Assembly (NCBI RefSeq): GCF_000152825.2
Contig: NC_014414.1
Span: 2,294,001 to 2,358,000 of the forward strand
Origin: Parvularcula bermudensis HTCC2503
GTDB taxonomy: Bacteria; Pseudomonadota; Alphaproteobacteria; Caulobacterales; Parvularculaceae
Direction of reading: 5' to 3'
DNA length: 64,000 bases
Below the pieces are notes generated by a model. The model made no database searches. It was not told the DNA's origin and saw only the letters and a list, made by a program, of their open reading frames with translations. Below, piece after piece: positions 1 to 64,000 of this stretch (the first letter of the stretch is position 1; each line of letters starts with the position of its first letter). The position numbers and the translations under genes were made by a program.

Positions 1-274
1 CGAGACAGTCCTCGATGTCCAGGACAGTCTTAAGGAAGGGGTATATGCCTTTCTCCCCGATCTTGTCCGCCCCGATATCGCTGAGAAACGCGATGACCGG
101 TTCGTCTCGGCCCTGACGGTGTCATCGAAAACGCCGCGCCATCTCGCCTATCTCGTACGGGCCGTGACGCCCGGCGACTTCACCGCACCGGGGGCGGTGG
201 CAGAGGATATGTATCGGCCTGATATTTTCGCCAGGAGTGCGTCTGGGACGATCTCGATCGAGGCCGCCCCTTGA
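1..274 (+). CDS. alpha-2-macroglobulin family protein, C-terminal end (partial)
   Basis: Only the last 90 codons are in the window, read from base 2. The translation ends in EDMYRPDIFARSASGTISIE, and a segment like EDMYRP is typical of the very C-terminus of long bacterial alpha-2-macroglobulins (YfhM type), periplasmic protease traps. Its stop TGA overlaps the TTG start of pbpC (TTGA). The alpha-2-macroglobulin/pbpC pairing is common in proteobacteria: the trap is thought to protect the envelope while PbpC repairs peptidoglycan. The identification rests on this tail and on the neighbour, because the thioester region lies outside the window. Confidence 0.75.
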   Translation, partial: ETVLDVQDSLKEGVYAFLPDLVRPDIAEKRDDRFVSALTVSSKTPRHLAYLVRAVTPGDFTAPGAVAEDMYRPDIFARSASGTISIEAAP

Positions 275-2340
275 GCCATTTCCTCCGTAAAGGAGGGAGA
301 GTGGGCCTCCTATTGGTGGGGCCGGTCTTGCTCGTGCTCGCCTTTGACAGGCTGTTCCCTCCCCCCCTGTCGGATTTGGAGCTGTCGACCGTTGTGGCGG
401 ACCGTCATGGCGCGCCCCTTAGGGTGTTTCCCGTAAGAGAGGGACGCTGGCGTCTCCCAGCGGACCTTGACCGCCTCGACCCCCGTTTCATCGACGCCGT
501 CATCACCATTGAGGACAAGCGATTTTATCACCATCCGGGCGTCGATGCCGCCGCGATCCTCCGCTCCCTAACAACATGGATGTTGGAGGGGGAGATCCGT
601 TCTGGCGCCTCGACCATCACGATGCAGACCGTCAGGCTGCTTCGACCAAGGCCGCGGACCTTTGGATCGAAGTTGATCGAGGCCGTCAGGGCCCTGCAGA
701 TCGAAGCCAGAATGTCCAAAGCGGAGATCCTCTCGCTTTACCTCACCTTGACGCCCTATGGCGGCAATTTGGAAGGGGTCGAAGCCGCCAGCTACGCCTA
801 TTTCGGACGGCCGCCCCGCACCCTCGCCCCAGAGGAGACGGCGCTTCTCATCGCCCTCCCCCAGGCACCTGAAGCGAGGCGCCCAGACCGCCAGGCCGAG
901 GCGGCGCAGAGGGCCCGATCGCAGATCCTGGCCAAGCTGGTCGCGGCCGGCGTCTATACAAGCGCCGAAGCGGCGGGGGCCGCCGAAGTGCCCGTCCCGA
1001 CCGCCCGTTCCCCCTTCCCGTCCTCGGCGTGGCATGCCAGCGACCTCGTCTCGGGGCGGGCTGTTGCCAAGACTCCTTTGGTCACAACATTTGATACAGA
1101 TCTTCAAAAGGCCGCCCAGCGCCACCTCGCCGCGGCACTTGAGACGACCGGGCCTGATGTCCAGGCCGCAGCGCTGGTCATGGATATTGAGGGACGGGCC
1201 GTTCGCGCTCTGGTGGGCTCCGTCAGCCGGGACCGGGCCGGGGGCTGGATCGACCTCACGAACCGGTCCCGCTCTCCGGGGTCGACGCTCAAACCGTTCG
1301 TCTACGGTCTTGCGTTCGATGACGGCATTGCGGGGCCGCAGACAATTATCGCCGATCTCCCTGCTCGATTTGCAAGCTATCAGCCGGACAATTTCGATCG
1401 ACGGTTTCGTGGGGATGTGACGATTGCCGAAGCCCTACAGCATTCGTTGAATGTTCCTGCGGTGCGCGTCATGGACCGTATCGGGAGCAATCGATTTTTA
1501 GCGGCGCTTTCCTATGCCGGCAGTTCCCCGCGACTGCCGGGGGGACCCCACCTCGATGCCGGCCTCGCCGTCACCCTCGGCGGGGCGGGGCTGAGCGCGA
1601 TGGACCTCGCCGTCCTCTACGGGGCGCTCGGCGATGGAGGACGCGCCCTGCCCCTCGCCTTTACTCCCGAAGAGGTCAGTGCCAATACTGCACGGCGCGG
1701 CCTGTCCCTTCTCCGGCCTGAAACGGCGACGCACCTCCTTGATATTCTCGCCGCCGCCCCCTCCCCCGCGGGCAGGATCCCCCGATCCCTGACCACAGAT
1801 ACCGCCCCAATCGCATTTAAGACGGGAACGTCCTATGGGTTTCGGGATGCGTGGGCCGTCGGGGTGTCCTTGGGGCGCGTCATCGTCGTCTGGGTCGGGC
1901 GACCGGACGGACAGCCTCGTCCAGGGGAGACGGGGCGCCGGGCGGCGTTGCCGATCTTGTTCGATCTCTTCGATGCAGCGGACCGCCATCTGGGCAAAGC
2001 CCAATCGGGGCCCAAGTCCGCAACGCCTCTTGAGGAGACGGGGCCGACCCGTTTTAGGGACGAGACCGCCCCGCCCCAGATCCTCTTCCCGCCCGACGGC
2101 GCCACCTTGTGGATTGAGCATGCCCAGCGGTCCCTGACCCTCACGGCAAATGGAGGCGCGCCGCTCACATGGTATGTCGATGGCGTCCCCCTGACCAATC
2201 ACCCCGGTGGAGCGTCCTGGCACCCTGCCGGCCCGGGCTTTTACCGACTATCCGTGATCGACCATGCGGGGCGCACAGCCACAACATCCGTACAGGTGAT
2301 CGTCGGCACCATGACCGCCCCCGCCGACGATCCGCTATAA
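271..2340 (+). CDS. pbpC: penicillin-binding protein 1C (bifunctional glycosyltransferase/transpeptidase)
   Basis: Inner-membrane peptidoglycan synthase of 689 residues. After an N-terminal membrane anchor (about residues 10-28) comes a GT51 glycosyltransferase domain with the catalytic-Glu motif EDKRFYHHPG (Glu81) and GASTITMQ. The transpeptidase domain follows, with SxxK in PGSTLKPF (Ser about 338), SxN in HSLNVP and KTGTS (about 517). The last 90 residues resemble the BiPBP C-terminal beta domain that marks PBP1C. The TTG start overlaps the upstream alpha-2-macroglobulin stop, so the two genes are translationally coupled. All catalytic motifs are intact. Confidence 0.95.
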   Translation: MSHFLRKGGRVGLLLVGPVLLVLAFDRLFPPPLSDLELSTVVADRHGAPLRVFPVREGRWRLPADLDRLDPRFIDAVITIEDKRFYHHPGVDAAAILRSLTTWMLEGEIRSGASTITMQTVRLLRPRPRTFGSKLIEAVRALQIEARMSKAEILSLYLTLTPYGGNLEGVEAASYAYFGRPPRTLAPEETALLIALPQAPEARRPDRQAEAAQRARSQILAKLVAAGVYTSAEAAGAAEVPVPTARSPFPSSAWHASDLVSGRAVAKTPLVTTFDTDLQKAAQRHLAAALETTGPDVQAAALVMDIEGRAVRALVGSVSRDRAGGWIDLTNRSRSPGSTLKPFVYGLAFDDGIAGPQTIIADLPARFASYQPDNFDRRFRGDVTIAEALQHSLNVPAVRVMDRIGSNRFLAALSYAGSSPRLPGGPHLDAGLAVTLGGAGLSAMDLAVLYGALGDGGRALPLAFTPEEVSANTARRGLSLLRPETATHLLDILAAAPSPAGRIPRSLTTDTAPIAFKTGTSYGFRDAWAVGVSLGRVIVVWVGRPDGQPRPGETGRRAALPILFDLFDAADRHLGKAQSGPKSATPLEETGPTRFRDETAPPQILFPPDGATLWIEHAQRSLTLTANGGAPLTWYVDGVPLTNHPGGASWHPAGPGFYRLSVIDHAGRTATTSVQVIVGTMTAPADDPL

Positions 2341-2345
2341 CGAAA

Positions 2346-2373
2346 AAAAGCGGGCTCCTGAGAACCCGCTTTT
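2346..2373. terminator. bidirectional intrinsic terminator
   Basis: A hairpin with stem AGCGGG/CCCGCT, one C-A mismatch, two further pairs and a CTGA loop, flanked by seven A on the left and TTTT on the right. It lies between the convergent pbpC and TonB-receptor genes and can serve both strands. Confidence 0.85.
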
Positions 2374-2400
2374 GCGCTGTCTTGTTGCTCTTCGGCGAGA

Positions 2401-4470
2401 TTAGAACTCTTTCGTCACACGAATGAACGCCTGACGACCGCGGAGGTCATATTGGGTCCCGAAGATCGGCACATTGCCGCGGCGGAAGGTCACGCCGTCT
2501 GACACGATCGGCGGTTCCTCTCCAAACAGATTGGTGATCCCGCCCGTGATCGTGAGGAGATCGCCTGTCCACCGAACCGATGCATCGTGATACCAAACCG
2601 CTTCGGTCTCGACGATCCGCTGCGCCGGCGCCCCAAAATAGGTGGTGTCCACCGGATCGAAGACTTCATTCGACGTGTGGCCAACGAAATCGAGGAACCA
2701 AGAGAAAGTATAGTCACCCCTGGTAAAGCGGACTTGCGCATCGCCGACGACGTCGGGATCACCGATGGTCCGATTGAAATCCTCCGTGGCAAAACCAGAC
2801 TCACTATCGGTATCGAAGAGATCGAGTGTATCCTCGAACGTCCATGTGGCCTGCGCATCGACGAGCAAGGTCCCGAAATCGAAATCCCGTTCATACCTTA
2901 AGGTCGCATCGAGCCCGCGGGTCACCTGACTGTTGATGTTGATGAATGTGTCTGTGACTTCATTCACCGCCAGCGGTTCTGTTGCCGTTCCCCGCGTGAA
3001 GAGATCGCAGAAATCATTCGGGAAATTATCACCACCGTAGCAGCCGCCGAGGATCGTCCCCGCCCCAAGCTGCGCGATTTGATTGTTCACTTCGATTTCG
3101 AAGTAATCGAGCGCGAGACTGACGGGGAAGAATTCCGGCGTGATCACCGTCCCAAAGGTCAAGGCGTCCGAAGTCTCCGGTTCGAGGAAACCAGCGCCGC
3201 CCCCCGAAATAATCGTCGCGGACGACGTTCCCCCGCCATAATCACCGGGAATACCCTCCGCCGCACAGTTTGCTCGAATGTCATCATCGGTACTGTCTTC
3301 CCACAGAATACACGGGTCAATGTCGGCCTGATCCAAAAATCCGGTTTGCTGCCCGAGGAACAGCTCATAGAGCGCAGGAGCACGGAATGAGGTTCCTCTC
3401 GTCCCGCGGAACCGCACGGCCGGCACCACTTGCCAATCGAGAGCGACCTTATAGACATCGCCGCTGCCGGAAGATTCGTAGTCGAAGGCTCGACCGGACG
3501 CGGTGAACGTCAATTCCTCGACGAGGGGGGCCCCTTTTAAGAGCGGGAATTCCGCCTCAGCGAAAATTTCGGTGACATTGTCTTCGCCTTTCGTGACCAA
3601 GGCGGAAGAGGAGCCCCACAAATTCCCTGCCTGGGCCTGTTCGTCCGGCTGATCATCGATCGAAAAGCCACGATATTCGGCGCCGAGGGCGAGAAGCACA
3701 TCACCTGCCGGAAGGGCGAACAAATCACCGGTTACATAGGTACTGGCGACGAACTGTTCATAGGTCGTACGGCCGACAATCGGCCCGCCAAGGGTATCGT
3801 AGAAATTATCGGGATAATTGCCGCTCAAGATCTCAGCCGATTGATAATCGAATTGCGGCGCGTCGTCGTCGAACCGCACATCCCCTGACTGGTCGGCAAA
3901 AATAGCCGTATCCGTCCCATATTTGCCATCCGATCGGGAGAAAGTGGTCAGCGCGGTCCACCCCCAATCCGAGAAATATCCCGTGCCGCCGAACTCACCG
4001 TTCAGCTCACTGGATACGGATAGATATTTCACTTCCGCCTGACTGTTCGCCTGATAAATGAGAATCGGCTGGGAGAGGAAGAAAGGGTTACTGTACCCTG
4101 GATCATTAGCATAGCCATAGACGCCAAACACTGACTGGACCTCGGCTCCGCCCACCAAGGGGAAGAACTGGCGAATGCCATCGGCTGTCGTCTCCCGCTC
4201 AGTATACAGCGCTTCAAATTGCCAATTCACACCACCGAGTATGTCGATATCGAAATCCGACAACGAATAAAGGCTGAACCGCTCTTGGGCATTGATCGCG
4301 TCGGCCTCAAGAGCGTCAGGGTGGTTCAAAACGCTCTCATAAAAGGCCTGGGCCCCCGGTCCATCATCATATCGGCCTGGATTGCGAGGACGATACCCTT
4401 CTAGCGGGCCGACGGTCATACCGTCCGGTGCCGGAATGTATCGAATTGTCGGATCAAGTGCGTCGATCAC
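2401..4470 (-). CDS. TonB-dependent receptor, C-terminal part (downstream of a frameshift)
   Basis: Beta-barrel part of an outer-membrane TonB-dependent receptor, with repeated amphipathic strands ending in the typical terminal Phe (RQAFIRVTKEF). The listed ATG (MIDALDPT) is almost certainly not a real start. The same frame stays open upstream and encodes LGGCSTGNVYFNTVIDALDP, which continues the N-terminal fragment read in another frame. One missing base near 4530-4537 explains the split. Together the pieces make about 985 residues, usual for large alphaproteobacterial receptors of this type. The substrate is unknown. If the frameshift is real, the gene is a pseudogene. Confidence 0.85.
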   Translation of the reverse strand: MIDALDPTIRYIPAPDGMTVGPLEGYRPRNPGRYDDGPGAQAFYESVLNHPDALEADAINAQERFSLYSLSDFDIDILGGVNWQFEALYTERETTADGIRQFFPLVGGAEVQSVFGVYGYANDPGYSNPFFLSQPILIYQANSQAEVKYLSVSSELNGEFGGTGYFSDWGWTALTTFSRSDGKYGTDTAIFADQSGDVRFDDDAPQFDYQSAEILSGNYPDNFYDTLGGPIVGRTTYEQFVASTYVTGDLFALPAGDVLLALGAEYRGFSIDDQPDEQAQAGNLWGSSSALVTKGEDNVTEIFAEAEFPLLKGAPLVEELTFTASGRAFDYESSGSGDVYKVALDWQVVPAVRFRGTRGTSFRAPALYELFLGQQTGFLDQADIDPCILWEDSTDDDIRANCAAEGIPGDYGGGTSSATIISGGGAGFLEPETSDALTFGTVITPEFFPVSLALDYFEIEVNNQIAQLGAGTILGGCYGGDNFPNDFCDLFTRGTATEPLAVNEVTDTFININSQVTRGLDATLRYERDFDFGTLLVDAQATWTFEDTLDLFDTDSESGFATEDFNRTIGDPDVVGDAQVRFTRGDYTFSWFLDFVGHTSNEVFDPVDTTYFGAPAQRIVETEAVWYHDASVRWTGDLLTITGGITNLFGEEPPIVSDGVTFRRGNVPIFGTQYDLRGRQAFIRVTKEF

Positions 4471-5378
4471 CGTATTGAAATAGACATTGCCGGTGGAACA
4501 GCCGCCAAGATCGGTTCCGGCCAGGATGGACCGATCTTCTCGATCAAGCCTTTCCCTGTATCGGGGTCGAAATAGAAATCCTGCGGGCAGGCCAGATAGT
4601 CCCGATCGCCGAGGGAAAGATCCTGAAATTTCTCATACTGCGCAGCAAACAGTACGCTACCAGTATCATAGTTCAGGCCAAAGGCCCCATCGATTGAAAA
4701 GCTTTCACCGCCATCTTCAAACGGTTTGTTATATTGCACCGTAAGGGTCGGTCGATCGACGGAGGTCAGCGTGATGATATTGGCCACCCCCGCAACGGCA
4801 TCCGATCCGTAGACAGAAGAAGCACCGTCTTTGAGAATCTCCACCCGCTGGATTACGGAATCGGGGATCACGTTCAAATCGAACGACCCCACCTGACCGC
4901 GAACACCGGCTGGGCCGGGTCGACGACCGTTCAACAGAACCAGACTCCGCTGGGCGCCAAGACCCCGAAGAGAAATCGAATTGATCCCCGTCCCGCCTTC
5001 GACAACAAAACCGCCGAATTGGTTGTTAAACTGGACCGAGCCCGATGCGACACTTGACCCCTGAATGATCGACGCTGTGTCGATCAATCCCTCAAGGGTC
5101 GCCTCTTCGGCCGTAATCACCTGAATGGGAGCCGCAGAACTAAATTCATCGCGGCGCAGGCGAGACCCTGTGACGACGATTTTGTCATTCGTTCCGCTAT
5201 CGTCGAACGTCGTCTCCTCGATCTCTACCTCAATCGTTTCTTCCGCCGGGCTTTCGGTGATCTCGTCCTCAACGACGAGATCCTGCGCCAATGACGGCAC
5301 GCTGGAGAGCGCGAAGACGGCGGACCCCAGCATCAAGGTTCGCACGCAATGCTTTTTTACAACCATATTCACACCCAC
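4467..5378 (-). CDS. TonB-dependent receptor, N-terminal part (frameshifted)
   Basis: Carries a signal peptide (hydrophobic stretch ending VPSLAQ), an acidic linker, a TonB-box-like segment DKIVVTGSR and the plug domain with SLRGLGAQRSLVLLNGRR and VEILKDGASSVYGSDAVAG, all classic for TonB-dependent receptors. After DTGKGLIEKIGPS the frame runs into unrelated sequence and stops, while the next frame continues the receptor. Inserting one C (ATCGG to ATCCGG) near 4533 would restore a single protein. Either a recent inactivation or a base-calling error. An in-frame alternative start is Met5 (MVVKKH). Confidence 0.85.
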   Translation of the reverse strand: MGVNMVVKKHCVRTLMLGSAVFALSSVPSLAQDLVVEDEITESPAEETIEVEIEETTFDDSGTNDKIVVTGSRLRRDEFSSAAPIQVITAEEATLEGLIDTASIIQGSSVASGSVQFNNQFGGFVVEGGTGINSISLRGLGAQRSLVLLNGRRPGPAGVRGQVGSFDLNVIPDSVIQRVEILKDGASSVYGSDAVAGVANIITLTSVDRPTLTVQYNKPFEDGGESFSIDGAFGLNYDTGSVLFAAQYEKFQDLSLGDRDYLACPQDFYFDPDTGKGLIEKIGPSWPEPILAAVPPAMSISIR

Positions 5379-5676
5379 AATCTAAAGATGTGGCCTTCTT
5401 AAAATACCGGTCACTTGACGTTAAGGAGTTCGTAACAATTCTGACAACGTCGAGCAGATTTCTTCAAGGGTTTTTGTAACGCAATGTCGATTTTTTTGTC
5501 ATTGCTATGTCACATTATATGTTATGTATATGTCTTTTATACATATTTTCCCCTATCGCGGAACGCGAAAACGCGCAACAAAATACACGTCGATGTCACA
5601 GGCTGTCGAATTGACGCGCTGGTTTTTCTGTAAGATTGTCTCCCCAACAGACGATATTTTTAGGAGATGTGGCGTT
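5379..5676. promoter_or_regulatory. divergent AT-rich intergenic region between TonB receptor and S9 peptidase
   Basis: About 300 bases, clearly more AT-rich than the flanks, between two divergently transcribed genes, so it must hold both promoters. It contains an inverted repeat TATGTAT/ATACATA (5523-5529 and 5539-5545, 9-base spacer), a possible operator. An upstream in-frame ATG at 5524 could extend the peptidase, but the resulting N-terminus does not look like a leader. No other gene is apparent here. Confidence 0.4.
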
Positions 5677-7710
5677 ATGCGAAAATTGGGGCGGACGAAG
5701 TGGGTCAGTGTCGCCGCCTGGCTGACGGTGTGGGGCGCCCAGGGGCAGGCAGAGCCGATCCCCGTTGAAGCGCTCTCCCGAGAGCCGGAGATGACCAGCC
5801 TCTCCATGTCGGCCGAAGGGGACTATCTCGTCGGCTTGGTGTCCCCAGCGGGCAATGACGGCGAAAAACTGGCCCTCGCCGTTTGGGACCTCGAAAAAGG
5901 GGGAGAGCCGAAACTCACCGCGCCAAATGATCGTATACGGTTTATTGCTGCCCAGGCCCTTAAAGCCGACAAGTTGTTTTTCCTTACATCCCAGGCCTGG
6001 ACAGGCACGTTGCAAGGTTGCGGCGAAGGGCGCCGCGTTGGATCAACGGCGACATTCCTCAACAAATTATACATGACCGACACGGCGATGGACGATTTTG
6101 AGGAGCCGTTCACCGGGGCACGCCGACTTGGTAATAGTGACGCCACGGAACGCTGCTTCGAGATCGCCGGCGAAGCGGGTCTATATCAAGACCTTCCCCT
6201 CGACCCGACCGACGTCATCGCCCAGAGGGTCAACACAGACACGCTCATTACGGAATATTATCGCGTCAACCTTGTAACAGGTCGTGAAACACTGATCTAC
6301 AAAGAAACGTCTAGGGAATCCGCAGGGTTGTTCAACCCTCGTACAGGGGAGCTTCTGACCAAATTTCGGCAGAGTCCTGATGGGAATGGCGGCTATACCT
6401 TCGAAACATTGATCCGAGACGATGAGACAGGAAGTTTCGACGTCCACGACAAGCTTACTTGGACAGCCGACAATCGGCACTCCATCCAGATTGTCGGGCG
6501 GGACGAAAAGACGGGATACTATTACGTCTCTACAGACCAATTTTCCAATACGGCCGACATTTATTTCTACGATCCAGTTGCGCGGGAATACGAGTCGGAA
6601 CCGCTATTCGCGTTAGATAATTTCGTCGCCAGTGGCGTCGTCCTGGGGCAGAAAGAATCGAACTTCAATGAATTGCTGGGGTTCCGCTATCTCGGTGCCA
6701 GCCCATCGACCTATTGGATCGATCCGGAGTGGGATGCCATTGTCCGTGGGCTGGAAAATGCCTATCCTGACCGGGGTATTGGTATTGTTGATTACACGGA
6801 TGACCTGAGCAAAATCCTCTTTACAACGGAGAGCTCAACCTATCCGCCCGCCTATCACATCCTGGTCGATAAGCGAGCGACACAGGACATTGGCGCTCAG
6901 CGTCCTTGGATTGACAGTGACGCTCTGCGCCCCACCAGCCTCATTTACTACACGGCGCGCGATGGCCTGCGCATCCCGGGGTTACTGACGCTGCCAAAGG
7001 GTTTCACCCCTGGCGAGGACGCGCCTTTACCCGCAATCGTGTTGCCCCATGGGGGGCCATGGGCGCGGGATTACGCGAATTGGGATGCCACCGGATGGAC
7101 CCAATTCCTCGCCAGTCGAGGCTATGCGGTCCTGCAACCACAATATCGGGGGTCGGATAATTGGGGACGCTCCCTGTGGCGCGCCGGCGACAATGAGTGG
7201 GGTCTCAAAATGCAGGACGACAAGGACGATGCCGCGGCCTGGTTGGTCGACCAGGGCATCGCCGACAGAGATCAGATGGCGATCTTCGGCTATTCCTATG
7301 GGGGGTTCGCCGCCATGGCCGCGACGGTACGGGAGGGTGGCCCCTTCCAGTGTGCGATCGCCGGGGCAGGGGTCTCTAACCTTGACCGACTGAGCAATAC
7401 ATGGAGTGAGAACCGGGTGCAGCGGGCTCTTCAAGGGCGCACAGTGGATGGAATGGATCCAGCCGAGAATACACGGCACGCGAATATTCCCGTGCTCGTC
7501 TACCATGGCGACCGGGACGTCCGGGTACCGCTATTCCACGGTCGAGATTTCTATAATGCCGTGAAGGATCGGGTCGACGCAGAATTGCTTGTCGTTGAAG
7601 ACATGCCCCACAGCCTGCCATGGTGGCCACGTCACCATCGGGTCACCCTTGAGGCCATTGAGCGGTTCCTTTCGACCACTTGCGGTCTGACCCCGACCCC
7701 ACCGCAATAA
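5677..7710 (+). CDS. S9 family (prolyl oligopeptidase-type) peptidase, secreted
   Basis: Alpha/beta-hydrolase serine peptidase of 677 residues. Start chosen at 5677 because AGGAG precedes it at 5662-5666 and the protein then opens with a signal peptide (MRKLGRTKWVSVAAWLTVWG, then AQGQAEP). The N-terminal half is a beta-propeller-like region. The C-terminal hydrolase domain carries the nucleophile motif GYSYGGFAAM, the Asp region YHGDRDVRVP and the His region DMPHSLPWWP. Likely digests peptides in the periplasm. It is divergent from the frameshifted TonB receptor, and receptor-peptidase pairs often serve peptide uptake, but that is inference. Confidence 0.9.
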   Translation: MRKLGRTKWVSVAAWLTVWGAQGQAEPIPVEALSREPEMTSLSMSAEGDYLVGLVSPAGNDGEKLALAVWDLEKGGEPKLTAPNDRIRFIAAQALKADKLFFLTSQAWTGTLQGCGEGRRVGSTATFLNKLYMTDTAMDDFEEPFTGARRLGNSDATERCFEIAGEAGLYQDLPLDPTDVIAQRVNTDTLITEYYRVNLVTGRETLIYKETSRESAGLFNPRTGELLTKFRQSPDGNGGYTFETLIRDDETGSFDVHDKLTWTADNRHSIQIVGRDEKTGYYYVSTDQFSNTADIYFYDPVAREYESEPLFALDNFVASGVVLGQKESNFNELLGFRYLGASPSTYWIDPEWDAIVRGLENAYPDRGIGIVDYTDDLSKILFTTESSTYPPAYHILVDKRATQDIGAQRPWIDSDALRPTSLIYYTARDGLRIPGLLTLPKGFTPGEDAPLPAIVLPHGGPWARDYANWDATGWTQFLASRGYAVLQPQYRGSDNWGRSLWRAGDNEWGLKMQDDKDDAAAWLVDQGIADRDQMAIFGYSYGGFAAMAATVREGGPFQCAIAGAGVSNLDRLSNTWSENRVQRALQGRTVDGMDPAENTRHANIPVLVYHGDRDVRVPLFHGRDFYNAVKDRVDAELLVVEDMPHSLPWWPRHHRVTLEAIERFLSTTCGLTPTPPQ

Positions 7711-7720
7711 GTCGGGGTCA
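7688..7720. terminator. hairpin terminator between convergent genes
   Basis: Perfect 10-bp inverted repeat TGACCCCGAC/GTCGGGGTCA with a 13-base loop. The left arm lies in the last codons of the S9 peptidase and the loop holds its TAA stop. No T-run follows, so termination by the hairpin alone is uncertain. Confidence 0.5.
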
Positions 7721-7740
7721 GCGCCGGCGTGGCAGCCCCC

Positions 7741-8502
7741 TCAGATCGGCGCCGTCAGGTGAACGGCCCCCGCCTCGACGCGGGCCTTCACCTGATAGAC
7801 CCGCTCGATCAAGGGCGGCGTCAGGACCTCTTGCGGTGGCCCGTCCGCAACGAGGCGCCCGTCAACCATCACCAGGACTCTGGTCGCGTATTGGCAGACA
7901 AGAGAGAGGTCGTGGAGGATCATCAAGACGCATCCCCCCTGTTCAACCATACCCTTTAATAGAGCGAGAAGGGTCAGGCGATGATACGGGTCGAGACCGG
8001 CCAGCGGTTCATCGGCGATAAGCATCGGTGCTTCGGAACAGAACGCCCGCGCAAAATGCACCCTCGCCAGCTCTCCGCCTGATAAGCGCGTCGCCGGACG
8101 ATCGGCGAGGGCCACGAGGTCGCATCGGACAAGGGCCTGCATAACCGCGCGGAGATCTTGTCCCTTGAGCCGTCCGAGGGCGGCGCCATAACTAAACCGG
8201 CCCAGCGCAACCATTTCACGCACGGACATCGGCCAGGGCGGCGGGCGATCCTGGGGAAGGTAGGCAAGGCGTCGTGCCCGCTCGGCGGGGGGCAGTTGCG
8301 CAATCTCTGCCCCCCCTAAAGTCGCCGTACCGGCTTCCCGTGGTTCCCCCCCGAGAAGTCCGCGGACCAGACTGGTCTTTCCCGCCCCATTCGGACCGAT
8401 CAGGGCGATCAACTCGCCCGGCCCCGCTTGGAACGAGACCGATCTGACGACTTGCCGCCCCTCACGGATCATTGTGAGATTATCGACCTTGAGATCAGTC
8501 AC
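7741..8502 (-). CDS. btuD: cobalamin/iron-complex ABC transporter ATP-binding protein
   Basis: ABC ATPase of 253 residues: Walker A GPNGAGKTS (about 36-44), signature LSGGELARV, Walker B MLIADEPLAGLDP and the H-loop region MILHDLSL. The GTG at 8502 is the preferred start because the conserved family N-terminus begins there (VTDLKVDNLTM) and the codon overlaps the permease stop by 8 bases (GTGACTGA). The longer frame up to 8580 merely runs through the permease gene. Last gene of the riboswitch-headed btuB-F-C-D operon, hence cobalamin (BtuD role) rather than ferric siderophore; the family alone does not distinguish them. Confidence 0.85.
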   Translation of the reverse strand: MTDLKVDNLTMIREGRQVVRSVSFQAGPGELIALIGPNGAGKTSLVRGLLGGEPREAGTATLGGAEIAQLPPAERARRLAYLPQDRPPPWPMSVREMVALGRFSYGAALGRLKGQDLRAVMQALVRCDLVALADRPATRLSGGELARVHFARAFCSEAPMLIADEPLAGLDPYHRLTLLALLKGMVEQGGCVLMILHDLSLVCQYATRVLVMVDGRLVADGPPQEVLTPPLIERVYQVKARVEAGAVHLTAPI

Positions 8503-9484
8503 CGAGGCGCCCCCCCACGGCGATCCAAATAAAGAGTGGCGTGCCCAGCAGTGCCGCAATAACCCCAAGTCCAAGCTCATTATGGGTGGGGATCAGACGG
8601 ACACAAATATCCGCCGCAACAAGGATAGCGCCACCGGCAAGGGCGGAGGGCAGCAATGATCGCGCAGGGTCGAATCCAACAAGGGGGCGGATGAGATGCG
8701 GGATCACGATGCCGACAAAGCCGATAGCCCCCGCCAGGGCCACGCTCCCCCCAACCGCCATCCCGGCGCCAAGAATGGTCCATCGCCGTTGCCGCGCAAG
8801 ATCAAGGCCCAAGCCCCACGCCGCCTCCTCTCCAAGGGTCAGCGCCGACAATCCTCGGCGAATGACCCATAGCAAACCGCCGCCGACCAGGATGAAGGGA
8901 CAGCATAGGAGAAGATCCTGCACGGATCTGTTCGCAACCGACCCCAAGGACCAGTAGATCAGGTCAGAGAGCGTGAACGGATTGGGCGCGAGATTGAGAA
9001 GCAGGCTCAGGAGGCTCCCCGCAAAGCTGGTCACCCCAATTCCCACAAGGAGTAAGGTTGTCACGCTCCGGACTTTTTGGGCAACGATCACCAGACCGGC
9101 CGTCGTGACAATGCCGCCAAGTATCGCCAGCCCAGGTAAGATGAGCGGGCTTATTGTCGTCAGTCCAAAGAGGATGCCCGTCGTTGCGAATAATGCCGCC
9201 ATGGACGAGATGCCCAAGACCCCAGGGCCGGCCAGCGGATTACGAAGAAGCCCTTGCAAAGCGGCTCCACTCACCCCCAAGGCCGCGCCGACACTAAAAG
9301 CCGCCAACGCCCGCGGTAAACGGAGTGACCAGACAATGATCCTGTCACTCGGTGTGCCCTGCCCGACCATCGCGGCGATGACCTCGAGTAGAGAAAGGGA
9401 GGCTGCACCGAAAGAGCAACTCACCAGCAGAGCAATGACGGCCACAGCCAAAAGGCTGCCGGTCAGTCCCACCTGCCGGCTCAT
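8495..9484 (-). CDS. btuC: FecCD/BtuC-family ABC transporter permease (cobalamin)
   Basis: Integral membrane permease of 329 residues with about ten hydrophobic segments and FecCD family signatures: RLPRALAAFSVGAALGVSGA near the N-terminus, GLLRNPLAGPGVLG, and GFVGIVIPHLIRPLVG near the C-terminus. It forms the channel for BtuF-delivered substrate and pairs with BtuD. Its ATG overlaps the btuF stop by ATGA, and its end overlaps btuD. The cobalamin assignment comes from the upstream riboswitch. Confidence 0.88.
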   Translation of the reverse strand: MSRQVGLTGSLLAVAVIALLVSCSFGAASLSLLEVIAAMVGQGTPSDRIIVWSLRLPRALAAFSVGAALGVSGAALQGLLRNPLAGPGVLGISSMAALFATTGILFGLTTISPLILPGLAILGGIVTTAGLVIVAQKVRSVTTLLLVGIGVTSFAGSLLSLLLNLAPNPFTLSDLIYWSLGSVANRSVQDLLLCCPFILVGGGLLWVIRRGLSALTLGEEAAWGLGLDLARQRRWTILGAGMAVGGSVALAGAIGFVGIVIPHLIRPLVGFDPARSLLPSALAGGAILVAADICVRLIPTHNELGLGVIAALLGTPLFIWIAVGGRLGD

Positions 9485-10341
9485 TGACGCTCTCCCTGCT
9501 GGTCGAGGGAAGCGAGGGTCTCAATTGCGCGAAACGTATGTTCGCCGCCGCAGGTAAAGAGTGAACCGTCAACATCATAGGTTGGAACATGATCGAGCAA
9601 AGCCTGAACATGGGGGTGGCGGGCGGCGCTCCAGCGACCCGGTCGATCATCGGCAGGACCAAATCGAGGGACGACGATCAAATCGGGCTTCTCCAGGACC
9701 AATCGCTCCAAAGGTACCGCCTGCCACCCTGGCCTTGTCTGATAATTCCGATACCCTGCCCTTGTGATCACATCGTCCACCAGCGTCCCGGGTCCCGCGA
9801 CCACCCCCCCGGCGGTGAGATAAAGAAGACGCCGCCCTTCGGCCTGCGTTTCTGATTGCGGTGCCGACGCATGGCGATCCAATCCTCGGGACGCGATCCG
9901 GCTTGCGCGCCCATCAGCGCCCAGCGCCGACGCCAGCGCGTTCATCCCTTCAAGAACACTTGCCGTCTCCGTACCGCTCAATTGGGTCGTCCAGGGGATC
10001 GTCACCACATCGAGCCCCGCCGCCTCAAGCCGCGATAAAAGAGGGGGTCCGCCGCCATAGGACCGCACGATCAGCGCCGGCTTCAGGGCAATCAATTCCT
10101 CGGCGCTTGGCCTTATCTGCTGCAAGCCGTGGGCTTTTTCTCGCTCCGCGGAATAGCTCTTCCCCGCCTGGGGGGAGACGGCCAGAATATCCGAGCGATC
10201 CGCCAGCTGCAATAGATACTGGTCTGCACAAAGATCGATACTAACGAAACGACCCCCCTCCCCTCTATCGCTCTGCGGTGACGGCGCACACCCCAGAAGA
10301 AGGCCGATACAGCCCATCACTGCAGAACGTGTTGTTTTCAT
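9481..10341 (-). CDS. btuF: periplasmic cobalamin-binding lipoprotein (ABC substrate-binding)
   Basis: TroA-like (class III) substrate-binding protein of 286 residues. The N-terminus has a lipoprotein signal ending GLLLGC, giving lipidated Cys17. Family segments include RFVSIDLCADQYLL, RPSAEELIALKPALIV and a C-terminal half with RAGYRNYQTRPGWQAVPLE. The shape fits BtuF or siderophore-binding proteins. It starts 3 bases after the btuB stop and overlaps btuC. Confidence 0.85.
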   Translation of the reverse strand: MKTTRSAVMGCIGLLLGCAPSPQSDRGEGGRFVSIDLCADQYLLQLADRSDILAVSPQAGKSYSAEREKAHGLQQIRPSAEELIALKPALIVRSYGGGPPLLSRLEAAGLDVVTIPWTTQLSGTETASVLEGMNALASALGADGRASRIASRGLDRHASAPQSETQAEGRRLLYLTAGGVVAGPGTLVDDVITRAGYRNYQTRPGWQAVPLERLVLEKPDLIVVPRFGPADDRPGRWSAARHPHVQALLDHVPTYDVDGSLFTCGGEHTFRAIETLASLDQQGERQ

Positions 10342-10344
10342 GCC

Positions 10345-12189
10345 TCAATACTCAACCTTCACCCCGATGAAGCCTGAGCGGCCCGGTGTTCCGTAGCCGA
10401 GGACCTGCTGATATTCCTCATCGAACAGGTTCTCAATCCGGCTATAGAAGACCAGATCGTCCGTGAGCGCATAGGTTGCGGTGACATCGACCCGGGTCCA
10501 TGCGGGCAGGTCCTCACCGCTTACGGTCTGCTCCTCGCCATTATAGCGGACGAACAGCGCGCCGGAGAGGCGGCCTGTCCCCTCCCCTATCAAGGCCAAA
10601 TCGCCGCTATGGCGGGGGAGGCGAATAAGAAGATCGCCTGCCTCATCCTCCGTGTCCAAAAAGGTATAGGCCCCGTCGACGGTAAGCCAGGGGAGCGGAA
10701 CGAGACGGACCGCTGCCTCCCCCCCCACTGTCTCGACGTGATCAATATTCACATAGCCATCGGTGAAGGTGAAATCGATCAGATCGTCAAAGGACTGCTG
10801 AAATACGGTCATCGAAAGGGTGGCAGGAAAATATGCCGGATCCCAATCAAAGCCGAGTTCAGTGCCCTCGGCCCGCTCAGCCCGCAGCTCGTCATTCGGC
10901 TCTGTCAGGCCGCAAAAAGTACAAACATAGGTGGTTTGGAACACAGAGGGCGCTTTGATCCCCTCCCCCCAATTTCCCCTTAAGGTCAGGGCGTCCGTCA
11001 CATCATAGGCTGCCGCGATCCGCGTGGTTGTTTCCGATCCAAATCGGGAATCATCATCAATCCGTCCCCCGATGGTGAGGGTGAGGCGATCGCTTGCGCG
11101 AAATTCGTGCAGCAGAAAAAGACTGTCGGTGGTGGCGTCCTCGGTCTCGACTGACGTTTTCTCCTGCTCAACGCCTAGGGCGATACGATTGCGCTGCCCC
11201 AGCTTCCCCTTTCCCAGGTAACGATAGAGCTGTCGCTCTCCCTCCGTAGAGAAACTGAGTTGCCCGCCTGAAAAGCTATCCCTCGAAAGGCGCCAAGTGC
11301 CGAGGGTGAATTCGTGGGCGAAGAGGTGGCCGTCCCCGCCGAGATTGAGACGCACCTGTCCCCCCTGCTCCGCGGCTTCATCATAGTCGTCGCCGTCGGC
11401 GACGCTTCCCACCGCGCTGGCGTCGAAACGGTCGAGATCGGTTCTCGCCTCGCTGCCGAAAAAGCTACCCGTTAGAGTGGCATGGGCACCGAGATCCACA
11501 TCGCCCTTGATCAGCCATTGGGCGCGATGGAATCCGTCCGATTCCTCATTTCCCGCGGCTTCATCGGCCTTGGAAATGCCGTCTGTCGTCAGCGCATTGC
11601 CGATGAGGGCAAGGCCGCCCGATGAGCCGCCGAGCTCAAGATCGACCATGCCGGAGCGGGTGGCAAAAGAGCCAAGTTCCGCCCCGACCGTGCCCGAGAT
11701 CCCCTCACGCCGAGGCGTGACCGTGTTGACCAAAACAACACCGCCAATCGCATCGGCCCCCCAAAGGACCGATTGCGGCCCTTTGAGCACTTCGACCGTC
11801 TTGATCCCCGCCGTGCCCAAGCGGCTGAAATCATACCCCCCGGCGGGCGCTGCCGTATCGTTCACAGGAAGACCGTCGATCACCAACAATGTCTGGGCCG
11901 AAGCGGCCCCGCGTAGGCGAACGCTGGCTGTGCCGCCAAAGGCGCCGTTTGTGTTCACGGTGACCCCCGGCTGGGCCGCCAGGGCCTCGACCAGAAAAGG
12001 CGATTGCCGCCTTTCAAGATCGGTCCGATCAAGGACGGATATCGCGGTCCCGGTCTCGGCCAGAGATTGCGGCAGCCGCGTTCCGTCAACGATAATGATG
12101 TCTTCTTCGGCCTGGTCGCGGCCATCCCCCTGCGGTTGATTCCCAACCACGGCCAAGGCCCCGCTCAACGCCCACGCGCTCAATCCCAT
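10345..12189 (-). CDS. btuB: BtuB-like TonB-dependent vitamin B12 receptor
   Basis: Outer-membrane receptor of 614 residues. Start at 12189 is supported by GGAGAG five bases upstream and gives a signal-like N-terminus (MGLSAWALSGALAVVG); the in-frame ATG at 12213 has no such site. TonB box region EEDIIIVDGTRLPQSL, plug motifs LLVIDGLPVND and VEVLKGPQSVLWGADAIGG, and a barrel ending in GYGTPGRSGFIGVKVEY. Size, terminal residues and the cobalamin riboswitch about 160 bases upstream identify it as BtuB. First gene of btuBFCD. Confidence 0.92.
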   Translation of the reverse strand: MGLSAWALSGALAVVGNQPQGDGRDQAEEDIIIVDGTRLPQSLAETGTAISVLDRTDLERRQSPFLVEALAAQPGVTVNTNGAFGGTASVRLRGAASAQTLLVIDGLPVNDTAAPAGGYDFSRLGTAGIKTVEVLKGPQSVLWGADAIGGVVLVNTVTPRREGISGTVGAELGSFATRSGMVDLELGGSSGGLALIGNALTTDGISKADEAAGNEESDGFHRAQWLIKGDVDLGAHATLTGSFFGSEARTDLDRFDASAVGSVADGDDYDEAAEQGGQVRLNLGGDGHLFAHEFTLGTWRLSRDSFSGGQLSFSTEGERQLYRYLGKGKLGQRNRIALGVEQEKTSVETEDATTDSLFLLHEFRASDRLTLTIGGRIDDDSRFGSETTTRIAAAYDVTDALTLRGNWGEGIKAPSVFQTTYVCTFCGLTEPNDELRAERAEGTELGFDWDPAYFPATLSMTVFQQSFDDLIDFTFTDGYVNIDHVETVGGEAAVRLVPLPWLTVDGAYTFLDTEDEAGDLLIRLPRHSGDLALIGEGTGRLSGALFVRYNGEEQTVSGEDLPAWTRVDVTATYALTDDLVFYSRIENLFDEEYQQVLGYGTPGRSGFIGVKVEY

Positions 12190-12349
12190 TCTATCTCTCC
12201 GTGGTCCCCCCACCCGTGATGGGACCGATGATCACGACAATCGATCGAACGGATCACCGTACGGGCGATCGATCAGCTTGCCGTTACTGAGGAGAGGCGA
12301 GGCCTTCCCGCCCGCGATAAGGGCTATTCCCGGCCCCCGGACGAACGAC

Positions 12350-12560
12350 GCGATGGCAGGTCTCCTGGCTCACCGATCATCGCTTCCAACCCCCTTCCCG
12401 GAGTTTCCTCCAGTGGTGTATCGGTTGTCAGCTCCTGGCTCACAGTTGCGGGTACAGCCCCGGATTGCCACCGGGTTCCCTCTTCGCCGTGATCTCTCAC
12501 GGAACCATCTCTTCGCTGAATGGCCAAACGCACCGGCAAAGTCAAACGGCACCCCCACAG
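12350..12560 (-). promoter_or_regulatory. cobalamin riboswitch
   Basis: On the minus strand the conserved core is present in order: GGGAACCCGGTGGCAATCCG (from 12480), GCTGTACCCGCAACTGTGA (12458-12440), a CCACTGG...CTCCGGGAAGG P6-type region, and the B12 box GAGCCAGGAGACCTGCCAT (12371-12353). These match the cobalamin riboswitch consensus. The 5' limit is approximate. It precedes btuB, so excess adenosylcobalamin should repress the uptake operon. The about 160 bases between the B12 box and btuB would form the expression platform; I cannot assign its pairing with confidence. Confidence 0.93.
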
Positions 12561-12704
12561 GAGAGTATGGGTATTGCGCCGCTGCGGACTGTCCTTGTGC
12601 GCCCCCTCACGAGGCCATCTCCAACGCATCCAGGCGGACCCGCCCTAGCGTAAAGCGGCAAAGACCGCACGGTCCCTAGGCAGGCGCGGGATGACGATCC
12701 CCTG

Positions 12705-13121
12705 ATGGGACGGTTTTTGTCGACCGATCCGGTCGGATTTTCCCCCGCCCGACCTGACATGGTCAACCGCTACGCCTATGCCGCAAACGATCCGGTGAAT
12801 ATGTTGGATCCGACGGGGATGTGTTCGGAGAGCAGTTCAAGCTCGGAAAAGTTTTGCTATCTCGAGGATACGATCAAGAGTTTTCTTGAACCAATCGTCG
12901 AAACAGCAATGAACTTTGCCGGGGTCGATGTGACCCCCGAGTTTTATCCGCTTGGGGATAGAGTCGGTGGTTGGGTTTTGCCCGTGTGGGCGGTGGATGC
13001 AACGGCCATCAGCACGGAGGCTCAGGCGGTGATGGCCGTTGCGGGTGCAGGGATGCGGCATAGACCGCCGGGGATTGGTAGCCGATGGCCGAATGAGGCC
13101 GCTCGGTGTTGTGGTCGTTGA
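12705..13121 (+). pseudogene. Rhs-repeat core C-terminal remnant
   Basis: MGRFLSTDPVGF and NRYAYAANDPVNMLDPTG are the hallmark end of the Rhs/YD-repeat core domain, just before the variable C-terminal tip. The homology continues upstream of the ATG as a decayed ARxxDPLMGRF (from about 12681), but the rest of the large Rhs protein is absent. After the core end the frame encodes a short variable tail (CSESSSSSEKF...), then runs into sequence that is the antisense of a transposase tail, where it stops. It is a truncated relic, not a working toxin gene. Confidence 0.7.
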
Positions 13122-13167
13122 AGTGTCCGTATGGCGTGGTCTTGCTCAGTTCGCTGACGTCGATCAT
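13009..13167 (-). pseudogene. chimeric small ORF ending in an IS3-type transposase C-terminus
   Basis: A 52-codon frame whose ATG overlaps the upstream HTH gene's stop (ATGA). Its first dozen residues (MIDVSELSKTTPYG) look like the start of the element's next gene. The following HFNDHNTERPHSAIGYQSP matches the usual C-terminal end of IS3-family OrfB transposases (the NxxRPHSALGYxxP region). The best reading is that a deletion or insertion joined the start of an island gene to the last about 35 codons of a transposase. The transposase catalytic DDE residues are absent. Confidence 0.55.
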
Positions 13168-13358
13168 CGCAGCGCCTCCACCTTGGTCTCCTCCAAATAG
13201 GCATGCAGGTCGTTGAGGCTGTAGCGTACGAGCGCGCCGATCTTCGAGTATCTGGGCCCGCCGTTACGGTGATGCCGGTGCCACTCTAGCTTCTGCCTCG
13301 AGCAGCCGAAGTAGGTCGCAGCCTCGCGTGTGGTGAGCAGCTCTCTGTTCGGCGCCAT
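13164..13358 (-). CDS. AlpA/excisionase-type helix-turn-helix protein
   Basis: 64 residues: a winged-helix DNA-binding domain with LTTREAATYFGCSRQKLE and the wing GPRYSKIGALVRYSLNDLHA, followed by YLEETK. Such proteins act as excisionases or activators of integrase genes in integrated elements. It lies on the same strand as the integrase 1.2 kb away. A 17-base element shared with the integrase leader sits 21 bases upstream of its ATG, suggesting a common operator or arm site. Its stop overlaps the start of the chimeric ORF. Confidence 0.75.
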   Translation of the reverse strand: MAPNRELLTTREAATYFGCSRQKLEWHRHHRNGGPRYSKIGALVRYSLNDLHAYLEETKVEALR

Positions 13359-13378
13359 GGACGCTCCTTGTACACCAC

Positions 13379-13395
13379 TTAGGAACGGTTAGGAT
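13379..13395. repeat. 17-bp element, copy 1 (upstream of the excisionase-like gene)
   Basis: TTAGGAACGGTTAGGAT, itself two TTAGGA half-units. It differs by one base from the copy at 15806-15822 and lies in the same orientation relative to its downstream minus-strand gene. Candidate recombinase/excisionase arm site or operator. Confidence 0.55.
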
Positions 13396-13539
13396 ACGCT
13401 GAAAAACCAAGAGAACTAACCAGCAAAGTGTTACACATTGAAAGGCGAAAAAAAATGTTCAGCGTTTTCAGTAATTTGATAAGGGACTTTTCTTCCGAGA
13501 GTTTCTGCGCAATGATCGGCAGAGGCAAGCGAGGAAGCC

Positions 13540-14169
13540 ATGACATTTATGCCATCGATCCAAAGCCAGAAGTTTTATCGCGTGCCATATCACGTCATCC
13601 AAAGAGGTCTCGAAGCTGGCGGCTTTGACTTCAACGAGGACGGGTACTCCAATTTTAAAGTGTCATTGAACGGTCAATTAGATAAGCCGATGCCGAGCTA
13701 CAAGTCGCTTGGCGCAATGGTTCGCCGACACGACTACAATAAACTCAACACGTTGAGACCCCTGATCGCGGGGTTGAACTCGATCGATGCAAATAATCTC
13801 GATCCGGAGAGTGCGATTGTTGAGTTCTCGTATTGGATCGAGAACTATGAGGGAGCGCTGCGAACCACTGGTGAAATAGTTAAAAGGCGAGGTCTAACTC
13901 GGCTCAGCAAACCCCGGGATGGGCGCGTCAAGCACGCCATGGCTTACATTGAACAGGAGACCGGTATCACGAGGCAGTTCCAAAATGAGCTGTTGAAGCG
14001 TCGTCGAACTTCGCATGCCATCTGCGACAAAATTAACGCATGCATTCGCGATTTGACGGGATTTTCCGTGCACGTAACTCAAATCGGCGCCGGATCCTCG
14101 ACCGATCAAGGGCCGGTAGCGCCCACTGTTGCTCAGCAAACTCTGCAATTGGAACTCGATCTGTACTAG
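13540..14169 (+). CDS. hypothetical protein of the integrated element
   Basis: 209 residues, not recognised. GAGGAAG lies just before the ATG. The protein has no signal or membrane segment, contains a basic region (RRGLTRLSKPRDGRVKHAM, LLKRRRTSHAICDK) and ends in QLELDLY. Base composition is visibly more AT-rich than the chromosome, which suggests acquired DNA. It is opposite in direction to the integrase and the HTH gene. An overlapping 66-codon frame starting at 13428 is less convincing. Confidence 0.5.
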   Translation: MTFMPSIQSQKFYRVPYHVIQRGLEAGGFDFNEDGYSNFKVSLNGQLDKPMPSYKSLGAMVRRHDYNKLNTLRPLIAGLNSIDANNLDPESAIVEFSYWIENYEGALRTTGEIVKRRGLTRLSKPRDGRVKHAMAYIEQETGITRQFQNELLKRRRTSHAICDKINACIRDLTGFSVHVTQIGAGSSTDQGPVAPTVAQQTLQLELDLY

Positions 14170-14585
14170 GAAAAGCTCATCCCACAGAAAGATTTGCGAT
14201 TCCAATCGACTAGATGGTTAACGAAATTCTGAGACCTTCCAGGTCCCGACGAATGTATCCCACAAATTCCCTATAAAATTGTCAGCATAACGGCTTGTGT
14301 CTTCTCGGATAAGTAGCTCGGAGAAGATAAATTGGTCGGAATCTGGGAATGGCTACAGCCTTGGTTTGTTAATCTTGGAGACAAGCTCGGGTCGATCAGC
14401 TTGAGTTCGCTTGTGACATGTTTTTTTGCCCTGGAAGCGCTCTTAAGTCTTTTGGACCGGCTTCCAAGAAAAGGCGCGGAAAAGCTTGCTGACAAACCAT
14501 CCGAGAATAGGGGCTGGGCCTCGGGTTGTAGAGTGGCAATCTATGTTGTGGTGGTGACGGGCGTTATGGCCAAGCGCTCGTTGGT
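14170..14585. other. AT-rich gap in the element without a convincing gene
   Basis: About 416 bases between the orphan gene and the integrase stop. A TTG-initiated frame (14332-14589, plus strand) could encode 85 residues with two hydrophobic stretches (SLSSLVTCFFALEALLSLL and VAIYVVVVTGVM), but it lacks a clear ribosome-binding site and overlaps the integrase end. I treat it as probable non-coding or decayed DNA. Confidence 0.4.
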
Positions 14586-15758
14586 CTAAACTGAGATTTG
14601 TTCAGAAATCGCGACGGACCTGCCGCCAGCAGCTTTCCGAATGGTTGCTGCCACCTTCTCGACCTCGCCCCGCAGATACCCCGTAAGGTTCGCCCGCGTC
14701 ACGTAGCGCGAGCTGATGTCGTTGGTCTTATGGTTAAGGAGGATCATCGCCGTTTCGACCGAGACCCCTGCCTCGAGGGCGAGGGTCCTGTAGGTGTGGC
14801 GCATCATGTGCGGTGAGTACGGGAACTTCTCCGACCGCTTGAGCTGGTCGATGTAGCCGGTCCTGGTCCTGGCCGGGAAGACGAACTCGCTCTTACCACG
14901 GAGCACACCCAAGTCCTCGATCAGCGACCAGGGGATCGGCACGCGGAAAGCGCGCTCCTCTCCGCCCTTCGGCGAGGGCACCAGCAGGACGCCCTGGTCG
15001 TCGAGGTTCGCCCACCGCATCGACCGCGCCTCGTTCGACCGCAGGCCCGTCATGAGCATGGTTTGCCAGCAGAGGCGCTTCTTCACCTTCTCCATCGCGT
15101 CGAGCCGCGCCCAGAGGGTCGGCATCCCCTCCAGCGGTACGGCCCAGTCCCGCGTCCTGTCCTTCGCAAAGCGGACGCCGCGCGTGACGGGGTTCGGCGG
15201 CAGGTCGTACACCCGCGCCACGTCGTTGAGCAAGAGGCGGGCGAGCCGCAGAGCGCCGTTGGCGGTGGCGGGGCCGCGCTTCTCCGCCAGCTCCTCGTGT
15301 AGCTTCGCGCAGGTCTGCCGGTCGAGCAGGTGCATAGGCAGGTCGCCGATCTTGGCCAGGGGCGCCTTCGGTCCCACCGTTAGGCTCTTGTACGACTGGT
15401 GCGTCTTGGGCCGCAGGTCGTCGCCGCGCGCCTTCAAATACTTCTCCAGCGCCTGGCGCAAGGTGGGGATGCCGTCCTTTCGTAGCCTCGGGTCCTCACC
15501 ACGCCGAGCCATGACGTTGGCCTCGATGGCCTGCTGCCGGGCGGTCCTCAGGCTGACCTCGTTCGCCCGGCCGATCATCAGGGAGACCGCTCGGCCCGTT
15601 CCGTCGTTGACGCTGGTCACGAGCTTGTAGCTGCTCGACCGCTTTCCGATGACGAGCCGCAGACCACGCACCTCCGTGTCGTAGAGCTGCGTGCCCGCCG
15701 GGTGTTCGTCCCTGGCCCTGTCCACCAGGCCCTGTGTAAATTTCGTCGCCACGTCCAA
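14586..15758 (-). CDS. tyrosine-type site-specific integrase
   Basis: 390-residue phage/island integrase. The N-terminal part is the DUF4102-like arm-binding region (RGLRLVIGKRSSSYKL... LRTARQQAIEANVMA), then a SAM-like core-binding domain (about 95-190), then the catalytic domain with Arg in MTGLRSNEARS, HxxR in PHMMRHTYR, LLNHK and the Tyr in SSRYVTRA. All catalytic residues are present. It starts 168 bases from the 3' end of tRNA-Thr, the usual place for an integrase at a tRNA insertion site. Upstream lies the second 17-bp element. Confidence 0.93.
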   Translation of the reverse strand: MDVATKFTQGLVDRARDEHPAGTQLYDTEVRGLRLVIGKRSSSYKLVTSVNDGTGRAVSLMIGRANEVSLRTARQQAIEANVMARRGEDPRLRKDGIPTLRQALEKYLKARGDDLRPKTHQSYKSLTVGPKAPLAKIGDLPMHLLDRQTCAKLHEELAEKRGPATANGALRLARLLLNDVARVYDLPPNPVTRGVRFAKDRTRDWAVPLEGMPTLWARLDAMEKVKKRLCWQTMLMTGLRSNEARSMRWANLDDQGVLLVPSPKGGEERAFRVPIPWSLIEDLGVLRGKSEFVFPARTRTGYIDQLKRSEKFPYSPHMMRHTYRTLALEAGVSVETAMILLNHKTNDISSRYVTRANLTGYLRGEVEKVAATIRKAAGGRSVAISEQISV

Positions 15759-15805
15759 ATCCTCCTTCTCAGACCTAAAATCGGCCTGAGACGCATCAGG
15801 AGCCG

Positions 15806-15822
15806 TTAGGATCGGTTAGGAT
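15806..15822. repeat. 17-bp element, copy 2 (upstream of the integrase)
   Basis: TTAGGATCGGTTAGGAT, 16 of 17 bases identical to the copy at 13379-13395. It lies 48 bases upstream of the integrase ATG. Confidence 0.55.
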
Positions 15823-15925
15823 TATGCCGTGGACGGAGCGCTGGAGATGCGGCTAAATGGAGGGGCGCCGGCGAATCATGGGCACAGCATGTTGTGCCTA
15901 CTGGCTCGAATGGCGCTGATTTTTG

Positions 15926-16001
15926 TGGTGCCCCCAGTCCGACTCGAACGAACGACCTACTGATTACAAATCAGTTGCTCTACCAGCTGAGCTATAGGGG
16001 C
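15926..16001 (-). tRNA. tRNA-Thr (anticodon TGT)
   Basis: Minus-strand cloverleaf of 76 bases with encoded CCA. The acceptor GCCCCTA pairs with TGGGGGC (one G-T pair), the D-arm is AGCTCAGCTGGTAGAGC, the anticodon stem-loop is CTGATTTGTAATCAG with anticodon TGT, and the T-loop is GTTCGAGTC. Its 3' end points at the integrase gene, making it the probable chromosomal attachment target. Confidence 0.96.
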
Positions 16002-16125
16002 CAGGACTTGGCGGTATGCCGAAGCGCGACACCGGTCAAGCCGCGGATTCTATCGAAAAATGGTTGCGAGGTCATCGCCTTTTGTCTATCCCGCGCCCTC
16101 CCCAAGGCCCGGACGGGCCACTGAT

Positions 16126-16209
16126 GGAGGGGTGGGTGAGTGGTTAATACCACCAGACTGTAAATCTGGCGCTTCGGCTACGCTGGTTCGAATCCAGCCC
16201 CCTCCACCA
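16126..16209 (+). tRNA. tRNA-Tyr (anticodon GTA)
   Basis: 84-base class II tRNA with encoded CCA. Acceptor GGAGGGG/CCCCTCC, anticodon arm CCAGACTGTAAATCTGG with anticodon GTA, long variable arm GCGCTTCGGCTACGC, and T-loop GGTTCGAATCC. Divergent from tRNA-Thr. Confidence 0.97.
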
Positions 16210-16290
16210 TTTTGTTTGCGCACCCGCTTCTCTGCTTGAGCGCGGTTCCACCATTTCTATTTTCGCACCCGCTTCGCTGCTTGAGCGATT
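16204..16290 (+). repeat. imperfect tandem duplication starting at the tRNA-Tyr 3' end
   Basis: Two adjacent copies of about 44 bases, at 16204-16247 and 16248-16290. Each begins CCACCATTT and contains CGCACCCGCTTC(T/G)CTGCTTGAGCG. The first copy starts within the tRNA CCA end, so the tRNA terminus itself has been duplicated. Confidence 0.6.
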
Positions 16291-16406
16291 TTTCCATATC
16301 TCACGGCGCGCAGCGCCTCCGATGGGGCGGACTTCGTCCGGGCCGCCGTCGCGGCCTTGTTCCGGGGTCGATCGTTGATCGAACACCTCCAGCATTCTTG
16401 CTTGCG

Positions 16407-16525
16407 CTACCGCTTCGCTGCTTGAGGCGCTCTCTGGCCTACCGCTTCGCTGCTTGAGGCACTCTCTGGCCTACCGCTTCGCTGCTTGAGGCACTCTCTG
16501 GCCTATCGCTTCGCTATATGAGGCC
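16407..16525 (+). repeat. 32-bp tandem repeat (3 copies plus a degenerate fourth)
   Basis: Units at 16407-16438, 16439-16470 and 16471-16502 are identical except for one G/A change; a diverged partial unit follows. The unit core ACCGCTTCGCTGCTTGAGG is the same motif as in the duplications nearer tRNA-Tyr. The whole stretch 16210-16560 (351 bases) holds no gene I can support. Confidence 0.75.
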
Positions 16526-16560
16526 GGTTCCGGCTAGAGGGCGCTCCCCTCACCTCCCCA

Positions 16561-17439
16561 TCAAGGCGCCGGTAACCAGCAAGTGCCGCAAGCCGCGATG
16601 ATTTGCGCGCGGACCCGCTGCTGTAAATGCGCCCCCAGCGCTGAAGCGGCGAAGTGCCGGTCGTCAAGCTGGGCGCAGGGGACGATTCCGCGAACCGCAT
16701 TCGTCAAAAAGAGAGCCGATGCCTTGGCGAGCAGGTCTGCGGTGATAAGATCCTCCCGCACCTCCCGCCCCTCCGCCGCCGCCATCGCCATCAGCCGGGC
16801 CCGCATGGTGCCAGCAAGAGCCCCGGTCGAGAGCGGCGGGGTGATAAGCGTTTCGTCAATCAGGACAAAGATATTCGCGATGGTCGCACAGGCAACGCTC
16901 GTGCCCTGCCAGTCAAGCAGGAGAGCCTCGTTCCGCCCCGCGGTCTCCGCCTCATCCGTTGCGAGAATGGCCCCCAAATATTGCGCACATTTGAGATGGG
17001 GGCTGAGGGTCTCAGGATGGGGTCGCCGCCGCTTTGTCGTGACGGCTGTTCGCGGCTGCCTCAACGCTTCGGCACCGGGAGCCGCGCCGACCAGCACCGC
17101 GACAAGTGGTTGATCGAGCCCGCGGGACGATAATCCGCGCACCCCCGTGCCGCGCGACACGGTGAGCCGAAGAACGCCCCCCGACGTCAGATCATTATGC
17201 TGCAAGGCGGCTGCGAGGCTTCGCTCCGCCCGCGCCAAAACGAGGGACGGGGCCACCCCCATGACCTTCAGCCCGCGAGTCAACCGATCCAAATGATCGT
17301 CAAGACCGAATGGGACGCCCCCGTGAACCGCAATCGTTTCGAAAAGACCGTCACCGTAAAGGAAGCTCCGATCACGGAGCGGCAATACCCGCGCATCCCC
17401 CTTAACGGGCGCGCCGTCGATGATATCCACAAGTTCCAT
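16561..17439 (-). CDS. pabC: aminodeoxychorismate lyase
   Basis: PLP fold-type IV enzyme of 292 residues that converts 4-amino-4-deoxychorismate to p-aminobenzoate plus pyruvate for folate synthesis. Start 17439 is chosen because its A is shared with the pabB stop (TAATG) and the protein then opens with the family N-terminus MELVDIIDG, LPLRDRSFLYGDGLFETI. The PLP-lysine region is SPHLKCAQYLGAILA; GRNEALLLDWQGTSVACATIANIFV follows the aminotransferase IV pattern. Branched-chain or D-amino-acid aminotransferases are relatives, but the coupling to pabB settles the role. Confidence 0.9.
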   Translation of the reverse strand: MELVDIIDGAPVKGDARVLPLRDRSFLYGDGLFETIAVHGGVPFGLDDHLDRLTRGLKVMGVAPSLVLARAERSLAAALQHNDLTSGGVLRLTVSRGTGVRGLSSRGLDQPLVAVLVGAAPGAEALRQPRTAVTTKRRRPHPETLSPHLKCAQYLGAILATDEAETAGRNEALLLDWQGTSVACATIANIFVLIDETLITPPLSTGALAGTMRARLMAMAAAEGREVREDLITADLLAKASALFLTNAVRGIVPCAQLDDRHFAASALGAHLQQRVRAQIIAACGTCWLPAP

Positions 17440-19136
17440 TATATATTTTCCGGCACGGCGTTCCCCATAGGAACCAATCCCCCTTCCTCCGCAAGACGAT
17501 AGGCGGTCGGGTCCCCGCTTTCGGCCAGGGCCAACCCGGCAAAGGAGGCAGCGGCCTTCAGCTTCATCTCGCGATACTCCGCCATCGGGTCGGAGAGGGT
17601 CGTGATCGCCCCCCCTGCGCCAATCCTTGCATACCGTCCGCGCTGGCAGATCGCGCGGATGACGATCGACATTTCCGCCGCCCCGGTATGGCTGATCCAA
17701 CCGAGCGCCCCGGAATAGAGGCCGCGCGGCTCTCCTTCAATCTGTTCAAGGAGAGTCATCGAGCGGATCTTGGGGGCACCCGTCATCGAGCCACCGGGAA
17801 AGCACGCCGAGATAACGTCGAGCGCGTCAAGACCGTCCTGCCGTTGCCCAACGATAGTCGACACCAATTGATGGACAGTTTGATAGCTCTCGATCCCTGC
17901 GAACACCGGTACGGTGACAGTCCCCGGCACGGCCACCCCGCCAATATCATGCCGCAGCAGATCGACGATCATCAGATTCTCAGCGCGATCCTTGACACTT
18001 GCGCCGAGGGCCGATTTCAACTGTGCATCCGCCGCCACCGTCGCCCCCCGGGGACGCGTGCCCTTGATCGGTTTGGCCTCGATGGCGCCGTCCACGGAGA
18101 GCTTCAAGAACCGCTCTGGCGATGCCGAGGTGAGCGCGATCTCCGGATGCCCAATATAGGCCGCAAAGGGGGCGGGGTTCACCGACCTCAGGGCGCGATA
18201 AACCTCCCAGGGCGGAGCGGACATTTCCGCGATGAAAGAGGTCGTCAAACAAAGCTCATAGCTGTCGCCGTGACGGATCTTTTCCTGACACCACTTCACC
18301 TTCTCCCGATAGGTGCGGGCATCCTCCCGCGGGGTGATGATGAGGGGCCTCGCCCCCCCCTCTCCGTGAGACGGATCTGTGGGGCGTTGCCGGAGCTGCG
18401 CCAGCAGGCGCGCCTTCATTCTGCCCCCCCATTCGCGCCGCTGCGGTGCGTCGTCCTCGTCGCCGATGGAGACCACGAAAACCTCTCCGGCCTGGTCATC
18501 CACCACCAGGAAGGAGGACACGGCGAGGAAGAGCGCTTCGAGGGGTGCGGGCGCGAACGTCACCGGCAAGCCAAGGGCGCGGCGCGCTTCATAGCCGATC
18601 ACCCCAATGACCCCACCGAGGAATTCTGTGGGCAGGGCCCCCTCGTGCCTGACCTCACGGTCAAGATGGCGGCGAAGGGCCTCGGGCCAGGGATCGGCGC
18701 CCCCGCCTCCTGTGATCCACTTATTTCCAGGTGCGTCTGGAAACGCCAGGATCGACACCTGACGCCCTTCATAGGGGCGCGCCGCTTCGAGGAGGATCCC
18801 TTGCGGAGGGCCAGGTGCCGTCAGCGCTTGGAAGATATCGGCGACGCTCCCCGTGATCGGCACCGTCTCCATCAGGGCGGCGGCGGGCCTATCGTCCCTT
18901 TGCGCATGGCCACCCCGCTTGCGTTCCCCCTCCGAAGGAACCGTTGCCCCAGGTCGGTGGCAGGCAGGCGGACATGCCTCCCCCTCACCCTTCGCACATT
19001 CGCCAAGAAACGCTGTCGCGAGATCGCGCCCGCCGTCAGTGCCGATTGACTCAGGATGAAACTGCACCCCCCATCGTCGACGGACCGGATCGCTCGCCGC
19101 CATGATATATCCGTCCTCGCTCCGCGCGTCTGGCAC
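17439..19136 (-). CDS. pabB: aminodeoxychorismate synthase component I, with the end of the glutaminase domain fused in front
   Basis: 565-residue frame from GTG 19136. Residues about 1-50 are the end of a glutamine amidotransferase domain, including WGVQFHPESI with the catalytic His and Glu. After an about 40-residue linker comes the chorismate-binding domain: EKIRHGDSYELCLTTSF, EAKPIKGTRPRG, MIVDLLRHDIG, GGSMTGAPK and IGAGGAITTLSDPMAEYREM. So the natural protein is probably a PabA-PabB fusion whose upstream half is in another frame because one T is missing near 19137. PabB domain intact; coupled to pabC. Confidence 0.88.
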   Translation of the reverse strand: MPDARSEDGYIMAASDPVRRRWGVQFHPESIGTDGGRDLATAFLGECAKGEGEACPPACHRPGATVPSEGERKRGGHAQRDDRPAAALMETVPITGSVADIFQALTAPGPPQGILLEAARPYEGRQVSILAFPDAPGNKWITGGGGADPWPEALRRHLDREVRHEGALPTEFLGGVIGVIGYEARRALGLPVTFAPAPLEALFLAVSSFLVVDDQAGEVFVVSIGDEDDAPQRREWGGRMKARLLAQLRQRPTDPSHGEGGARPLIITPREDARTYREKVKWCQEKIRHGDSYELCLTTSFIAEMSAPPWEVYRALRSVNPAPFAAYIGHPEIALTSASPERFLKLSVDGAIEAKPIKGTRPRGATVAADAQLKSALGASVKDRAENLMIVDLLRHDIGGVAVPGTVTVPVFAGIESYQTVHQLVSTIVGQRQDGLDALDVISACFPGGSMTGAPKIRSMTLLEQIEGEPRGLYSGALGWISHTGAAEMSIVIRAICQRGRYARIGAGGAITTLSDPMAEYREMKLKAAASFAGLALAESGDPTAYRLAEEGGLVPMGNAVPENI

Positions 19137-19567
19137 AAATCCGCGGTGGCCGGGAGGTCGGTGATCCCCCAGGAATGGTATCGCGTCGCCGAAAAGGGGC
19201 TGACCAGATTGGCGAACCCTCCCCGCTTTTCATGGTGGATTGGCGTCACCTGGCCGTGGATCGGGGTGGGCATTTGAACCAACCTCCCCCCCGCCGCCAA
19301 GGCCAGCACCTGAAACCCGAGACAGACCCCGAATATCGGTCGATCAGCCCGCGCGATGAGGTCCGGCATGATACCAATATCGTCGGGCCGTCGTGGGTCC
19401 CCAGGCCCAGCGGACAGGAGGATCCCATGCCAATATGGCGATTGGAGAGAGGCCAGGCTGCGCCGCTCATTCCGAAAGACCACCACCTCATCCGCCCCGC
19501 AGAGACGAAACAGATGCACGAGATTATTGGTGAAGGAATCGTCGTTATCGACGAGGGCCAACCGCAT
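18872..19567 (-). CDS. pabA: aminodeoxychorismate synthase glutaminase part (frameshifted N-terminal half of the fusion)
   Basis: From ATG 19567 (GGAAG eight bases upstream) the frame encodes a class I glutamine amidotransferase: MRLALVDNDDSFTNNLVHLF, LLSAGPGDP and the nucleophile motif GVCLGFQ. After ITDLPATADLCQ the frame leaves the family and runs to a stop at 18872, while the family continues (PDARSEDGYIM, HPES) in the frame of pabB. One extra T in the run at 19137-19139 would restore it. If real, the glutaminase lacks its His-Glu pair and PabB would depend on free ammonia; a base-calling error is at least as likely. Confidence 0.82.
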   Translation of the reverse strand: MRLALVDNDDSFTNNLVHLFRLCGADEVVVFRNERRSLASLQSPYWHGILLSAGPGDPRRPDDIGIMPDLIARADRPIFGVCLGFQVLALAAGGRLVQMPTPIHGQVTPIHHEKRGGFANLVSPFSATRYHSWGITDLPATADLCQTRGARTDISWRRAIRSVDDGGCSFILSQSALTAGAISRQRFLANVRRVRGRHVRLPATDLGQRFLRRGNASGVAMRKGTIGPPPP

Positions 19568-19864
19568 AGGCGCACTTCCAGAACGAGCTGCCGGATTAGC
19601 GCTGATTTGCAAACCAGCACAGATTGAGATGATGCAATAATGCCGCACTTTCGCGGGAGCGTCACGAAAATGACATTTCGTGTTGCGGATTTCCCCGAAC
19701 GCCGGTTTGTTCGCCACGATTTGTTGCTGGCGCTGACGAAAATAACAGGATGTGCTCAATTCGTCGGGTGTTTTCGCCCCCGCTGCTCGCGGGATTGTGC
19801 ATCGCGGCGGAGCGTGGCACTGTATGGTTAAGAGCGGGTAATATTCGCGCAGAAGGAACAGTGA
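19568..19864. promoter_or_regulatory. divergent intergenic region pabAB / amt
   Basis: About 297 bases between divergent genes; no ORF or RNA recognised. It must contain both promoters. A TGGCAC at 19815-19820 resembles a sigma-54 -24 element, but the expected -12 TTGC is not at the right distance, so I do not call that promoter. Confidence 0.35.
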
Positions 19865-21259
19865 ATGTCATTGGGTCGTCTTGTCTCTCGTTATAGCGTG
19901 GCTTTGGTGCTGCCTGCTTTGACACTGTCCAGTGTGGCGGTCGCACAGGATGCGACGCCGGACACATCAGCGGCGCTCGATACCCAATTCATCTTGAACA
20001 GCTTTCTTTTCCTTTTCGGCGGCGTCCTCGTGATGTTCATGGCCGCCGGTTTTTGTATGTTGGAGGTCGGCCTCGTTCGGACCAAAAACGCTGCGGAAAT
20101 TTGCCTGAAGAATATGGTTCTCTACGCGTTGGCCGGCATCGCGTATTACGTCATCGGCTACAATCTCATGTATAACGGTGTTGAGAGCTTTGTCGGCTCC
20201 CTCGGCATATGGTCGCCGTCCGAGCTGGCCAGTGACGAGACCATTTCCATTGATACCGGCTATGCGGCGACATCCGATTGGTTTTTCCAGATGGTGTTTG
20301 TGGCGACCGCAGCTTCTGTCGTGTCCGGTGCGGTTGCCGAGCGGGTAAAGGTCTTCCCATTTTTGATCTTTGTCCTTGTCCTGACAGCAATTATTTATCC
20401 CATTCAAGGGGCGTGGAGCTGGGGCGGCGGCTTCCTCAGCCAGAGTGGATTTTCCGACTTCGCCGGCTCGACGATCGTTCACTCCGTCGGCGGATGGGCG
20501 GCCCTGACCGGGGTGATCATTCTCGGCCCGCGGGCGGGTAAGTTCGTCAATGGGCGTATCAATGCGATCCCCGGCAGCTCCCTCCCCCTCGCGACCCTCG
20601 GGACATTTATTCTTTGGCTTGGATGGTTTGGCTTCAATGGCGCCAGCCAATTGGCGATGGGCACGGTCACGGATGTCGTGGCGATTAGCCAAATCTTCGC
20701 CAATACGAATATGGCCGCCGCCGGCGGCGTGACGGCCGCATTGATCACGACAAAGCTCGTCTACAAAAAAGTGGATCTGACTTTCGTCCTCAATGGGGCT
20801 CTAGCTGGTCTTGTGTCGATTACCGCCGAGCCGCTGACCCCCAATATTGGTGAGGCCATTTTGATTGGGGCCACCGGGGCGGTGATTGTGACCTTCGCGG
20901 TCCCAATGCTCGACAAGTTCCGTCTGGACGATGTCGTGGGGGCCATTCCCGTACACCTCGTCGCCGGTATTTTCGGAACGCTCGTCGTTCCGCTCACAAA
21001 TAGTGACGCACAATTTCATACCCAATTGCTGGGGGTTGCTGCTGTGGCGGCGTGGGTCATTCCAACGTCGGCTATCGTTTGGGGTGTCCTGAAAGTCACA
21101 CTCGGGATCAGATTGTCGCCTGAGCATGAAAGTTTGGGTGGGGATCTTTCCGAACTGGGCTTGGAAGCTTATCCGGAATTCGGGCGGGGATCGATTGGTC
21201 CGCTCGAGTCGGCCGAAGGAGCAGCGGTTCGCATGGCGAAATCCTCCTCCAAGGCATGA
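19865..21259 (+). CDS. amt: ammonium transporter
   Basis: 464-residue Amt/MEP/Rh channel with a cleavable N-terminal signal (LSSVAVAQ|DAT). Eleven membrane helices are expected. Family landmarks: FLFGGVLVMFMAAGFCMLEVG, RTKNAAEICLKNMVLYALAG, the signature region GSTIVHSVGGWAALTG containing a pore His, WLGWFGFNGAS and DVVGAIPVHLVAGIFGTL with the second pore His. AGAAGGAACAG precedes the ATG. No glnK is adjacent. A porin-like gene follows, and the glutamate synthase operon next to it would assimilate the imported ammonium. Confidence 0.95.
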   Translation: MSLGRLVSRYSVALVLPALTLSSVAVAQDATPDTSAALDTQFILNSFLFLFGGVLVMFMAAGFCMLEVGLVRTKNAAEICLKNMVLYALAGIAYYVIGYNLMYNGVESFVGSLGIWSPSELASDETISIDTGYAATSDWFFQMVFVATAASVVSGAVAERVKVFPFLIFVLVLTAIIYPIQGAWSWGGGFLSQSGFSDFAGSTIVHSVGGWAALTGVIILGPRAGKFVNGRINAIPGSSLPLATLGTFILWLGWFGFNGASQLAMGTVTDVVAISQIFANTNMAAAGGVTAALITTKLVYKKVDLTFVLNGALAGLVSITAEPLTPNIGEAILIGATGAVIVTFAVPMLDKFRLDDVVGAIPVHLVAGIFGTLVVPLTNSDAQFHTQLLGVAAVAAWVIPTSAIVWGVLKVTLGIRLSPEHESLGGDLSELGLEAYPEFGRGSIGPLESAEGAAVRMAKSSSKA

Positions 21260-21339
21260 ATTCACGTATTCTCTCAGTGCCGAGGCGGGCGGCACTCGGG
21301 GGTAATGTTAACCACCGTCAACAGATAGCGGAAAATACC

Positions 21340-22035
21340 ATGAAGAACTCGACTCTCCTTCTTGCCGCCAGTTCGGCACTTGTCTCCTCCCTGGCCGTCG
21401 CCAGTGCCCAAGATTCATCTTGGGATGTGTCCGGCAACGTCGCATTTACGTCTGACTACCGCTTCCGCGGTGTGTCTCTGTCGGACAACAGCTTCGCTGT
21501 CCAAGGTGGCTTTGACGCGGCGCATGCCAGCGGATTTTACGCCGGGACCTGGGCGTCCAGCCTCGACGGTGACAGCGGCGTGCCCACCGAACTCGACCTC
21601 TATGCTGGCTATGGGTGGACGACCGCCGACGGCGTGAGCTTCGATATCGGCCTCCTTGGCTATTTCTACCCCGACGCGGCACCGGACGACTTTGACTATT
21701 ACGAGCCCTATGCCTCTGTCGGCACCACGATCGGCGGCGCCGATCTTGGCCTTGGCGTTGCCTATGCCCCTGAGCAAAATGCCCTCGACGACGACAATAT
21801 CTACTTCTATTCGAGCGCCGATTTTGCCCTGTCGCCCGCCGTTGGGTTGAGCCTTGGCCTCGGCTACGAAGACGGCCCCTTCGGTGACGAAAAGCTGGAC
21901 TATAGCGTCGGCGTTGGCACCTCCGCCAGCGGCTTGGACGTTTCGGTCGCCTTTATCGGCTTTACTCAAGAAGACGATGACGGCTTCGAAGGCAGCGACG
22001 AAACCGTCGTCCTGACCGTTGGGAAATCCCTCTAA
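21340..22035 (+). CDS. TorF-family putative porin (Gcw_chp domain)
   Basis: 231-residue outer-membrane beta-barrel candidate. Start 21340 gives a clean signal peptide (MKNSTLLLAASSALVSSLAV, cleaved after SAQ). The mature part opens WDVSGNVAFTSDYRFRGVSLS, the Gcw_chp signature, and consists of alternating beta strands with acidic turns, ending in VVLTVGKSL. An ATG at 21256 overlaps the amt stop but would add a non-leader extension. Its position directly after amt suggests a linked role in ammonium uptake across the outer membrane (inference). Confidence 0.8.
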   Translation: MKNSTLLLAASSALVSSLAVASAQDSSWDVSGNVAFTSDYRFRGVSLSDNSFAVQGGFDAAHASGFYAGTWASSLDGDSGVPTELDLYAGYGWTTADGVSFDIGLLGYFYPDAAPDDFDYYEPYASVGTTIGGADLGLGVAYAPEQNALDDDNIYFYSSADFALSPAVGLSLGLGYEDGPFGDEKLDYSVGVGTSASGLDVSVAFIGFTQEDDDGFEGSDETVVLTVGKSL

Positions 22036-22091
22036 GCGCAAAAAAGCGCGACACATTTCGCCAAATTAAGGGCGAAACATCGACATAACCG

Positions 22092-22140
22092 CCTCCACAG
22101 GCTAGGGGAAATTCCCTTTTGCCTGTGGAGGTTTTCTTTT
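22092..22140 (+). terminator. strong hairpin plus T-tract just before gltD; contains the gltD Shine-Dalgarno
   Basis: CCTCCACAGGC (22092-22102) pairs perfectly with GCCTGTGGAGG (22121-22131). The loop can add a further AGGGGA/TTCCCT stem, and TTTTCTTTT follows. It looks like an intrinsic terminator for amt-torF. The GGAGG at 22127-22131 in its 3' arm lies seven bases before the gltD TTG start, so the hairpin would also hide the ribosome-binding site: possible attenuation or translational control of gltDB. Confidence 0.7.
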
Positions 22141-23632
22141 GTCCGATATGCTTCGTTTTATCGACACGCCGCGCCAGACGCCCGAGAAGCGGGCCGCCGA
22201 ATTGCGTCGAGAAGATTTCGAAGAAGTCTATAGCGGCTTCAAGGAACGCCAGGCGGAGGCGCAGGCGAGCCGCTGCAGCCAATGCGGCGTTCCCTTTTGT
22301 TCTTCGGGCTGCCCGCTTGGCAATCATATCCCTGACTGGCTCCGTCTCGCTGCGGAGGATCAGCTCGAAGAAGCCTGGCGCCTGTCGGAAAGTACCTCCA
22401 ACATGCCAGAGATCTGTGGGCGAATTTGTCCCCAGGACCGGCTATGCGAAGGATCGTGCGTGATCGAACAATCCGGTCACGGTACGGTAACCATTGGCGC
22501 GGTGGAGCAATATATTACGGACAATGCCTGGTCGAAGGGGTGGATCAAACCCATTGCCCCCGCCAGGGAACGGCCGCAGTCCATTGGCATCATCGGCGCC
22601 GGTCCCGCTGGCTTGTCCGCGGCGGACGAGCTGCGGTCCCTTGGCTATCGCATTACGGTCTATGACCGTTACGATCGCGCAGGCGGTCTGATGACCTATG
22701 GCATTCCCGGTTTCAAACTTGAGAAATCCGTGGTGATGCGGCGGGTGAAGCGGCTGGCGGACTCGGGCGTCACCTTCGTGCAAAATGCCGATATCGGCGG
22801 CGGCGTGCCTTTTTCGGATCTGCGGGAGAAGCACGATGCGATCCTCATCGCCACAGGCGTTTATAAAGCAAGAGAGCTTTCGGTCCCTGGGGTCGGCGCC
22901 AATGGGGTCGTGAGAGCCCTTGATTATCTCACGGCCTCGAACCGCAAGGGCTTCGGCGACGAGGTTCCCGGATTTGACGAAGGGCATATGAATGCGCACG
23001 GCAAGCGTGTGGTCGTGGTCGGGGGCGGCGATACGGCGATGGACTGTGTCCGCACGGCAATCCGCCAAGATGCCGCGAGCGTTACCTGCCTTTATCGACG
23101 GGATCGGGAAAATATGCCCGGCTCTGCCCGGGAAGTTGTGAACGCAGAAGAGGAAGGCATCTCCTTCCGGTGGCTGTCCAATCCCAAATTGCTGCTTGGC
23201 GATGCCAATAAGCTCGACGGCATCCGCGTGGCGCGTATGCGCCTTGGTCCACCGGATGCCTCTGGCCGTCAATCGCCTGAGGAGATCCCTGGCGAGGATG
23301 CGGACCTTGCCGCCGATATGGTGATCAAGGCCCTCGGCTTTTCCCCCGAAGATCTTCCCACAGCGTTTGATGAGCCCGATCTCGCCCTTACCCGCTACGG
23401 CACGTTGAAGGTTGACCCCTCTTCCTATGAAACCTCGCTGCCGGGTGTTTTCGCCGCAGGCGATATCGTCCGCGGCGCAAGTTTGGTAGTATGGGCCATC
23501 CATGACGCCCGCAGAGCGGCGGCGTCGATCCACCAATATTTTAAGGGTCAAACGGTCGGGGCCATTCCCGAGACGGTCGGTGAACAGCAAACCGATTACG
23601 ACCCCAGAACTTACGAACCGGTAGCGCCATGA
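22139..23632 (+). CDS. gltD: glutamate synthase (NADPH) small subunit
   Basis: 497-residue flavoprotein that passes electrons from NADPH through FAD and Fe-S centres to GltB. The N-terminal Fe-S domain has CSQCGVPFCSSGCPLGNHIP and CGRICPQDRLCEGSCV; FAD binding is GIIGAGPAGLSAA and NADPH binding VVVVGGGDTAMDC; the C-terminal FAD motif is GVFAAGDIVRGASLVVWA. The TTG at 22139 has GGAGG seven bases upstream; an ATG at 22148 is the alternative and would be 16 bases away. gltD precedes gltB here. The stop overlaps gltB by ATGA. Confidence 0.95.
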   Translation: MSDMLRFIDTPRQTPEKRAAELRREDFEEVYSGFKERQAEAQASRCSQCGVPFCSSGCPLGNHIPDWLRLAAEDQLEEAWRLSESTSNMPEICGRICPQDRLCEGSCVIEQSGHGTVTIGAVEQYITDNAWSKGWIKPIAPARERPQSIGIIGAGPAGLSAADELRSLGYRITVYDRYDRAGGLMTYGIPGFKLEKSVVMRRVKRLADSGVTFVQNADIGGGVPFSDLREKHDAILIATGVYKARELSVPGVGANGVVRALDYLTASNRKGFGDEVPGFDEGHMNAHGKRVVVVGGGDTAMDCVRTAIRQDAASVTCLYRRDRENMPGSAREVVNAEEEGISFRWLSNPKLLLGDANKLDGIRVARMRLGPPDASGRQSPEEIPGEDADLAADMVIKALGFSPEDLPTAFDEPDLALTRYGTLKVDPSSYETSLPGVFAAGDIVRGASLVVWAIHDARRAAASIHQYFKGQTVGAIPETVGEQQTDYDPRTYEPVAP

Positions 23633-26600
23633 CCCAACAACCTCCCTTTGGCTTTTATGATCCGAGAGACGAGCACGATGCCTGCGGTGTCGGCCTTGTG
23701 GCGGCAATCGACGGCACCCCTCGGCGAGAGGTCGTCACCCGAGCCGTGGCCGCCCTTAAAGCGGTGTGGCACCGCGGCGCCGTCGCGTCGGACGGAAAGA
23801 CCGGCGATGGCGCGGGACTGCGTATCGATGTCGCCCAGAATTTCTTCCGCGAACAGGTGGAGCGATCCGGCCATTCCGCAAAGGATCTCGATGTCTGTGT
23901 CGGGATGATTTTCCTGCCCCGGACCGATTTTGCCGCTCAGGATCGGGCCCGCGCGATCGTCGAAACCCACATTCTCAATTTCGGGTTCCGCCTATTTGGT
24001 TGGCGGCAGGCCCCTGTCGAACCGGGGGTTATCGGCGCAAAGGCGAATGCTGCCCGTCCTGAAATCGAGCAAATCTTGTTCTTCGACCCCAAAGGACGGG
24101 ACGCGGATGAACTGGAGCGAACCCTCTATATTGTCCGCCGCCGTATCGAAAAACAGGCACTGACCGAACGGCTTCCTGACTTCTACGTATGCTCTTTGAG
24201 CCCTAGGGACATCATCTATAAGGGAATGTTCCTCGCCGGGGATATCGACAGCTTTTACCTCGACCTGCAGGACGACCGTTTCGTTTCCAGCTTCGCGATC
24301 TTCCACCAGCGTTATTCGACCAATACCTTTCCGGAATGGCGACTGGCGCAGCCCTTCCGCATGCTGGCGCATAATGGCGAGATCAACACCGTCAGAGGCA
24401 ATATCGCCTGGATGAAGGCCCATGAAGCGAAAATGGCGGGGGCGGCCTTCGGCGATTACGGCGAGGACATCAAACCGGTGATCCAACCGGCTTCGTCAGA
24501 TTCTGCGGCCCTTGACGCGGCCTTCGAGCTTCTGGTGCGGGCGGGGCGCTCGGCCCCAATGGCCAAGGCCCTTTTGGTGCCGGAGGCCTGGTCAAAGCGC
24601 GAAAGTGTCTTGGGACCGGAGATTCGCGCCCTGTACGAATATTGTAATGCCGTGATGGAGCCCTGGGACGGTCCGGCGGCCCTTTGCGCCTTTGATGGCC
24701 GGTGGGCGATCGCCGGTCTCGACCGCAATGGCCTGCGCCCTCTTCGATATGCCCGGACGACTGACGGATTGCTCGCTGTGGGGTCGGAATCCGGCATGTG
24801 TCCCCTCGATGGGAAAGAAGTGATCGAGCGGGGCGCCGTGCCCGCCGGTGGGATGATCTGTGCGGACCTGAAAGAAGGGAAATTCTACGGCATTCAGGAA
24901 AGTCTCGATCGTCTTGTCGAGGCCCATCCTTATACGGATTGGCTCAAGGAAGTCACCGATCTCGACCCGCTCATCGGGCCGGGTCCGGAGGATCGCTTGT
25001 TCGACAGTGAAACCCTCAATCGGCGTCAACTCGCCGCGGGGTATTCTCAAGAAGACCTTGAATTGATCCTGAAACCAATGGTCATGGAGGCCAAGGAAGC
25101 CATCGGCTCCATGGGGGACGATACGCCCCTTGCGGTGCTATCTTCACAATATCGGCCCCTCTCTCATTTCTTCCGGCAACGGTTCAGTCAGGTGACGAAC
25201 CCTCCGATCGACCCCTTGCGGGAAGGTCGAGTGATGTCACTCAAGACACGCTTCAAGAACTTGGGGAATATCCTGGCCCAGGATGAAACCCAGTCGGATG
25301 TCTATGTCCTCGAAGGACCGATCCTGACCAATGGCATGTACGACCGTCTTTGCGAACGGCTTGATCCGGTTGTCATCGACTGTACCTATACTGAGGCCAA
25401 GGGCGACGGACGCGCTCTCAGTGCTTGTGTCGACCGTATACGGAAAGAAGCCTGCGATGCGGTGCGGAGCGGGGCGAGCCATATCGTTCTATCCGATGAA
25501 AATCAGGGGCCGTCACGTCTTCCCCTGCCGATGATTCTCGCCGCGGGTGGTGTTCATCGTCGCCTGATTGACGAAGGGTTGCGGTCCGATTGTTCGTTCA
25601 CCGTGCGGTCCAGCGAGGCAATCGACAGTCACTATGCCGCCGTATTGATTGGGGTCGGGGCCACCTGCGTCAGCCCCTATCTTGCCTTTGAGACGATCGC
25701 GGATCGGCTGGAGGCCGGGAAGTATCGAAATGTGACGCTGTCCGAAGCGGTGCTTGCCTACAAAACGGCGATCGAGAATGGCCTGTTGAAGATCCTCTCC
25801 AAGATGGGTGTGTCGGTGCTTTCCGCCTATCGGGGGGGGTGCAACTTCGAGACCCTGGGCCTCTCTCGTCCGCTGATTGCCGAGTTCTTTCCGGATGCCT
25901 CATCCCGCATTTCGGGAATGGGCTTTGTGGGGCTTGAGCAGTCAATGATGCGCCTTCATGACAGTGCGTGGCCCCGTGAAGATGAAGGCTCGGTCAAACG
26001 ACTGCCTGTGGGGAGTTTCTACCGCGTCAGGACCGGCGGCGAAGCCCATGCGTATGAAGCATCGTCGATCAAGGATCTGCAAATCGCAGTCCGAGAAAAT
26101 GATCAGGATGCTTATCGTCGCTTTTCGACCCATCTTCAGAAGCAATCGCCGATCCAACTTCGTGATCTTCTCGATTTCACGAAGAGCGGAAAGCCTATCC
26201 CTCTCGAAAGTGTGGAAAGCGTCAATTCAATCCGTCAACGGTTTGTCACGCCGGGCATGAGCCTTGGGGCCCTGTCGCCCGAAGCCCACGGTGTCTTGAA
26301 TGTCGCGATGAACCGTATCGGCGCGAAATCCGTTTCCGGTGAGGGGGGGGAAGACCCCAAGCGCTACACCCCAATGCCGAATGGCGACAATATGAACTCC
26401 GCGGTCAAGCAAGTGGCCTCGGGTCGCTTTGGGGTGACGGCTGAATATCTCAACCAGTGCCGTGAAATTGAGATCAAGGTGGCGCAAGGGGCCAAACCCG
26501 GTGAGGGGGGACAGCTCCCTGGGTTCAAGGTCAACGCCTATATCGCCAGCCTGCGGCATTCGACCGAAGGCGTGACCCTGATTTCGCCGCCGCCGCACCA

Positions 26601-28092
26601 TGACATCTATTCGATCGAAGATCTCGCCCAGCTGATCTACGATCTCAAGCAAATCGCCCCCAAGGCACGGGTCTGCGTGAAGCTTGTGTCGTCGGCCGGG
26701 GTTGGCACGATCGCGGCGGGGGTCGCCAAGGCCAAGGCCGATGCCATTTTGATTTCCGGCAATGTGGGGGGCACGGGGGCCAGCCCGCAAACCTCCATCA
26801 AATTTGCCGGGTCGCCTTGGGAATTGGGTCTGGCAGAAGCCAATCAAATCCTGACCCTGAACGATCTGCGGGAGGATGTGACCCTAAGGACCGATGGGGG
26901 TCTGCGGACGGGGCGCGATATCGTCATCGCCGCCATGCTCGGCGCCGAGGAGTATGGGATCGGCACCCTATCCCTCGTGGCCATGGGCTGCCTGATGGTG
27001 CGCCAGTGTCATTCCAATACTTGTCCCGTGGGGGTTTGCACCCAGGATGAGGCGCTACGGAAAAAGTTCGTCGGAACCGCGGATCAGGTGGTCAATTTGA
27101 TGACCTTTATCGCCGATGAAGTGCGGGAGATCCTCGCCTCCCTCGGAGTGGCCTGCCTTGACGATATTATCGGGCGCACGGATCTTTTGGCGCAAGTGGG
27201 GCGGGGCTCTCCCCTCCTCGACGACCTTGACCTTAACCCGCTTCTGGTGCGGGCCACCGGCGGGGTGCCGCCGCGGTCCGATCGGACGAAACGGAACGAA
27301 GTGGCTCCAACGCTTGACGAGAACATCGTCAAAGATGCCGGCGCCGTGTGGGAACGGCGCGAGAAAATGCAGCTCACCTATACCGTCCGAAATACTCACC
27401 GGGCCGTCGGCACACGGACGAGCCATCATATCGTCAAGCATTTTGGGGAATTGCCCGATGGGCACCTTACCGTCCGGCTGCGGGGCTCGGCGGGGCAATC
27501 CCTCGGTGCCTTCGGGGCAAAGGGTCTCCGGATTGAGGTTGAAGGGGACTCCAACGACTATGTCGGCAAGGGTCTTTCGGGGGCACATATCGTTGTTCGT
27601 GGCTTTAAGGATGAACCCTCCGGCTCGGTGTTGATCGGCAATACGTGCCTATACGGGGCAACCGATGGCCGCCTTTTCGTCGCCGGCAAAGCCGGTGAAC
27701 GGTTCGCGGTGAGAAATTCCGGCGCCGTGGCTGTTGTCGAAGGCGTGGGGTCCAATGGCTGTGAATATATGACCGGCGGCACCGTCGTGATCCTCGGTGA
27801 GATCGGTGACAATTTCGCGGCGGGCATGACGGGCGGCAAAGCGTTCGTGTACGACGAACATGATCTGTTTGTTGGTCGTACTAATCCTGAGCACGTTACG
27901 TGGCGCGCCCTGGGTGACCACGAGAAAGCCTGCCGTACCCTTATCGAACAACATTTGCTCGAAACGGGTAGTCCAAAGGCGCGGGATCTCTTGTCGAATT
28001 GGGACCAGGTCATGCCGAAATTTCGGTTTGTTCTGCCAAAATCCCTAGCCGACAAGCTCGATCACCAAGAAGTGAGCGCCGTCTCGGCCTAA
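23629..28092 (+). CDS. gltB: glutamate synthase (NADPH) large subunit
   Basis: 1487 residues, near full family length. Makes two glutamates from glutamine and 2-oxoglutarate. The class II glutaminase domain opens at DACGVG; Cys19 should be the N-terminal nucleophile after propeptide removal. The central and FMN domains follow ([54 protein letters not shown]), the 3Fe-4S motif is [13 protein letters not shown], and the C-terminal beta-helix has glycine-rich repeats ([20 protein letters not shown]). Coupled to gltD by ATGA. Confidence 0.97.
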   Translation: [1487 protein letters not shown]

Positions 28093-28104
28093 ATGGAGAG
28101 CGTT

Positions 28105-28133
28105 GCCCGGTCCTCGACGAGGTTGGACCGGGC
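28105..28133 (+). terminator. stem-loop downstream of gltB
   Basis: Perfect 9-bp inverted repeat GCCCGGTCC/GGACCGGGC with an 11-base loop, 12 bases after the gltB stop. No T-tract follows, so it may protect the mRNA end rather than terminate by itself. Confidence 0.45.
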
Positions 28134-28159
28134 AAGGACGGGAGGAGACATCGAAAAAG

Positions 28160-29401
28160 ATGACCGGTCAACAACATATCGTGGTCATCGGCGCCGGACA
28201 GGCAGCCGCTCAATTCATTTCCGCCTATCGGCAACGGGGGGGGGAATCGAAAATAACCCTTGTGGGTGACGAACTCGACCTGCCCTATCAGCGTCCGCCT
28301 CTTTCAAAAGCCTATCTGAAGGGCGAGTTCGACGCAGACCGCTTATCCTTTAAGCCGCAATCCTTCTACGATGATAGCATGGCGGTTTGTCTCTTGGGGG
28401 AGCCGGCAGCGTCTATCAACCGGGAACAGAAGGTCGTGACAATGACGTCTGGCAAGACGCTCCCCTATGATGTTCTCGTTCTGGCGACAGGGTCGCGGCC
28501 CCGTCCCCTTCCCTCCTTGCCGACCAGTTATGACAATGTGTTTTCTCTCAGAACACGGGCTGAATCGAACGAACTCGGTGCCGCTCTGTCAACGGCAAAG
28601 CACCTGACCGTCATCGGGGGCGGCTTTATCGGGCTTGAAGTCGCCGCCATATCCCGATCTCGTGATATCCCCGTCACCCTCTTAGAGCGAGCTGACCGTC
28701 TGTTGGCGCGGGTGACGTCTCCTCTTGTCAGTGACTTTTTCACTCGCCTCCACCGCCGTCACGGGGTCAATGTTCATTTGTCCGCCGAAATCAGTGAGGT
28801 GCGAACCGACGGAAACCGCGTGACCCACCTTGCCCTAGGGGATGGACAGGTCATCGATACCGACATCATTCTCGTCGGTATTGGCGGCATCGCCAATGAC
28901 GAATTGGCCAAAGGGGCGGGAGTTAATTGCCAGGACGGTATCGTGGTCGACGATCTTGGCGCCACGAACGACCCCGCCATCTTTGCGGCCGGCGACTGCA
29001 CAAGGCGGCCAGTGCCGTCGGGCGACCTTCTCCGTATCGAGAGCGTCTATAATGCCAAGGAACAGGCCGATCAAATCGCCTGTCATTTGACCGGCAGCCC
29101 CTCGCCCGTGGTCGACACGCCCTGGTTCTGGTCCGATCAATATGACGTCAAGCTTCAAACCGCCGGGCTCTTCAATGGATATGATGAGGCCCTACCAAGA
29201 GGGGAGACGGACGACGCGCCGTTTTCCGTCCTCTATTTCAAGGATGAGAGGTTGATCGCGGCGGATTGTCTGAATGACGGCCCGATGTTCATGACGGCGA
29301 AGCAAATCCTCAAAACAGGGGCGGTCATCCCCAAAGCCGACCTCATCGATCCCGCAGTGCCCTTGAAAGAGATTATGGCGAAAGCGAAGGCCGCGGGCTG
29401 A
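28160..29401 (+). CDS. FAD-dependent pyridine nucleotide-disulphide/ferredoxin reductase
   Basis: 413 residues with the layout of ferredoxin or rubredoxin reductases that feed oxygenases and P450s: N-terminal FAD fold HIVVIGAGQAAAQF, QRPPLSKAYL, LVLATGSRPRPLP, NAD fold LTVIGGGFIGLEVAA, then IFAAGDCTRRP and a C-terminal Reductase_C-like domain (DTPWFWSDQYDVKLQTAG). Start 28160 follows GGAGGAG (12 bases). No ferredoxin or oxygenase gene is next to it, so its partner is unknown. Confidence 0.85.
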   Translation: MTGQQHIVVIGAGQAAAQFISAYRQRGGESKITLVGDELDLPYQRPPLSKAYLKGEFDADRLSFKPQSFYDDSMAVCLLGEPAASINREQKVVTMTSGKTLPYDVLVLATGSRPRPLPSLPTSYDNVFSLRTRAESNELGAALSTAKHLTVIGGGFIGLEVAAISRSRDIPVTLLERADRLLARVTSPLVSDFFTRLHRRHGVNVHLSAEISEVRTDGNRVTHLALGDGQVIDTDIILVGIGGIANDELAKGAGVNCQDGIVVDDLGATNDPAIFAAGDCTRRPVPSGDLLRIESVYNAKEQADQIACHLTGSPSPVVDTPWFWSDQYDVKLQTAGLFNGYDEALPRGETDDAPFSVLYFKDERLIAADCLNDGPMFMTAKQILKTGAVIPKADLIDPAVPLKEIMAKAKAAG

Positions 29402-29425
29402 CGACGAGGCTTCTGCCATATGCCT

Positions 29426-30088
29426 TCAAGCGGATCCGGGCCGCCCGATATTCGTCGCCATGACGCTCGGACGACGATCGAGGGCATCGCGCCAACGCCA
29501 AATATTGGTCATCTCCGCCGGCGGTCGTTGCCTCACGACCTTTGCGAAATCAACGGCAACGAGAGCGGTAATGTCCGCAAGAGAAAACCTGTCTATCGCG
29601 AGAAATTCTCTCTCCGCCAGCGTCGCGTCGAGCACGGACCAGAACGCAGCCAGCCGTTTGGCCCCGCGCTCGATAAGGGCCGGGATCTGATCAAATCCAT
29701 GGGGGCCGGTAAGCGCCCGTCCCTTCATTTGAGGCGCGGCATTGCGGAGAATTTCGGCCACCGCGAGAAGCCCCTCATACTCGCATCGCGCATTCCACTG
29801 CGCGACCAACCCTTTTTCGGCGGGTGTCTCGCCCGTCAAAGATGGCTCAGGGTAGGCGGCCTCCAGATAAGCGAATATGCCGTGGTTCTCCCCCAGCACG
29901 GTGCCATCGTCGAGTATGAGAGCGGGCACAGTACAGCCTGGATTGATCGCCCGATAGGCGTCCCCCAAATGCTCCCCCGCCACCAAATCGACGATCACAG
30001 TGTCGAACGAGACACCCTTCTCAAGGAGGGCAATGCGGGCCCGTCTTGGGCTTGGGGCACCGGGGAAGTCATAGAATTTCATTGTCAT
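29426..30088 (-). CDS. glutathione S-transferase family protein
   Basis: 220 residues from ATG 30088 (GGAGG five bases upstream; an ATG at 30124 gives a non-family extension). N-terminal thioredoxin-like domain: KFYDFPGAPSPRRARIALLE, NPGCTVPALILDDGTVLGEN (cis-Pro in TVPAL), then a helical domain with FSLADITALVAVDFA (N-capping box). The residue in the usual catalytic position looks like Ser (APSPRRAR). Substrate unknown. Divergent from a second GST 79 bases away. Confidence 0.88.
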   Translation of the reverse strand: MTMKFYDFPGAPSPRRARIALLEKGVSFDTVIVDLVAGEHLGDAYRAINPGCTVPALILDDGTVLGENHGIFAYLEAAYPEPSLTGETPAEKGLVAQWNARCEYEGLLAVAEILRNAAPQMKGRALTGPHGFDQIPALIERGAKRLAAFWSVLDATLAEREFLAIDRFSLADITALVAVDFAKVVRQRPPAEMTNIWRWRDALDRRPSVMATNIGRPGSA

Positions 30089-30167
30089 CAAATCCTCCCA
30101 ATGGGGCGTGTCATTGTCCAGCATGCCCCCACTACCTAGGTTAAGGACATCCTGAAGGGAGACGACA

Positions 30168-30866
30168 ATGACGCAAGCGAGATATCTCCTTTATACCGCG
30201 CCGACCCCCAATGGATGGAAAGCGTCCGTCACCCTCGAAGAGCTGGAACTCCCCTATGATGTGCATCCCATCGATTTGATGAAGGGCGCGCAAAAGGCGC
30301 CGGACTATGTGCGGCTCAATCCGAATGGCCGCATCCCGACCCTGGTCGACAGGGAGGAAGGCGATTTCGCCATCTTCGAATCCGGCGCGATTATGATCTA
30401 TCTGGCAGAAGAGACCGGGCGGCTATTGCCGACTGACAAAAAAGGCCGGAGCACAGTCCTTCAATGGCTGATGTTTCAGATGGGCGGGATCGGCCCAATG
30501 ATGGGGCAGGCCAATGTCTTCGGTCGCTATTGGCCAGAGAAGATAGAGCCCGTGATCGACCGATATCGCGGCGAGAGCGCCCGTCTGTTCGGGGTGCTCG
30601 ATACGCGGCTTGCTGACCATGAGTGGCTGGCTGGCGACTATTCTATCGCCGATATTGCGAATTGGTGTTGGGTGCGGACCTATGCCTGGTCCGGGGTCGA
30701 TATCGACCCATTCCCCCATCTTATAAGGTGGAAAAACGCGATCGAAGGGCGCCCAGCGGCCAGGGCCGGGGTTGTCGTGCCCGGTTCGCTTAAACTTTCC
30801 ACGCAGGAAGACGCGGACGCCTTTTCAAAGGGCGCCCGGTCCATGGTCGAGACGGGCAAGAAATAG
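30168..30866 (+). CDS. nu-class (YfcG/Ure2p-like) glutathione S-transferase
   Basis: 232 residues. The N-terminal [32 protein letters not shown] and [19 protein letters not shown], together with the middle [17 protein letters not shown], are the pattern of YfcG-type GSTs, which act as disulphide-bond reductases of oxidised glutathione in E. coli. The C-terminal helical domain has [28 protein letters not shown] precedes the ATG. Confidence 0.9.
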
Positions 30867-30883
30867 CGGTCCGTCGATACCGC

Positions 30884-31273
30884 CTAGTCCCGCCGCGAGA
30901 AGCTGCGCAGCCTGGCGGCCGCAGGGAACAAAATCACCACCAGCGCAATCTCGATGACCAGCGGCGCAAAAACCATCACCCCGCCTTCGCCGGCCAGAAG
31001 CCCGACCAGCCGACTGAAAATCATCAATCCTTCGATCATGATGATCGCCACCAAAAAGCGGGATTCTTCGAGGAAGAAGCCGAAAACAACCATCAGCGCC
31101 ATGGCGAGATAATGCCCGCCGATAATCGCGCGAATAGCGTTCATCCCGCTCTCTTGGGTGACGGAGAGACCCAGAATGCCGGCGACCCAATCCGGGGCCA
31201 CCAAGGCATTCGCCCCGATCAAAAAGAACCCTACCGCCGCCAAAAGAACGACACGATCCAACAAAACGCCCAT
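30884..31273 (-). CDS. DUF4345-like four-helix membrane protein
   Basis: 129 residues with four hydrophobic helices: about 8-27, 48-66, 72-92 and 98-118. IRAIIGGHYLAMALMVVFGF in helix 2 resembles DUF4345 proteins of unknown function. It ends in a basic tail. Convergent with the preceding GST. No specific function can be given. Confidence 0.6.
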   Translation of the reverse strand: MGVLLDRVVLLAAVGFFLIGANALVAPDWVAGILGLSVTQESGMNAIRAIIGGHYLAMALMVVFGFFLEESRFLVAIIMIEGLMIFSRLVGLLAGEGGVMVFAPLVIEIALVVILFPAAARLRSFSRRD

Positions 31274-31372
31274 ATTTCAAGCTCCCTGAGGCATATTGAG
31301 ACATTCCGTGTCTTGTTGGCCTAGGTCAGTCGGTCAATAAAGGCTGCCAGCTAATAATAAGGGAGGCTGGGC

Positions 31373-32980
31373 ATGGAATTTGACTATGTCATCGTCGGGG
31401 GCGGATCGGCCGGAGCTGTTTTGGCGGCTCGGCTGAGTGAAAATGGCCAAAATTCCGTCTGTCTTTTGGAGGCTGGGGGCAAAGGAGACAGTATTTTCGT
31501 TCGGCTGCCAGCGGCCATTGCCCTTGGGGTCAGGGGGACGTTGAACAACTGGAATTATGAGACCGTTCCCCAAAAAGGATTGAATGGGCGGACGCCCTTC
31601 CAACCTCGCGGCAAGGCCCTTGGCGGATCGAGTGCGATCAACGCCATGATCTATATGCGCGGCCACCACAAAGACTATGACGAATGGGCGTCGCTCGGTG
31701 CCACTGGCTGGTCATTTGACGACGTGCTGCCCTATTTCAAGAAATCCGAAAGCCACGAACTGGGTGAGACCGACCTTCATGGGGGGGAGGGACCGCTTCA
31801 GGTCTGTACCCAGAAACATGCCCAACCCATCAGCCTCCGATTTATCGAAGCGGCCAATCAATGTCAGATCCGCACGAACAATGATTTCAACGGCGAAATC
31901 CAAGAAGGGGCCGGCCTGTTCCATCTGACCCGTCACTTCGAGGGCAAGCATAAAGGGGAGCGATGCTCTAGCGCCGCGGCCTATTTGCGATCAATCAAGG
32001 CACGGTCTAATCTGGAAATTCTGACAAACGCCCCTGCCTCCAAAATCCTCTTCGATGATCATAAGGCGACGGGGGTCAAATTCCGTCATGGCGATACGGA
32101 GAAAACGGTTAAGGCCAGGCGTGAGGTCATCCTATCCTCCGGCGCCTTCGGCTCCCCGCAATTATTGATGCTGTCGGGTATTGGCGATCCGAACAAGCTC
32201 TCGCCGATGGGCATTCCTGTACTGGCCGAAGCCCCCGAGGTGGGGACGAATTTGCAGGATCATTTGGATATCATCCTTCCGGCCAAGTCTTCTTCAGCCT
32301 ACACCCCATTTTTGCCATTGCCTGGACCGATTTCAACCATCAGGGCACTGGTCGACTGGATCAAGCGGCGGGATGGCTTGTTCGCGACGCCGGGAACGGA
32401 GGCCGGAGCGTTCTTTTTCTCCAAACCCGAACTCGACCGACCGGACTTTCAGCTTCATTTCGGGTTGATGCGGGTCGAGGATCACGTCCGTAAACTGCAT
32501 TTCGGTCACACCTATTGTACCCATATGTGCCTGCTGCGACCGAAATCCCGCGGTGAGGTCACCTTGTCGAGCCCGGATGCCATGGCCCCGCCCCTGATCG
32601 ATCCGCGCTATCTGGATCACGAAGACGATCTTGCCGACATGATCGCCGGTGCCAAGAAAACCCGTGCCATCATGCAGGCCCCCGCGTTGAAAGAGGCGCA
32701 GAAAGAGGAAATCGACACCCATGAGGGCATGACGGATTCCGATTGGGCCGCGTATATCAGAGCGAAAGCCGACACGATCTATCACCCCGTCGGCACCTGT
32801 CGCATGGGAAGTGACGAGGGGGCGGTGGTCGATCCGCAATTGCGGGTGCGCGGCGTTGACAACCTCCGCGTTGTCGACGCGTCGATTATGCCCCGGCTGA
32901 TCGGCGGCAACACCAATGCGCCCACCATGATGATCGGCGAAAAGGCTGCCGATATGATCCTCGGACGCGCATCTGCGTAA
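31373..32980 (+). CDS. GMC-family FAD oxidoreductase (choline/alcohol dehydrogenase-like)
   Basis: 535 residues. N-terminal FAD motif YVIVGGGSAGAVLAARL, GMC signature 1 GKALGGSSAINAMIYMRG, signature 2 around SSGAFGSPQLLMLSGIG, and active-site His-Asn pair in YHPVGTCRMG and GGNTNAPTMMIGEKAADMI. It resembles BetA and alcohol dehydrogenases acting on primary alcohols. There is no betaine aldehyde dehydrogenase or BetI nearby, so choline is not supported as substrate. AAGGGAGG precedes the ATG. Confidence 0.88.
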   Translation: MEFDYVIVGGGSAGAVLAARLSENGQNSVCLLEAGGKGDSIFVRLPAAIALGVRGTLNNWNYETVPQKGLNGRTPFQPRGKALGGSSAINAMIYMRGHHKDYDEWASLGATGWSFDDVLPYFKKSESHELGETDLHGGEGPLQVCTQKHAQPISLRFIEAANQCQIRTNNDFNGEIQEGAGLFHLTRHFEGKHKGERCSSAAAYLRSIKARSNLEILTNAPASKILFDDHKATGVKFRHGDTEKTVKARREVILSSGAFGSPQLLMLSGIGDPNKLSPMGIPVLAEAPEVGTNLQDHLDIILPAKSSSAYTPFLPLPGPISTIRALVDWIKRRDGLFATPGTEAGAFFFSKPELDRPDFQLHFGLMRVEDHVRKLHFGHTYCTHMCLLRPKSRGEVTLSSPDAMAPPLIDPRYLDHEDDLADMIAGAKKTRAIMQAPALKEAQKEEIDTHEGMTDSDWAAYIRAKADTIYHPVGTCRMGSDEGAVVDPQLRVRGVDNLRVVDASIMPRLIGGNTNAPTMMIGEKAADMILGRASA

Positions 32981-33061
32981 GATCGTCTGCCCTCTGGTCG
33001 ACCCTGTTCCCGTTTTTGGTAGAGTATGCCAAGAACGAAAGTGCAGAAAGTATTTTCGTCG

Positions 33062-33093
33062 CCGGGCTCTCGCGTTGCACGCGGGCAGCCCGG
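33062..33093 (+). promoter_or_regulatory. leader hairpin before the purine operon
   Basis: CCGGGCT and AGCCCGG form a 7-bp outer stem around a CGCG/CGCG inner stem. It ends 12 bases before the AGGAG of the amidase gene. It may be a terminator for the GMC gene (no T-run) or a leader structure controlling the operon. Confidence 0.35.
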
Positions 33094-33117
33094 GGATGGG
33101 TCGGCAGGAGCGGCACC

Positions 33118-34671
33118 ATGGACAACGCCCCTACGCAAGGTGATCGGGCGAATTTGAGCGCGCGCCCTGCCGGGTCGCTCGCCGATCGCGCCCAGCGTCT
33201 AGGGCTCGACCTCTCCCCTGAGGCCTTAAGCGGGATCGCGACCGTCGAAGCCGGGCTCGCCGACCATATGGAGCGCCTAAACGCCGAGGTCGCTCACATC
33301 CCTCCCCTTGCGCAGCACGGCCCGGCCATCGGCGCCATAGTGGACGCCGTCAAAGGGCGGCAGCAAACGCCCCGCGACATCGCCCTGTCGGCCTTGGCCG
33401 TGGCGCGTGAGGCCAATCGAGATTTATCCTGCTTCACCCGCTTCTTCGAGGCACGCGCCCTGGCCGACGCCGCTCGGGTCGAAGCGCGCCTGGCCCGCGG
33501 CGAGGATCCAGGCCCCCTGGCGGGCGTCCCCTATGCCGTGAAAGATCTGTTCGGCGTTGCCGGGGAACCGACAACAGCAGGGGCCCAATCCCGGGAAACA
33601 GCTCCCCCTGAAGCGGATGATTGCGAAGCGATCAGACGATTGGGCGATGCCGGCGCCATCCTCATCGGGTCAACCATGATGGATGAATACGCCTACGGCT
33701 TTGTCACGGTGAACAGCCATTATGGCACGACCAAAAACCCGCACGCACTCGATCGCCTGGCCGGGGGCTCATCGGGCGGCTCCGCCGCGGCCGTAGCGGC
33801 CGGCCTCGTGCCCTTTGCCCTTGGGTCTGACACCAATGGCTCCGTCCGTGTCCCCGCCAGTCTCTGCGGCGTGTTCGGTCTGCGACCAAGCCATGGCGAT
33901 ATTCCCACTGAAGGGGTTTTCCCCTTTGTCCCCAGTCTCGATACGGTCGGGGCCTTTGCCCGCTCTGCGGCGGATCTGGCCCTTGTTCATGCGGTCCTTC
34001 GCGATCGCGCCTTTGTGGGGAGCGAACGGGCCTTACGGATTGGCTGGCTCGACGGCTATTTCACCGCCCCCCTCGATCCTTCCCTCCGGGCCCGTCTTGA
34101 TACGGCCATCACGTCCATTGGCGAGAGCCCCCCGATCACCCTCCCCGAAGCGGGGCGCGCGCGATCGGCGGCATTTCTTCTCACCGCGGCGGATGGGGGA
34201 CGAGGACATCTCGGCAGGCTTCGTCAGCATCGCGATCAATATGACCCAAGTACGCGGGATCGGCTCCTCGCGGGGGCGCTGTTGCCAGACGATCGCCGCG
34301 CCGATGCCCGCCGCGCGGCAAGAGCCTTTGCCGTGGCGCTCGACGAGGCCTTCGACAAGGTCGACCTCCTCGTCACCCTCACGACCCCGTCAGAAGCGCC
34401 GGCAATATCGGACCCAAGATTTTCCCTCGGCGGAGAATGGGTGGACGCGCGGCGGGAACTTGGTCTTTTTACGCAACCCTTTGGGCTATCGGGCGTCCCC
34501 GCCATGAGCCTGCCCCTTCCCTCCCCGCCCGGGACCCTCCCGATCGGGTTGCAGCTTATCGGCCCCCGCGGTCGCGATGACCTGGTGATCGAAGCCGCGC
34601 TACGCCTTGCCCAGGCAGGGACGGTCGCCCCCTCCACTCCTCCCTATTACAGGACATCGCTGCCATGCTGA
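33118..34671 (+). CDS. hpxY: AtzE/HpxY-type amidase with fused N-terminal AtzG/HpxX (DUF4089) domain
   Basis: 517 residues. Start 33118 has AGGAG seven bases upstream. Residues about 18-70 (SLADRAQRLGLDLSPEALSG...PPLAQHGP) resemble the small DUF4089 protein (AtzG/HpxX) that elsewhere is a separate subunit of AtzE/HpxY. The rest is an amidase-signature enzyme with Lys142 in VPYAVKDLFG, GGSSGGSAAAVAAG (cis-Ser 218/219) and nucleophile Ser242 in GSDTNGSVRVPAS. AtzE deaminates 1-carboxybiuret. In this urate pathway the analogous ureido substrate would be oxalurate (inference). First gene of the operon; it overlaps the next by 7 bases. Confidence 0.82.
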   Translation: MDNAPTQGDRANLSARPAGSLADRAQRLGLDLSPEALSGIATVEAGLADHMERLNAEVAHIPPLAQHGPAIGAIVDAVKGRQQTPRDIALSALAVAREANRDLSCFTRFFEARALADAARVEARLARGEDPGPLAGVPYAVKDLFGVAGEPTTAGAQSRETAPPEADDCEAIRRLGDAGAILIGSTMMDEYAYGFVTVNSHYGTTKNPHALDRLAGGSSGGSAAAVAAGLVPFALGSDTNGSVRVPASLCGVFGLRPSHGDIPTEGVFPFVPSLDTVGAFARSAADLALVHAVLRDRAFVGSERALRIGWLDGYFTAPLDPSLRARLDTAITSIGESPPITLPEAGRARSAAFLLTAADGGRGHLGRLRQHRDQYDPSTRDRLLAGALLPDDRRADARRAARAFAVALDEAFDKVDLLVTLTTPSEAPAISDPRFSLGGEWVDARRELGLFTQPFGLSGVPAMSLPLPSPPGTLPIGLQLIGPRGRDDLVIEAALRLAQAGTVAPSTPPYYRTSLPC

Positions 34672-36254
34672 CGACGCCAAGTAGCCAAAGGGGCATGGTG
34701 ACCTCCCCCCACCATCTGGCGAGCCAAGCTGGATTGGATGTCCTGCGGGAGGGCGGCACAGCCATAGAGGCGGCCATCGCCACCGGCGCCTGCCTAGCGG
34801 TCGTCTATCCGCATATGAACGCTCTTGGTGGTGACAGTTTTTGGCTGATTGTGCCTCCCTCCGGTGCCCCAAGGGCGGTGATGGGGGTGGGCAAGGCCGC
34901 TGCGGATGCCGGGCTATATCGCGGTCGAGGTCTGTCCACCATTCCCACCCGTGGCGGCCTTGCGGCCAACACCAGTGCCGGTCTGGTCGAGGCCTGGCGG
35001 GTCGCGCGAGAGCAGGATCCCGGCGAGGGCACCCTCCCCCTCAAGCGTCTTTTCGACGACGCGATTTTCCATGCCGAGAACGGCGTCCCTGTGACCGCCG
35101 GCCACGCCGCCCTGGCACAGGGAAAGGACAAAGAACTGACCGGAGACCCCGGTTATGATGCCATCTATCGCCCCGGCGGCAAATTCCTCGTCGAAGGGGA
35201 GAGGCTGTCGCAGGGGGCGCTGGCCCAAACGCTAAGGGGCCTTGCCGCGCGAGGACTTCGCGACTTTTACGAAGGCGACATTGCCCGCGCCCTCACCGAC
35301 GACCTGGAGAAAGCAGGCAGCCCCGTCACGGCGGCGCATCTCGCCCGGCAGGAGGCCAGGGTGGTGCCCCCTCTCAAATGCTGTCTTCAGAACCAGATCG
35401 AGGTGCTGAATACCCCGCCCCCCACCCAGGGACTGGTCTCTCTCCTCATCCTGGCCCTGTTCGACAGAATTGCCCCCGATCCCACCGAAGGCGTTGATTT
35501 TGTCCATCGTGCCGTCGAAAGTTTCAAAGCCGCCCGCCGGATCGCCGCAAAGGCGCGTCTCGGCGACCCGTCATTGATGACGTCGGACGCCCAGTCGCTT
35601 CTCGATGACCACGCCCATCTCAACGACGTGGCCCAGGCGATCGACCTTGGCCGCGCCAGCCCCTGGCCCGACCCTGGCAGCGACGGCGGCACGGTGTGGT
35701 TCGGCGCCGTCGATCGCGACGGCACAATGGTCAGTGTGATCCAATCGATTTATCACGAATATGGATCGGGGGTCGTGTTGCCGGAAACCGGCGTCACCTG
35801 GCAAAATCGCGGGGCGAGTTTCGGCCTCAAGGAGAGCGACCCCAATCCCATCGCCGAAGGACGGGAACCCTTCCACACCCTCAATCCCGCCGCCGCCTTA
35901 CTGCCCGATGGTCAGCGGATGATCTACGGCACGATGGGCGGGGAAGGGCAGCCGCAAACCCAGTCCGCCATTTTCATCCGTCGTCTGCTCTTTGGCCAGC
36001 CTCTCCAGGCGGCCATCACGGCCCCCCGCTGGTTACTGGGCCGGACCTGGGGAGCGGCGACCAACAGCCTTAAGATCGAAGACCGAATGCCGGAGGATGT
36101 CGTAGAGGCGTTGCGCGCGGCCGGTCACGATGTCGAACTCTTCCCTTCCTTCGACAGTGCGATGGGCCATGCGGGAGCGATTCTTCGGCACACTCACGGG
36201 CGACTGGAAGGCGCAACCGACCCCCGCAGCGATGGGAGCGTCGCGGCATGGTGA
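34665..36254 (+). CDS. hpxW: gamma-glutamyltransferase-family Ntn-hydrolase, HpxW (oxamate amidohydrolase)-like
   Basis: 529 residues, GGT fold. GGTAIEAAIATGACLAVVYPH and LGGDSFWLIV are in the large-subunit part. The autocleavage Thr should be Thr343 in SDGGTVWFGAVDRDG, where true GGTs have a TTH-type sequence. The C-terminal GTMGGEGQPQTQSAIF follows the family. No signal peptide, unlike periplasmic glutathione hydrolases, which fits a cytoplasmic hydrolase. In Klebsiella, hpxW sits next to hpxX-hpxY and encodes oxamate amidohydrolase; the same neighbourhood here suggests oxamate to oxalate plus ammonia. Confidence 0.78.
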   Translation: MLTTPSSQRGMVTSPHHLASQAGLDVLREGGTAIEAAIATGACLAVVYPHMNALGGDSFWLIVPPSGAPRAVMGVGKAAADAGLYRGRGLSTIPTRGGLAANTSAGLVEAWRVAREQDPGEGTLPLKRLFDDAIFHAENGVPVTAGHAALAQGKDKELTGDPGYDAIYRPGGKFLVEGERLSQGALAQTLRGLAARGLRDFYEGDIARALTDDLEKAGSPVTAAHLARQEARVVPPLKCCLQNQIEVLNTPPPTQGLVSLLILALFDRIAPDPTEGVDFVHRAVESFKAARRIAAKARLGDPSLMTSDAQSLLDDHAHLNDVAQAIDLGRASPWPDPGSDGGTVWFGAVDRDGTMVSVIQSIYHEYGSGVVLPETGVTWQNRGASFGLKESDPNPIAEGREPFHTLNPAAALLPDGQRMIYGTMGGEGQPQTQSAIFIRRLLFGQPLQAAITAPRWLLGRTWGAATNSLKIEDRMPEDVVEALRAAGHDVELFPSFDSAMGHAGAILRHTHGRLEGATDPRSDGSVAAW

Positions 36255-37534
36255 CAGCACACCCCGCTCCTTCTTCGGCACAGCGGGCCATCGCCCGGTG
36301 TCGGGCCCTTGAGCGCGCGCCCTATAGTGAAGAGGATCAGGGGCTCTTTCGGCCCTATCTTTCCCCGGCCCACGCTACGAGCCTTGGGGCCGTGGCGTCC
36401 TTCATGCAGGAGGCGGGGATGACGCCCCGTTTGGACGCCATGGGCAATCTGATCGGTCGATATGAGGGGGCAGGTCGGGAAGACCGGGTCCTGATGATCG
36501 GCTCCCACATCGATTCGGTTCGCGCCGCCGGGGTGTTCGACGGTCCCCTCGGCGTGATGATCGGGATCGAAGCCGTCCACCAGATGCACGACGCGAATCA
36601 TCAGTGCCCCTTCCCCATCGAGATCGTGGCGTTCGGCGATGAGGAGGGCTCCCGCTTTCATACCTCCATGCTGTGCAGCCGCGCGGTGGCAGGCGATCTG
36701 GCCGATGTCGATCTCGACAAGATCAAGGACGCAGACGGCGTGACTGTGCGCACCGCCCGCACGCTGTTCCGTCCTCCCCTTCCCTTTGATCCGAAGGCGC
36801 CGCCCGACAGCGCCGAACGGCAAGATCTCCTGGCCTTCGTCGAAGTCCATATCGAGCAAGGCCCCGCCCTTGAGGCGGCGGGTCTGGCGCTGGGCAGTGT
36901 CTCCGGCATTGCCGCCCAAAGACGGCTGCGCGTCCATGTGGGGGGAAAGGCCGGCCATGCCGGCACCGTGCCGATGTCCCTTCGCACCGATGCCCTCACG
37001 GCGGCGGCCGAAATAGTGTTGGCCGTCGAGGATCTGGCGGCGATCCAGGCAGAACGCGCCCAGTGTCACTGTGTGGCGACGGTCGGACGGCTGGAGATCC
37101 GACCGGGGGCCAGTAATGTGATCCCGGGGGCAGCGGAACTGACGATCGACATCCGTGCGGAAACCACAGAGCTCCGAGATGACCTCACCGCCCGGATCGC
37201 AGCGGCGATCGAGCGGATCGCCGACAGACGACAGGTCAGCGCCAGCCACGAGACGGTCCAGGATCTGCCGGGAACCGCCTGTGACCCTGATTTGACCGAG
37301 AGGCTGTCCGCCGCCATCGTCTCGGTGACAGGGCAAGACTTACAGCTCTCCAGCGGGGCCGGCCATGATGCAATGGTCATGGCCAGGGCGTGCCCGATTG
37401 CCATGATGTTCGTCAGGTGCCGGGGAGGGATCAGTCATCACCCTGATGAATATGTTGAGGAGGCAGATGTCGCCGCAGCGATTACCGCGCTCGGCCAGCT
37501 TCTCTCCGATTTGGAGCATCGCCATGCCGCTTAA
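36248..37534 (+). CDS. allC: allantoate amidohydrolase
   Basis: 428-residue M20-family metallo-amidohydrolase converting allantoate to ureidoglycine, CO2 and ammonia. Metal and active-site motifs: GSHIDSVRAAGVFDGPLGV, AFGDEEGSRF, HIEQGPALEAAG, the dimer-domain signature AGHAGTVPM, SGAGHDAMVMA and GGISHHPDEYV. N-carbamoyl-amino-acid hydrolases and ureidoglycolate hydrolases are close relatives; the neighbours (PuuE, PucG) decide for allantoate. The ATG overlaps the upstream stop by 7 bases, and the next gene starts inside this one. Confidence 0.92.
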   Translation: MVTAHPAPSSAQRAIARCRALERAPYSEEDQGLFRPYLSPAHATSLGAVASFMQEAGMTPRLDAMGNLIGRYEGAGREDRVLMIGSHIDSVRAAGVFDGPLGVMIGIEAVHQMHDANHQCPFPIEIVAFGDEEGSRFHTSMLCSRAVAGDLADVDLDKIKDADGVTVRTARTLFRPPLPFDPKAPPDSAERQDLLAFVEVHIEQGPALEAAGLALGSVSGIAAQRRLRVHVGGKAGHAGTVPMSLRTDALTAAAEIVLAVEDLAAIQAERAQCHCVATVGRLEIRPGASNVIPGAAELTIDIRAETTELRDDLTARIAAAIERIADRRQVSASHETVQDLPGTACDPDLTERLSAAIVSVTGQDLQLSSGAGHDAMVMARACPIAMMFVRCRGGISHHPDEYVEEADVAAAITALGQLLSDLEHRHAA

Positions 37535-38741
37535 CAGTCGCGATCTCGACCCCCCCCAAAGGCTGCTCATGGGGCCTGGGCCCGCTAATGCCCACCCCCG
37601 CGTGCTGCGGGCGATGGCGGCGGACCTGCTCGGCCAGTTCGACCCCGAATTCACCGCCTATATGGAGGAGGTGATGGCCCTTTATCGGCCGATCTTCGGG
37701 ACGACGAACCGCTGGACGTTTCTGATCGACGGGACGGCCCGCGCCGCCATCGAAGCCTCTCTCGTCTCGCTGACGCGGCCGGGTGACCGAGTCCTGGTCA
37801 TCAATTTCGGACGCTTCGGTCTCCTCCTCGAAGAAATCCTCACCCGTATCGGGGCCAAGATCTCAAGGCTCGATATTCCGTGGGGGGAGGTTGCCGCGCA
37901 CGACCAAATCGCCGCCGCCATCGATGAGGCTGCCCCTCAGGTCGTCGCCACGGTCCATGGCGATACCTCCACCACCACCGCCCAACCGCTGGCAGGGCTT
38001 GGCGCTCTTTGCCGGGCGGCCGGGGCCTATTCCTATGTCGATGCCACGGCAACCTTGGGCGGCATGCCGTTCTACACGGATGAATGGGAGCTTGATGTCG
38101 TCACCTGCGGCCTGCAAAAATGCCTGGGGGGGCCGGCGGGCTCCGCCCCGATCACCATCTCGGACCGCGCCGCCGAGGCGATCTTCGCGCGCCGTCATAT
38201 CGAGAAGGGCCTGTCCCAGGGCGAAGCGGGGGGACCGGCCCCCCGAATTCAGTCCAACTATTTCGACCTCGCCATGATCATGGATTACTGGTCCGAAAAG
38301 CGGCTGAACCACCACACCGAAGCGACCAGCATGCTCTATGCGGCGCGGGAATGTGCCCGTCTCGCCCTTGAAGAAGGGCTGGAGGCGCGCTGGGCCCGTC
38401 ACCACCGCGCCGGTAAGGCAATGGTCGCGGGACTTCGGGCCATGGGCCTCACCGTCTACGGCCAGGATGCCTATCGTATGGCGAATGTCACCGGGGTCTT
38501 TATCCCCGAACACGTCGACGGTGAAGCAGTTCGTCGCCGTATGCGGACGGAATTTGAAATCGAAATCGGCGGCGCCTTTGGGCCGCTGACCGGAAAGATC
38601 TGGCGCATCGGCGCCATGGGCGTGAATGCTCGGACCCACAAGGTCCTGATCACCCTTGGCGCCCTTGAAGCCGTCCTTAGGGCCGAAGGCTTGGCCGTGC
38701 CGGCGGGCGCCGCCGTGGATGCCGCAAGGAGCACCTTTTGA
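37524..38741 (+). CDS. pucG: (S)-ureidoglycine-glyoxylate aminotransferase
   Basis: 405-residue class V PLP aminotransferase. Start 37524 is preceded by GGAG and overlaps allC by 11 bases; upstream in-frame ATGs lie deep in allC. Family landmarks: LLMGPGPANAHPRVLRAM, FLIDGTARAAIEA, VDATATLGGMPF and the PLP-lysine region TCGLQKCLGGPAGSAP. PucG transaminates ureidoglycine with glyoxylate, giving oxalurate and glycine, and so diverts the pathway from ureidoglycolate to oxalurate. Serine-glyoxylate aminotransferase is the alternative by family, but it is unlikely in this operon. Confidence 0.92.
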   Translation: MPLNSRDLDPPQRLLMGPGPANAHPRVLRAMAADLLGQFDPEFTAYMEEVMALYRPIFGTTNRWTFLIDGTARAAIEASLVSLTRPGDRVLVINFGRFGLLLEEILTRIGAKISRLDIPWGEVAAHDQIAAAIDEAAPQVVATVHGDTSTTTAQPLAGLGALCRAAGAYSYVDATATLGGMPFYTDEWELDVVTCGLQKCLGGPAGSAPITISDRAAEAIFARRHIEKGLSQGEAGGPAPRIQSNYFDLAMIMDYWSEKRLNHHTEATSMLYAARECARLALEEGLEARWARHHRAGKAMVAGLRAMGLTVYGQDAYRMANVTGVFIPEHVDGEAVRRRMRTEFEIEIGGAFGPLTGKIWRIGAMGVNARTHKVLITLGALEAVLRAEGLAVPAGAAVDAARSTF

Positions 38742-38742
38742 C

Positions 38743-39642
38743 ATGAGCCCGCCTCTCCGCGATCTCCTTGGCTATGGCGCCGTCCCGCCGGACCCCGACT
38801 GGCCCGGTAAGGCGCGAATCGCGGTTCAGATCGTTGTGAATTATGAGGAAGGCGCGGAGCGATCTATCCTCAATGGCGACCCTGAATCAGAGGCCTTCCT
38901 TTCCGACATGGTCGGGGCGCGCCCCATAAAAGGCGCCCGCTCCATGGCGATGGAAAGTCTTTATGAATACGGCGCCCGGGCAGGGTTTTGGCGGCTTTAT
39001 CGGCTATTGTCGGGGCAAGGCTGGCCGGTCACGGTCTTTGGCGTCGCCGAGGCGCTGGCCGCCAACCCCGAGGCGGTCGACGCCATGAAAGCCGCCGATT
39101 GGGAGATCGCCAGCCATGGGCTGCGCTGGATCGACTATCAGAACATCCCCGAGGAGACAGAGAAGGATCATATTGCCCGCGCCATCGCTCTCCACACAGA
39201 GATCACGGGGGAGCGGCCCTTGGGCTTTTATCAAGGACGGACAAGTCCGCACACAGCCCGTCTTGTGGTGGAGGATGGCGGGTTCCTCTATGATGCTGAC
39301 AGCTATGCAGACGACCTCCCTTATTACGATACCCGTCACGGGCGGCCCCAATTGGTCGTTCCCTATACCCTCGAAGCGAACGATATGAAGTTCGTCGCCC
39401 TCAATGGCTTTCCCGACGGTGACAGCTTTGCCCGCTATTTGATCGACAGCTTTGACACTCTTTATGCTGAAGGAGGGCGAATGATGTCGGTGGGCTTGCA
39501 TGGACGCATTGCCGGCCGTCCGGCCCGCACAGCAGGGCTGAAGCGTTTTCTCGACCATGTCGGCAGTCACGATCATGTATGGCGCGCCCGGCGCATCGAT
39601 ATCGCCCGCCACTGGCTTGAGAGGCATCCCTATGCCGCTTAA
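38743..39642 (+). CDS. puuE: PuuE-type allantoinase
   Basis: 299 residues, polysaccharide-deacetylase fold, cofactor-independent allantoinase type. Start 38743 has AAGGAG 11 bases upstream and begins one base after the pucG stop. Motifs: the opening DLLGYGAVPPDPDWPGKARI, IVVNYEEGAERSILNGD, ASHGLRWIDYQ and GFYQGRTSPHTARLVVEDGG. Hydrolyses allantoin to allantoate. No metal-type (AllB) allantoinase is present in the window. Confidence 0.93.
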   Translation: MSPPLRDLLGYGAVPPDPDWPGKARIAVQIVVNYEEGAERSILNGDPESEAFLSDMVGARPIKGARSMAMESLYEYGARAGFWRLYRLLSGQGWPVTVFGVAEALAANPEAVDAMKAADWEIASHGLRWIDYQNIPEETEKDHIARAIALHTEITGERPLGFYQGRTSPHTARLVVEDGGFLYDADSYADDLPYYDTRHGRPQLVVPYTLEANDMKFVALNGFPDGDSFARYLIDSFDTLYAEGGRMMSVGLHGRIAGRPARTAGLKRFLDHVGSHDHVWRARRIDIARHWLERHPYAA

Positions 39643-40168
39643 GCCCCTCCCCCTTGATCAGATCAATGAGATGGCAGAAGCCGACTATGTCGCCGCCCTC
39701 GGCTTTCTCTTCGAGCACAGCCCTTGGGTCGTTGAGCGATCAGCGGCCCACCGCCCCTTTGCCACCACCGAGGCGATGATGTCGGCCTTCGGCACCGTTC
39801 TTGAGACAGCCTCCCGCGAGGAGGTACTGGGGCTTCTCAATGCCCACCCAGACCTTGCAGGAAAAGCAGCGCGCGCCGGCAAACTGACGGCCCATTCCAC
39901 CAAGGAACAGGCCGCCGCTGGCCTTAATTCCCTCACTGAGGATGAGTATGACCGGTTCCATTACTGGAACCGAGCCTATCACGACAAATACGGCATTCCC
40001 TTCATCATCTGCGTTCGTAATCACGATCGCGCCGCCATTCTCGCCGCGATGGAAACCAGATCTCAAAGCCATCGTACCGTGGACGAAGAAGTGTCGACCG
40101 CTCTCGATGAAGTTCTCGCCATCGTCCGCCACCGCTTGAAGGAGGTCGTCCATGACCCATCTCGCTGA
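39632..40168 (+). CDS. uraD: 2-oxo-4-hydroxy-4-carboxy-5-ureidoimidazoline (OHCU) decarboxylase
   Basis: 178 residues. Makes (S)-allantoin from OHCU. Start at 39632 overlaps puuE by 11 bases; earlier in-frame ATGs lie in puuE. Conserved features are the catalytic-His segment LNAHPDLAGKAA, TAHSTKEQAAAGL, FHYWNRAYHDKYGIPFIICVR and the helical C-terminus. In many genomes it is fused to HIU hydrolase or to PuuE; here it is free-standing but overlaps both neighbours. Confidence 0.95.
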   Translation: MPLKPLPLDQINEMAEADYVAALGFLFEHSPWVVERSAAHRPFATTEAMMSAFGTVLETASREEVLGLLNAHPDLAGKAARAGKLTAHSTKEQAAAGLNSLTEDEYDRFHYWNRAYHDKYGIPFIICVRNHDRAAILAAMETRSQSHRTVDEEVSTALDEVLAIVRHRLKEVVHDPSR

Positions 40169-41582
40169 ACTCGAATCCCGTGTTCGAACTGACCTCGAAA
40201 CGCTGGGTATCCCCGGCGCCCCATGGACAAGACGGCGCCCAGGTATTTACGACGTGGTCATTGTCGGCGGTGGGCAAAGCGGCCTTGGCGCGGGTTTCGG
40301 TCTTCTGAAAGAACGCGTGACGAATTTTCTTATCGTCGATGAGAATGAGGAGGGTCAAGAAGGTCCGTGGGCCACCTATGCCCGCATGTTGACCTTGCGG
40401 ACCCCCAAAACGCTGACATCGATCGACCTTGGCATCCCCTCCCTCACCTTTCGCCAATGGTGGATTGCCCAGCATGGCGAGCCGGGGTGGGAGTCCCTCG
40501 ACAAAATTCCGCGACTTGAGTGGAACGATTATCTACGATGGTTCCGACAGACCCTGGGCCTGCCGGTGGAGAACGGGACCAAACTCCTGTCCCTTTCCGA
40601 AGCGGCAAACGGGGTCTTTTCCCTCGTACTCGACCGCCGGGGACGGAAAGAAATCGTGATGACCCGCAAGGTCGTCCTGGCAACGGGCATCCAGGGCGGC
40701 GGCGAATGGCACGTCCCGCGGTTCGTGTCCGACGTTCTGCCTCAAGAGCGATATGCTCATACCTGTAAAGCCATCGATTACAGCCAGTTGGCCGGAAAAC
40801 GGATCGCCATTCTGGGGGCCGGGGCCTCCTCCTTCGATAATGCCAATGCGGCTCTGACCGCTGGGGTGAAGGAGGCCCACGTCTTTGTCCGCCGACCGAG
40901 CTTGCCGCAGGTCAATCCCATCCGCTTCATGGAACGTAGCGGCGTTATCCCCCGCTTTGCTACGCTGAGCGATGAGATGAAATACGAGATCATGGCGTCT
41001 TTTTTCGACCGAAGTCAGCCGCCGACCAACGACACCTTCAACCGTGCCGCGGCGTGGGAGGGGTTCCATCTGCATCTCGGCGCCCCCTGGCAGGCGCTCG
41101 CCGATACCCCCGACGGGGTGGAGATCACGACCCCCCACGGCGTGACCAAGGCCGATTTCCTCGTGCTCTCCACGGGGCTTGTCACCGACCCCGATCTGCG
41201 GCCCGAATTGGGGGCCCTCGCCGACAAGATGGCGCGGTGGGGGGACCGGTTTACCCCGCGCGAGGAGATCAGGAACGCCGTCCTCGACGCCCACCCCTAT
41301 TTGGGCGGCCATTTCGATGTTTACCCCCGTACCGAAGCGGATGCCAAAGCAGTATACGGCCTGTTTCTTTTCAATTACGGCGCGCTTATCAGTCTTGGCC
41401 TTTCCGCCGCCGCCGTCTCCGGCCTTGGATATGCGATCCCCCGCCTAGCCCGCGGGATCGCCGACCAGCTCTTCCAGGATGATCAGGGCCCGTGGCTGCA
41501 GGACTATCTTGCCTATAGCGAACCGGAATTCGTGGCCCTCGATGAACGTGCTGTGGCCTCCACAAATGCGAAGGCGTCATGA
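40152..41582 (+). CDS. hpyO: FAD/NAD(P)-binding monooxygenase-like flavoprotein, candidate urate hydroxylase
   Basis: 476 residues with two Rossmann motifs: FAD-type VVIVGGGQSGLGAGFGL (about 36-52) and NAD(P)-type IAILGAGASSFDNANAAL, plus VLATGIQGGGEWHVP between them, the layout of FMO-like monooxygenases. It sits between uraD and the HIU hydrolase gene, overlapping both, exactly where the urate-to-HIU step belongs. No cofactor-free uricase, PuuD or HpxO-type hydroxylase is visible in the window. HpyO of Xanthomonas is a flavoprotein urate hydroxylase found by such context; I assign this gene by context and fold, not by a checked alignment. Confidence 0.65.
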   Translation: MTHLAELESRVRTDLETLGIPGAPWTRRRPGIYDVVIVGGGQSGLGAGFGLLKERVTNFLIVDENEEGQEGPWATYARMLTLRTPKTLTSIDLGIPSLTFRQWWIAQHGEPGWESLDKIPRLEWNDYLRWFRQTLGLPVENGTKLLSLSEAANGVFSLVLDRRGRKEIVMTRKVVLATGIQGGGEWHVPRFVSDVLPQERYAHTCKAIDYSQLAGKRIAILGAGASSFDNANAALTAGVKEAHVFVRRPSLPQVNPIRFMERSGVIPRFATLSDEMKYEIMASFFDRSQPPTNDTFNRAAAWEGFHLHLGAPWQALADTPDGVEITTPHGVTKADFLVLSTGLVTDPDLRPELGALADKMARWGDRFTPREEIRNAVLDAHPYLGGHFDVYPRTEADAKAVYGLFLFNYGALISLGLSAAAVSGLGYAIPRLARGIADQLFQDDQGPWLQDYLAYSEPEFVALDERAVASTNAKAS

Positions 41583-41911
41583 GCGGTTTGTCCACCCATA
41601 TTCTCGACCTGACCTGCGGCCAACCGGCAGTGGGGGTCGCTGTATCCCTATTCCGCGAAGAGACCCTTCTTGGGGCGGACAAAACCAATGAGGATGGTCG
41701 CTGCCGATCACTTCTGGGAGAGCGGGCCCTGACACAGGGGGCCTATCGGTTAATGTTCTCCGTAGGCGACTATTTCAAGGAAAAGGACCCTGACATCGTC
41801 CCCTTTTTCGATACCGTTTCCATCGACTTTGTGGTCAGCGATGTCTCTCGGCACCACCACGTCCCCCTCTTGGTGACGCCCCATGCCTATTCGACCTATA
41901 GGGGGAGCTGA
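41579..41911 (+). CDS. uraH: 5-hydroxyisourate hydrolase (transthyretin-like)
   Basis: 110 residues, the usual size. N-terminal LSTHILDLTCGQPAVGVAV contains the conserved His, DKTNEDGRC carries an Arg, RHHHVPLLVTPHAYSTY has the His-rich strand, and the protein ends in the diagnostic YRGS. Converts HIU to OHCU. The ATG overlaps the flavoprotein stop by ATGA. Confidence 0.97.
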   Translation: MSGLSTHILDLTCGQPAVGVAVSLFREETLLGADKTNEDGRCRSLLGERALTQGAYRLMFSVGDYFKEKDPDIVPFFDTVSIDFVVSDVSRHHHVPLLVTPHAYSTYRGS

Positions 41912-41914
41912 TCA

Positions 41915-42898
41915 ATGGGTCTTGTTTCTGCCTTTTTCTCAGTATTCGCCTTGATTGGGGCCGGTGGCACCGGGATGACGGGCGATGGGCCGCCGCCCCC
42001 CCGTGCCCAAGCGCTGATCGACCATTACGACATGGCCCTCATCCCCCATGAGGGCGCATGGTTCGCCCTCAACCACCGTTCGGACCACGAAACGATCAGC
42101 GGTGCCGTCAGGGGGACTGAACGCAGGGCGCTTCACAATTCGATCTATGCCCTGATCACAGCACGAGATTTTTCCGCTCTTCACCGTCTTGATACAGACG
42201 AATATTGGACCTATCTCGGCGGGGCACCGGCTGAGATGCTGCTTTTGCACCCTGATGGCCGTGTCGAGCGCCCGATCCTCGGCCCCGACCCCCTTATCGG
42301 TCATCACCCCCAGATCCTCGTCCCCCGCGGGACGTGGATGGGCGCCCGTCCGGCGGAAACCATGGCTGAGGGGGGCGGTCAGGGATACACCTTCTTCTCG
42401 GCGACGCTCGCCCCGGCCTTCGAGCCCGCCGGATATGAGCCGGGGGATCGTGAGGCCCTCAGCGCTGCTTATCCCGAAGCCGCCGAGATGATCATCGCCC
42501 TCACCCGCCCCGAGGCAGGCGAAGAGGCGCCCCCCACCTCCCCGACTTCTGTCTATGGTGAGGGGATCAGTCTCGCCCCGGTGATCGGCCGGACAGGGCC
42601 CGTCGCCACTGACGCCCTCAGCGTGACTCGCTTCCGGCTAGAAGCGGGCGCAGCTCTTCCCCTCCTGAAGACGGCCGAGGGAACGGAGGCGTTGATCGTC
42701 CTTGACGGCACCGGGATTGCGGAGGTCGGGGAGACCCGGCAGTCCATCGCACCTGGCGATATCGTCTTTATGCCCCCAATCCTCCCCCATCGCGTAGAGG
42801 CGGTCACCGATCTGCGCTTTCTCGCCGTCACCGCCCCGGCCTACGATCCGTCGGATATCACGATCCTTGAGGCACCGCCCCCTGGCTCGCCCCGTTGA
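41915..42898 (+). CDS. exported two-cupin protein of the purine operon (DUF985-like plus cupin_2)
   Basis: 327 residues, starting 3 bases after uraH. A hydrophobic N-terminus (MGLVSAFFSVFALIGAGGTG) looks like a signal peptide or anchor. Residues about 32-175 resemble cupin_5/DUF985 (LIPHEGAWFAL, NSIYALITARDFSALHRLDTDEYWTYLGG, PQILVPRGTWMGARP, FFSATLAPAFE). Residues about 220-305 form a second cupin (RFRLEAGAALPLLKTAEG, VLDGTGIAEVG, IAPGDIVFMPPILPHRVEA). Function unknown. Cupins do occur in purine catabolism (AllE, allantoicase neighbours), but an exported double cupin here is not one I recognise. Confidence 0.7.
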   Translation: MGLVSAFFSVFALIGAGGTGMTGDGPPPPRAQALIDHYDMALIPHEGAWFALNHRSDHETISGAVRGTERRALHNSIYALITARDFSALHRLDTDEYWTYLGGAPAEMLLLHPDGRVERPILGPDPLIGHHPQILVPRGTWMGARPAETMAEGGGQGYTFFSATLAPAFEPAGYEPGDREALSAAYPEAAEMIIALTRPEAGEEAPPTSPTSVYGEGISLAPVIGRTGPVATDALSVTRFRLEAGAALPLLKTAEGTEALIVLDGTGIAEVGETRQSIAPGDIVFMPPILPHRVEAVTDLRFLAVTAPAYDPSDITILEAPPPGSPR

Positions 42899-42940
42899 GC
42901 TTTTTCTCTCATACCCTGTCACTATAGCTGGAGACTGATC

Positions 42941-44095
42941 ATGACCCATCCCCATTTCACTAAAGCGCGCCTATTATTGGCGCCCGCCCTCCTCAGCCTC
43001 ATGGCTGCGTGCGGCGATAATGCGCCGGAACCCATTTCCGAACCCGAGGCGGACGCCGCCTCCTCGATGGTTGTCCTTGCCCAGCCGGACATGGACGAGA
43101 GCACGCCCCTGCCCGTCAAAGTGGTCATCGTGACCATGTTTGAAATCGGTGAGGATAGCGGCGATCAGGCCGGGGAGTTCCAATTGTGGAACGAGCGCCT
43201 GGACCTCGACACGGTTCTGCCCAATCCCGGCGGCCATCATGCCTATCACTATAATCCCGAAACCCAGATTCTCGGCATGGTCACCGGTATCGGGACCGCC
43301 AAATCCACCGCGGCGATTATGGGGCTAGGTCACGATGACCGCTTCGATGTCAGCAAGGCCTATTGGCTCGTGGCAGGGATTGCCGGCATCGACCCCGAAG
43401 ACGCATCGATCGGATCGGCGGCCTGGGCCACCTATCTGGTGGACGGGGATCTTGCCCACGAAATCGATCCACGTGAGATTCCGGAGGATTGGGAAACCGG
43501 CTATTTCGCTCGCTATACAACGGGTCCGAACGATCCCAACCGGCCCGAACCGACCGGGGAATTGTTCATCGCCAACACGGCCCTTCGCGATTGGGCCTTT
43601 GAGCTGACAAAGGATATCGAGCTTCCAGACGATCCGCAGATCGCAGAAGAACGGGCCAGTTTTACCGAGCATCCCATGGCGCAAAAACCGCCCTTCGTGC
43701 TGAAAGGCGCCCAATTGGCCGCCATGACCTTTTGGCACGGCGAAATGATGAATGATTGGGCCAATGATTGGGTCGCGTATTGGACCGATGGCGAGGGCGA
43801 TTTCGTGACCTCCGCCATGGAGGATACGGGCACCTTCCAGGCGCTGACCTATCTCGACGGCGCCGGCCTTGTGGATAAGGATCGCGGCATGGTTCTCCGG
43901 GCGGGGAGCAATTACACCATGCCGCCCCCCGGCGTAACGGCTGTGGATTATCTCCTCCGGGAGAACGAGGAATATAGCGGCCTGAATGCCGCCCTTGAGT
44001 CGCTTTATCTGGTCGGCTCGACGGTCATCGACGAATTGATCGAGAACTGGGATGTCTATGGCGACACGGTCCCCGGCAGCGACGCCGCGGAGTGA
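42941..44095 (+). CDS. purine nucleoside permease (NUP) family lipoprotein
   Basis: 384 residues. Lipoprotein signal with lipobox LMAAC|G. The mature part matches the NUP family: KVVIVTMFEIGEDSGDQAGEFQ, GIGTAKSTAAIMGLG, YWLVAGIAGIDPEDASIGSAAWA, TFWHGEMMNDWANDW, SAMEDTGTFQALTYL and LRAGSNYTMPPPG. Despite the name there are no membrane helices, and the sequence layout recalls nucleoside phosphorylases, so a periplasmic nucleoside-cleaving or binding role is plausible (inference). GGAGA precedes the ATG, 42 bases after the cupin gene. Confidence 0.82.
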   Translation: MTHPHFTKARLLLAPALLSLMAACGDNAPEPISEPEADAASSMVVLAQPDMDESTPLPVKVVIVTMFEIGEDSGDQAGEFQLWNERLDLDTVLPNPGGHHAYHYNPETQILGMVTGIGTAKSTAAIMGLGHDDRFDVSKAYWLVAGIAGIDPEDASIGSAAWATYLVDGDLAHEIDPREIPEDWETGYFARYTTGPNDPNRPEPTGELFIANTALRDWAFELTKDIELPDDPQIAEERASFTEHPMAQKPPFVLKGAQLAAMTFWHGEMMNDWANDWVAYWTDGEGDFVTSAMEDTGTFQALTYLDGAGLVDKDRGMVLRAGSNYTMPPPGVTAVDYLLRENEEYSGLNAALESLYLVGSTVIDELIENWDVYGDTVPGSDAAE

Positions 44096-44110
44096 TCGCA
44101 CGAGCTGCCT

Positions 44111-44140
44111 TTGCGTCCTTCCGCCCTCGGAAGGATGCAA
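44111..44140. terminator. strong hairpin between convergent genes
   Basis: TTGC-g-TCCTTCCG, loop CCCT, CGGAAGGA-t-GCAA: 12 base pairs with one internal mismatch, 15 bases after the NUP stop. No T-run is present on either side. The rest of 44096-44273 shows nothing recognisable. Confidence 0.55.
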
Positions 44141-44273
44141 GGGAGCCTTAGGTAAGGGAAGACCACAATCGTCTCGAATATAATCAAGCGCGCCGTGGCC
44201 CCGTTCGCATAAAGCCAAGGCGATGGCTCAATGAGAAAGAGACGCTTTTCCACCAAGAGTGATCGACACGGCG

Positions 44274-45572
44274 TTAGGCGGCGTCGATCAACGCGAATTT
44301 TACAAGAAACAACAGGGCGAGGATAAGGACGCCGGGCGTGGCCTGGGCAATCCGCCCGGTCAGGAGTTTCAGCACCGCATAGGTGATGAACCCAAGCCCG
44401 ATCCCCGTGGCGATGGAATACGTCAAAGGCATTGCGACCGCCGTGACCACGGCCGGCACGAAACTCGTCACATCGTCCCAATCGACCTCGGTCAGCCCCC
44501 TCACCATGACGCACCCGACAAAGACAAGGGCGGGTCCGGTGGCATAACTCTGAACCGCGCCCGCCAGGGGAGCAAAGAATAAGGCCAGCAGGAAGAGTAG
44601 CGCGACGGTCAGGGCTGTCAGACCGGTGCGCCCCCCTGCCCTGACGCCCGCTGCACTCTCCACATAGCTGGTGGTGCTGGACGTCCCAAGAAGGGAGCCG
44701 ATGAGCGTCGCCGTACTGTCAGCGAAGAGCGCCAATCTCAAACGCGGCAACTTGCCATTCTCGTCGAGCAGTCCCGCACGCTGGGCCACGCCGACAAGCG
44801 TTCCCGCCGTGTCAAACAGATCGACGAAAAGAAAGGAGATCACGACACTGACCAACGCTAGATTGAACGCCTGTTGAAGATCAAGGGCGAAGAGGGTCGG
44901 CGCAATCGACGGCGGCGGCGCCACCACGCCCGGCACAGGAGAGATGCCCAAGATCACCCCGGCAAGCGTCGTCGCACCAATCCCGAGAATAATGCCGCCA
45001 GGGACCTTCAAGGCCTCAAGAACGCCGATGATCAAAAAGCCAAAGGCGGCCAGCCAAAGGGTGGGTTCGGCCAGATTGCCCAAGGTCACAAGGGTGACGG
45101 GGTGGTCGGCGATCATTCCCACACTGCTCAGCCCTATGATGATTAAAAACAGTCCCAGACCCGCCGTGATCGCCTGTTTCAGCTCAAGGGGGATCGCGTT
45201 GATGATCCACTCGCGTATGGGCAGCAGGGTGAGAGCGATAAAGATGACGCCGGAGAAAAAGACCGCGCCGAGGGCGACCTCCCATGGGATCCCCAGGCCG
45301 AGGACAACCCCATAGGTGAAAAAGGCATTGAGCCCCATCCCGGGGGCGAGAGCGATCGGATAATTGGCGAGAACGCCCATAATCGCCGTGCCAATCGCGG
45401 CGGCCAGACAGGTCGCAACAAAGACGGCGCCGCTGTCCATGCCCGCTTCGGAGAGGATCAACGGATTGACGACGATAATATAGGCCATGGCCAAAAAGGT
45501 CGTTACGCCCGCAATGATTTCGCGACTGACCGTCGTCCCCTGTGCCTCAAGACCAAAAAGCCGCTCGATCAT
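44274..45572 (-). CDS. NCS2-family AzgA-type purine-base permease
   Basis: 432 residues with a dozen or more hydrophobic helices. Start 45572 (AGGAG ten bases upstream) gives the family N-terminus MIERLFGLEAQGTTVSREI; the longer frame to 45653 is not convincing. AzgA hallmarks: AGVTTFLAMAYIIVVNPLIL, ANYPIALAPGMGLNAFFTY, DLFDTAGTLVGVAQRAGLLD and the signature GTSSTTSYVESAAGVRAGGRTGLT. AzgA-type proteins import hypoxanthine, adenine or guanine with protons. It is divergent from xdhA, which would oxidise the imported base. Confidence 0.93.
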   Translation of the reverse strand: MIERLFGLEAQGTTVSREIIAGVTTFLAMAYIIVVNPLILSEAGMDSGAVFVATCLAAAIGTAIMGVLANYPIALAPGMGLNAFFTYGVVLGLGIPWEVALGAVFFSGVIFIALTLLPIREWIINAIPLELKQAITAGLGLFLIIIGLSSVGMIADHPVTLVTLGNLAEPTLWLAAFGFLIIGVLEALKVPGGIILGIGATTLAGVILGISPVPGVVAPPPSIAPTLFALDLQQAFNLALVSVVISFLFVDLFDTAGTLVGVAQRAGLLDENGKLPRLRLALFADSTATLIGSLLGTSSTTSYVESAAGVRAGGRTGLTALTVALLFLLALFFAPLAGAVQSYATGPALVFVGCVMVRGLTEVDWDDVTSFVPAVVTAVAMPLTYSIATGIGLGFITYAVLKLLTGRIAQATPGVLILALLFLVKFALIDAA

Positions 45573-45720
45573 TCTGTCCCAACTCCTCAACCGTCTCTCA
45601 GGCTTCCCCGGCTGGCCCCAACTGGCCGTCCTGCCAAGGCGATCTACGCACACGCAAGAGGTTTTGGCAAAAACGGCTGCCCTCTGGCCATAAACGAAAG
45701 ATTTTGCGTAAGATCGGCTT

Positions 45721-47232
45721 ATGGTCGATCAAAGCGACACTTCCGATGACCGGGTGAGATTCGTCCTCAATGGAGAGGTCAGATCGATCGCGCGCCCGGA
45801 CCCCACCTCCTCCTTGCTCTCTTGGCTGCGTTATGACGCGCGCCTTACCGGAACGAAGGAAGGATGCGCGGAGGGCGATTGCGGCGCCTGTACGGTTGTC
45901 GTGGGAGAGCGGCGACGCGGGAAAATACGCTATCGCGCACTCAATGCGTGTACCCTCTTTTTGCCCATGGTCGATGGACGTGAGGTCATCACGGTCGAGG
46001 CGCTCTCCACCGGTGAGCGGCTGCACCCCGTTCAGCAAGCCATGGTCACCTGCCACGGCTCGCAATGCGGCTTTTGTACCCCTGGCTTTGTGATGTCCTT
46101 ATTCGCCCGATATGAGGGGAAGGACGATTGCATGTCTGGGGATCTCAATGACTGCCTGGCGGGGAATCTCTGCCGCTGCACAGGCTATGGCCCCATTCAG
46201 CAGGCGGGAGACATGATGACCTCCCTTCCCGCCGAGGGGCTGAAGATCGACGAGGAGGCCGCGCATCGGCGGCTGGATAGTCTCGCGCGGACCTCCCCCC
46301 TTGCCTATCGTTACGACGAACCGGCCACCGCCACGACGAAGCATTTCTTCGCCCCCAAAAGTCTCGCGGCCCTGTTATCCCTGAAAGCGACCTATCCGAA
46401 CGCGACGCTTGTGGCGGGCGCGACAGATGTCGCCCTATGGGTGAACAAGGACTTCCGTGTGTTGATTGAAATTATTTCGGTCAACGACGTTGAGGAATTG
46501 CGGTCGGTGACGGAAGACGATACCGTGCTGACGATTGGCGCCGGTGTAAGGTATACCGATGCCTTAGGGCCGCTGGTCGCGCTCTATCCCGCCTTCGGTC
46601 GTTTTCTCAGCCGACTTGGGGCGACACAGGTCCGAAATTCGGGCACGATCGGCGGCAATATTGCCAATGGATCTCCTATCGGGGATAGCCCTCCGGCCCT
46701 AATTGCCCTTGGGGCCACCTTGGTCCTCGCCTCCTCGTCGGGGGAGCGGCGGCTGCCCCTTGAGGAATTTTTCCTCGATTACGGCAAGCAAGATCTGCGA
46801 CCGGACGAAATCGTGAAGGCGATTATCGTGCCGAAGCGGTCTCCTGATCAACTTGTCGCCTTTCGCAAAATTTCCAAACGCTTCGACCAAGACATCAGCG
46901 CCGTCTGCGGTGCCTTCTCCCTTCACGTCAGTGAGGGGATTATCCGTTCGGCGCGCGTCGCCTTTGGCGGCATGGCCGCGACACCAAGGCGCGCCCATGG
47001 CTGTGAAGCCGCCTTGGCGGGCGCTCGATTGAGCATGGAGGGGATAGCTCCGGCGCTGCGTGCTCTCACAAAGGATTTCACCCCCTTGAGCGATCTGCGC
47101 GCCACGGCGGCGTATCGACAGGCGGCCGCCCAGGCCCTGTTGGCTGCGATGATGAGGGAGGTCGATGCCTCAACGGCACCGATCGATCTGTACGACATCC
47201 CGCCGATCGCGGTGGAGGCCACCAATGCCTGA
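45721..47232 (+). CDS. xdhA: xanthine dehydrogenase small subunit (2Fe-2S, FAD)
   Basis: 503 residues. First 2Fe-2S cluster: GCAEGDCGACTVV plus the Cys in RALNACTLFLP. Second cluster: SQCGFCTPGFVMS and CLAGNLCRCTGYGPI. The FAD domain follows (TLVAGATDVALWVNK, RNSGTIGGNIANGSPIGDSPPAL) with the CO-dehydrogenase-flavoprotein C-terminal domain. Transfers electrons from XdhB to NAD. It overlaps xdhB by 8 bases. The 148-base gap before it is the divergent promoter region with the AzgA permease. Confidence 0.96.
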   Translation: MVDQSDTSDDRVRFVLNGEVRSIARPDPTSSLLSWLRYDARLTGTKEGCAEGDCGACTVVVGERRRGKIRYRALNACTLFLPMVDGREVITVEALSTGERLHPVQQAMVTCHGSQCGFCTPGFVMSLFARYEGKDDCMSGDLNDCLAGNLCRCTGYGPIQQAGDMMTSLPAEGLKIDEEAAHRRLDSLARTSPLAYRYDEPATATTKHFFAPKSLAALLSLKATYPNATLVAGATDVALWVNKDFRVLIEIISVNDVEELRSVTEDDTVLTIGAGVRYTDALGPLVALYPAFGRFLSRLGATQVRNSGTIGGNIANGSPIGDSPPALIALGATLVLASSSGERRLPLEEFFLDYGKQDLRPDEIVKAIIVPKRSPDQLVAFRKISKRFDQDISAVCGAFSLHVSEGIIRSARVAFGGMAATPRRAHGCEAALAGARLSMEGIAPALRALTKDFTPLSDLRATAAYRQAAAQALLAAMMREVDASTAPIDLYDIPPIAVEATNA

Positions 47233-49591
47233 CCATGGCGAGCCCCAACACCCTGAACAGACCAGAGAGATTAGGGGCGGGGTCCGACAATCCGTCGCCC
47301 ATGAAAGTGCGGTCCGTCATGTCAGCGGGACCGCGAAATATATCGACGACCTCCCAGAGCCGCCCGGCCTTCTCCATCTCGCCTTTGGTGTATCGACGAA
47401 AGCCCATGCGACTATCCTCAATTGCGACCTCTCCGCCGTGCGCAACTATCCAGGCGTGGTTGCGGTATTGACCGCCGATATGATCCCTGGCCGGAACGAT
47501 ATCGGCCCTGTGATTAAGGATGATCCGCTATTTGCGGAGAATGAAGTCGTCTTTCATGGCCAGCCGATTTTCGCTGTCGTGGCGGAAAGTTATGACGGCG
47601 CGAGGCGAGCGGCCAGCCGCGCCAAGGTGAGCTATGGCGATCTGCCCGCCTATCTCGACATAAAGGCGGCCAGCCAGCACGGCTCCCTCATCGAAGAGAC
47701 CCAACATATGGGCGCCCCGGTCGAAGAGGTCCGCCGACATATCGCGGAGGCCCCGCATCGGATAAGGGGAGATCTGACGATTGGCGGGCAGGACCACCTC
47801 TACCTCGAAGGACAGATCGCCATGGCGATTCCCGGTGAGGATCGCGAATTGCACGTCTTTTCTTCGACCCAGAACCCCACCGAGGCCCAGCATCTGATTG
47901 CTCAGGTTCTCGGTCGCGCCGATCACGACATCGTTGTCGAGACCCGCCGCATGGGCGGTGGGTTTGGGGGCAAGGAAACCCACCCTGCCCTCCCCGCGAC
48001 CGCCGCGGCCCTCGCCGCCAGTCTGACCGGTCGGCCGGTGAAATGTCGTCTGACCCGGGACGAAGACATGATCATGACGGGTAAGCGTCACGATTTTCAA
48101 GCAGCCTATGAGGCAGGTATCGATGACGAGGGCCGCATGATCGGCGCCCATGTCGAGCTATCGTCGAGATGTGGTCATTCTACGGATCTGTCCATGGCCG
48201 TTAATGACCGCGCCATGTTTCATGTGGACAACACATATTTCCTAGGCCTCGCGGCGATCACCTCCCATCGGTATCGTACCCACACCGTCTCCAACACCGC
48301 CTTTCGCGGGTTTGGCGGCCCCCAGGGCATGCTGGCTGGTGAGCGGATGATGGATCAGATCGCTTTTGAGCTGAATGCTGACCCCTTAGATATTCGCCTC
48401 GCCAATCTCTACCGGAAAGGCCGCAATCTGACCCCTTACGGCCAGACGGTGGACGACGGTATCGCGCGTGAGCTGATTGAACGTGTTGCTCTTGAGGCAA
48501 ACTATCGGGAGAGGCGGGCGGCCATTGACGCGTTCAATCGCGAAAGCCCGGTCCTCAAACGCGGGATTGCTCTTACGCCGGTGAAATTCGGGATCTCCTT
48601 CACTTCGACCCACCTTAATCAGGCGGGGGCGCTTGTGCATGTCTATCTCGACGGCAGCGTCCAGGTGAACCACGGCGGCACGGAGATGGGTCAGGGCCTC
48701 ATGACAAAGGTGGCCCAGGTCGTTGCCGAAGAATTTCAGATCGATCTTGAGCGGATACGCGTGACATCGACCCGTACGGACAAAGTCCCCAACACCTCGG
48801 CGACCGCCGCCTCCTCCGGTTCAGACCTCAACGGTATGGCCGCAGCCAATGCGGCCCGCGAAATCAAACATCGGCTGACCGCTTTTGCCGCAGACCGATA
48901 TGGGGTTTCGCCCGAGGAGATTCATTTCCGCAGCGGCAAGGTCTATGTAGGGAATGTCCCCCTTACCTTTACCGAAATTGTGGCCGCGGCCTATCGCGCG
49001 CGCATTTCGCTGTCGCAAACCGGATTTTATCGAACGCCGAAAATCCACTATGACCGGGCGACCCATCGTGGACGGCCGTTCTACTATTATGCCTATGGCG
49101 CCGCTGTCAGTGAGGTGGCCATTGATGCGACAACGGGGGAAAGCCGCGTCATGAAGGTCGATATTCTTCACGATGTCGGGCGCTCCCTCAATCCGGCGAT
49201 CGACCGTGGACAGATCGAAGGGGGATTCATCCAGGGGCTCGGTTGGCTGACAAGTGAGGAACTGGTCTATGATTCAGAGGGGCGTCTGCGCACCCACGCG
49301 CCGTCGACCTATAAAATCCCCACTGCGCGGGACCGCCCGGCCGCCTTTACCATCGATATTTGGGAGCGGGGAGAGAACAAGGAAGAGACGATCCACCGGT
49401 CAAAAGCCGTGGGCGAACCGCCCTTCATGCTCGCGATCTCTGTCTTCTCTGCGCTCACCCATGCTGTCGCAGCGGTGGGCGAGCATCGGGTCTTTCCCGC
49501 GCTTCAAGCCCCCGCCACCCCTGAAGCGATCCTTATGGCGATCGAGGATATCCGGCGGCGGATGGAACCGGGGGCGAAAGGGGTCTCGTGA
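47225..49591 (+). CDS. xdhB: xanthine dehydrogenase molybdopterin-binding subunit
   Basis: 788 residues. Start 47225 overlaps the xdhA stop, with GGAGG just upstream; the earlier frame lies in xdhA. Oxidises hypoxanthine and xanthine to urate at the Mo cofactor. Motifs: SGTAKYIDDLPEP at the N-terminus, Moco-binding RMGGGFGGKE and TAFRGFGGPQGM, NHGGTEMGQGL, TAASSGSDLNG and the catalytic-Glu segment AVGEPPFMLAISV near the C-terminus. Confidence 0.96.
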   Translation: MPDHGEPQHPEQTREIRGGVRQSVAHESAVRHVSGTAKYIDDLPEPPGLLHLAFGVSTKAHATILNCDLSAVRNYPGVVAVLTADMIPGRNDIGPVIKDDPLFAENEVVFHGQPIFAVVAESYDGARRAASRAKVSYGDLPAYLDIKAASQHGSLIEETQHMGAPVEEVRRHIAEAPHRIRGDLTIGGQDHLYLEGQIAMAIPGEDRELHVFSSTQNPTEAQHLIAQVLGRADHDIVVETRRMGGGFGGKETHPALPATAAALAASLTGRPVKCRLTRDEDMIMTGKRHDFQAAYEAGIDDEGRMIGAHVELSSRCGHSTDLSMAVNDRAMFHVDNTYFLGLAAITSHRYRTHTVSNTAFRGFGGPQGMLAGERMMDQIAFELNADPLDIRLANLYRKGRNLTPYGQTVDDGIARELIERVALEANYRERRAAIDAFNRESPVLKRGIALTPVKFGISFTSTHLNQAGALVHVYLDGSVQVNHGGTEMGQGLMTKVAQVVAEEFQIDLERIRVTSTRTDKVPNTSATAASSGSDLNGMAAANAAREIKHRLTAFAADRYGVSPEEIHFRSGKVYVGNVPLTFTEIVAAAYRARISLSQTGFYRTPKIHYDRATHRGRPFYYYAYGAAVSEVAIDATTGESRVMKVDILHDVGRSLNPAIDRGQIEGGFIQGLGWLTSEELVYDSEGRLRTHAPSTYKIPTARDRPAAFTIDIWERGENKEETIHRSKAVGEPPFMLAISVFSALTHAVAAVGEHRVFPALQAPATPEAILMAIEDIRRRMEPGAKGVS

Positions 49592-50631
49592 GTGTCGACT
49601 GGCGACACGCGGCCATTTCGGCCCTGACGGAAGGGCACCCCGTCGCCCTGATCCGGCAATGCAGTGTACGGGGATCAACCCCCCGTGAAGCCGGCGCCAA
49701 AATGGTCGTGACCGAGACCTCAACGGCGGGAACCATAGGGGGCGGCCAGTTGGAATGGCAGGCGACCGATCAGGCCCGGCGCCTCCTCGCCCAACCGGAC
49801 CTGACCTATCGTCTCCAGGATTACCCTTTAGGGCCGATTCTTCAGCAATGCTGCGGCGGTTTTGCCCGCCTTCTGATCGAACGCCTCGGGCGCGAAGACC
49901 TCAACTGGCTATCCGCCGGAGATAACGGATCGTCTGGGGCCTATATCAAAACCGAGTGGGGGCAAAATACGCGATCGACCATCCCCATCTCCCAAGCAGC
50001 CTGGCCGGAGCAGGCCCACGACCGGATCGTCCTTGTCGACAAAAGCGACCGCCCCCTCACCGCCAACGATCCCCTATCCCATGTGGCCGCCGTCTACGAA
50101 CATCTTTCGCCCCCGCCCCGTCCTGTCGTGATTTTCGGTGCAGGCCATGTCGGTCAACGTCTCGCGCATATCATGTGCCAAACGGACCGTCCCGTCGCAG
50201 TGATCGACACGCGCGCCGAGAGCCTTTCCGCCCTCGCGGCTTTGCCCCTCAAGACCTATCTGACGGAGATGCCGGCCGCCGAACGATCCCGATTTCCCCT
50301 CAACTCAGACTTCGTCGTGCTCACTCACTCCCACGAACTCGACTATATGATCGTTTTGAACATTCTCAGTTCGCCGGCAACAGGCCTGTGCGGATTGATT
50401 GGGAGCCGGACGAAAAATCAGCGTTTCCTTAGACGGCTGAGGCAGGATGGGGTGACGGAGCTGCGGTGTTCTGATCTGACCTGCCCCATCGGGGCGGGTG
50501 TGCTTAAGGGGAAAACCCCCGCCGCGATTGCGATCGATATCGCAGCGGGCCTCCTCCAGCGGGATGAAGAAGCCATCGATTCGGGCCTCTCTCTCACCGC
50601 TCCCACCACCCAACTCATCGCCGCGGAATGA
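49588..50631 (+). CDS. xdhC: xanthine dehydrogenase accessory protein XdhC
   Basis: 347 residues. Binds and protects molybdenum cofactor, helps its sulfuration, and inserts it into XdhB. N-terminal XdhC-CoxI domain with RGSTPREAGAKM, GTIGGGQLE and QCCGGFARLL; C-terminal Rossmann domain with VVIFGAGHVGQRLAH and THSHELDYMIVLNIL. GTG start overlaps the xdhB stop (GTGA). Confidence 0.94.
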   Translation: MSVDWRHAAISALTEGHPVALIRQCSVRGSTPREAGAKMVVTETSTAGTIGGGQLEWQATDQARRLLAQPDLTYRLQDYPLGPILQQCCGGFARLLIERLGREDLNWLSAGDNGSSGAYIKTEWGQNTRSTIPISQAAWPEQAHDRIVLVDKSDRPLTANDPLSHVAAVYEHLSPPPRPVVIFGAGHVGQRLAHIMCQTDRPVAVIDTRAESLSALAALPLKTYLTEMPAAERSRFPLNSDFVVLTHSHELDYMIVLNILSSPATGLCGLIGSRTKNQRFLRRLRQDGVTELRCSDLTCPIGAGVLKGKTPAAIAIDIAAGLLQRDEEAIDSGLSLTAPTTQLIAAE

Positions 50632-51920
50632 CAGCCCCACCACTTGCTCTCCGGTCCTCCCTCGCCTGGCTACGTGCTGATCCAGCTCATCACCCGGACG
50701 CCCTTGTCTATCACGAGGATGGCCTGATCTTTCTATCGGGGGGCCGTATTCAGATGGCCGGGCCCTTCGATCAGTTGGTCGGTCAGCTTCCGAGCCAGAT
50801 CTCTCCCGAAGAGATAAAGGACGCCCTCGTCATCCCTGGCCTCATTGATCTTCACACACATTTTCCTCAAACGGATATGATAGCATCCTACGGGGAGCAA
50901 CTTCTCGATTGGCTTGCCAACTATACTTTTCCAACAGAGTTGGCTTTTGCGGATGCAGCACATAGCCGAGAGGTTGCAAGAGCCTTCACTGACGAACTTA
51001 TCCGGCATGGAACGACCACCGCGTTGGTGTTTGGCACCGTCCATGCCGAGGCCGTCGACCACCTATTCTCTGAGGCCGCTGCGATCAATATGCGGATGAT
51101 CGCCGGAAAGGTGCTGATGGATCGCAACGCCCCAGAGGGATTATTGGATGGCGCTGATTATGGAGAAGCCGCCTGTCGACACTTGATCGAGAAATGGCAC
51201 GGATATCAGCGCTTGTCATATGCGCTCACCCCTCGCTTCGCGCCGACATCATCTCCCGACCAACTCGCCATGACGGGGCGGCTTCTTGCCGAAACCCCCT
51301 CTCTCTATCTCCAGACCCATATGTCGGAAAACCCCTCGGAAATTGCTTGGGTCACCTCCCTTTTTCCCGAATGCGAGGGCTATCTTGATACCTATGACAC
51401 CTTCAATTTAGTGGGGTCACGATCCGTCTTTGCCCATTGTATCCACCTTACCGACCGGGAACGGACCCGACTGGCCGACGCAGGCAGTTCCATCGCCTTT
51501 TGTCCGACATCAAATCTTTTTCTTGGCAGTGGATTGTTCGATTATGAGAAGTGCAAGCAGGCAAACCTTTCCATCGGTTTGGGGACGGATATAGGGGCGG
51601 GGACAAGCTTTTCCCTCCTCAGCACGATGGGCGAAGCCTACAAGGTGGGCCAATTGCGCGGTGCCCCTCTCCCCCCCTGTGAGGCGTTTTATATGGCCAC
51701 ACTCGGCGGCGCCAAAGCCCTTTCGCTTGACCACGCCATTGGCACATTGGCGCCGGGGACGGAGGCGGATCTTGTGGTTCTTGATATGAAAGCGACATCG
51801 CTCATCGGCCGTCGCATGGCCAATGCGCCGCGTCTCGAAGACCGTCTCTTCGCGCTCGCCATCCTAGGCGATGACCGCGCCATCGCCCGGACCTATATCG
51901 ACGGTCGGCGTGTGAAATGA
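50628..51920 (+). CDS. guaD: guanine deaminase
   Basis: 430-residue amidohydrolase converting guanine to xanthine, feeding Xdh. Metal and active-site motifs: LIDLHTHFPQTDMIASYG, HMSENPSEIAW, VFAHCIHL, AFCPTSNLFLGSG and GLGTDIGAGTSFSLL, the standard GuaD set. ATG overlaps xdhC by ATGA. Its stop directly abuts the stop of the convergent adenosine deaminase gene (TGATCA), with no spacer. Confidence 0.96.
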   Translation: MTAPPLALRSSLAWLRADPAHHPDALVYHEDGLIFLSGGRIQMAGPFDQLVGQLPSQISPEEIKDALVIPGLIDLHTHFPQTDMIASYGEQLLDWLANYTFPTELAFADAAHSREVARAFTDELIRHGTTTALVFGTVHAEAVDHLFSEAAAINMRMIAGKVLMDRNAPEGLLDGADYGEAACRHLIEKWHGYQRLSYALTPRFAPTSSPDQLAMTGRLLAETPSLYLQTHMSENPSEIAWVTSLFPECEGYLDTYDTFNLVGSRSVFAHCIHLTDRERTRLADAGSSIAFCPTSNLFLGSGLFDYEKCKQANLSIGLGTDIGAGTSFSLLSTMGEAYKVGQLRGAPLPPCEAFYMATLGGAKALSLDHAIGTLAPGTEADLVVLDMKATSLIGRRMANAPRLEDRLFALAILGDDRAIARTYIDGRRVK

Positions 51921-53486
51921 TCAATAGGCGTCTTCGAACGCGGCAAAGCGCCGTTCGAGGTCGATCTGCAATCGCGCTTTTTCGCTGTCATCGGCGAAGC
52001 GTCGGCAAGCCCGGCTGTCAAAGCGTCCGCGACAGGCCGAAATGAGGCGACCTGCCGCAACATCTTCGAACAGGGGCGCCCCCGGCAGGAAAGACGATTG
52101 CAAGCTCTGCCGAGAAAGGGTCTTCAGATCCTCATAGGACAGATCGTATCGCTCAGCCGCCAATTGATACTCTGTCGTCAAATCGTTTCGCAGCACGCCT
52201 TCGTCATCCGTCGACAGAACGATGGGGACACCAAACTGCCGATAGGTGGTGATCGGGTGTTGGTCCCCCTTAACCCCTAAAATGACCTCATTACTCGTCA
52301 GGTTGATCTCAACCGTTACGCCCTGGTCGGCCATTTGTTGCAATAGCGCGGGCGCATCCGTCTCATAGCCGATACCCACGCCGTGCCCAATTCGGCGCGC
52401 CCGCGCCACATCGACCGCCTCACGGATATGATAGGTCATATCCTCAAGCTCGGTCAGCCCTGACCACAGCTCACCGGCATGAAGGGTAAACCCCACTTCG
52501 GGATATTTCTCTGCAAAATAAGCGAACATCTTCATATGGAGACGATAATCGCGGAGGGCGATGGCAGCATGTTCCGGTGCCAGAATATTGACACCAACAC
52601 TCAGAGGGTCCTCCGCCGCAATCATAAAGTGCAGCATTATCTGCGAGAAGACCAATTCCGGCGGGAGCGTCCTGACAGCTGCCCCTAATTGGCGATACGC
52701 GACGGCACAGCCGGGTGCGGGCGTGTCGGAGTCGCAGCGCAAAATGGCGTCGGCCTCTGCCGCCATCTCGGCAAGAAGGGCGCGCCCGGACGACACCAAT
52801 TCGGCCATGCCCCCCGCCATCAACGCCTCTTCATAGGCGGCAAAGTCCGCGTCGGTCTCACCATTAAGTGTTTCGGTGACCCCCATCTGGGCAGGGATGG
52901 GAATCCCCAAAGACCATATGGGCTCGACATAGACAATATTCTGAAGGGCCGCCGTTTCTCTGATCCAGGCAAGGCTTTCCCCGCGATAAGCCCGAAAGGC
53001 GGGATAGAAACGATCGAAGGTCGAAAAGAAATGGTCCGCCCCGGAATTGTCCCCAGGCTTACCCGAAGGGGCGAAATTCCGCACCGAAAACGACTCAATA
53101 GCTGCGCTGCGACAATCTTCGTCCGTTATAAGGACACTGACTCGCACATTTGTCCCCGCCGAGCAGGACGACGCGATCTCCTCGACCTGACTACAGGGAA
53201 CGAACGCAGGGTCCTCCGCGGCGTAACAGAGCTCCGGGTCCTCAGCCCCATCCGCCGTCCATTCGATCAAGCTCTCTGCATATACCGCTCCAGGCAAATG
53301 CGTATGCAGATCGCCACCCTTTGGCATTGCTTGAAGAAACGCTCTCCCTTGCGTGAAGTCGCCCCTTATCTCTTCGAAGAAAGCCGCCGTCGCTTCGGTC
53401 GGCCGGGTATCCTCCCCGCAGGACACCACGTTACCCGCCGCCAGTAGCGCGAAAACGCTGAGGAGAATGCGCATTGTCAGCCCCAT
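51921..53486 (-). CDS. exported adenosine deaminase-family lipoprotein
   Basis: About 521 residues. Signal with lipobox-like VVSC|G (starts possible at 53486 or 53474, MRILLSVFALL). The catalytic set is intact: MPKGGDLHTHLPGA (metal His pair), FTLHAGELWSG (His and catalytic Glu), ARRIGHGVGIG and VLSTDDEGVLR (Asp pair). Length and the insert before the barrel resemble secreted ADGF/ADA2-type deaminases rather than the about 340-residue cytoplasmic enzyme. Should convert (deoxy)adenosine to inosine outside the cytoplasm. Last gene of a minus-strand group, 10 bases after the preceding deaminase. Confidence 0.87.
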   Translation of the reverse strand: MGLTMRILLSVFALLAAGNVVSCGEDTRPTEATAAFFEEIRGDFTQGRAFLQAMPKGGDLHTHLPGAVYAESLIEWTADGAEDPELCYAAEDPAFVPCSQVEEIASSCSAGTNVRVSVLITDEDCRSAAIESFSVRNFAPSGKPGDNSGADHFFSTFDRFYPAFRAYRGESLAWIRETAALQNIVYVEPIWSLGIPIPAQMGVTETLNGETDADFAAYEEALMAGGMAELVSSGRALLAEMAAEADAILRCDSDTPAPGCAVAYRQLGAAVRTLPPELVFSQIMLHFMIAAEDPLSVGVNILAPEHAAIALRDYRLHMKMFAYFAEKYPEVGFTLHAGELWSGLTELEDMTYHIREAVDVARARRIGHGVGIGYETDAPALLQQMADQGVTVEINLTSNEVILGVKGDQHPITTYRQFGVPIVLSTDDEGVLRNDLTTEYQLAAERYDLSYEDLKTLSRQSLQSSFLPGAPLFEDVAAGRLISACRGRFDSRACRRFADDSEKARLQIDLERRFAAFEDAY

Positions 53487-53496
53487 TTCATCGTCG

Positions 53497-54861
53497 TTAG
53501 GCCAGCGTTTTAAGGCGCTCTGCCAGTCGGTTCAATCTTGCCACGAGGTGCCCCTCATCAGCCATGGTCAGGCGCCCCTCCTCGACGATAAGCCGGCCTT
53601 CCACCATGACATGGCTCGGTCGACGTGGCGCACAAAGAATGAGCGCAGCGACAGGGTCCCAGGCCCCCGCGGCGGCAAGTTCGCCTTGCGGCCAAAAGGC
53701 AAGATCGGCCCGCATCCCCACCGCCAATTGTCCCGTATCGCATCGCCCCAAGGTCTCGGCGCCGCCGCGGGTGGCAAGACGAAGGGCAGCCCGAGCGGAG
53801 AGCGCGTCCGCCCCCTCTTTCGCCCGTTGCATGAGCAAAGCCTGACGCGCCTCGCCGATCAGATCGCCTGAATCGTTTGACGCCGACCCGTCAACTCCAA
53901 GCCCCACCCGCGCCCCATGGCGCAGATAGCCCACGATCGGCGCGATACCCGACCCAAGCCGGCCATTTGAGCACGGGCAATGGGCAACACCCGTGCGGGT
54001 CCGACCGAACAGAAATTGCTCTTCCTCAGTCAACTGAACGCAGTGCGCGTGCCAGACATCCTCTCCTACCCAGCCAAGATCCTCGGCATAGTGACCAGGG
54101 CGGCACCCAAATCGGTCGAGGGAGAAGCGAACGTCTTCTACATTCTCAGCAAGATGGGTGTGCAGCATCACGCCTTTGGCCCGGGCCATCTGTGCCGTTT
54201 GTCGCATCAATTCCTGGCTCACCGAAAAGGGCGAGCAGGGAGCCAGGGCAATACGGAGCATACTGCCATCTGAGGGATCGTGATAACGCTCGATCAACCG
54301 CTCGCAGTCTTTGAGGATTGCCGCCTCGTCCTCGACGAGATCATCCGGGGGCAGCCCCGCCTTAGACTGACCGATACTCATCGACCCGCGGGTTGCGTGA
54401 AATCTCACCCCTATTGTCTGGGCCGCGGCGATTGTATCGTCGAGCTGGATACCGTTGGGATAAAGATAGTGGTGATCACTGGTCAGGGTACACCCGGATA
54501 GAACCAGTTCAGCAAGCCCAAGACTGACCGCCGCGTCGACATCTTCGGGCGTCAGACGCCGCCACAGGGGATAGAGTGTCTTCAACCACCCAAATAGCGG
54601 CACATCGAGCGCCGCCGGCACGGCCTTGGTGATCGACTGAAACAAATGATGGTGGGTGTTCACAAGACCCGGCGTAACCACACAATCACGGGCCGAGAAG
54701 AACGTCAGATTGCCTTCCGTCTTTGGGGGGATGGCCCCCGGGGTGCCGAGATCGGTGATCACCCCGTTCTCGATGAGAATATAGCCTCCCTCCCACTCCC
54801 GCTGATCATCATCCATGGTGACAATGACTGCCGGGTCTGTGATCAGCACACGGCCTTTCAC
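53497..54861 (-). CDS. 8-oxoguanine deaminase-like amidohydrolase
   Basis: 454 residues of the TrzN/AtzB/8-oxoguanine deaminase group: VVTPGLVNTHHHLFQSITK, HTHLAENVEDV, VWHAHCVQL, GVAHCPCSNGRLGSG and LGVDGSASNDSGDL. In this group HCPCSN-type enzymes mostly deaminate 8-oxoguanine to urate, which fits a urate-degrading locus; hydroxyatrazine-type hydrolysis cannot be excluded by sequence. GTG start overlaps the permease stop (GTGA). Confidence 0.85.
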   Translation of the reverse strand: MKGRVLITDPAVIVTMDDDQREWEGGYILIENGVITDLGTPGAIPPKTEGNLTFFSARDCVVTPGLVNTHHHLFQSITKAVPAALDVPLFGWLKTLYPLWRRLTPEDVDAAVSLGLAELVLSGCTLTSDHHYLYPNGIQLDDTIAAAQTIGVRFHATRGSMSIGQSKAGLPPDDLVEDEAAILKDCERLIERYHDPSDGSMLRIALAPCSPFSVSQELMRQTAQMARAKGVMLHTHLAENVEDVRFSLDRFGCRPGHYAEDLGWVGEDVWHAHCVQLTEEEQFLFGRTRTGVAHCPCSNGRLGSGIAPIVGYLRHGARVGLGVDGSASNDSGDLIGEARQALLMQRAKEGADALSARAALRLATRGGAETLGRCDTGQLAVGMRADLAFWPQGELAAAGAWDPVAALILCAPRRPSHVMVEGRLIVEEGRLTMADEGHLVARLNRLAERLKTLA

Positions 54862-56186
54862 TCTTTGTCCTCTAATGGCGGAAGCGCGAGTGACATGACA
54901 ATAGCGAGAAAAGCGGCCGGCAGAACGCCGGAAGCAAGGAGGATTTGGGCGAGGGAGGGCAGATGTTGCAAGGCATCAGGAACCAATTGGAGACCTAAAC
55001 CGACCGACAGCGAGGTTGCGAAGATCAGCAGGTTTCGTTGCGACCATGTCACCTCACTTAGCATCGACAAGCCTGCTGCGGCCACCATCCCAAACATGAT
55101 GACCACACTGCCCCCCAACACCTCAATGGGGATGGTCACGATCGCAGCACCGATCTTTGGGACCAGGCCGCAAAGAACGAGGAAAACCGCCCCGAGGGTT
55201 ACAACATGGCGGCTCATCACCCCGGTCATCGCCACGAGACCGACATTCTGGCTAAAAGAGGAATTAGGCAGCCCCCCGAATAGCGCGGCGATCAAGGTCC
55301 CTGCCCCATCGGCAAAGGTGGCGCCCGTCAGCTCCCGATCCGTGGCGCGCCGACCGGCGCCTGATTGGGTGATGGCCGAGACATCGCCGATGGTTTCGAT
55401 CCCCGAGACGAGGACAATCAGACAGAAGGAGACGATCGCCGCCGCCGAAAACGAGACGCCGAAGGGCAAAGGCTCCGGCAACAAGAACCATGCGGCATCG
55501 CTCACGGCGACCGTGTCGATCCGGCCAAAGACCGCAGCCACCGCGTAGCCGGTAAGAATTCCCAATAGGACCGACGCCGTAGAGAGCAATCCCCGGCCAA
55601 AGAATTTGAAGCCAAGGGTCGCCATCATAACGACCAGGGCCAACGCCCAGCTCTCCCCTCGGCCAAAAGCCGCCGTCCCTTGGGACGGGACGCCCCCAGC
55701 GGAATATTGGATCCCAACGCGGATCAATGACAGCCCGATCATGAGGACGACCAGTCCCGTGACGAGAGGCGGCAAGGCGAAGCGAATCCTCGGCACGAGG
55801 GGGGCAAGGAGCAAATGAAAGATCCCCCCGCATAGCGCCCCGCCATAGAGCGCCGACAAGGAGGATACCCCACCTCCACTGACAAGGGGAATCATGATTG
55901 GTAGAAAGGCAAAGCTGGTGCCCTGAACAATCGGCAATCGTGCCCCGATCGGTCCAAGACTGATGGTCTGGAGAAGGGTGGCAACCCCCGCAAAGACCAT
56001 CGACGCCTGAATCATCACAATGAGGGGCGTTTGGTCGGCCGCGCCAAAGCCAATACCCGCCGCCCCCGCCACGATGACGGCCGGGGTCACATTGCTCACA
56101 AACATAGCGAGGATGTGCTGCACCCCGAGCAGAATCGACACGCCAAGGGGCGGAAAATAATCTGGATCGCGATACGATCCAGACAT
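54858..56186 (-). CDS. NCS2-family (UraA/NAT type) xanthine/urate permease
   Basis: 442 residues. Start 56186 has GGGGAG five bases upstream; the longer frame to 56288 has a non-family N-terminus. Opens DYFPPLGVSILLGVQHILAM with many hydrophobic helices, then GIETIGDVSAITQ and the NAT signature SQNVGLVAMTGVMSR. The NAT/UraA branch transports xanthine, urate or uracil; the neighbouring deaminases favour xanthine/urate. Different from the AzgA-type permease in the same locus, so two base carriers are present. Confidence 0.9.
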   Translation of the reverse strand: MSGSYRDPDYFPPLGVSILLGVQHILAMFVSNVTPAVIVAGAAGIGFGAADQTPLIVMIQASMVFAGVATLLQTISLGPIGARLPIVQGTSFAFLPIMIPLVSGGGVSSLSALYGGALCGGIFHLLLAPLVPRIRFALPPLVTGLVVLMIGLSLIRVGIQYSAGGVPSQGTAAFGRGESWALALVVMMATLGFKFFGRGLLSTASVLLGILTGYAVAAVFGRIDTVAVSDAAWFLLPEPLPFGVSFSAAAIVSFCLIVLVSGIETIGDVSAITQSGAGRRATDRELTGATFADGAGTLIAALFGGLPNSSFSQNVGLVAMTGVMSRHVVTLGAVFLVLCGLVPKIGAAIVTIPIEVLGGSVVIMFGMVAAAGLSMLSEVTWSQRNLLIFATSLSVGLGLQLVPDALQHLPSLAQILLASGVLPAAFLAIVMSLALPPLEDKE

Positions 56187-56422
56187 TGCAGCTCCCCGAT
56201 CAATGTCTTCATCGGTGTTTACTGATTTACGGCCCGAGGACTCTCCGCTGTCGGATGATGAGGGGGAGAGAGTGACGTTCCTATTCAAACGACCCTCCCC
56301 TTCTTGCGTTACGCTCGTTGAGGACGGCCACGTCCGTCACCTCCCCCTGCCGCCCCGCAGCCCCGCGGTCCGAGAGTGTGAAGGACCGGGGGGCACTCGG
56401 GAGATAGGCGATCGGTCTGCCC
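56187..56422. other. gap between TonB receptor and NCS2 permease
   Basis: 236 bases on the path from receptor to permease. I see no gene, no clear terminator and no riboswitch I can recognise. A small plus-strand frame across it is the antisense of the receptor's 3' end. Confidence 0.4.
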
Positions 56423-58942
56423 TCAGAACTTATAGACAACCGATGCCTGGAAGCTCCGCGGCATTTCCGGAAGAACGATGGTGCTGCCGAAGAGCTCCGT
56501 AAAGTTCGCGCGGAAATATTCCTCGTCCGTCAGGTTTTTGACCGTCGCCTGGAACAACCAGTTCTCATACTCATAGGACGCGCTGGCATCGACGAGCGTG
56601 TAAGCCGGCAATTCGACCGCTTGGGACTGACCCGAGAATACCTCCTCGACATCGACCACGCTGCCGCTCAAGGACAACCCATTATCAAAAGCGTAAGTCG
56701 CGGTGAGAGAGTAGATATTTTCCGGGATCCCGGCGCGACGGGCCGCATCTTCATCCGGAATGGTGAGGAGCCCAATCGGCTGCGCCCCATAGAACAGGGA
56801 CGGATCGCTGACATTCACCAAGTCTTCCGCTCCGAAGAAACTGAACAATGTCCCCTCTTCCAGACCGGTTAGGTTGACGACCTCGGTCTTGGTATAGGCG
56901 CCGGTGATCAGAAGATTATCGGTCGCTGCCCAGCGAAACTCCGCCTCAAGACCTTCGGTCTTGACCGATTGGTTCACCGTGATCGACTGAGCGTTAAAAT
57001 CGACCCGCTCCTGTTCATAGACCGACAGCGCTGTATACAAACGATCGTCGAAGAAGCTGCCCTTGATCCCGAATTCAAGCAGTTCCGAAGCGCTGAACCA
57101 TGTACCCGCGGCGAGATTGTCGACAGTAATTTCCGCCCCCTGTCCCGCAACGACCGTCGATTGCTCCGAGGCCGTCACATAGGGCACGACTCCGCCGGGC
57201 AGATCGTAGGAAAGGCTGGCCGTCCAGGAGACTCCATCGTCTTCGTCGGACGCCGAGGGAAGGTAATCGCTGCCAATAATCGCCGGGTCGAGCCGGGCGG
57301 TGTGGTTGAACGATTCCGCATCGATGTAATCGTAGCGGACCCCCAGAATGACATTCAGACCCATTTCGAAATCAAGGTCGAACAGCCCGGCAAGACCGTA
57401 ATTGATGTAATCGCCTTCGACATAGGTTGAATAATTCTCGTCCCCCTCCGTCGACAAAAGCCTATCGGACTGAGCGGTATAAGGATTGGGGCTCGACAGA
57501 TCGGCCCGATGGAAAAATTCGTAGTCGAAATCATCTCCGTGGAGAAAATCGGTATATCTGATCGACGGAGAAATCTGGGTCGTGAATACGCCGAGATCGT
57601 TCTCAAACGCTTTTTTGACGATGAGTTTCCCTTCCATCACCCAGGAGTCATGGAATTGGGAGAAGCCATAGTCGTTTTCGTTCTCGTTCTCATACCCTTC
57701 GAAGAACAATTGGCTGATCAACTCGAACCCATCATCGTTCTCGTAAATCGAGTCAAAATAGAAGGTGAGGGTTTTATTCTCGAGAAAGTCATCCTCACCG
57801 GTCAATACATTGCGACGATCGAGGGTCGTCTCCCCAACATCGGTCAAAGCCAGACCGGGGAGGGAGTTCATCAGACACGCATCGGTCATACCTTCGGGGC
57901 CGACCCCGAAACTGGCAACATCCGACGGATCACAAACAAAGTTACCGAACGGATTGAACACACCGGCCGCATCGAATTCCCGGCGCCCCAATTCCCCATC
58001 GCCGTTTTGATCCACGGCTTGGGCGGTCCCCGTTACATATGTCCCATTGTCCACCAATTCCTGGGTCAGACGGTTCCAGCCCCCGTTCTGCTGGCCGTAA
58101 AAATCGTGGTACATAAACCCGAATTCGACCCGCAGATTATCCGACATATATTTGTCGAACGCCCCCTGCAGGATCGTCTGCTCGGTGAACATGTTGCGGT
58201 AATAGCTGCCCGAATCCTCGACTTCAGCATAGAGATGATAGCCGAACTCCTCACCGAGAATGTTACCAGGTCCCGTGAGCGCGGCGCTGAGAACACTCTT
58301 GTTCCAGCTCCCCCCCGTATAAGTTATTTCCCCCTCAGGAACGGTCATCAACTCGCCCCCCGCAACCCGCGCGGTCTTGGGCACGAAATTCATATACCCG
58401 CCGGTTTTGGACGGACCGTAGATGACAGAAGCGGGGCCCCGGACGATATCGATTCGGTCGGACGCCCCGATAGGCGTTGGATAATTGCCCGGATTGTCGA
58501 GGCGACGAACCCCCCGGAAATACACTTCGCCGGGAGTCCCGCGAATATCGAGAGCGCCCCCGATCCCAAAGAATGAGTTGGTGAAGGTCCCCGGCGCTTG
58601 GGCAACGAGGCCATAAATATCGGTGATGCCGAAGCGCTCGATCTGCTCGGCACTGATAGTCGACGCCGAGCGCGGCGTTTCCACAAGGTCTTTGTCAAAA
58701 CCAAAAACCGAGCCCACATCCTCCACCGGCAGCGCCCTCAGGCTCCCTTCGACGACGATCGTGTCGGTGAAAACCTCCGGCTCTTCTTCCTGGGCGAAAG
58801 CGCCCCCCTGCAGAGCAAATGCAGACCCCATCAGCGCCACGACCAGAGCGCGCGAGCTCACCAAAGATCGGCTGCCTCTTGAGAGGCCCCTCTGCGATCC
58901 CGTATCCGGTTGATTGCATGATGTTGCCGTCATCGAGAGCAT
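56423..58942 (-). CDS. TonB-dependent receptor of the purine locus
   Basis: 839 residues from ATG 58942 (AAGGGG seven bases upstream); an ATG at 58972 is less good. Signal-type segment RALVVALMGSAFALQGGAFA-Q, TonB box EVFTDTIVVEGSL, plug motifs DIRGTPGEVYFRGVRRLDN and RIDIVRGPASVIYGPSKTGG, and a full barrel ending SFQASVVYKF with terminal Phe. By family it groups with siderophore-type receptors, but its place upstream of a purine permease and deaminases suggests a purine or nucleoside ligand (inference). Confidence 0.88.
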   Translation of the reverse strand: MLSMTATSCNQPDTGSQRGLSRGSRSLVSSRALVVALMGSAFALQGGAFAQEEEPEVFTDTIVVEGSLRALPVEDVGSVFGFDKDLVETPRSASTISAEQIERFGITDIYGLVAQAPGTFTNSFFGIGGALDIRGTPGEVYFRGVRRLDNPGNYPTPIGASDRIDIVRGPASVIYGPSKTGGYMNFVPKTARVAGGELMTVPEGEITYTGGSWNKSVLSAALTGPGNILGEEFGYHLYAEVEDSGSYYRNMFTEQTILQGAFDKYMSDNLRVEFGFMYHDFYGQQNGGWNRLTQELVDNGTYVTGTAQAVDQNGDGELGRREFDAAGVFNPFGNFVCDPSDVASFGVGPEGMTDACLMNSLPGLALTDVGETTLDRRNVLTGEDDFLENKTLTFYFDSIYENDDGFELISQLFFEGYENENENDYGFSQFHDSWVMEGKLIVKKAFENDLGVFTTQISPSIRYTDFLHGDDFDYEFFHRADLSSPNPYTAQSDRLLSTEGDENYSTYVEGDYINYGLAGLFDLDFEMGLNVILGVRYDYIDAESFNHTARLDPAIIGSDYLPSASDEDDGVSWTASLSYDLPGGVVPYVTASEQSTVVAGQGAEITVDNLAAGTWFSASELLEFGIKGSFFDDRLYTALSVYEQERVDFNAQSITVNQSVKTEGLEAEFRWAATDNLLITGAYTKTEVVNLTGLEEGTLFSFFGAEDLVNVSDPSLFYGAQPIGLLTIPDEDAARRAGIPENIYSLTATYAFDNGLSLSGSVVDVEEVFSGQSQAVELPAYTLVDASASYEYENWLFQATVKNLTDEEYFRANFTELFGSTIVLPEMPRSFQASVVYKF

Positions 58943-59044
58943 AAGTCTTCCCCTTGTCGCCCAGTCACTCATTCGAAGTCATCAATGCGAAAACGCACAG
59001 CGAGGGAGGACATTTGATGCCCCCCAGCCCCTCGCAAAACCCGC

Positions 59045-59139
59045 GTCACATTTGTGACACTACTTTTGCAATTGCGAAATTGTAAACAGGATATTTCTCA
59101 TATCGGTCGATCTGCGCTAGCTTGTGTCACTGATGACAC
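59045..59139. promoter_or_regulatory. paired palindromic operator candidates
   Basis: GTCACA-TT-TGTGAC (59045-59058) and GTGTCA-CTGA-TGACAC (59124-59139). Both contain the heptamer GTGACAC or its complement. They lie in the divergent region between the TonB receptor and the secreted hypothetical gene, the second overlapping that gene's start. They look like sites for one dimeric regulator. Confidence 0.4.
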
Positions 59140-60074
59140 GTTTTCCTCTCAGCTCTCGCGTTCAGCCGTCACGCCGTGCCCGGCGCCCCACCCCTTGGCG
59201 CGCGGCGCTGTCCCTTGCTGTCAGCCTGCTGATATCCGCCGGCGGCCCCCCAGCGATCGCGAAGGAAGAGCCGATCCCTTGCGAAATCAATTTCTCCGCT
59301 CTCCCCCATCATGTGCCCGCAAATCAGCTTAGCCTGCAGCAAGAAAGAGCCCTTCACGCCCTGGCGACAAACCCGGCCGAGGCCGAAGCGTTCTTGAAAT
59401 CCGTCTCCCCCGTGGCGGCGGGGATTTTATCCACTGTCGCCCCTGCTCTTTCGGTCGATATCCGACCGGTCTGGGGCGGATATCGTGGGCATACGGGCCC
59501 CTCCCTGGCCGCCCACTTCCCGCCGACCGACAAGGCCAACAGACTGGCCGCGGCCCTCGGCTATGTTTTCTTCCAAGATAGCGTCCTTGTGCAGTGTCCG
59601 ACCGATGACGCCATCGAGACACCGGCCTATTGGATCGAAGAGGGGGAGGAGAGTGACCTTCTCAATCAAACGACATTGAAATCCCTCTACGGTATGATGA
59701 TTGGTGAAGCCGACGGCGACCTTCATCTCGGCTTCACGTATTATCCCCAAGCGGATCGCTTTTTGGTGCTCGCCCTATCGGACCGCCCAGACTATGAGCG
59801 AGGGGTGGTCACGGCTCTAGATCGGCAATTGCGGCAATTCTCAGAGGGCCGCGCCGATATCACTCTCCTAAAAGGGACAAAGTCCGTCCGATTTCTCGCC
59901 AATGATTGGCGGGTTGATCCCAAGGGCAAGCACTACGCCGAGACCTATCTTAGTGACGATCTCGTCGCGCGATTATCGGTCTTTCGGGCCCAATATCTCT
60001 CAGCTCTCGACGCCCTTGCCGTCCCCCCCGGCCCCGCATCGAGCCCGCTCGCCAAGGACGACGAGATCCCATAA
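59124..60074 (+). CDS. secreted protein of unknown function
   Basis: 316 residues from GTG 59124, or 313 from ATG 59133. Basic N-terminus then a hydrophobic segment AALSLAVSLLISAGGPPAIA|K, a signal peptide. The mature part is not recognised: it has two cysteines (IPCEINF, VQCPTDD), a central segment VDIRPVWGGYRGHTGPSLAAH and a C-terminal half with TYYPQADRFLVLALSDRPDY. Ends 32 bases before the SBF-like transporter start, so possibly co-transcribed. No function proposed. Confidence 0.65.
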   Translation: MSLMTRFPLSSRVQPSRRARRPTPWRAALSLAVSLLISAGGPPAIAKEEPIPCEINFSALPHHVPANQLSLQQERALHALATNPAEAEAFLKSVSPVAAGILSTVAPALSVDIRPVWGGYRGHTGPSLAAHFPPTDKANRLAAALGYVFFQDSVLVQCPTDDAIETPAYWIEEGEESDLLNQTTLKSLYGMMIGEADGDLHLGFTYYPQADRFLVLALSDRPDYERGVVTALDRQLRQFSEGRADITLLKGTKSVRFLANDWRVDPKGKHYAETYLSDDLVARLSVFRAQYLSALDALAVPPGPASSPLAKDDEIP

Positions 60075-60106
60075 GGGCTTTGGCAAGCGGGATGGAAAGG
60101 CACGTT

Positions 60107-61147
60107 ATGGGTAACGAAAGGCGAACGGATGGAGCGTCCGGCTCTCGCTCCATAAGGGAACGGATACGTATCGATCCCTTTGTCGTGGCGATGGCAGCAA
60201 CGGCCCTGGCCGGGTTCTTGGTGCCGGGCCCTGGCGCGCCTTCATCACCGCTCAGACTACAGATGGTTACGCAAGTCGGCATTGCCCTGATCTTTTTCGT
60301 GCACGGCGCGGCCTTTCCTCGCCAAGTCATCGTCGAGAACGCGCGCCGTTGGCCGGTCCATCTTCTGATCCAAGGGACAACCTTCGTTCTCTTCCCCTTG
60401 ATCGGACTGGTCTTCTATTATTCGCTCGGGCCTTTTTTATCGGACTCGCTGCGCCTTGGCTTCTTTTTCCTCGCGGCCCTCCCCTCAACGATTTCTTCCG
60501 CCGTGGCGATGACCGCAGCGGCGCGCGGAAATGTGCCGGTCGCCGTCTTCAACGCGTCCCTCTCCGGCCTTATTGGGCTGGTCGTCACCCCGGCACTGCT
60601 CTCAATGATCGGCTCCTCGGGAACCGGCAGCCTCTCCTATCAGCAGGCCCTCATCGACATTGCCCAGGTCCTGCTCCTGCCCTTTGCGGCGGGACAATTA
60701 TGCCGCCCCCTGATCGCAGATTTTATTACGCGGCATAAGCCGAAGATCACCCGCCTCGACCGGGGGGTCATTTTGCTGATCGTCTATACTGCCTTCGCGT
60801 CGTCTACCGCAGCGGGGGTATGGTCGACGGTTTCCCCGGTTCAATTGGCGGGAACGATTGCCCTCGTTATGATGCTTCTGGCGGTCGCGCTGGTTCTCGT
60901 GACCCTCGCGGCGCGGGCTATTGGCCTTTCCCGCCACGACGAGGTGTCAGTCGTCTTTTGCGGCTCGACGAAGAGTCTCGCCAACGGGGCCCCGATGGCT
61001 CAAGTCTTGTTCGCCGGAAGCGGGGCAATCGGCCTGATCTTGCTGCCGCTCATGCTCTATCATCAATTACAATTGATCGCCTGCGCCCTCTTGGCCCAGC
61101 GCTATGCTGGGCAAGCCGCGAGCGAAGAGGCCAATGAAACGGACTAG
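60107..61147 (+). CDS. SBF-like (bile acid:sodium symporter superfamily, YfeH type) transporter
   Basis: 346 residues. Start 60107 has GGAAAGG six bases upstream; a TTG at 60080 and an ATG at 60092 are alternatives. Nine to ten helices; landmarks RIDPFVVAMAATALAGFLVPG, FFVHGAAFPRQ, AALPSTISSAVAMTAAARGNVPVAVFNASLSG and FCGSTKSLANGAPMAQVLF match the SBF_like group represented by YfeH. Substrate unknown. Convergent with the RND gene, stops 9 bases apart. Confidence 0.85.
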   Translation: MGNERRTDGASGSRSIRERIRIDPFVVAMAATALAGFLVPGPGAPSSPLRLQMVTQVGIALIFFVHGAAFPRQVIVENARRWPVHLLIQGTTFVLFPLIGLVFYYSLGPFLSDSLRLGFFFLAALPSTISSAVAMTAAARGNVPVAVFNASLSGLIGLVVTPALLSMIGSSGTGSLSYQQALIDIAQVLLLPFAAGQLCRPLIADFITRHKPKITRLDRGVILLIVYTAFASSTAAGVWSTVSPVQLAGTIALVMMLLAVALVLVTLAARAIGLSRHDEVSVVFCGSTKSLANGAPMAQVLFAGSGAIGLILLPLMLYHQLQLIACALLAQRYAGQAASEEANETD

Positions 61148-61156
61148 CCCTTTGGT

Positions 61157-64000
61157 CTATTCCGCAGGCTGAGCAATTGTCGGCTCTGTCCCTGGCCCTG
61201 TGTCGGCCGAAGCCGTCTCCGAGCGACGCCTTGCCCCGGTAAGACGCCGGATCAGAACATAGAACAGCGGCGCAAAGAATATCCCAAAGATCGTTGACGC
61301 GAGAACGCCTCCAACTACCGCGCTGCCGATCGCGGTCCGCGCCGCGGCCCCCGCCCCGCTCGAAAGAGCCAGGGGGACCACCCCAAAGCCGAAAGCTAGC
61401 GACGTCATCAGGATCGGCCGCAATCTGACCCGCGCCGCTTCGACCGTGGCCTCGACCAGCGCATATCCCCGCGCCTCGAGATCTTTTGCAAATTCCACGA
61501 CCAAGATCGCATTTTTCGACGCGAGGCCAATCGTCGTCAGCATACCGACCTGAAAGAAAATGTCGTTGGCCAGCCCCCGCGACCATGTCGCAAGGAGCGC
61601 CCCCGCAATCCCCAATGGCATCACCAGCAGGACCGAGACGGGGATCGTCCAGCTTTCATAGAGAGCAGCCAGACAAAGAAAGACGATCAGGATCGACAAC
61701 GCATAGAGAAGGGGCGTCTGGGATCCAGAAGTTTGCTCTTCGAGAGAAAGCCCCGTCCACTCAAAACCGATGCCCGAGGGCAGGTCACCGATCATCCGCG
61801 CCATTTCGGCCATGGCTTCACCGGAACTGATGCCCGGCGCCGCCTGGCCCTGGATATTCATGGCGGAAACACCATTGTAGCGCTGAAGCTGTGGTGAGCC
61901 GTAGCTCCACTCCATCTCCGTGAAGGCATTGAGGGGGATCATATCCCCGCTTGCATTTCGAACACGGATCTTTTCGATGTCTTCGGGCATCATACGATAG
62001 GGGGCCTCGGCCTGCACATAGACCCGCTTGATCCGCCCACGATCCACGAAATCGTTCACATAGAGGCCCCCGAGAGCCGTTGAGAGCGTTGTATTGACCG
62101 TGCCCAGGGAGAGCCCGAGAGCTTGGGCCTTTTGGGCATCGACCTTGATATTGAACTGCGGATTATCTTCAAGACCGTTCGGCCGCACACCAACGACTTT
62201 CGGGTTCTGCGCCGCCATGCCCAATAATTGGTTCCGCGCGGCCAGCAAGCCGTCATGTCCGACATTCCCGCGATCCTGAAGATAGAGATTAAAGCCACTG
62301 GCATTCCCAAGTGAGCTGATGGGGGGCGGCACGATGGTGAAGGCTTGGCCTTCGACAAACTGGGAGAATGCACCGGACGCGCGACCGGCGACATCATTAG
62401 CCGCAAGCCCCTCCGACTTCCGCTCTTCCCAATCCTTCAGCCGCACAAAAGCAAGGCCCTGATTTTGGCCCTGGCCGGCGAAGGAAAAGCCAGAGATGGT
62501 GAACAACCCCCGGACAGCCTCCTCCTCATCTTCGAGGAAATAGTCGCGGATCGATCCCATGACGGTCTCGGTTCGGTCGAGGGTCGCAAGCGGCGGTAAT
62601 TGCGCAAGCACGATTGCCGACCCCTGATCTTCGTTCGGCAGGAACGCCGTCGGTATACGGAGGAACAATATAGCGGCGAGAACCAAAAGGCCGCCATAGA
62701 TCACAAGCCCCACGACCTGGAACCGGGTGACCAGCGCCTTGACCAGTCGCACATAACGCGTCGTCATTGCGGTAAAGCCGCGATTAAAGCCGTCGGCCGC
62801 CGCTGCCACTATTCCTCTGCCCTCGGGCGACGCCCCCGCCCCTTCTGCTTTCGTCGTTTCTTTGTGCGGCTTCGCTTTGAGCAATTTCGCGCAAAGCGCG
62901 GGGGAAAGAACAATGGCAACGACCACGGAAAGGATCATCGCCGACACGATCGTGATAGAGAATTGCCGGTAAATGATTCCCGCCGATCCAGGGAAGAAGG
63001 CCATCGGCACAAATACGGCCGAGAGAACCGTGGCGATCCCGATCAACGCCCCGGTAATCTGAGTCATCGATTTTCGGGTCGCTTCAGGCGCGGACAAGCC
63101 ATCTTCCTCGATGACCCGCTCGACGTTCTCGACCACCACAATGGCATCATCCACAAGAAGGCCGATAGCCAACACCATGGCAAACATTGTCAGGGTGTTG
63201 ATCGAAAATCCGAAGGCAAGAAGGATGGCGAATGTCCCCAGCAGGACGACGGGCACGGCGATCATCGGCACGATGGTCGCGCGGAAACTCTGTAAGAAGA
63301 CCAACATGACGATGAGCACAAGGCCGATGGCCTCATAAAGGGTCTTCTCCACTTCGTGGATGGATTTTTCGACGAACGGCGTTGAGTCAAAGGGATAGAT
63401 GATCTCCATCCCTTCGGGCAGGTTTAGCTCGATCAGCTCACCAATCCGCGCTTTGACGGCTTCGGCGGTATCAAGGGCGTTTGCCCCCGCCGCCAGATTG
63501 ACCCCAAATCCCGAGGCAGGTTTTCCGTTCCAAAGGGCGACGAAATTGTAGCTCTCAGCCCCCAGTTCAACCCGCGCCACATCGCGGAGCCGAACGTCGC
63601 CGCCCTCCTGGGTAGTCTTCAGAAAGATATTCTTGAATTCCTCAGGCGTCGACAAAAGAGACTGAAGCGTGATGGTGGCGGTGATCTCTTGACCCGCAAG
63701 GCTAGGGGCCCCGCCCAGCTCTCCCGAAGAGACTTGGGTATTCTGTTCTCGGATTGCCGCCACAACATCCCCAGGCGTTAAACCGAAGGCGGAGAGTTGA
63801 TCGGGGTCAAGCCAGATCCGCATGGCATATTGCGCGCCGAACAATTGAAGATTGCCGACCCCATCGATTCGACTAACCGGATCGACCAGATTGGACCGCA
63901 ACCAATCGGCAATGTCGGTCTGGTCATATTCCCCCGTCGGCGAGGTCGCCCCGACGATCAGCAGAAAACTGCTATTCGATTTCGTGACGGACACGCCTTG
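61157..64000 (-). CDS. RND multidrug efflux permease, HAE1/AcrB type (5' end outside window)
   Basis: At least 947 residues; the frame stays open to the window edge (QGVSVTKSNSSFLLIVG corresponds to an internal AcrB region about 100 residues in). Inner-membrane proton/drug antiporter. Features: DPISR-like DPVSRIDGVGNLQLFGAQYAMR, helix 4 with LLVDDAIVVVENVER (proton-relay Asp pair), two RND halves, and LASKNAILVVEFAKDL with the conserved Lys of helix 10. The C-terminal tail is short. The adaptor gene is presumably just outside the window. Confidence 0.93.
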   Translation of the reverse strand, partial: QGVSVTKSNSSFLLIVGATSPTGEYDQTDIADWLRSNLVDPVSRIDGVGNLQLFGAQYAMRIWLDPDQLSAFGLTPGDVVAAIREQNTQVSSGELGGAPSLAGQEITATITLQSLLSTPEEFKNIFLKTTQEGGDVRLRDVARVELGAESYNFVALWNGKPASGFGVNLAAGANALDTAEAVKARIGELIELNLPEGMEIIYPFDSTPFVEKSIHEVEKTLYEAIGLVLIVMLVFLQSFRATIVPMIAVPVVLLGTFAILLAFGFSINTLTMFAMVLAIGLLVDDAIVVVENVERVIEEDGLSAPEATRKSMTQITGALIGIATVLSAVFVPMAFFPGSAGIIYRQFSITIVSAMILSVVVAIVLSPALCAKLLKAKPHKETTKAEGAGASPEGRGIVAAAADGFNRGFTAMTTRYVRLVKALVTRFQVVGLVIYGGLLVLAAILFLRIPTAFLPNEDQGSAIVLAQLPPLATLDRTETVMGSIRDYFLEDEEEAVRGLFTISGFSFAGQGQNQGLAFVRLKDWEERKSEGLAANDVAGRASGAFSQFVEGQAFTIVPPPISSLGNASGFNLYLQDRGNVGHDGLLAARNQLLGMAAQNPKVVGVRPNGLEDNPQFNIKVDAQKAQALGLSLGTVNTTLSTALGGLYVNDFVDRGRIKRVYVQAEAPYRMMPEDIEKIRVRNASGDMIPLNAFTEMEWSYGSPQLQRYNGVSAMNIQGQAAPGISSGEAMAEMARMIGDLPSGIGFEWTGLSLEEQTSGSQTPLLYALSILIVFLCLAALYESWTIPVSVLLVMPLGIAGALLATWSRGLANDIFFQVGMLTTIGLASKNAILVVEFAKDLEARGYALVEATVEAARVRLRPILMTSLAFGFGVVPLALSSGAGAAARTAIGSAVVGGVLASTIFGIFFAPLFYVLIRRLTGARRRSETASADTGPGTEPTIAQPAE

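Follow-up and report, generated by a model that had tools for sequence, protein, structure and literature searches.

A locus of Parvularcula bermudensis HTCC2503, lying in the window (the whole 64,000-nucleotide stretch of DNA that was analysed), probably serves the use of purine nucleosides, which would be captured at the cell surface and relieved of their sugar outside the cytoplasm, the base being used for nitrogen. The first-pass annotation had named a TonB-dependent receptor, a NUP lipoprotein, an ADA2/ADGF-like deaminase lipoprotein, two NCS2 permeases, GuaD, xanthine dehydrogenase (Xdh) and 8-oxoguanine deaminase, and all of these were located by Pfam and NCBIfam profiles. The system extends beyond the limits that it drew, 42941-58942: nine plus-strand genes at 33016-42898 run into the NUP gene, neighbours overlapping or standing no more than 43 bases apart. 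The receptor and NUP genes lie on opposite strands, 12.3 kb apart in this genome, and belong to separate transcription units, not to one operon. The genes are as follows (scores in bits).

33016..34671, plus: amidase (PF01425, 278, Pfam); heads the plus-strand run, its start codon being uncertain
34665..36254, plus: gamma-glutamyltransferase-like protein (GGT), presumably HpxW-like (PF01019, 354; TIGR00066, 281, below the cut-off of 358)
36248..37534, plus: allantoate amidohydrolase (M20; NF006775, 512.8, cut-off 479)
37524..38741, plus: class-V aminotransferase, probably of the ureidoglycine-glyoxylate type, a specificity taken from gene position only (PF00266, 65; no NCBIfam cut-off reached)
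38743..39642, plus: allantoinase PuuE (TIGR03212, 499, cut-off 424.6)
39632..40168, plus: OHCU decarboxylase, UraD (TIGR03164, 171.6, cut-off 96)
40152..41582, plus: FAD monooxygenase, between the UraD and HIU hydrolase genes (PF13454 and PF13434, above cut-off)
41579..41911, plus: 5-hydroxyisourate (HIU) hydrolase (TIGR02962, 115, cut-off 87)
41915..42898, plus: Cupin_5/Cupin_2 protein with a hydrophobic N-terminus (PF06172, PF07883)
42941..44095, plus: NUP lipoprotein, predicted periplasmic purine nucleosidase (PF06516, 377, cut-off 27)
44274..45653, minus: NCS2 permease a, which we take to be AzgA/PbuG-like (PF00860, 179, cut-off 27; no NCBIfam match)
45721..47232, plus: xanthine dehydrogenase small subunit, XdhA (TIGR02963, 590, cut-off 467)
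47225..49591, plus: xanthine dehydrogenase molybdopterin subunit, XdhB (TIGR02965, 1217, cut-off 849.5)
49588..50631, plus: XdhC maturation factor (TIGR02964, 243, cut-off 161.6)
50628..51920, plus: guanine deaminase GuaD (TIGR02967, 563, cut-off 375)
51921..53486, minus: ADGF/ADA2-like deaminase lipoprotein (PF00962, A_deaminase, 86, cut-off 27)
53497..54861, minus: 8-oxoguanine deaminase (NF006055, 661, cut-off 532)
54858..56288, minus: NCS2 permease b, xanthine permease family, pbuX (TIGR03173, 414.5, cut-off 414.15); 56186 is a possible true start
56423..58972, minus: TonB-dependent receptor, heading the minus-strand run (plug PF07715, 53, cut-off 24)

Proposed route from nucleoside to ammonia

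The TonB-dependent receptor would draw purine nucleosides across the outer membrane. In the periplasm, the ADA2-like lipoprotein, whose catalytic residues are seen, would convert adenosine to inosine, and NUP would hydrolyse inosine and guanosine to the base and ribose; the two NCS2 permeases may then take hypoxanthine or guanine and xanthine through the inner membrane, and GuaD, 8-oxoguanine deaminase and Xdh would yield urate. The adjoining gene run would degrade urate, by way of HIU, OHCU, allantoin and allantoate, to ureidoglycine and ammonia. Import across the outer membrane, deamination and cleavage in the periplasm, and import of the base had been proposed in the first-pass annotation, and each of these steps gained support, whereas the exact cargo of the receptor did not.

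Among the genes of oxidative purine degradation, Xdh, HIU hydrolase, OHCU decarboxylase, allantoinase and allantoate amidohydrolase each score above their curated cut-offs. Profile searches of the genome matched neither uricase nor the CNT family of nucleoside carriers nor IU nucleoside hydrolase. An amidase accompanies the GGT, M20 and aminotransferase (AGXT) genes in relatives. By its position and family profiles, the FAD monooxygenase is a candidate urate hydroxylase of the HpyO type, which is described in PMC4562309.

The exported enzymes

By its sequence, NUP looks exported: its N-terminal end, read from the translation, resembles a lipobox (...LLSLMAAC-GD), as does that of the deaminase (...GNVVSC-GE). 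By a crude rule, 35 of 81 close NUPs and 4 of 30 deaminases show a lipobox, and 29 of the 30 deaminases have either a leader or a lipobox. As judged from these N-termini, lipid anchoring itself is not conserved in the two families, and most members that lack a lipobox carry signal-like leaders.

The structure model of NUP shows a leader of low confidence followed by a single alpha/beta domain, and has the MTAN nucleosidase fold, its best fold matches being MTANs, one of them periplasmic. The fold assignment comes from this predicted model; sequence profile searches gave nothing: the profile search of the PDB found no solved relative by sequence, and profile alignments with the genome's own MTAN-like protein and MTAP were not significant. 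Residues E68, E294, R320, S323 and N324 are invariant in all 52 aligned NUPs, and the glutamates and the asparagine may correspond, by motif position, to E12, E174 and D197 of MTAN. The invariant RxxSN motif would have Asn where MTAN has Asp197; the row for 1z5o in this comparison is an Asp197Asn mutant. NUP is fused to an IU nucleoside hydrolase in four relatives and has a PfkB sugar kinase alongside in some others; with the apparent export and the modelled fold, the fusions speak for the periplasmic cleavage that had been suggested. From the predicted fold and gene context, we infer that NUP is an exported nucleosidase misnamed 'permease'. Two other identities were discarded, a polytopic membrane protein, the model being a single alpha/beta domain of MTAN fold, and a futalosine hydrolase (TIGR03664, 16.3 bits against a cut-off of 124.7).

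It is unlikely that NUP is instead an MTAN-type enzyme that recycles or detoxifies methylthioadenosine or SAH, placed in a purine locus for adenine disposal; the MTAN matches, with the periplasmic one among them, would suit such a role, but the genome has an MTAP of its own and, separately, an exported protein resembling MTAN, and the nucleoside hydrolase fusions, the sugar kinase neighbours and the Asn of the RxxSN motif argue against it. We give still less credence to a true nucleoside permease or a non-catalytic binding protein, for which the PF06516 family name and the want of a solved relative by sequence could be cited, but which fits poorly with the single MTAN-fold domain, the leader or lipobox, and the invariance of E68, E294, R320 and S323.

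The earlier suggestion of periplasmic deamination gained support: H61, H63, H336, E339, H368, D427 and D428 of the deaminase, which we take to be the adenosine deaminase catalytic residues, are invariant in all 19 aligned members, and the protein is the sole PF00962 match in the genome. Its fold match to ADA2 extends over 402 residues, as against 306-347 for single-domain ADAs, with other ADAs equal in Z, and its fold matches include ADGF-related AMP deaminases.

The receptor and recurrence in relatives

When the gene set was sought in related genomes, as the first-pass annotation had advised, it was found in other families and in another class; similar loci recur in other alpha- and gammaproteobacteria. 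The loci fetched were the 80 of 414 most similar to the query, which biases the counts towards this arrangement; 54 were full length, flanks were 10 kb, and gene clusters were named from one representative each or from window genes, some small ones by eye. Among these fetched loci, the receptor gene adjoins NUP in 43 of the 62 that hold both. Of the 54 full-length loci, only 20 combine the receptor and NUP with the deaminase and an NCS2 permease, and 5 show no further purine gene. In family f3, none of seven NUP loci has the receptor, three have the deaminase, and NCS2 permease a adjoins NUP in six; one of three genomes (G082) of genus g16 is without the deaminase in the stretches fetched. In all five genomes of one genus, Tsx directly precedes the NUP gene and takes the place of the receptor.

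Sampling across the class (337 genomes) gave six NUP genomes (four above the cut-off) and five receptor genomes, with both only in P. bermudensis itself; the other four receptors are paralogs of 33-36% identity. In another set of genomes, the Fisher p for the co-occurrence of receptor and NUP (5e-5 without the P. bermudensis genome) overstates independence, since the five further genomes with the receptor all come from one family (f184). NUPs 28-50% identical to that of the window occur without a close receptor, one of them (L116) near a 28% receptor match, and NUP alone is no marker of the system.

Receptor orthologs of at least 45% identity lie in NUP/purine loci, and the ortholog group, also in a tree built by a quick method, sits in such loci in two classes, with a TonB cassette alongside in 7. 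Close to the start of the receptor gene are two perfect inverted repeats (59045 and 59124); among 54 orthologous receptors, no type of palindrome is shared by more than two upstream regions. An ordinary siderophore receptor that merely neighbours a purine catabolic cluster is a most improbable reading: the named matches in the PDB are receptors for siderophores or metallophores, and TIGR01783, the TonB-dependent siderophore receptor profile, matches at 134 bits, but its cut-off of 223.5 is not reached, the orthologs are held in NUP/purine loci of two classes, in 7 with a TonB cassette, and five paralogs of 31-36% identity lie apart from the window's purine genes, bar one weak amidohydrolase match. 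A cargo other than nucleosides is a possible, if doubtful, alternative, in which the locus still scavenges extracellular purines, and the receptor would mainly carry bases of low solubility, such as guanine, xanthine and urate, or else phosphorylated compounds, such as nucleotides, short oligonucleotides and NAD-like molecules. NUP and the deaminase would then act on what is formed from them in the periplasm. Nucleosides are small enough to pass porins, one receptor lies in a purine locus without NUP (G493), a second copy lies beside an NCS1 purine/allantoin-type permease (G739), a 5'-nucleotidase-type protein occurs in 5 of the best 80 of 414 loci, and the ADGF-related AMP deaminases that the deaminase matches in fold point the same way. 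The adjacency of receptor and NUP, and the presence of Tsx, a nucleoside channel, in place of the receptor before NUP in another genus, argue for nucleosides, which we infer to be the cargo rather than bases or nucleotides.

Known systems and significance

SusC/SusD import at the outer membrane, an exported nucleoside hydrolase and ribokinases belong to the Rus locus. This locus of Bacteroides thetaiotaomicron (BT2803-2809) is described as one of ribose utilisation with a ribose carrier and a nucleoside link (PMC12596196). The two would share a nutrient-utilisation role with a nucleoside link; Rus serves ribose, whereas in Parvularcula the base would be what the cell gains, the locus also has an exported deaminase and adjoins the Xdh-urate-allantoin path, and no SusD family protein was seen among the ten proteins of 42941-58942 or the three genes scanned after them. 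With Hpx/Puc-type purine clusters, the locus shares Xdh, GuaD, urate oxidation, HIU hydrolase, OHCU decarboxylase, allantoinase and allantoate amidohydrolase; those clusters start with the import of bases and are not known to include a TonB receptor or any exported enzyme acting on nucleosides. Tsx, a passive channel of another family, resembles it in the presumed entry of nucleosides at the outer membrane, for which Parvularcula has a TonB-dependent receptor instead. NUP is 14% identical to the periplasmic MTA/SAH nucleosidase of Aeromonas hydrophila (5b7q), from which it differs by having Asn at the catalytic Asp motif and by gene context. Compared with the secreted ADA2/ADGF adenosine deaminases and ADGF-related AMP deaminases, the Parvularcula deaminase is bacterial, has a lipobox and scores 38.5 bits on TIGR01431 (ADGF/ADA2), below the cut-off of 315.

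We see about an even chance that these loci represent a proteobacterial system, recurring and so far undescribed, with a receptor clade dedicated to the import of purine nucleosides and served by its own TonB-ExbB-ExbD motor in some gammaproteobacteria; outside the cytoplasm, the ADA2-like enzyme and the misnamed NUP would deaminate and hydrolyse these nucleosides. The invariant Asn of receptor-linked NUPs would make them specific for 6-oxopurines and hence dependent on the upstream deaminase, while Tsx-linked NUPs keep Asp. Asp was found in 11 NUPs, all from loci that lack receptor and deaminase, and Asn in 104, 26 of them in such loci too, with 19 NUPs unread by the pattern and some loci counted twice. 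The split follows phylogeny and is only suggestive; the NUP tree was built by a quick method with 7 poorly filled rows, and its 'TBDRtype' label denotes at least 56% identity to the window NUP, not an observed receptor.

If the system is as proposed, purine nucleosides would be a new cargo class for TonB-dependent transport in Proteobacteria, and the 'permease' annotation of PF06516 would be corrected to exported nucleosidase. The deaminase would be a bacterial counterpart of the secreted ADA2 enzymes, and the whole would suggest a route from the remains of extracellular DNA, RNA and ATP to nitrogen in diverse bacteria.

Gene content and extent of the locus

The first-pass annotation had placed a purine nucleoside locus at 42941-58942. 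By Pfam and NCBIfam, ten proteins in this span comprise NUP, two NCS2 permeases, XdhA, XdhB, XdhC, guanine deaminase, an A_deaminase lipoprotein, 8-oxoguanine deaminase and a TonB receptor, and all ten agree with the families claimed for them. The claimed genes are all present, but the locus is longer: a plus-strand run upstream of NUP and a minus-strand run headed by the receptor (followed by NCS2b, 8-oxoguanine deaminase and the deaminase lipoprotein) together extend it to approximately 33.0-59.0 kb.

40152-41582, plus strand: FAD monooxygenase, between the OHCU decarboxylase and HIU hydrolase genes
41915-42898, plus strand: DUF985/Cupin_2 protein of the urate run, its N-terminus leader-like
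42941-44095, plus strand: NUP, a PF06516 lipoprotein and predicted periplasmic purine nucleosidase
44274-45653, minus strand: NCS2a permease
51921-53486, minus strand: ADGF/ADA2-like deaminase lipoprotein
54858-56288, minus strand: NCS2b, xanthine-permease family
56423-58972, minus strand: TonB-dependent receptor

The plus-strand run consists of genes for an amidase, a gamma-glutamyltransferase-like protein, allantoate amidohydrolase, a class-V aminotransferase, allantoinase PuuE, OHCU decarboxylase, the FAD monooxygenase, HIU hydrolase and the cupin, leading into NUP, all codirectional with gaps or overlaps of at most 43 bases. If this reading is right, the locus encodes the route by which adenosine or guanosine becomes ureidoglycine. 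Its position, together with a genome search that gave no Uricase match, makes the FAD monooxygenase a candidate HpyO-type urate hydroxylase. An ammonium transporter and two glutamate synthase subunits, encoded at 19865-28092 and ending 5 kb before the purine run, would fit a purine-derived nitrogen supply.

Elsewhere in the window, another TonB receptor is apparently split on the minus strand at 2401-5378 (plug 4467-5378, barrel 2401-4470, in adjoining frames). At 10345-12524, a cobalamin riboswitch precedes a TonB receptor gene accompanied by genes for FecCD, a binding protein and an ATPase, an ordinary B12 uptake set, and a phage-type integrase adjoining tRNA-Thr and tRNA-Tyr at 14586-16209 likely marks an integration site.

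Recurrence of the gene set

The annotation had proposed looking for the same set in related genomes, and the set recurs in other families and in another class. A NUP profile search of named genomes yielded 414 loci, of which the best 80, mostly from sphingomonads and gammaproteobacteria, were used. De novo ORF clustering of these 80 found a receptor ortholog in 62, an exported deaminase in 56, GuaD/8-oxoguanine deaminase-type amidohydrolases in 42, a further A_deaminase family (representative without an evident leader) in 33, NCS2b in 28, a LysR regulator in 26, NCS2a in 23 and a cupin cluster in 10; tblastn gave 65 loci with the receptor and 61 with the deaminase. Among the 54 full-length loci, 48 contain the receptor, 51 one of two receptor families, 39 the deaminase and 28 an NCS2 permease; 38 combine receptor, NUP and deaminase, 20 of them adding an NCS2 permease; five lack any further purine gene within 10 kb flanks. 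The receptor adjoins NUP in 43 of 62 loci, 36 of them same-strand. In seven gammaproteobacterial loci, receptor and NUP are joined on one strand by genes for DUF3450, two ExbB-like proteins, ExbD, TonB and a TPR protein, which points to energised import. A DUF1552 protein and an ankyrin-repeat protein adjoin 11 of the 54 full-length loci (L031, L033, L034, L050-L052 and others); those inspected are from sphingomonads.

Few relatives carry NUP: 11 of 149, counting the own genome. The receptor, at 64% identity or more, occurs in four of the 149, all with NUP, and the three besides P. bermudensis belong to one genus. In the fetched stretches of seven further NUP relatives, all of one family, no receptor was seen; NCS2a adjoins NUP in six and the deaminase is close by in three.

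As a control, the receptor alone was searched against 398 genomes of the phylum. A close form (at least 50% identity) was found in six and NUP in 26 (25 above cut-off), with both in five; the resulting Fisher p-values (3.8e-6; 5e-5 without the own genome) are too favourable because all five other receptor genomes come from one family. Those five genomes carry six receptor copies: four lie in NUP purine loci, one in a NUP-less purine locus, and the sixth, a second copy (L128), adjoins an NCS1 purine/allantoin-type permease, a DUF985 cupin, a LysR regulator and a chemoreceptor. Five paralogs at 31-36% identity have surroundings without the window's purine genes, save one weak amidohydrolase match. 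A quick 70-receptor tree splits these five, at full support, from the receptors found in NUP and purine loci, and places a sixth, more remote one on a very long branch.

The predicted periplasmic enzymes

In the 2.9 Mb single-contig genome, A_deaminase matches comprise the lipoprotein alone, and searches for IU nucleoside hydrolase and for CNT nucleoside carriers gave no match. Of the two PNP_UDP_1 proteins, one is an MTA phosphorylase and the other, away from NUP, an exported MTAN-like protein (L125:1492-2334) whose RAGSN motif is identical to that of NUP.

The deaminase residues that we take to be zinc-binding and catalytic are invariant in all 19 aligned members; four cysteines are present in 19 and two more in 18, which fits an oxidising compartment. 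Its model (pLDDT 85.9, pTM 0.86) matches adenosine deaminases with similar Z throughout, human ADA2 over 402 residues and single-domain ADAs over 306-347. The structural matches also include ADGF-related AMP deaminases, which makes AMP a possible substrate.

A quick tree of 123 NUP rows groups together those at least 56% identical to the window protein (support 99). Four proteins with leader-like N-termini (L035:11966-14236, L054:11917-14037, L059:5865-7982, L073:15990-18101), from Halieaceae and another gammaproteobacterial genome, are fusions of NUP and IU nucleoside hydrolase, and in five genomes of one genus (L133, L142-L145) a Tsx nucleoside channel gene lies immediately upstream of NUP. 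6-oxopurine PNPs have Asn at the position of MTAN Asp197. The Asn of the NUP RxxSN motif is invariant and, going by motif position, would occupy the same place (the 1z5o chain in this alignment is the Asp197Asn mutant), with Asp in the Tsx-linked NUPs. This Asn would suit a preference for 6-oxopurines, a suggestive point only, since the Asn/Asp split tracks phylogeny; were the preference real, the deaminase would be needed.

A proposed nucleoside utilisation system

In the proposed pathway, the receptor would take nucleosides into the periplasm, where adenosine would be deaminated and inosine and guanosine hydrolysed; the bases would cross the inner membrane via the NCS2 permeases, and xanthine dehydrogenase would supply the urate-allantoin operon. 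What the receptor carries, what the two periplasmic enzymes do and which substrates the permeases take are inferred steps. The annotation knew of no description of this combination as a system, and the open-licence papers searched on NUP/PF06516, TonB receptors and nucleoside/purine utilisation gave no account of one. The main text of a marine TonB transporter survey (PMC3400609) does not contain the words purine, nucleoside, xanthine, nucleotide or nucleobase. The nearest described system known to us is the Bacteroides Rus locus (PMC12596196). The system to which the P. bermudensis locus belongs is real and recurrent, and we regard it as a new form of TonB-fed utilisation locus with nucleosides as the putative cargo.
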